Below the pieces are notes generated by a model, which was not told the DNA's origin, searched no databases, and was given only the letters and a program-made list of their open reading frames with translations. Shown in pieces: positions 1-20,965 of a DNA stretch of 20,965 bases (the first letter of the stretch is position 1; every line of letters begins with the position of its first letter). Source of the DNA: Desulfobacterales bacterium (GTDB taxonomy: Bacteria; Desulfobacterota; Desulfobacteria; Desulfobacterales; JAFDCJ01); NCBI GenBank assembly GCA_020345785.1, contig CP070771.1, forward strand, positions 6,564,961 through 6,585,925. Direction: 5' to 3'. The translations under genes were made by a program, and so were the position numbers.

Positions 1-549
1 GGTGTTAAGGTTCAGGTATTAAAACGCGGCACCATGTTCCCTTTGCGTGCGGCTAAACTTTACGAACTCTACAGCCAGCACAACAGCTATGGAGAAATAC
101 CTGCTAACCAGCGTGAGATTTTGGAAAGAGACTTTTTCAAATGCAGCTTTTGGGAAGAATGGCAACAGACAAAACAGTTTTTTACCCGCAGAGATCCCAA
201 GCAGATCGAACTGGCTGAGAAAAACCCAAAGCACAAGATGGCCCTCGTATTTCGTTCTTATCTGGGCCGATCTTCAACCTGGGCCAAAACCGGTGATCCT
301 GCAAGAAAAATCGACTATCAAATCTGGTGTGGTCCAGCCATGGGCGCCTTTAACCACTGGGCCAAAGGAACATTTCTCGAAAAGAGCGAAAATCGCCACA
401 CCGTCACGGTTGCCATGAATTTACTTTTCGGGGCTGCTGTGGCAACCCGGTTGAATTGGTTGCGGCACCAGGGAATTTTGCTTCCGCAGCGGTCGGCCAA
501 GATCCAGGCCTTGGAGTTGACCAAAATCGCAGATCTTTTGGATGAGTGA
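1..549 (+). CDS. pfaD: PfaD-type enoyl reductase, C-terminal fragment
   Basis: Partial: the frame is open from the first base (GVKVQVLKRGTMF...) and ends at TGA 547-549, giving about 182 residues of a protein normally over 500. The visible part matches the C-terminal region of PfaD as I recall it: VQVLKRGTMFP, the KLYELY helix, a run reading NPKHKMALVFRSYLG, then DYQIWCGPAMGAFNHW. PfaD proteins are FMN-dependent, TIM-barrel (2-nitropropane-dioxygenase-like) trans-acting enoyl-ACP reductases that reduce enoyl intermediates on the Pfa carrier domains. The FMN-binding barrel would lie upstream of the window. It is followed by a convergent regulator gene (24 bases to its stop), so it is probably the end of an upstream transcript. 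No obvious terminator separates them. Its position before pfaA differs from the usual pfaA-B-C-D order of marine gammaproteobacteria. Confidence 0.87.
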   Translation, partial: GVKVQVLKRGTMFPLRAAKLYELYSQHNSYGEIPANQREILERDFFKCSFWEEWQQTKQFFTRRDPKQIELAEKNPKHKMALVFRSYLGRSSTWAKTGDPARKIDYQIWCGPAMGAFNHWAKGTFLEKSENRHTVTVAMNLLFGAAVATRLNWLRHQGILLPQRSAKIQALELTKIADLLDE

Positions 550-572
550 ATTTGATGTTGGATGCGGACGAG

Positions 573-1142
573 TTACGCGATATTTTGCAGGCAGTTCAGG
601 AAGTTCCGGCGCAAGGCACTGATATTCAAGATACAACAACTTTCTGCAACAAGGTGACCAGGCATATCGGCAGTCGGATCGATCACTGTTTCTTGGAAAC
701 GCTCCTGACGTACTTGTGCATTACCAACCCCAAGCGGTTCGACAGAAAATATGGCTCTTATCCGATAGGAAAAACCATAAATTCGGCCGCTGGAGGCTTT
801 TCGATTGATGATGGCGATGCGATAATTCTGAACCGGAGGGACTGATTCTGGCGCAGGATTGGAATTTTCTGAAAAATCAAAATAAAAATCATGATCCACC
901 AGCCACTGCTGCAAATCATGCAGAATTTGTCTGGATTCAGGAATCGTATATCTTAAATTACCCACCAGATGGCCTGCAAAAAAAACTGTAAAGGCCTCAT
1001 TAAGGTTGTATTGCCTCGCATAACCCGACTGTAATCCTCCGAGTGGATCCGGCGGCAAGAATTCACGCGACCAACGTTTCCACTTGGCCAAATTTATCGC
1101 AAACGCTTGGGAAAGTTCCTTATTTGTGAAAAATTTTATCAT
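573..1142 (-). CDS. MerR-like helix-turn-helix transcriptional regulator
   Basis: 189 residues. The N-terminus (residues about 3-60) reads as a MerR-type winged HTH: FTNKELSQAF recognition region, KWKRWSREFLPPD, then GYARQYNLNEAFTVF as the wing and following helix. Residues 70-90 form a further helix (ESRQILHDLQQWL). The remainder (about 100-189) has no motif I recognise and could be an effector or dimer domain. The ATG at 1140-1142 has no good Shine-Dalgarno. The predicted promoter puts the transcript start only about ten bases upstream, so translation may be nearly leaderless. It is transcribed divergently from the PfaA-type gene, and the palindrome at 1151-1166 overlaps its own -10. This suggests autoregulation and possibly control of the synthase, but both are inference. 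The overlapping + strand frame at 546-845 is considered a shadow. Confidence 0.65.
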   Translation of the reverse strand: MIKFFTNKELSQAFAINLAKWKRWSREFLPPDPLGGLQSGYARQYNLNEAFTVFFAGHLVGNLRYTIPESRQILHDLQQWLVDHDFYFDFSENSNPAPESVPPVQNYRIAIINRKASSGRIYGFSYRIRAIFSVEPLGVGNAQVRQERFQETVIDPTADMPGHLVAESCCILNISALRRNFLNCLQNIA

Positions 1143-1150
1143 GATAAGAT

Positions 1151-1166
1151 GTTATACCAATATAAC
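1151..1166. promoter_or_regulatory. Perfect 16-bp palindromic operator candidate
   Basis: GTTATA-CCAA-TATAAC is a perfect 6-bp inverted repeat with a 4-base centre. It starts nine bases upstream of the regulator's start codon and overlaps the regulator's predicted -10. It is a plausible binding site for that regulator itself. No second copy of this exact palindrome was noticed elsewhere in the window. Confidence 0.5.
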
Positions 1167-1186
1167 AACTAAATTTTTTAAATCAA
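1159..1186 (-). promoter_or_regulatory. Candidate promoter of the MerR-like regulator
   Basis: On the - strand, TTGATT (1186-1181) is followed after 16 bases by TATATT (1164-1159). The 16-bp palindrome covers the -10. The predicted transcript start lies roughly 10 bases before the ATG, so the leader would be very short. Confidence 0.35.
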
Positions 1187-1290
1187 TCACTTGAAAATAT
1201 TTATTATTAATACTATATTAAACATTTAATTCAAACTCCACTTGGCTTTTCTATTGTAAATACAGCCATAGCATAAAATCGCAGCTGGAT

Positions 1291-1300
1291 CTGCTATAAT
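1291..1300 (+). promoter_or_regulatory. Extended -10 promoter of the PfaA-type gene
   Basis: A consensus TATAAT (1295-1300) is preceded by TG one base before it (TGCTATAAT), an extended -10. No good -35 sits 16-18 bases upstream, as expected for extended -10 promoters or ones that need an activator. The inferred start near 1307 gives a leader of about 53 bases. Confidence 0.45.
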
Positions 1301-1345
1301 TCTTTATTTTTTCAAGGATTAATCCGCTTTCTTAGCTGATCACTC

Positions 1346-1350
1346 AAGGA
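1346..1350 (+). promoter_or_regulatory. Ribosome binding site of the PfaA-type gene
   Basis: AAGGA lies nine bases before ATG 1360 and supports that start, which sits immediately before the conserved KS opening (PIAIIGMGCLFP). Confidence 0.6.
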
Positions 1351-1359
1351 CAATTTTAT

Positions 1360-4300
1360 ATGCCCGATCCAATTCCTATTGCTATCATTGGAATGGGATG
1401 CCTATTCCCAAAGTCAACTGGTCTGAAAGAATATTGGCAATTGCTGTATCACGGTAAGGATGCGATTTCAGAAATTCCCAATACACATTGGCAGCCCGAG
1501 GAATATTTTGACAGTGACCCGAAACGGCCGGATCACGTATACTGCAAGCGCGGTGGATTTCTGGATCCGATCGTGTTTGATCCTGCAGAATTTGGTATAC
1601 TCCCTACTTCGCTGGAAGCCACCGATACATCCCAGTTGCTGGGGTTGCTGGCTGCCAAAATGGCCCTCGAGGATTCGGGCTACGGCGACGACCAGGATTT
1701 CGACCGCGATCGCACTTCTGTTATCCTGGGTGTGACCGGAACCCAGGAACTTGTGATTCCGCTAAGTTCACGCCTCGGTCATCCCAAATGGCGCAGGGCC
1801 CTTGAAGAGTCAGACATACCTGCGCACAAAACAGAAGAGATCATTCAGCGAATTTCCGACTCATACGTATCGTGGCAGGAAAACTCCTTTCCTGGCCTGC
1901 TGGGTAATGTGGTGGCAGGCAGAATATGCAATCGGCTGGATCTCAGAGGAACGAACTGCGTGGTGGATGCCGCCTGTGCCAGTTCCTTGAGTGCCGTCCA
2001 TCTCGCCATGCTCGAACTGATGTCAGGACGCAGTGATATGGTGGTCACCGGCGGGGTGGATACGCTAAACGACATTTTCATGCATATGTGTTTTTCCAAA
2101 ACCCTGACACTTTCTGCCACCGGGGATGCCAGACCTTTCTCAAAGGACGCCGATGGTACTGTACTTGGGGAAGGCATCGGAATGCTGGTTTTGAAAAGAC
2201 TCGCGGATGCTGAACGGGCAGGCAATCGAATTTACGCCGTAATTAAAGGACTGGGGTCTTCGAGTGATGGAAAATCACAGAGCATTTATTCACCCCGCAG
2301 TGAAGGACAGGCCCGCGCCCTGCGGACTGCCTATAAAAGTGCCGGCATTAGTCCAGCAACCGTCCAACTGATTGAGGCCCATGGAACCGGCACGCGGGTG
2401 GGTGATAAAGTTGAATTTGAAGCACTGAACCGCGTTTTCGACGAATTTGGCGCCAACGGAAACAAATGTGCATTGGGTTCAGTCAAATCCAACATCGGCC
2501 ACACCAAAGCATCCGCAGGCTCTGCGGGGTTGATCAAGGCAGCCCTTGGCCTCTATCATAAAGTTTTACCGGCAACTTTGAAAGCTGAGACCCCGGATCC
2601 CAATCTGAACATTAATAACAGCCATTTTTACCTGAACACCGCGACCCGCCCCTGGTGTTCAACCAATGATAATCCGCGGCGCGCCGGCGTCAGTGCCTTT
2701 GGTTTTGGCGGCAGCAATTTTCATGTGGTACTTGAAGAATATCGCCCTGACAAAACGGAAATAACCTGGGACGGCAGTACGGAAATTGTCGCTATGTCGG
2801 CCGAGCAACCCGAAGATTTAATCCAGCGCGTCAAACAGATAAAGCATGCTGTTGAGAACGGTTTGTCCGATCAGGAATTCAAATTCAGGGCTGCCGAATC
2901 ACGCCGTATTTTTTCCAGCGCACAACCCCACCGACTTTTAATGGTTTGTGAAAACATGGCAGATAAAGTGGATCTGCTTGAACGGGCTTTGAATGTATTA
3001 GATTACGGGTTAGAATATAACCAATTGAATTTAAAAAATATTTATAGTGGAGGCCCCCAAAATCCGGGAAAAATGGCGTTCGTGTTTCCAGGCCAGGGTA
3101 GTCAATACCTGGGGATGGGACGCGACATTGTCTGCACGTTTCCGCGGGCCATGTCGATTTTGGAAAAAGCGAATAAAATTTTTATAGGATCAACGTGTCT
3201 AAGCGATCTAATTTTTCCATGGGATGCATCGGATGATCAGGCGCGTAAAAAACATGAAACAAGCTTGCAGTTCACAGATAATGCCCAACCGTCCATCGGA
3301 ACGATAAGCTTGGCGATGCTCAGAGCATTAGAGGAGTTCGATATTGTCCCTGCGGCAACCTGCGGCCATAGCTTCGGGGAGTTGACGGCCCTTTGTGCCG
3401 CCGGCTGGATTGATGAGGCAGCCCTCCTGCAGCTTTCGATCACTCGTGGTCAGCTGATGGCAGCCGCCGGTGGCAGTCAAAATTCACCCAAAGGGGCCAT
3501 GCTTGCCGTTCAAATGCCCTTGGATGAACTGGAGGAACTGATCGCCGGTTCGAAACAAAATATTATTTTGGCCAACCGCAATAGCCCCAACCAGGGTGTT
3601 TTATCCGGTCCGACAAGTGCCATCCTTGAAATTGAAAAAATATGTAAAACCAGGAAAATCAGGGCCACTCGGCTGCCCGTTTCCGCTGCTTTCCACAGCG
3701 AAGAGGTTAAAAACGCCGCGGCGCCCTTCCTGGAAGAACTCTCCAAAGTCTCGATAACGCCAAAGAGTATTGATGTTTTTTCGAATACGACCGGCGAGGC
3801 GTATCCCACCGATCCGGATGCAGCCCGCAAATTATTGGGCAGGCATCTTACTCAACCGGTAGACTTCATCAAAGAAATTGAAAATCTATATCGTTCCGGC
3901 ATCCGAACATTTGTGGAAATCGGACCCAAATCAATCCTCACCGGGCTGATTTCTTCCATCCTGCATGACCGCCCTTTTGAAGCCGCAGCCATGGACGCAT
4001 CCGCGGGTAAGGCAAATGGGGTCGCCGATCTGGCCAGATTACTCTGCCGGCTTGCTTCTCTTGGCTATCCGGTGAAACTTTCCGAATGGGAATCCCTGAT
4101 TTCAGCGCCCCCCAAACCGCGGATGAATGTGCTTCTGAGCGGCACCAATTTTAGGAACCAGAAGACAGGCGATAGAAGACAGCGGACGGAAGACAGAGAA
4201 CAGAAGATAGAAAACAGAGGACAGAAAACAGAGGACGGAAATCAAAAGGACGATGTCAGAGAAGCATTGACTGAAGGCAGAAATCAGAAACCGGTGACCA

Positions 4301-7300
4301 TCAAATATACAAACGATCTAATCCATCATAACCAACTAAACGCACTCAGCGATCATAACCCTAATGATACAAAACCCTCAAGTAAACTAACCATTCAAAT
4401 TCCCAAAAATAACCTTTACGACAGTCAACAAGATATTATGAGTAAAAAATTCAGTAATACATCGGATTTTATCACGGATGCGTTAGGAGTCGTTCAAGAA
4501 GGCCTTAAATCAATGCAACGCCTTCAACATCAAACAGCCCAGGCTCACGAAAAATTTTTATTGACTCAGGCAGAGGCCAATCGTGCCCTGCAGGAGATGA
4601 TGAGAAATACGCAACGTTTAGCAGAGAGAACTCTGGGATTCGAAGCCACCGAGATTTTGGCAGTGCCTCCGCCGGAAAAAGTCCTGCAACCAGATCCCAT
4701 GCTGGATTTGGGAAAAAATATCCCTGACGTGATGGATCAAGCTCCTGCTCGACGTAAAGCTCTGGTGGATTATACGAAGAGCCCGGAAACATCGCCCTCC
4801 CCTGCTCCATGGAAGCTCCCCCACGCAACGGCCAACGGTTATTCAAAGGATGAGCAGGCGCATCACCGCAGGTCCGAGTTTGCGGAACCGCCCGCTGAGA
4901 AGCCCCAGGATTTGGGGACTGATCTTGAAACAACGATGTTGCAGGTCGTCAGCCAGCTGACGGGCTATCCGGTGGAAATGATCGGACTGGACATGGACAT
5001 TGAAGCCGATCTGGGCATTGATTCCATCAAAAGGGTGGAAATCCTCTCCGCACTTGAAGAAAAAATGCCTGATCTACCCGCGGTTTCACCCGATATCATG
5101 GGCGGTTTAAAAACACTGGGGCAGATTGCCGCATTTATGAACGGCAGTCATTCAGAGAAAAGTCATGTAAAACGATCCGAGGGTCCACTGGAAGCCGGTG
5201 GCCCACCAACGGCCGCAAGGCATTTGGAACCGGTTGAAAATCCTCAGAGTGATGTGATATCCGCGATGCTGGAGATCGTCAGTCAATTGACAGGCTATCC
5301 GCTGGAAATGCTCGGTCTGGATATGGACATCGAAGCCGATCTAGGCATTGATTCCATCAAAAGAGTGGAAATCCTCTCTGCACTTGAAGAAAAAATGCCT
5401 GATCTACCCGCGGTTTCACCTGAAGTAATGGGCACGTTAAAAACGCTGAGACAAATCTGTGATTATCTTGTGCAACGCACACACACCGGAACTGCCGGCA
5501 GTCCGGCCACTGAATCTCTGCCGAAGGGTTTAGCAGGTGTCGGCAACACAGCGCCAAAAGGTTCGCTCGATTCCGACGGGGGTGAGCTGCACCCGGAGGC
5601 GCTGCAAATCCCACGAAGTGTGGTAACGGTCGTAGAAGCACCCCCGATTTCTGAATCTACCGTGACCATTTCCGGCCATAAGAAAGTGTATGTTACTGAA
5701 GATAACACCGGTCTTTCCGAAGAAATCACCGAAGAACTGGCAAAGTTCGACATCAAAACCGTCAGAGTCTCCCTGGATATATTAAGGTACAAAAAGCAGC
5801 TTCCCGCGGCAGCCGGACTTATCATTGTCCAAGACCCCGGATCCGATCGGATCCACCAGGATTTAAAGGAAGCTTTTAACCTTTCGAAATTTCTGGCACC
5901 AGACCTCATCCATTCCGCCAATGATGGCGGTGCCGTGTTTGCAACCATCACTCGCCTGGATGGTGCCTTTGGCTTTAGAAAAATGCAAACGGAAAATCCT
6001 GAACAGGGCGGCCTGGGGGGGTTGGCTAAAACAGCCGCTATAGAATGGCCGAATGTTTGCTGCCACGCAATTGATATCGCACCGAACTGGCTGGACAATC
6101 GTAAGATTGCATCAACCGTTGTCAAAGAGATTATGACACCGGGCCCAATTGAAATCGGTCTTGATGACCGGTGTCGGATGACTTTATCCCGTGAGTCGAG
6201 ACCCTATCCGACAGGCGCCTTAAATCTTGACCAGCGCGATGTGCTAGTCATCAGCGGCGGTGCAAGAGGGATTACGGCCGCCGCGGCGCGTGAACTGGCC
6301 GCCCATACCGGTGTTACCCTTGTTTTGTTGGGTCGTTCTCCGAGTCCATTTGCGGAACCGGAATGGTTGACATCCACCGAGGGTGAATCCGCCATCAAAA
6401 AAGCGATTTTTGAAAACGAATACCACGGTCGAACCGCCACACCGGTCCAAATTGAAAAAGCCTACAATCACTACATGACCAATCGTGAAATTGCCGATAA
6501 TCTGACCCGATTGGAGGCGACCGGTGCAAATGTTCATTACTATTCAGCCGACGTCAGAAATTTGAAGACCGTCCAGGCAATCACCGATGAGATTCGTTCC
6601 AAATACGGATACATCACCGGCATCATTCATGGCGCCGGCGTACTGGAAGATCGCCTGATCATCGATAAAACCTCGGATCAATTTGAACGGGTTTATGATA
6701 CCAAAGTCATGGGATTGCATAACTTGCTGCAGGCCACCCGCAGCGATCCCTTAAAATACCTGGTTTTATTTTCCTCAGTGGCTGCTCGTTTTGGAAATAA
6801 GGGGCAGGTGGATTATGCCATGGCCAATGAAGCACTCAATAAGATCGCCCAAGCCGAAGCGTTCAGGCGCGCAGATTGCCGGGTTGTTTCGATCAACTGG
6901 GGTCCATGGGACGGCGGCATGGTAACCTCGGCTCTGAAACGTGAATTTGAGCGTAACGGCATCCACTTGATTCCTCCCGAATACGGCGCCAGGTGCATGC
7001 TTCATGAAATGATGGCGGGCAATAACAACCCGGTAGAAATCGTCATCGGTGCTGGCCTGGCGACTGCAACAGCGCCTACCCGCAAGCAACCCAAACGACC
7101 CGCGCTGGTCAAACCTTCACCCGGCATAAAAAAGCAGCATCTCGCGGTTGTCTTTGAGCGCGAAGTTGACCTGCGCCGATATCCCATTTTGAAGTCACAC
7201 ATGATCGACGGCAAACCGGTGCTACCTTTGGCCTTAATGATCGAGTGGTTTGCGCACGGCGCGCTGCATGAAAATCCCGGATTATTTCTGCACGGCTTGG

Positions 7301-7998
7301 ATGATATTCGCGTCATGAAAGGAATTCGCCTGGAAGATGACATAAAGTACGTTCGACTGCTGGCCGGCAAGCCTCAAAAGATCGGTGAATTCTTCGAAGT
7401 GGAAGTTGAATTAAGAGACGCTGAAACGGCCTCCCAGGACACCATTTACTCAAAAGGCCGGGCAATTTTGTGCGAAAGACTGGATGATGCCCCTGATTAT
7501 CACGCCTCTACGACCATGGTTGCCAAGGCCTACACGAGAAAAATGGATGAAGTTTATGATAAGATACTATTTCACGGTCCGCAGCTTCACGGAATCCGAA
7601 GAATTGTCAGCTGCTCATCCCGCGGCATCGTGGCCCATATTTCACCCGCACCCGCGCCGGCCCAATGGATAGCGGATCCGTTGAGAAATAATTGGATCGC
7701 CGATCCTCTGGTTTTGGATAGCGCATTTCAGATGGCAACCGTTTGGTGTTTTGAAGAGAAAGGGATTGTGTCGCTGCCAAGTTATGGTGAATCATACCGA
7801 CAATATTGTCATAAATTTCCTGCTGGTGGTGTAACGGTGGTACTGGAGATAAAAGAGGTGACCAACCGAAAAATGCGAGGAGATTTCACGTTTCTTGGCT
7901 CGGACGACGTGACAGTGGCACGTTTAACGGGTTACGAGGCCGTCATGGATGCATCATTGATTAAAGCATTTAAACCACAATACCGTGCTTCAGCCTAG
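1360..7998 (+). CDS. pfaA: PfaA-type polyunsaturated fatty acid synthase (KS-AT-ACP-ACP-KR-DH)
   Basis: 2212 residues. KS, about 5-460: catalytic C206 in DAACASS, H341 in HGTGT, H381 in NIGHT. Malonyl-type AT, about 570-880: S671 in GHSFGE, H779 in AAFHS. A low-complexity charged linker (932-965) comes from a DNA repeat. A helical segment (1027-1090) contains TAQAHEKFL. Two ACPs carry phosphopantetheine serines S1222 and S1332, both in LGIDSIKR. KR, about 1625-1850: GGARGIT nucleotide-binding loop, S1806, Y1819, N1823. The C-terminal PKS-type DH double hotdog has H1947 in HMIDGKPVLP and D2120 in LDSAFQ. The protein should load malonyl units and run the iterative condense-reduce-dehydrate cycle on its ACPs, with PfaD doing enoyl reduction and PfaC further condensation and dehydration/isomerisation. 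Two ACPs is few compared with the five or more of marine gammaproteobacterial PfaA. All visible catalytic residues are intact. The exact polyene product cannot be read from sequence. Confidence 0.93.
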   Translation: MPDPIPIAIIGMGCLFPKSTGLKEYWQLLYHGKDAISEIPNTHWQPEEYFDSDPKRPDHVYCKRGGFLDPIVFDPAEFGILPTSLEATDTSQLLGLLAAKMALEDSGYGDDQDFDRDRTSVILGVTGTQELVIPLSSRLGHPKWRRALEESDIPAHKTEEIIQRISDSYVSWQENSFPGLLGNVVAGRICNRLDLRGTNCVVDAACASSLSAVHLAMLELMSGRSDMVVTGGVDTLNDIFMHMCFSKTLTLSATGDARPFSKDADGTVLGEGIGMLVLKRLADAERAGNRIYAVIKGLGSSSDGKSQSIYSPRSEGQARALRTAYKSAGISPATVQLIEAHGTGTRVGDKVEFEALNRVFDEFGANGNKCALGSVKSNIGHTKASAGSAGLIKAALGLYHKVLPATLKAETPDPNLNINNSHFYLNTATRPWCSTNDNPRRAGVSAFGFGGSNFHVVLEEYRPDKTEITWDGSTEIVAMSAEQPEDLIQRVKQIKHAVENGLSDQEFKFRAAESRRIFSSAQPHRLLMVCENMADKVDLLERALNVLDYGLEYNQLNLKNIYSGGPQNPGKMAFVFPGQGSQYLGMGRDIVCTFPRAMSILEKANKIFIGSTCLSDLIFPWDASDDQARKKHETSLQFTDNAQPSIGTISLAMLRALEEFDIVPAATCGHSFGELTALCAAGWIDEAALLQLSITRGQLMAAAGGSQNSPKGAMLAVQMPLDELEELIAGSKQNIILANRNSPNQGVLSGPTSAILEIEKICKTRKIRATRLPVSAAFHSEEVKNAAAPFLEELSKVSITPKSIDVFSNTTGEAYPTDPDAARKLLGRHLTQPVDFIKEIENLYRSGIRTFVEIGPKSILTGLISSILHDRPFEAAAMDASAGKANGVADLARLLCRLASLGYPVKLSEWESLISAPPKPRMNVLLSGTNFRNQKTGDRRQRTEDREQKIENRGQKTEDGNQKDDVREALTEGRNQKPVTIKYTNDLIHHNQLNALSDHNPNDTKPSSKLTIQIPKNNLYDSQQDIMSKKFSNTSDFITDALGVVQEGLKSMQRLQHQTAQAHEKFLLTQAEANRALQEMMRNTQRLAERTLGFEATEILAVPPPEKVLQPDPMLDLGKNIPDVMDQAPARRKALVDYTKSPETSPSPAPWKLPHATANGYSKDEQAHHRRSEFAEPPAEKPQDLGTDLETTMLQVVSQLTGYPVEMIGLDMDIEADLGIDSIKRVEILSALEEKMPDLPAVSPDIMGGLKTLGQIAAFMNGSHSEKSHVKRSEGPLEAGGPPTAARHLEPVENPQSDVISAMLEIVSQLTGYPLEMLGLDMDIEADLGIDSIKRVEILSALEEKMPDLPAVSPEVMGTLKTLRQICDYLVQRTHTGTAGSPATESLPKGLAGVGNTAPKGSLDSDGGELHPEALQIPRSVVTVVEAPPISESTVTISGHKKVYVTEDNTGLSEEITEELAKFDIKTVRVSLDILRYKKQLPAAAGLIIVQDPGSDRIHQDLKEAFNLSKFLAPDLIHSANDGGAVFATITRLDGAFGFRKMQTENPEQGGLGGLAKTAAIEWPNVCCHAIDIAPNWLDNRKIASTVVKEIMTPGPIEIGLDDRCRMTLSRESRPYPTGALNLDQRDVLVISGGARGITAAAARELAAHTGVTLVLLGRSPSPFAEPEWLTSTEGESAIKKAIFENEYHGRTATPVQIEKAYNHYMTNREIADNLTRLEATGANVHYYSADVRNLKTVQAITDEIRSKYGYITGIIHGAGVLEDRLIIDKTSDQFERVYDTKVMGLHNLLQATRSDPLKYLVLFSSVAARFGNKGQVDYAMANEALNKIAQAEAFRRADCRVVSINWGPWDGGMVTSALKREFERNGIHLIPPEYGARCMLHEMMAGNNNPVEIVIGAGLATATAPTRKQPKRPALVKPSPGIKKQHLAVVFEREVDLRRYPILKSHMIDGKPVLPLALMIEWFAHGALHENPGLFLHGLDDIRVMKGIRLEDDIKYVRLLAGKPQKIGEFFEVEVELRDAETASQDTIYSKGRAILCERLDDAPDYHASTTMVAKAYTRKMDEVYDKILFHGPQLHGIRRIVSCSSRGIVAHISPAPAPAQWIADPLRNNWIADPLVLDSAFQMATVWCFEEKGIVSLPSYGESYRQYCHKFPAGGVTVVLEIKEVTNRKMRGDFTFLGSDDVTVARLTGYEAVMDASLIKAFKPQYRASA
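4153..4260 (+). repeat. In-frame gacagaagacag-type repeat inside the AT-ACP linker
   Basis: Short degenerate words of the form aacagaagacag/gatagaagacag/gaggacagaaaacag recur across this stretch. They encode a charged run rich in Q, K, E, D and R (residues 932-965 of the PfaA-type protein). The same word family occurs between genes at 20768-20812 and again in the PfaC-type gene near 16656-16684. This suggests an intergenic repeat that expanded or inserted in frame. Confidence 0.7.
4939..5467 (+). repeat. Tandem duplication of the ACP domain
   Basis: The two carrier domains repeat with a 330-base period (110 codons). Bases 5041-5090 and 5371-5420 differ at one position only (49 of 50 identical). 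The linkers outside the cores are unrelated, which points to recent duplication or gene conversion restricted to the carrier cores. Confidence 0.85.
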
Positions 7999-8109
7999 AT
8001 CAATGAATATAAAGAATTGCTGAAACGGCAGAACCTTCCCAATTCTCACCGACCTAGCCAGTGGCTTAGGAATGGAGTCAATAGTCAATTGCACCCTGTC
8101 CGGACGACG

Positions 8110-8373
8110 TCATACCGCTTTATCAATACCCCGGTGGATATCAGCTGGAATGCCGCAAAAATCTATCGTTTCTATGGTAGAAACAAAACTTTTGCATGGC
8201 GGGCAGTATTTTTTCGGCTTTCCGCGTCCACTCCAAAGCAGTTTCATTCTGTGCTCAATGCCGCATTTCGGACAGATACATTTGACTGTAATACCATTGG
8301 GATAATTGTATTCGGGGTCCGGTAAACACTCGTGTTCTTCCCCTAAACAATTGCTATTGCTGGCTACAGGCAT
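8110..8373 (-). CDS. Small zinc-ribbon-like protein
   Basis: 87 residues from ATG 8371-8373. This start is chosen because AAGGAAAG lies about ten bases upstream; a longer frame starting near 8517 would overlap the ribbon-helix-helix gene in another frame. C34-x2-C37 (CPKCG) and C57-x2-C60 (CPPC) form a CxxC...CxxC pair with a basic stretch between them (WSGRGKPKKY), typical of a zinc ribbon. Extra cysteines lie at 9, 16, 32 and 73. No family is recognised. It lies 58 bases downstream of the ribbon-helix-helix gene on the same strand, so the two are probably cotranscribed. It faces the end of the PfaA-type gene. A nucleic-acid-binding or metal-binding role is possible but unproven. Confidence 0.55.
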   Translation of the reverse strand: MPVASNSNCLGEEHECLPDPEYNYPNGITVKCICPKCGIEHRMKLLWSGRGKPKKYCPPCKSFVSTIETIDFCGIPADIHRGIDKAV

Positions 8374-8431
8374 AACAATATCTTTCCTTAGGGTTAGTGG
8401 CAATGCCGGTGTTTTATGACTGGCGTCTATC

Positions 8432-8587
8432 TCATCTCCTCTTATTTTTTTCGTATTTCTTAATAAGGTCATCAATAGCCTCTTCCAACAGACTTCCGAT
8501 GGATTTATCCTCATCAACAGCGAGATGCTTTAAGGCTTTCAAACGGTCTTCATCGATTCTGGTAGAAAAGGTTTTTTTCCGGCTCAT
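8432..8587 (-). CDS. Ribbon-helix-helix (CopG-like) small DNA-binding protein
   Basis: 51 residues, shorter than most ORF cut-offs. Residues 3-11 (RKKTFSTRI) form the beta strand. DEDRLKALKHLAVDED is helix 1, and KSIGSLLEEAIDDLIKKY is helix 2 with the characteristic S-x-x-x-L-x-x-E-A-I-D pattern. This is the canonical RHH_1/CopG arrangement found in antitoxins and small repressors. The next gene on the same strand is a zinc-ribbon protein, not a recognisable toxin, so a toxin-antitoxin role is only a possibility. The ATG at 8585-8587 has a poor Shine-Dalgarno (AAGAA). The region upstream is very AT rich, which fits a promoter there. Confidence 0.72.
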   Translation of the reverse strand: MSRKKTFSTRIDEDRLKALKHLAVDEDKSIGSLLEEAIDDLIKKYEKNKRR

Positions 8588-8952
8588 GAATGTATTCTTA
8601 GTATATTTTTTTCTTTAATGCAAGATTTTTTTTTATAAAACTAAAAAGAATTTTCTATTTTGAGAATATATGGATGCTAGCAAAAATTAAATTGGTAAAT
8701 AAAGAATCCTGGCTCAAAGGCCTCGCCGAGACGGGGTTTGACTTCTCCTCAAAGGGGTGTTTTGGTCGTCAGATAATCATGGAATAATGGAATGGTGGAA
8801 AAATGGAAAGTTGGGAGTTAAAAGCGGATGATGGTCTGATTTTATTTTCTGTTCAGTGCCATGAATATAAAAACAGTTGGATTCAATCTATATTTTGGGT
8901 TGTGCGAGATCCAAAACAAATATTTGACCATCAGCTAGGGCACCGAATGACG
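8588..8952. other. Gene-free AT-rich interval
   Basis: 365 bases between the start of the ribbon-helix-helix gene and the end of the YkgJ-like gene. The left 80 bases are A/T tracts suited to the promoter of the ribbon-helix-helix gene; TTGCAT and TATACT are visible on the - strand, but their 12-base spacing is too short to trust. Near 8779-8820 there is a degenerate run of tggaataatgg/tggaatggtgg/aaatggaaag words that resembles decayed intergenic repeat. Two short frames (8674-8787 and 8803-8985) were considered and rejected. Confidence 0.5.
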
Positions 8953-9582
8953 CTACTGTTCTTCCGATCCCTTTATTCTCTTTGACCTGTCTTTAACCCG
9001 CGAAAGCCCGGGGCTGTTATGCAAATACATTAAAGGCGAACGGCATCCAATATTCATAAAATATGATTCCAGGGCATCAAAAAGAACCGGCCGATCCGGC
9101 CAGGTGAACAGCTTTCTTTTTTGTTCCATTAATTTCCATTTTTTCTGGAGCTGATGATTTTTCCCGAAAACCAGTTCCTTAGACCGGTCGCACAGAAACA
9201 TTTGACAGACAATTGGTTTAATGCGCCAGAGACAGCCTTTTTCCGTGAGATAAACACATTTGAAACCCTCATTCGGCTTATTGAGCACCGCCAAAATGCT
9301 GTCGAAGTCATCGCCGTCTGAAACCATAAGATTGACTACAATGTCGGCAAAAAAGGTGATAATTCCTTCACGCGAACAGCAGGCACTTAGCCGGCTCTGG
9401 TAACAGGTTCGAGTGCATACCTGGCCGAAATTATCTGATAGAAAGCCGTCAATCTCGCTACGAAACTTAAGATAGTCGGCTATCAATTTTTCCAATTCCC
9501 GTCGCTTAGACGCTGGCAATTTATCAAGCTGTGTCTTTACCAGCGTCATAGCGTCGATCTGCTCTCTGTGATAGGAATTCAT
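8953..9582 (-). CDS. YkgJ-like cysteine-cluster (putative zinc/iron-chelating) protein
   Basis: 209 residues. Two cysteine clusters are visible: C56, C60, C68, C69 in CTRTCYQSRLSACC, and C109, C117, C126, C131 in CVYLTEKGC followed by KPIVCQMFLC. This spacing resembles the YkgJ/UPF0153 family, in which eight cysteines are proposed to bind zinc or an iron cofactor. No signal peptide is seen. An N-terminal helical segment (residues 5-45, rich in K, L and E) precedes the cluster, and the last 15 residues are basic. The biochemical role of the family is not established. The start ATG at 9580-9582 lacks a clear Shine-Dalgarno but directly precedes the helical region. It is divergent from the flavoprotein gene and has no visible link to lipid synthesis. 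Confidence 0.65.
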   Translation of the reverse strand: MNSYHREQIDAMTLVKTQLDKLPASKRRELEKLIADYLKFRSEIDGFLSDNFGQVCTRTCYQSRLSACCSREGIITFFADIVVNLMVSDGDDFDSILAVLNKPNEGFKCVYLTEKGCLWRIKPIVCQMFLCDRSKELVFGKNHQLQKKWKLMEQKRKLFTWPDRPVLFDALESYFMNIGCRSPLMYLHNSPGLSRVKDRSKRIKGSEEQ

Positions 9583-9703
9583 AAAATAACCGCAAAATTG
9601 TTATTGAAAAAAACCTGTCCGGCTGTTGTAGCAATTGACGCCGGATATAAAGTCATAAACACTATAAAGCATATAGGCGAATGGATCGCTTGTCAAAATC
9701 ATA

Positions 9704-9736
9704 AACTCTTGACATCAGAATTTAAGAGTTGATAGG
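9704..9736 (+). promoter_or_regulatory. Candidate promoter with inverted repeat, upstream of the flavoprotein
   Basis: TTGACA (9709-9714) is a perfect -35 and is followed after 17-18 bases by a weak -10 (TAGGCT region, about 9733). A perfect 7-bp inverted repeat, AACTCTT (9704-9710) and AAGAGTT (9724-9730), overlaps the -35 with 20-base centre spacing, about two helical turns. This would suit a dimeric repressor. The resulting leader would be about 90 bases. Confidence 0.4.
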
Positions 9737-9833
9737 CTAAACGGCGTTAAATAATCCCTTTTAACGGGCTCCTTCACCGTCATTCGGATCTTGGACATTC
9801 TGCCTTAAAGTATAAATATATAATATCAGATAA

Positions 9834-11042
9834 ATGAATTCAATTGCTAAGAAAAAAAACAGCTTCGATGTCGTTGTCATCGGAGCGGGACCCGCGGGAG
9901 CAACTGCAGCATACTTATTGGCTTCAAAAGGGTTCAAGATTCTTATTGTTGAAAAAAGTACTTTTCCCAGAGATAAGCTCTGCGGTGGTCTATTGACCCT
10001 GAAAACCGTCAAGTTGCTGGAGAGCATTTATGGAATATCCCTCGACGACATGAAAAATCAGCGTATCATCACCTATCAGAGTTTTAACTACAAAGTCGGC
10101 AGCAGTAAAGGGGGGGCCATCAAAGGTCGCCTGGATTATCCTTTTCACTTCGTACAGCGCAGTGTTTATGATGCTTTTTGGTTAGAAATGGCGCAAAAAG
10201 CAGGGGCTGAGTTCAGAGCCGGAGAAAAAGCCGTTGCATTGGATATCTCAAGTAAAAAACTGACAACCAACAAGGGTTATGAAATATACGGAAATTATAT
10301 TTTGGCCGCAGATGGTGCCCTCAGCAGAACCAGAAGATTGCTGTCCACGGCGGGACTCATTAAACCGGACAGGCAGTCGGAGATGGCCACGACTCTAGAA
10401 GTCTTTATATCAAACCGACACATACCTGAACAGACGGACTATCCGGCTATTTATTTCGGTTATATTCCGTGGGGTTACAGCTGGAATTTTCCGGGGGAAC
10501 ACTTTCGTATCCTTGGTATTGTCGGATTGAATGTTAAGGCCGGCCGATTTCTCAGAAAAGGCTTTCGTACATTTTTGAAGTCGCTGAATATTTCCGTGAA
10601 GAGATTTCCCCCTTTTAGGAGTCACGCCCTGCCTTACGGGAGTTTTCTTTCCGATCCCGGATACAGTAATGTGCTATTGCTCGGTGATGCCTGTGGACTG
10701 GTGGACCCTTTTCTCGGTGAAGGTCTTTATTATGCCCACAAAAGCGCCCAACTGGCAGCCAGAGCTCTTTTGAAGTCATATGACGATTCGCAGGCGGTTT
10801 TAAAGTGTTACAGGCGCTGTTTGGAGCAGAATATTATTGCGGAACTTAAGCGGATTCGAATGATCCGACGGATCATTTTTACTTTGCCCGGAAATTGGCC
10901 TTACAGAATTTTATCCTTTATCCTTGAAACAATGCCCAAACCATGTGAAGAAGCCTTGCAGGGAGATCGCCCGGTTAAATGGCTTCGTCCGGGATGCAAT
11001 GAGAAAGTCTTTCGTCAGAACAAACTTTGCAATAAAAGGTAG
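9834..11042 (+). CDS. Geranylgeranyl-reductase-family FAD-dependent oxidoreductase
   Basis: 402 residues. The Rossmann FAD-binding start is GAGPAG at 17-22, followed by the PRDKLCGG loop (45-52) typical of the geranylgeranyl reductase/FixC group. P212-x-x-Y215-x-W217-x-F219-P220 (PWGYSWNFP) fits the substrate-pocket motif known from archaeal geranylgeranyl reductases. The second FAD motif, LGDACGLVDPFLGEG, lies at 283-297. Family members reduce C=C bonds of isoprenoid chains (archaeal lipids, chlorophyll side chain, menaquinone). In this setting the substrate could be a quinone, an isoprenoid lipid or, speculatively, the Pfa-derived polyene. The start at ATG 9834 has no obvious Shine-Dalgarno; an N-terminal KKK stretch precedes the FAD fold. 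The stop codon lies within the terminator stem. No signal peptide or transmembrane helix is apparent. Confidence 0.82.
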   Translation: MNSIAKKKNSFDVVVIGAGPAGATAAYLLASKGFKILIVEKSTFPRDKLCGGLLTLKTVKLLESIYGISLDDMKNQRIITYQSFNYKVGSSKGGAIKGRLDYPFHFVQRSVYDAFWLEMAQKAGAEFRAGEKAVALDISSKKLTTNKGYEIYGNYILAADGALSRTRRLLSTAGLIKPDRQSEMATTLEVFISNRHIPEQTDYPAIYFGYIPWGYSWNFPGEHFRILGIVGLNVKAGRFLRKGFRTFLKSLNISVKRFPPFRSHALPYGSFLSDPGYSNVLLLGDACGLVDPFLGEGLYYAHKSAQLAARALLKSYDDSQAVLKCYRRCLEQNIIAELKRIRMIRRIIFTLPGNWPYRILSFILETMPKPCEEALQGDRPVKWLRPGCNEKVFRQNKLCNKR

Positions 11043-11077
11043 AGTGGTGCTATCGCCGCACCACTCTACCTTTTATT
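11031..11077. terminator. Strong bidirectional rho-independent terminator
   Basis: A perfect 20-bp inverted repeat (11031-11050 and 11058-11077) has a 7-base loop TATCGCC. The GC-rich core is GGTAGAGTGGTGC, flanked by A-tracts and T-tracts on either side, so it can stop transcripts in both directions. It contains the flavoprotein stop codon (TAG 11040-11042) and lies between convergent genes. Confidence 0.9.
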
Positions 11078-11191
11078 TTCGGAGAAAAAGCAATAAAGAA
11101 CCAATGCTTTTCACAATCATATTAAAGCTTATCAGTAGTAAATCAGCGCTTGTTGGCGCTCAGGCATTCGTCGCAGGGCATTGAAAAAGCA

Positions 11192-11623
11192 TCATGCCCC
11201 GACATAAACGCCTCGTCCGGATTTTTTGATTCTGCCCTCTTTAGCAGCCCTAAAAACGATATTGCGCACTTTTTTATCATCAAAACCGGTCTTTTTTTTC
11301 AGTGTCGGCACATCAACACCTTTTTTGGTGCGTTTGATGATTTTTAAAATCTGATCGGTTGCCGTCGGTTTCCCGGCCTTTTTTCCGGGGGCTGTCTTTT
11401 TAGCAGCTGTTTTTGCTACCGCAGCCTTTTTAGCAGCAACCTTCTTGACGGCTGTCTTTTTAGCAGCTGCCCTTTTTGCAGGTCGGGCTTTAACCGTCTT
11501 CTTTTTCGCAGCCTTTTTAGCCGGTCCCGCTGATCCAGCTGCCTTTAATAATTTCTCCATTTTTTTCTCAAGGGCCTTAAAGTCTTTTTTTAATGCTGTC
11601 AGTTCTTTCTTTGAAATGGCCAT
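11192..11623 (-). CDS. Histone-H1-like basic nucleoid protein with C-terminal winged-helix-like domain
   Basis: 143 residues from ATG 11621-11623, chosen for the excellent GAGGAGG Shine-Dalgarno about eight bases upstream; a start seven codons earlier has no such site. Residues 1-33 form a lysine-rich coiled-coil-like helix (MAISKKELTALKKDF...). Residues about 35-90 are KKAAAKK/AVKKVAAKKA-type repeats, as in eukaryotic H1 tails, Hc1/Hc2 and AlgP-like proteins. Residues about 88-143 (ATDQILKIIKRTKKGVDV, then LKKKTGFDDKKVRNIVFRAAKEGRIKK) look like a compact winged-helix domain ending GRGVYVGA. The protein likely binds DNA non-specifically and compacts or organises the nucleoid. Nothing ties it to lipid synthesis. 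It converges with the flavoprotein and diverges from the PfaC-type gene. Confidence 0.78.
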   Translation of the reverse strand: MAISKKELTALKKDFKALEKKMEKLLKAAGSAGPAKKAAKKKTVKARPAKRAAAKKTAVKKVAAKKAAVAKTAAKKTAPGKKAGKPTATDQILKIIKRTKKGVDVPTLKKKTGFDDKKVRNIVFRAAKEGRIKKSGRGVYVGA

Positions 11624-11665
11624 TCTTTTAATCCTCCTCAACAAATTAATTAAAATTACTCCTGG

Positions 11666-11715
11666 CTAATACGGTTTCACTCATAACAAACTAATGCGGT
11701 TTCACTCATAACAAA
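11666..11715. repeat. Tandem 25-bp direct repeat upstream of the histone-like gene
   Basis: Two head-to-tail copies (11666-11690 and 11691-11715) begin CTAATaCGGTTTCACTC and end ATAACAAA; they differ at one base (a/g). They lie 43-92 bases upstream of the start codon, in the predicted leader of the histone-like transcript, so they could act on RNA or as twin protein-binding sites. Confidence 0.85.
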
Positions 11716-11776
11716 TTAGATAAGGTGCTTGAACTGCTTTATCTAAAAATCAATTTAAAGTAACTACTATATAGAT

Positions 11777-11805
11777 AAATTACTTTATAGAAGTAAATTT
11801 GTCAA
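11777..11805 (-). promoter_or_regulatory. Candidate promoter of the histone-like gene with internal palindrome
   Basis: On the - strand, TTGACA (11805-11800) is followed after 17 bases by TAATTT (11782-11777). The palindrome TTACTT-tatag-AAGTAA (11780-11796) fills the spacer, a position used by many repressors. The -10 is weak. Confidence 0.35.
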
Positions 11806-12096
11806 GTAATAAGACTAAAAATGTAAAAGAATTTAATTGATTAGACGGGCAACCGATTGATTGGCAATTTTTCTTTCAGTAAATATCGGTACCAAATGGA
11901 AGCAAAAAACGAGTTAATTACGAAAGCGTTTCACCCAGCCGGAGGGAACACAGAAAAGAGGCAAGAAAAAATTTCGATTTTTTGCTGGTGAAAAAATTTC
12001 ATTTCATATGGTTATGACTTGCCAGTCTGCATGCAAAGATCCCGCATTGCTGTATTTGGTTGAGAGAGCTTCTAGTAAAATTCTGGCGATTGCCGG

Positions 12097-12125
12097 TTGC
12101 CTTGTTCCTCCTATTAAGGTATATA
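12097..12125 (+). promoter_or_regulatory. Candidate promoter of the PfaC-type gene
   Basis: TTGCCT (12097-12102), 17 bases, TATATA (12120-12125). The predicted start near 12132 gives a leader of about 70 bases. A separate promoter here fits the gene being separated from the PfaA-type gene by oppositely oriented genes. Confidence 0.45.
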
Positions 12126-12202
12126 TATAAATTCTAATTTATTGTTAATAAAAACCCAGACGAGAAATCTGGTTTGAAATATTTTTGAAATCACCGGAAC
12201 AA

Positions 12203-15200
12203 ATGAACCCCAAAAACCCGATAGCAGTAGTCGGAATGGCCGGCCTCTTCCCAGGAGCCGTTAACCTCGATCTTTTCTGGCAAAACATCATCAACAAAGT
12301 CGATGCAGTCGGTGAGGCAGATGCAAATCGCTGGCAGGTTGATCCAGGTTCAATGGTCTCGAGGGGATTTCAACCCGACAAGGCTTATTCCAAGTATTGC
12401 TGCCTATTACCAGATTTTATATTCGATCCCTCGGGCCTAGCCCTGGATGAAGGCTTAATAACCGCTCTCGACCCGCTTTATCACGTTGTCCTGCATGTCG
12501 GTCGCGAGGCGCTAGCCGGAATCCCGCAATCAAGCTTAAACCGTCACCGCACCGGTGTGGTCCTGGCCGCCATTGCCTTGCCGACGGACGCAACTTCTAC
12601 AATTACCAGAAAGGTTCTGGGAACAGCTTTAGAAGAAAAACTATTTGCCGGCGCCGCTGATTATAAAAAAAGCACCGATGTTCAATTTTTCTCCCGCTAC
12701 CATTATCTGGCCGGTCGCGTCACCAGCCTGCCGGGCGCTGTTCTGGCAAAAGCTTTAGGCCTGGGAAACGGAACTTATACCCTCGATGCAGCTTGCGCAT
12801 CCTCCCTATATGCCGTCAAGTTGGCTTGCGATGAACTGCATGCCCATCGTGCCGACGCGATGCTGGCCGGAGGTGTATCAAGACCCGATTGCCTCTTTAC
12901 CCAGGTCGGATTCAGCCAGCTAAGAGCGCTGTCCCCCTCCGGTCGCTGTGCCCCCTTTGACGAGAGTGCCGATGGTCTTGTCGTCGGAGAAGGGGCGGGT
13001 ATGGTTGTTCTCAAACGTTTGGCCGATGCCTTACGGGATAAGGATTCAATTTACGGTCTGATTCACGGCGTCGGCCTTTCCAACGACATGCGGGGCACCC
13101 TGCTTGCCCCGGACAGCGAAGGCCAGCTGCGCGCCATGCGAAAAGCTTACGATTTCTGCGGCTGGTCCCCCCATGACATCGATCTGATCGAGTGTCATGG
13201 TGCCGGAACACCACTAGGAGACCTGACCGAGTTAAATAGTTTGCGAAACCTATGGCAGGACTCCGGATGGGAAGAATATCAATGTCGTATCGGATCAATT
13301 AAGTCCATGATCGGCCATTTGTTGACCGCTGCCGGTGCCGCCGGCATGATTAAAACCCTTTTGGCCTTGCAACACAAAACACTTCCTCCGTCATTGAATT
13401 TCCAGCGAGCGCCTCAGAACAGCCCGCTGTACAATGGTCCTTTCCGAGTGCAAACTGAACCTGAAACTTGGCATCGGAACAGAGATCACCAGCCACGTCG
13501 GGCTGCCGTCAGTGCCTTTGGATTCGGCGGCATTAATGCCCACATGCTGTTGGCGGAATATGATGAGAATTCGGAATTCGGAAGTCGGAAGTCGGAAGGC
13601 AGAAAATTAAAAATCGATTCAAAAAAACCTGACCCTCGCGTCTACGAACTGTCTGACCGCCAATTCGAGTTTGCCGGGAAACCGGCAGAAGCAATTCCGC
13701 ATTCCGCATTCCGCACTCCAAATTCAGATATTGCCATTATCGGCATGGAGGCGGCTTTTGGATCTGTCGCCTCTTTGAGAGCTTTTCAAGAACTTATTTT
13801 TAATGGTGAAAGTAATTTCAGAGACCGCCCGCCGCTGCGCTGGAAAGAGTGCGACCCTGTGGCAAATGCATGTCTGTCCAACCGATATTTAAGCGGCGGT
13901 TTCTGCGAGAAAATAGCGGTTGCCGCCAACGAATTCCGCATCCCGCCGAAGGAAATTCCGGATATTCTTCCCCAGCAACTTTTAATGCTAAAAGTTGCTG
14001 CCGGTGCCATGCGGGATGCCGGCTTGCCCTTGCGGAAAGATCGCCCTGAAATGGGCGCGATTATCGGTATTGATTTTGAGTTTGAGTCCACTAGTTTTCA
14101 CTTGCGCTGGCACTTGAAGAAAATGCTTGCTGAGTGGATGGAAAAACTCGGCCGGACCTTCCAGGAAGCGGAAGACGACACTTGGCTGGAATCAATAAAA
14201 GAAGCCTGTAGCCCGCCCCTTACAGCCACACGAACCATCGGTGCGTTAGGCGGAATCGTTGCCAGCCGTATCGCCCGAGAGTTTCGTTTTGGCGGCCCGA
14301 GTTTCGTGGTCTCCTGTGAGGATGCGGGCGGCTTAAAGGCATTGGAAATCGGTGTCAGGGCCTTGCAGCAAGATGAGGCCGATGCCTTTCTGATAGGAGC
14401 GGTGGATTTAAGCGGGGATGTCCGCAACATCATCTTGGCCAACCAGGTGCGACCTTACTCCCGGAAAGGACAAATCCAGCCTTTTGATCAGGACGCCGAC
14501 GGCACACTGCCCGGTGAGGGCGCCGCGGCATTGGTCATCAAACGCCTTGATCGGGCAATTGCTGACGGAGACAGGATATATTCGGTCATCAAAGGCATCG
14601 GTTGTGCCAGCGGCGGCGGCATCGACCTCAGCACACCTACCAGTGAGGCTTATGGGCGTTCCCTTAAAAACTGCTGCCAGGATGCCGATACCGCACCTGC
14701 GGCGATTAGTTTTGTGGAAACCCACGGCAGCGGCAATCCGGCGGAAGACGATCTGGAGTCAATTGCCCTGCATGAAGTTTTCGGCGGCCGTCAGGATCCC
14801 TGTGCTGTCGGCTCGGTCAAGGCCAACATCGGCCACACCGGCGCCGCATCGGGCCTGGCTGCTCTGGTCAAAACCAGCTTAAGCCTTTATCACGAAATTA
14901 TGCCGCCCCTGATTAACTTCATCACTCCCAGAAACTCGCAGTGGCTCAAGGAAGATTTTCATTTTCCGATGTACCCTCAATACTGGCTCAGAAATCGTTG
15001 CGATGGGACGCGAAAAGCTCTGGTCGGTTCCATGACACCCGACGGCAATTGCATGCATGTCATGCTCGAAGGTTACGATTATGAGTCCACAGGCGAAGGT
15101 CAACCGCCGATACTGCAAAAAGTTGCCCTTGAAAAAAAAAGACCGCTGGGATTACAAGCCTTTGGTCTTTATTGCGTGGAAGGAAACACCAGAAAGGCCT

Positions 15201-18200
15201 TGCTCGAGGGTCTGGATTTACTCGATCAGCATATTGAATATTTTATGGCAACATCCGCCGTAGCCAACGGACCCTCCAAACCGGCCACCGTCGAAGAAGC
15301 GGCTCGAACCTGGCACGCGGCAAATCGTCTGAATCCTGCGCTCAAGTATGCCGTATCGATTGCGGCGGCTGATTTTTCGAATTTGAAGAATTGGATTGCG
15401 ACTGCCAAAGAAGCGGTTTTGTCGGATAGCCCTCTGAAAATGGGAAGCAACGGCGGCGTCAGGTATTCACCCCATCCGCTGGGACACAAGGGGAAACTGG
15501 CTTATGTATTCCCCGGATCGGGCAGTCACTATCTGGGTATGGGCCGGGATATCGGCGTGCACTGGCCGCTCATTTTACATGAGATGGACGTTGAGACGTT
15601 GCGCTTAAAGACCCAGATGCTGCCGGATTGCTATATTCCCTGGCGGGTTTCATGGGCGCCAGGCTGGCAGCAAGAAGCGTATAACAAGATCATCTCCGAT
15701 CCTTTACACATGATTTTCGGCCAGGTGGTGCATGGCGGTATGATGGCCAACCTGATGAGACATTTTGGAATTCAGCCGTCAGCAGTTATCGGCTATAGCC
15801 TGGGCGAATCAACAGGTTACTTTGCCATGAATGTCTGGCCGGAACGCGGTGAAATGCTCAAACGGATGCAGGCCACCAATTTATTCACAACGGAACTGGC
15901 CGGACCATGCAACGCGGCCCGCCAGGCATGGGGCATCCCTTCCAACGAAGACGTCCTCTGGCGAGTAGCGGTCGTGAATCGCTCGGCCGATGCGGTAGGC
16001 CGAATCCTCGATCGTTATCCAACTATCCGCTTGCTGATTATTAACACGCCCGAAGAATGCGTCATCGGCGGCCGCCTGCCAGATGTCAAGGCCGCCATTC
16101 AGGATTTAAAATGCGAAGCAATTTTTTTGCAGGGTGTCGTAACGGTGCATTGCGACGCTCTGAAACCGGTTACCGATGCTTACCGGGATTTGCATGTGTT
16201 TCCCACACGACAGCCGGAAGGCATTCGCTTTTACAGCTGTGCTCTTGGACGCGCCTATGAGCTAACCAGTGAAAAGGCGGCCAATTCCATCCTCAACCAG
16301 GCGCTGCACGGGTTTGATTTTACGGCCACCGTCAACCAGGCGCACCGTGATGGTGTTCGCATATTCCTGGAGCTCGGACCGTATTCGTCGTGTACACGCA
16401 TGATCAATCGTATCCTGCAAGACAAACCCCATCTGGCCATTTCGACCTGCGTTCAGGGTGAAAAGGATTACATCACCATCATCAAGGTTCTGGGAGCCTT
16501 GATTGCCGAACGCATGGAGGTTGACCTGGAAATGCTGTACGACCCCGGTGCATATCCACCGGCGTTGAATGAGCCGGTTGCCGAATTCCCCCAAGAGCAG
16601 ATAAGCGTGATCATCGGCGGCAAAGCGCCCTCACCTTCCCTGTCGGATTTTTCAGACAAAAGACAGAAGACGGAGAGCAGAATGCCGAAACCGGTCGAAG
16701 ACGATCATGGGCACGCAAGCCACGCGGGGATTTCAGAGCTGATTGAAACCGCCAACCGCGTTGCTCAAAGCACGGCAGAGGCCCACCAGAAATTTTTGGA
16801 ACTCTCCGAGGAGATCACCCGGTCCTATGCGGAAACATTCAACCTACAAACCAGGCTCCTGGAACACGCCATGGAGACGGGTGAGGATGTCATTTCAGCT
16901 CCCGCAAGAAAAACCGCCGTTTCGTGGAGGGATCATTCCGATCCTGCAGCCTCCCGATTGCCATCTTCGAGTCCTGATACTCGGCATTCCGTTCCCGCGT
17001 TCGATCGCACGGCGTGCTTGGAATTTGCAATTGGATCTGCAGCCAAGGTCTTGGGACCTGAGTTTGCCGACGTGGACCGCTATGCCGCCAGGGTGCGGCT
17101 GCCGGATGAACCTCTCATGCTGGTGGATAGGATCATTTCCGTCGAGGGGGAAAAAGGATCACTGGGTTCCGGACGCATCGTCACCGAGCATGATGTCATG
17201 CCCGACGCATGGTACCTGGACGGCGGCCATGCGCCGGTTTGTATCTCGGTTGAGGCCGGACAGGCGGATCTTTTTTTATGTGCTTATTTGGGTATCGATC
17301 TCAAGGTCCAAGGCAGGCGAACTTATCGGCTGTTGGATGCGACCGTCAAGTTTCACCGGGAGTTGCCGCTCCCTGGGGAAACCGTCCGCTATGAGATTGA
17401 AATTGAAAAGTTTATTCGTCAGGGAGACACCTATCTCTTTTTATTTCATTTCAAGGGTTTCATCGGTGACACCCCCCTGATTACCATGACCAATGGATGT
17501 GCCGGCTTTTTTACCGAGGAAGAAGTCAAAAACTCGGGCGGCATTGTCCTGACCCAGGAAGACCGCCGGCCGGTTGCTGGCAAAAGGCCTTCCAACTGGC
17601 AGGAATTCGTCCCGTTGGACCGTGCAAGCTACGATGACATGTCGGTTGAAGCCCTGCGACAGGGCAACTTGTCTGATTGTTTCGGTAATGACTTTAAAGG
17701 CATATCACTGCCCCATGACTTAAGGCTGCCCGGCGGACGGATGAAATTGATCGACCGGATCGTCAGTCTTGATCCTTCCGGCGGACGATTCGGATTGGGT
17801 TTAATTCAATCTGAGGCTGATATTCATCCGGAGGCCTGGTATTTAACCTGTCATTTCATTGATGACATGGTGATGCCGGGCACCTTGATGTATGAATGCT
17901 GTGCGCATACCCTGCGTGTATTTCTGCAGCGTATCGGGTGGGTGACTGAAAAATCCGGCGTGTTTTATGAACCGGTCAGGCAAATCGAAGCAACATTAAA
18001 ATGCCGGGGCCCCGTGACACCGCAAACCCGACGCGTCATCTATGAAGTCGAAATCAAAGAAATTGGTTACCGACCCGCACCTTACGTGGTTGCTGATGCG
18101 TATATGTATGCCGACGGACATCGCATCGTCTATTTTCGCGACATGTCCATGCAGATGAGCAACATCACCCGGGATGAAATTGAATCCATATGGCGGGAAC

Positions 18201-19378
18201 GGCGCACACGGCAGATGGCGGCATCAGCGCGCTCCGCGAAGTCGGTGCTGTTTGATCGTCCTCACATGCTGGAATTCGCCGCAGGGCAGCCATCGGGGGC
18301 CTTCGGCCATGCTTACGAACCATTTGACCGTCAGCGCTTTATTGCACGTCTTCCGCAACCGCCCTATCTGCTCATCGACCGCATCGTCAAGGCCGAGCCC
18401 GAAGCCTGGGTGCTGAAACCGGACGGCTGGATTGAAGCCGAATGTGATGTTGATCCGGCTGCCTGGTATTTTAGAGCTGAAAGAACACCGGCTGCGCCCA
18501 TCTGCATCCTGCTTGAAATTGCACTGCAACCCTGCGGCTGGCTGGCTGCCTACCTGGGATCGGCCTTGCGAAGTCAAAATGATCTCAGATTTCGCAATCT
18601 GGGCGGCAACGCCACCTTGCATGGCGAAGTACGGCCGGACACAGGATTGCTTACAATTAAAACCCGATTGACCAAGGCTTCGGAAGCAGCCGACATGATC
18701 ATCGAACACTTTGATTTCGAAGTGCACCGGCGAGACCGTAAAATATATACCGGCAATACGTACTTCGGATTTTTTACCCAGGAAGCCCTGGCGCGGCAGG
18801 AAGGCATCCGCGACGCTGACAAACAGGCCTATTTCGCGGAACATGATAAACTCCGTACGAGCGCTGTTCAGGATTTTGTTGATTACCCCCCTCTCCATCC
18901 GCAGGATCCCGCATCGGTTGCAGCAACCGCATTGGCGCTGCCGGCCAAAGCCATTCGAATGATCGACCGCATTGAAGCATACCTGCCTGACGGTGGTTCC
19001 AAGGGCCTCGGTTTTATACGTGGGACCAAGAAGATTGATCCGCAGGAGTGGTTTTTCAAGGCCCACTTTTATCAGGATCCGGTATGTCCCGGCTCGCTGG
19101 GCATCGAGTCCTTTATTCAGCTGCTAAAGTTCGTTGCCTGCGAGCGTTGGCCGCAATTAGCGAATAGTCACCGTTTCGGACTGGTCACCGGTGCCGAGCA
19201 TTCTTGGATTTATCGCGGTCAGATCCTACCGGCCAATCGACAGGTTACCGTCGAAGCCGAAATCACCAATATCGCGGACACGCCTGATCCGGGCATATTG
19301 GCCGACGGTTTTCTGAAAGTTGACGGATTGTATATCTACCAGATGAAAAATTTTGGTATCAAACTGGTGCCGGTATAA
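12203..19378 (+). CDS. pfaC: PfaC-type polyunsaturated fatty acid synthase (KS-CLF-AT-DH tetradomain)
   Basis: 2391 residues from ATG 12203, which has GGAA just upstream; a TTG six codons earlier has no ribosome site. KS, about 5-445: C198 in DAACASS, H332 in CHGAGT, H372 in MIGHL, all intact. Chain-length-factor-like KS, about 506-960: D707 (SCEDAGG) stands where the catalytic cysteine should be, while H841 and H878 remain. AT, about 1098-1410: S1199 in GYSLGE, H1316 in TVHCD, resembling PfaB. A helical segment (about 1510-1560) carries TAEAHQKFL. Four FabA-like hotdogs follow. Units 1 (1627-1786) and 3 (2047-2200) lack the normal catalytic histidine. Units 2 (H1884 in CHFIDDMVMPG, E1898) and 4 (H2288 in AHFYQDPVCPG, E2302) look active. 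This alternation matches the pseudo-DH/DH pairing known for PfaC. It should extend and dehydrate/isomerise ACP-bound chains made on PfaA. The built-in AT recalls myxobacterial Pfa3, so no free-standing PfaB is needed. Confidence 0.92.
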   Translation: MNPKNPIAVVGMAGLFPGAVNLDLFWQNIINKVDAVGEADANRWQVDPGSMVSRGFQPDKAYSKYCCLLPDFIFDPSGLALDEGLITALDPLYHVVLHVGREALAGIPQSSLNRHRTGVVLAAIALPTDATSTITRKVLGTALEEKLFAGAADYKKSTDVQFFSRYHYLAGRVTSLPGAVLAKALGLGNGTYTLDAACASSLYAVKLACDELHAHRADAMLAGGVSRPDCLFTQVGFSQLRALSPSGRCAPFDESADGLVVGEGAGMVVLKRLADALRDKDSIYGLIHGVGLSNDMRGTLLAPDSEGQLRAMRKAYDFCGWSPHDIDLIECHGAGTPLGDLTELNSLRNLWQDSGWEEYQCRIGSIKSMIGHLLTAAGAAGMIKTLLALQHKTLPPSLNFQRAPQNSPLYNGPFRVQTEPETWHRNRDHQPRRAAVSAFGFGGINAHMLLAEYDENSEFGSRKSEGRKLKIDSKKPDPRVYELSDRQFEFAGKPAEAIPHSAFRTPNSDIAIIGMEAAFGSVASLRAFQELIFNGESNFRDRPPLRWKECDPVANACLSNRYLSGGFCEKIAVAANEFRIPPKEIPDILPQQLLMLKVAAGAMRDAGLPLRKDRPEMGAIIGIDFEFESTSFHLRWHLKKMLAEWMEKLGRTFQEAEDDTWLESIKEACSPPLTATRTIGALGGIVASRIAREFRFGGPSFVVSCEDAGGLKALEIGVRALQQDEADAFLIGAVDLSGDVRNIILANQVRPYSRKGQIQPFDQDADGTLPGEGAAALVIKRLDRAIADGDRIYSVIKGIGCASGGGIDLSTPTSEAYGRSLKNCCQDADTAPAAISFVETHGSGNPAEDDLESIALHEVFGGRQDPCAVGSVKANIGHTGAASGLAALVKTSLSLYHEIMPPLINFITPRNSQWLKEDFHFPMYPQYWLRNRCDGTRKALVGSMTPDGNCMHVMLEGYDYESTGEGQPPILQKVALEKKRPLGLQAFGLYCVEGNTRKALLEGLDLLDQHIEYFMATSAVANGPSKPATVEEAARTWHAANRLNPALKYAVSIAAADFSNLKNWIATAKEAVLSDSPLKMGSNGGVRYSPHPLGHKGKLAYVFPGSGSHYLGMGRDIGVHWPLILHEMDVETLRLKTQMLPDCYIPWRVSWAPGWQQEAYNKIISDPLHMIFGQVVHGGMMANLMRHFGIQPSAVIGYSLGESTGYFAMNVWPERGEMLKRMQATNLFTTELAGPCNAARQAWGIPSNEDVLWRVAVVNRSADAVGRILDRYPTIRLLIINTPEECVIGGRLPDVKAAIQDLKCEAIFLQGVVTVHCDALKPVTDAYRDLHVFPTRQPEGIRFYSCALGRAYELTSEKAANSILNQALHGFDFTATVNQAHRDGVRIFLELGPYSSCTRMINRILQDKPHLAISTCVQGEKDYITIIKVLGALIAERMEVDLEMLYDPGAYPPALNEPVAEFPQEQISVIIGGKAPSPSLSDFSDKRQKTESRMPKPVEDDHGHASHAGISELIETANRVAQSTAEAHQKFLELSEEITRSYAETFNLQTRLLEHAMETGEDVISAPARKTAVSWRDHSDPAASRLPSSSPDTRHSVPAFDRTACLEFAIGSAAKVLGPEFADVDRYAARVRLPDEPLMLVDRIISVEGEKGSLGSGRIVTEHDVMPDAWYLDGGHAPVCISVEAGQADLFLCAYLGIDLKVQGRRTYRLLDATVKFHRELPLPGETVRYEIEIEKFIRQGDTYLFLFHFKGFIGDTPLITMTNGCAGFFTEEEVKNSGGIVLTQEDRRPVAGKRPSNWQEFVPLDRASYDDMSVEALRQGNLSDCFGNDFKGISLPHDLRLPGGRMKLIDRIVSLDPSGGRFGLGLIQSEADIHPEAWYLTCHFIDDMVMPGTLMYECCAHTLRVFLQRIGWVTEKSGVFYEPVRQIEATLKCRGPVTPQTRRVIYEVEIKEIGYRPAPYVVADAYMYADGHRIVYFRDMSMQMSNITRDEIESIWRERRTRQMAASARSAKSVLFDRPHMLEFAAGQPSGAFGHAYEPFDRQRFIARLPQPPYLLIDRIVKAEPEAWVLKPDGWIEAECDVDPAAWYFRAERTPAAPICILLEIALQPCGWLAAYLGSALRSQNDLRFRNLGGNATLHGEVRPDTGLLTIKTRLTKASEAADMIIEHFDFEVHRRDRKIYTGNTYFGFFTQEALARQEGIRDADKQAYFAEHDKLRTSAVQDFVDYPPLHPQDPASVAATALALPAKAIRMIDRIEAYLPDGGSKGLGFIRGTKKIDPQEWFFKAHFYQDPVCPGSLGIESFIQLLKFVACERWPQLANSHRFGLVTGAEHSWIYRGQILPANRQVTVEAEITNIADTPDPGILADGFLKVDGLYIYQMKNFGIKLVPV
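13563..13725 (+). repeat. In-frame inverted-repeat element in the KS-CLF linker
   Basis: The left arm (13563-13603) consists of gaattcgga/ttcggaagtcgga words. The right arm (13691-13725) is attccgcattccgcattccg, essentially the reverse complement of the same family. Together they form an imperfect palindrome around about 87 bases. It encodes linker residues about 454-508 of the PfaC-type protein without breaking the frame. Confidence 0.6.
16656..16684 (+). repeat. Short gacaaaagacagaagacg-type repeat in the PfaC linker
   Basis: Between the AT and the helical segment, the words gacaaaagacagaagacg and gagagcagaatg recur. They encode a charged DKRQKTESR-like stretch (about residues 1485-1495). 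The words match those at 4153-4260 and 20768-20812. Confidence 0.5.
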
Positions 19379-19450
19379 ATTATAATAATTAGCGTATAGT
19401 TTATTGTTGGAGAGGATGCACAAGTATTGGCTACTTGATGAAAAAAATAA

Positions 19451-19664
19451 AAATTCCAAGCACCAATAACCAAACATCAAACAAATCCCAATGACCCAAA
19501 TTCAAAATTCCAGACAAATGATCCATCTAAAACTATTCCAAGTCGCTCACTATCGCAACAGTCACGTGGCAAACAGATGCCATACAATTTTTGACAAATG
19601 TTTTGGTCATTGGAAATTGAAAATTGAGATTTATTTGTAATGTGGTGCTTGAAATTTGGAATTT
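19451..19664. repeat. Large imperfect palindrome, MITE-like intergenic element
   Basis: The left arm (19451-19520) starts AAATTCCAAGCACCA and contains CAATGACC and ACAAATG. The right arm (19591-19664) is its degenerate reverse complement, ending GGTGCTTGAAATTTGGAATTT and containing CATTTG-type, TGGTCATTGG and TTATTTGT words. About 70 unrelated bases lie between them. It fills most of the 345-base gap between the PfaC-type and OleA-like genes. There is no transposase, so it is at most a non-autonomous element or structured repeat. Confidence 0.65.
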
Positions 19665-19723
19665 CATAGTTTGCTCGAAGCTTATGATATGATTACCACA
19701 CAATAAAAGAGAATTAAAAAATT

Positions 19724-20764
19724 ATGATATACTCTAGTGTCTACCTCGATGCCTTCGGATATGAACTTCCGCCCAATGTGATAACGTCAGACGATCTGGA
19801 ATCGCGTCTGGAACCGGTATATGAGGCGCTCCACTTCCAGCCGGGACAACTGGAGGCGATCACCGGCATCCGGGAACGCCGATTCTGGGATCCGGATTAC
19901 AAAATGCACGTCGGTGCGATAAAAGCCGGCCGAAAAGCCTTGGAAGCCTGCAATGTCGATCCAGCGCACATCGGCCTGCTGATTTACGGCGGTGTTTGCC
20001 GAGACAACCTGGAGCCGGCCACGGCATGTGCCGTGGCAGACGGATTGGGCCTGGGAACGGATATCCAGATTTATGATGTCTCCAATGCCTGTCTGGGAGT
20101 TTTAAATGGAATGGTACAGGTGGCCAATGCCATAGAATTGGGTCAGGTGCAGGCCGGCATGATCGTTTCATGTGAGTCCGCTCGCCAAATCATAGACATC
20201 ACCATTGACCGGTTGCTTGAAACCAAGGATATGGAAGTTTTCAAAAAAACGATTGCAACTTTGACCGGGGGGTCCGGTGCCGTGGCCGTAGTTTTAACAA
20301 ATCAATCTTTGTCGGATTCCGGGCATCGCATTCTGGGGGGCACCGCCAGAAGTGCACCTGAGCATCATCAACTCTGTGTCTGGGGACCGGATACCGGTAT
20401 TCCGGCCAGCGGTTTACACAAAATGGAGACCGATTCTGTGCGGGTACTCCAAAGTGGTGTGGTTCTCGGGATTGATACCTTCCAGTCGTTTCGCCGCGAA
20501 CTCTCCTGGCCCAACAATAAACCGGATAAAATTATCTGCCATCAGGTGGGCGCCACCCACCAGCGCAATATCCTGGATGCCATCGGCATTGATCAATCCA
20601 AAGACTTTACTACCTTCAAGTTCCTCGGAAATATCGGTACGGTTTCGCTGCCGATCACAGCCGCCATTGCCTCGGAAAGAGGATTTCTTTTGCCGGGGGA
20701 TCTCGTCGGTTTTCTGGGGATCGGAAGCGGATTAAATTGCCTGATGCTGGGGCTGGAATGGTAA
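19724..20764 (+). CDS. oleA: OleA-like head-to-head acyl condensing enzyme (thiolase/FabH fold)
   Basis: 346 residues, the usual length of OleA and FabH. The catalytic triad is C123 (SNACLGVLNGM), H273 (ICHQVG) and N303 (LGNIGTVSLP). The C-terminus GIGSGLNCLMLGLEW closely resembles that of Xanthomonas OleA as I recall it. The GIRERRFWD and RDNLEPATA segments also fit OleA better than FabH, which usually ends GGGLTWG. OleA joins two long acyl-CoA (possibly acyl-ACP) chains by non-decarboxylative Claisen condensation to a 2-alkyl-3-keto acid, which then yields ketones or, with OleBCD, olefins. Placed directly after PfaC, it could use the polyene acyl product. A FabH-like priming role is the alternative. 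The start ATG 19724 has only a weak AGAG ribosome site. OleB, OleC and OleD are not in the window. Confidence 0.72.
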   Translation: MIYSSVYLDAFGYELPPNVITSDDLESRLEPVYEALHFQPGQLEAITGIRERRFWDPDYKMHVGAIKAGRKALEACNVDPAHIGLLIYGGVCRDNLEPATACAVADGLGLGTDIQIYDVSNACLGVLNGMVQVANAIELGQVQAGMIVSCESARQIIDITIDRLLETKDMEVFKKTIATLTGGSGAVAVVLTNQSLSDSGHRILGGTARSAPEHHQLCVWGPDTGIPASGLHKMETDSVRVLQSGVVLGIDTFQSFRRELSWPNNKPDKIICHQVGATHQRNILDAIGIDQSKDFTTFKFLGNIGTVSLPITAAIASERGFLLPGDLVGFLGIGSGLNCLMLGLEW

Positions 20765-20965
20765 GGGATGACAGAGGACAGAAGACTGATAACAGAAGAT
20801 AGAGGACAGATAAATACAGGTTTCGGGTGTCAGGTGTCAGACCAACCGCTGGCGGCGGAGCGGCCAGTTTGATCGATAATCGAAACTCAAAAAAGCGAAT
20901 ATCGAATAATGAATATTCCGCCGGAGGCGGATCGAAGGAAGGTATTCTGTCTATTTTATAAAAAA
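20765..20965. repeat. Repeat-rich intergenic tail
   Basis: No gene is visible in the last 201 bases. Bases 20768-20812 are gacagaggacagaagac-type words, the same family as inside the two megasynthase genes. At 20822-20840 is a gggtgtcaggtgtcag duplication. From 20872 come cgataatcgaa/gcgaatatcgaataatgaata words. A small GC hairpin, TCCGCC-gga-GGCGGA, sits at 20917-20931. No convincing terminator with a T-tract follows the OleA-like gene. Confidence 0.6.

Follow-up and report, generated by a model that had tools for sequence, protein, structure and literature searches.

An OleA-type condensing enzyme behind a PfaBC-type synthase: part of a probable pfa-ole cluster in a Desulfobacterales genome

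The 20,965-nucleotide stretch of Desulfobacterales DNA analysed here (the window) very probably holds the left-hand and central parts of a pfa-ole gene cluster, in which acyl chains made by Pfa proteins would be joined head to head on the way to a very long polyene olefin. An earlier note on this DNA had proposed a dedicated pathway to a polyene ketone or hydrocarbon in place of a free PUFA. The hydrocarbon part of that proposal is the best reading, because the condensing enzyme is of the OleA type and the pfa-ole cluster is conserved in Desulfobacterales-type genomes. An olefin is a likelier end product than a ketone, given that oleB, oleC and oleD stand behind oleA in most relatives (38/54).

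The window contains the 3' end of pfaD, pfaA, a pfaBC-type gene and oleA together. The pfaD fragment (1–549, + strand; enoyl reductase) is cut by the left edge and covers positions 292–442 of the 444 in profile TIGR02814 with 209.4 bits, the cut-off of 449.25 applying to the whole protein. The product of pfaA (1360–7998, +) has the domain order KS-AT-ACP-ACP-KR-PS-DH, assigned from TIGR02813 (1477.6 bits, cut-off 1010.1), Pfam domains and motifs, i.e., the KS cysteine at residue 203, the AT motif GHSFG at 669 and the ACP motif LGIDSIKRVE at 1218 and 1328. Of the 12 relatives looked at, 10 have pfaA behind pfaD in the same orientation, with about 5 kb between the two at L090; L088 is on a contig that breaks off shortly past pfaD, and L094 (genome G004) has no pfaA nearby.

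The third gene (12203–19378, +) encodes KS, CLF and AT domains and four FabA-like units, as read from Pfam domains and motifs. Its reading frame opens with a TTG at 12185, and the ATG at 12203 is the start chosen in the earlier note. Pfam detected two ketoacyl synthases, a weak AT and four FabA stretches. Two of the four FabA-like units carry the HF..D.V.PG active-site motif, and the second KS-like domain, read by eye, lacks the active-site cysteine. The name PfaC rests on domain order, with no PfaC model match over a cut-off behind it, and because the protein also carries an AT we describe it as a PfaBC-type fusion; with the pfaB family TIGR02816 it scored 100.4 bits, below the cut-off of 144.3. 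Heptamer-like tracts of the GAAGACAGAGGACAGA type occupy in-frame positions in linkers between the domains of pfaA and pfaBC (4161–4260, 13574–13617 and 16652–16695) and again behind oleA (20767–20810). The strict form of this tract was present in 3 of 80 related loci (L012, L018 and L026) and in none of the shuffled controls.

Judged by its sequence, the 346-residue protein encoded by oleA (19724–20764, +) is an OleA-type enzyme, predicted to condense acyl chains head to head, and not a FabH. It scored 476.8 bits with family model NF006720, over the cut-off of 285, and only 73.9 bits with the FabH model TIGR00747, far under its cut-off of 292.1. We take NF006720 to be the OleA model, although NCBI describes it only as 3-oxoacyl-ACP synthase III; this assumption is backed by the best-matching solved chains and by the oleC and oleD neighbours in relatives. 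The nearest solved chains were the 3fk5/3row group (1.5e-59, full length), presumably OleA from Xanthomonas; the best other KAS III reached 3e-20, and PqsD 1.1e-14. PqsD chains reached at most 57.8 bits, against 205.3 for the best OleA-type chain. Residues E97, C123, H273 and N303 align with X. oryzae OleA, so that both the triad and the glutamate (Glu117 in what we take to be the Xanthomonas numbering) are present, and the C-terminus carries GIGSGLNC. The earlier note had correctly described the intact Cys123-His273-Asn303 triad, the C-terminal motif and the OleA-like character of the enzyme, as well as the position of its gene directly downstream of PfaC: the two are 345 bp apart, both on the + strand.

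A tree of OleA and FabH sequences, which the earlier note had suggested, placed the window's protein with the OleAs at 100/100. The tree has 56 rows: the window, 3fk5, 16 OleAs from a set of 80 relatives (described below), 29 of the 31 OleAs of a phylum sample and nine FabH-like proteins; the two other phylum OleAs are from G006 (included as L028) and G007 (left out), and no Shewanella OleA, PqsD or G. bemidjiensis sequence is among the rows. The 47 OleA rows split from the nine FabH-like rows at 100/100, and a FabH placement was rejected on this split and on the low score with the FabH model. The position of Glu97 is E in 47/47 OleA rows and F or M in 9/9 FabH-like rows. Far from FabH, the window's OleA lies inside a 30-row clade (100/100) that it shares with OleAs of Geobacteraceae. 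Rows L128–L135 form a supported group (100/100) within this clade, and L132 has its nearest named relatives in Geomobilimonas, Geobacter, Geomonas and other Geobacteraceae.

The phylum sample comprised 297 genomes from the phylum of G006, searched with NF006720. Some match was found in 282 genomes and a match above the cut-off in 31, with a gap in scores from 319.7 to 153 bits. pfaC adjoins oleA in 13 of the 15 loci with an OleA identity of at least 54% and in 0/16 loci below 50%, some of the latter showing weak KS matches (24–29%) some kb off. Two of these 15 loci (G006 and G007) also belong to the set of relatives, so there is some dependence between the two counts. Sixteen of the 18 oleA loci unlinked to pfaC fall outside the window's clade; inside it, L134 and L137 lack pfaC beside oleA. 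In a comparison of OleA with plasmids (104 records), all were below 60% identity, and the 30 listed matches were 24–29% identical.

Conservation of the linkage was also apparent in relatives. These are the best 80 of 167 confirmed loci, 65–82% identical at OleA and mostly labelled Desulfobacterales, Desulfobacteraceae or Deltaproteobacteria, with one Calditrichota. Twelve of the 80 were too short for the upstream count. Among the 68 with at least 600 b upstream, 57 have a pfaC dehydratase region in the same orientation no more than 2.5 kb ahead of oleA, including L023, where a 2-kb gap holds other ORFs. Such a region is missing in 11 (L021, L033, L035, L036, L037, L041, L045, L046, L047, L052 and L079). 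With pfaC ahead of oleA in 57/68 related loci, the pairing goes beyond chance. The distances of OleA and those of PfaC are correlated (r 0.88, 29 pairs), which in a comparison lacking a control gene indicates no more than shared descent.

Downstream of oleA, all of oleB, oleC and oleD were found in 38 of 54 loci with at least 4.5 kb of sequence (best 80 of 167); the remaining 16 have oleB and oleC (3), oleB only (7) or none (6). The arrangement nearest the window's is on a 34.9-kb contig of G008, which runs pfaD-pfaA-flavoenzyme-pfaBC-oleA-oleB-oleC-oleD. At L002, the downstream OleB is haloalkane-dehalogenase-like, below the cut-offs of those models. The OleC of this locus scored 762.2 with NF006754 (cut-off 478) and, short of the respective cut-offs of 900 and 850, 640.3 and 622.9 with two models for olefin beta-lactone synthetase, and its OleD scored 390.3 with the OleD model, below 580.

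The earlier note had also reported seeing no oleB, oleC, oleD or PPTase. This is true of the window, which extends only 201 bp past oleA, and oleB, oleC and oleD most likely lie just past its right edge, as at L001, L026 and L034, where they come within about 0.4 kb of oleA. In 13 of 54 relatives with at least 4.5 kb downstream (best 80 of 167), oleC does not stand beside oleA. A genome search for OleC covered 15 genomes, i.e., those 13 and the genomes of L013 and L063. OleC was over the cut-off in 11 of the 15, two of the 11 matches carrying an in-frame stop, and was not found over the cut-off in those of L013, L014, L023 and L035, with a partial match of 381.8 bits for L014. In 10 of the 13, another part of the genome encodes an OleC that passes the cut-off, and we therefore rejected the idea that relatives without oleC beside oleA are ketone makers. 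L023 and L035 (genomes G313 and G314) keep oleA and oleB with no OleC above the cut-off found in their genomes; the olefin step may have been lost, or the assemblies may be incomplete. A gene of the PPTase family (ACPS) was found in 11/12 relatives, away from the cluster, and in G006 the only such gene is about 2.8 Mb from it.

For this pathway we infer the acyl donor, the chain length, the product and each catalytic step, along with the presence of oleBCD in this genome. A polyunsaturated acyl chain would be assembled by the Pfa proteins while attached to the PfaA ACPs, with PfaD acting as enoyl reductase. OleA would then take one chain on Cys123 and condense it with a second chain to a beta-keto acid, with Glu97 as the probable base. 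By the finishing route that PMC6463001 sets out for OleD, OleC and OleB, the beta-keto acid would be reduced, lactonised and decarboxylated, giving a very long polyene olefin, for example C31:9, the product of Geobacter and Shewanella.

A different acyl donor is conceivable. OleA could condense ordinary FAS II acyl chains, as the Xanthomonas-type enzyme does (PMC6463001), while the adjacent Pfa synthase makes a separate lipid, e.g., free PUFA. The 11/68 relatives without pfaC upstream of oleA, together with clade rows L134 and L137, would fit such an arrangement. On the other hand, phylum-sample OleAs without pfaC mostly lie outside the window's clade (16/18 unlinked loci), and for Shewanella, PMC6463001 states that OleA accepts the Pfa-derived chain alone even though FAS II is present. 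We consider FAS II chains an improbable substrate here.

It is still less probable, and in our view quite unlikely, that the cluster leads only as far as a ketone or some other product of OleA, such as a beta-lactone, without the full olefin route. The presence of oleBCD in 38/54 relatives and of OleC elsewhere in 10 of 13 speaks against this, even though oleBCD are not in the window and oleC is not beside oleA in 13/54 relatives. There is a negligible chance that the 346-residue protein acts as a FabH (KAS III), the enzyme that initiates ordinary fatty acid synthesis. The thiolase fold and the Cys-His-Asn triad are common to both enzymes, but the protein reached 73.9 of the 292.1 bits set for FabH, and the nine FabH-like rows, which lack the glutamate, fall outside the OleA rows at 100/100.

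The preferred reading, a Pfa-fed route to a polyene olefin, has precedents. Pairing of Pfa and Ole is not new, and the idea of a polyene hydrocarbon is already in print (PMC3098273, PMC4882568). The linkage of pfa and ole genes was reported in 2011 (PMC3098273), and the use of Pfa chains by OleA was shown in 2019 (PMC6463001): pfaA–E and oleA of Shewanella pealeana expressed in E. coli gave a 31:8 ketone, and S. pealeana itself makes both EPA and a polyene hydrocarbon. In G. bemidjiensis, a strict anaerobe that produces C31:9, the genes pfaD, A, B, C, oleA, B, C, D and pfaE form a tandem array (PMC4882568).

By the descriptions in these papers, the window shares the order pfaD, pfaA, pfaBC, oleA with the G. 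bemidjiensis cluster (PMC4882568; Type I of PMC3098273) and the pfaBC fusion with Type I (PMC3098273). Its OleA falls in one 100/100 clade with OleAs of Geobacteraceae, G. bemidjiensis itself being outside the tree, but OleAs of the Geobacteraceae-type loci L128–L135 are only 54–59% identical to it. Unlike the G. bemidjiensis cluster, which has pfaE, the relatives searched have no linked PPTase, and the window has a flavoenzyme gene between pfaA and pfaBC. Shewanella Pfa and oleABCD (PMC6463001) are similar in that OleA works with a Pfa synthase, whereas PfaB and PfaC are separate there; this likeness is by published description, with no Shewanella sequence compared. The Type C cluster of the sulfate reducer Desulfatibacillum alkenivorans (PMC3098273) also has a pfaBC fusion with the order KS-CLF-AT-DH2, but its pfaD is at the 3' end and that of the window at the 5' end, and the window's type was not set by a KS tree.

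Literature searches in which subscription journals were poorly covered found no paper on oleABCD in Desulfobacter, none on a Desulfobacterales PUFA synthase, and only PMC3098273 on an OleA-pfaC operon; all of this is weak evidence of absence. What is added here is the spread of the pfa-ole cluster in Desulfobacterales-type genomes and this example of it. In lake metagenomes, oleC of Desulfobacteraceae and Desulfatibia was reported from anoxic water (PMC10176705), and the pfa linkage suggests that the olefins behind these genes are polyenes. Polyene olefins can be checked for in lipids of sediment and anoxic water.

Xanthomonas OleA (3fk5, 3row) matches the window's protein over its full length, with the same Glu, Cys, His and Asn residues and GIGSGLNC, but differs in one loop. 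After Leu217-Cys218 the loop of the window's OleA (WGPDTGIPASG) exceeds that of 3fk5 by about nine residues and carries Trp-Gly one residue further along. This Trp-Gly pair occurs in 30/30 rows of the window's clade and in 0/17 other OleA rows of the 56-row tree. The Pfa-partnered OleAs of the phylum could thus be a distinct subfamily, in which the loop is a docking or channel feature that lets OleA take chains directly from the Pfa ACPs or hold the polyene. We find this rather doubtful: Trp-Gly follows a single clade and so reflects one event, two of the 30 clade rows (L134 and L137) have no pfaC beside oleA, and L141, L148 and L149, outside the clade, have loops of similar length without Trp-Gly. 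As a marker the Trp-Gly loop is possible, a lead only; if it also holds in Shewanella, it would give a sequence marker for Pfa-fed OleA. The oleA of L034 (10001–10987) encodes 328 residues, without a stretch that its relatives have ahead of the Leu-Cys motif.

The flavoenzyme gene (9834–11042, +) encodes an FAD enzyme of the geranylgeranyl reductase family (TIGR02032, 183.9 bits, cut-off 158.8). It precedes pfaBC in the window and at L002, L026 and L034, and adjoins pfaC upstream in 3 of the 27 relatives whose sequence reaches 2.3 kb or more ahead of pfaC (best 80 of 167). Its best relatives in G004 and G006 are on the same contig as oleA but far away, and with adjacency this rare we rejected a required role for it in the pathway. 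An inverted repeat with perfect 20-nt arms around a 7-nt loop (11031–11077) spans the end of this gene and is followed by a T-rich stretch; it is a possible terminator before pfaBC. The 345-bp gap between pfaBC and oleA holds no other + strand ORF of at least 80 aa, and the two genes may be co-transcribed across it. Folded as DNA, the gap is not unusual (z −1.28), terminator-like sites around it are about as frequent as chance predicts (3, against 2.2 expected for the region), and an Rfam search of the window gave no match. Two small genes lie on the − strand. A cysteine-rich ORF of 209 aa (8953–9582) had no match in Pfam or NCBIfam, and relatives of it stand beside pfa genes at L018, L032, L073, L089 and L091. 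The other (11192–11644) encodes a small Lys/Ala-rich, histone-H1-like protein, with relatives in the same place at L002 and L034.
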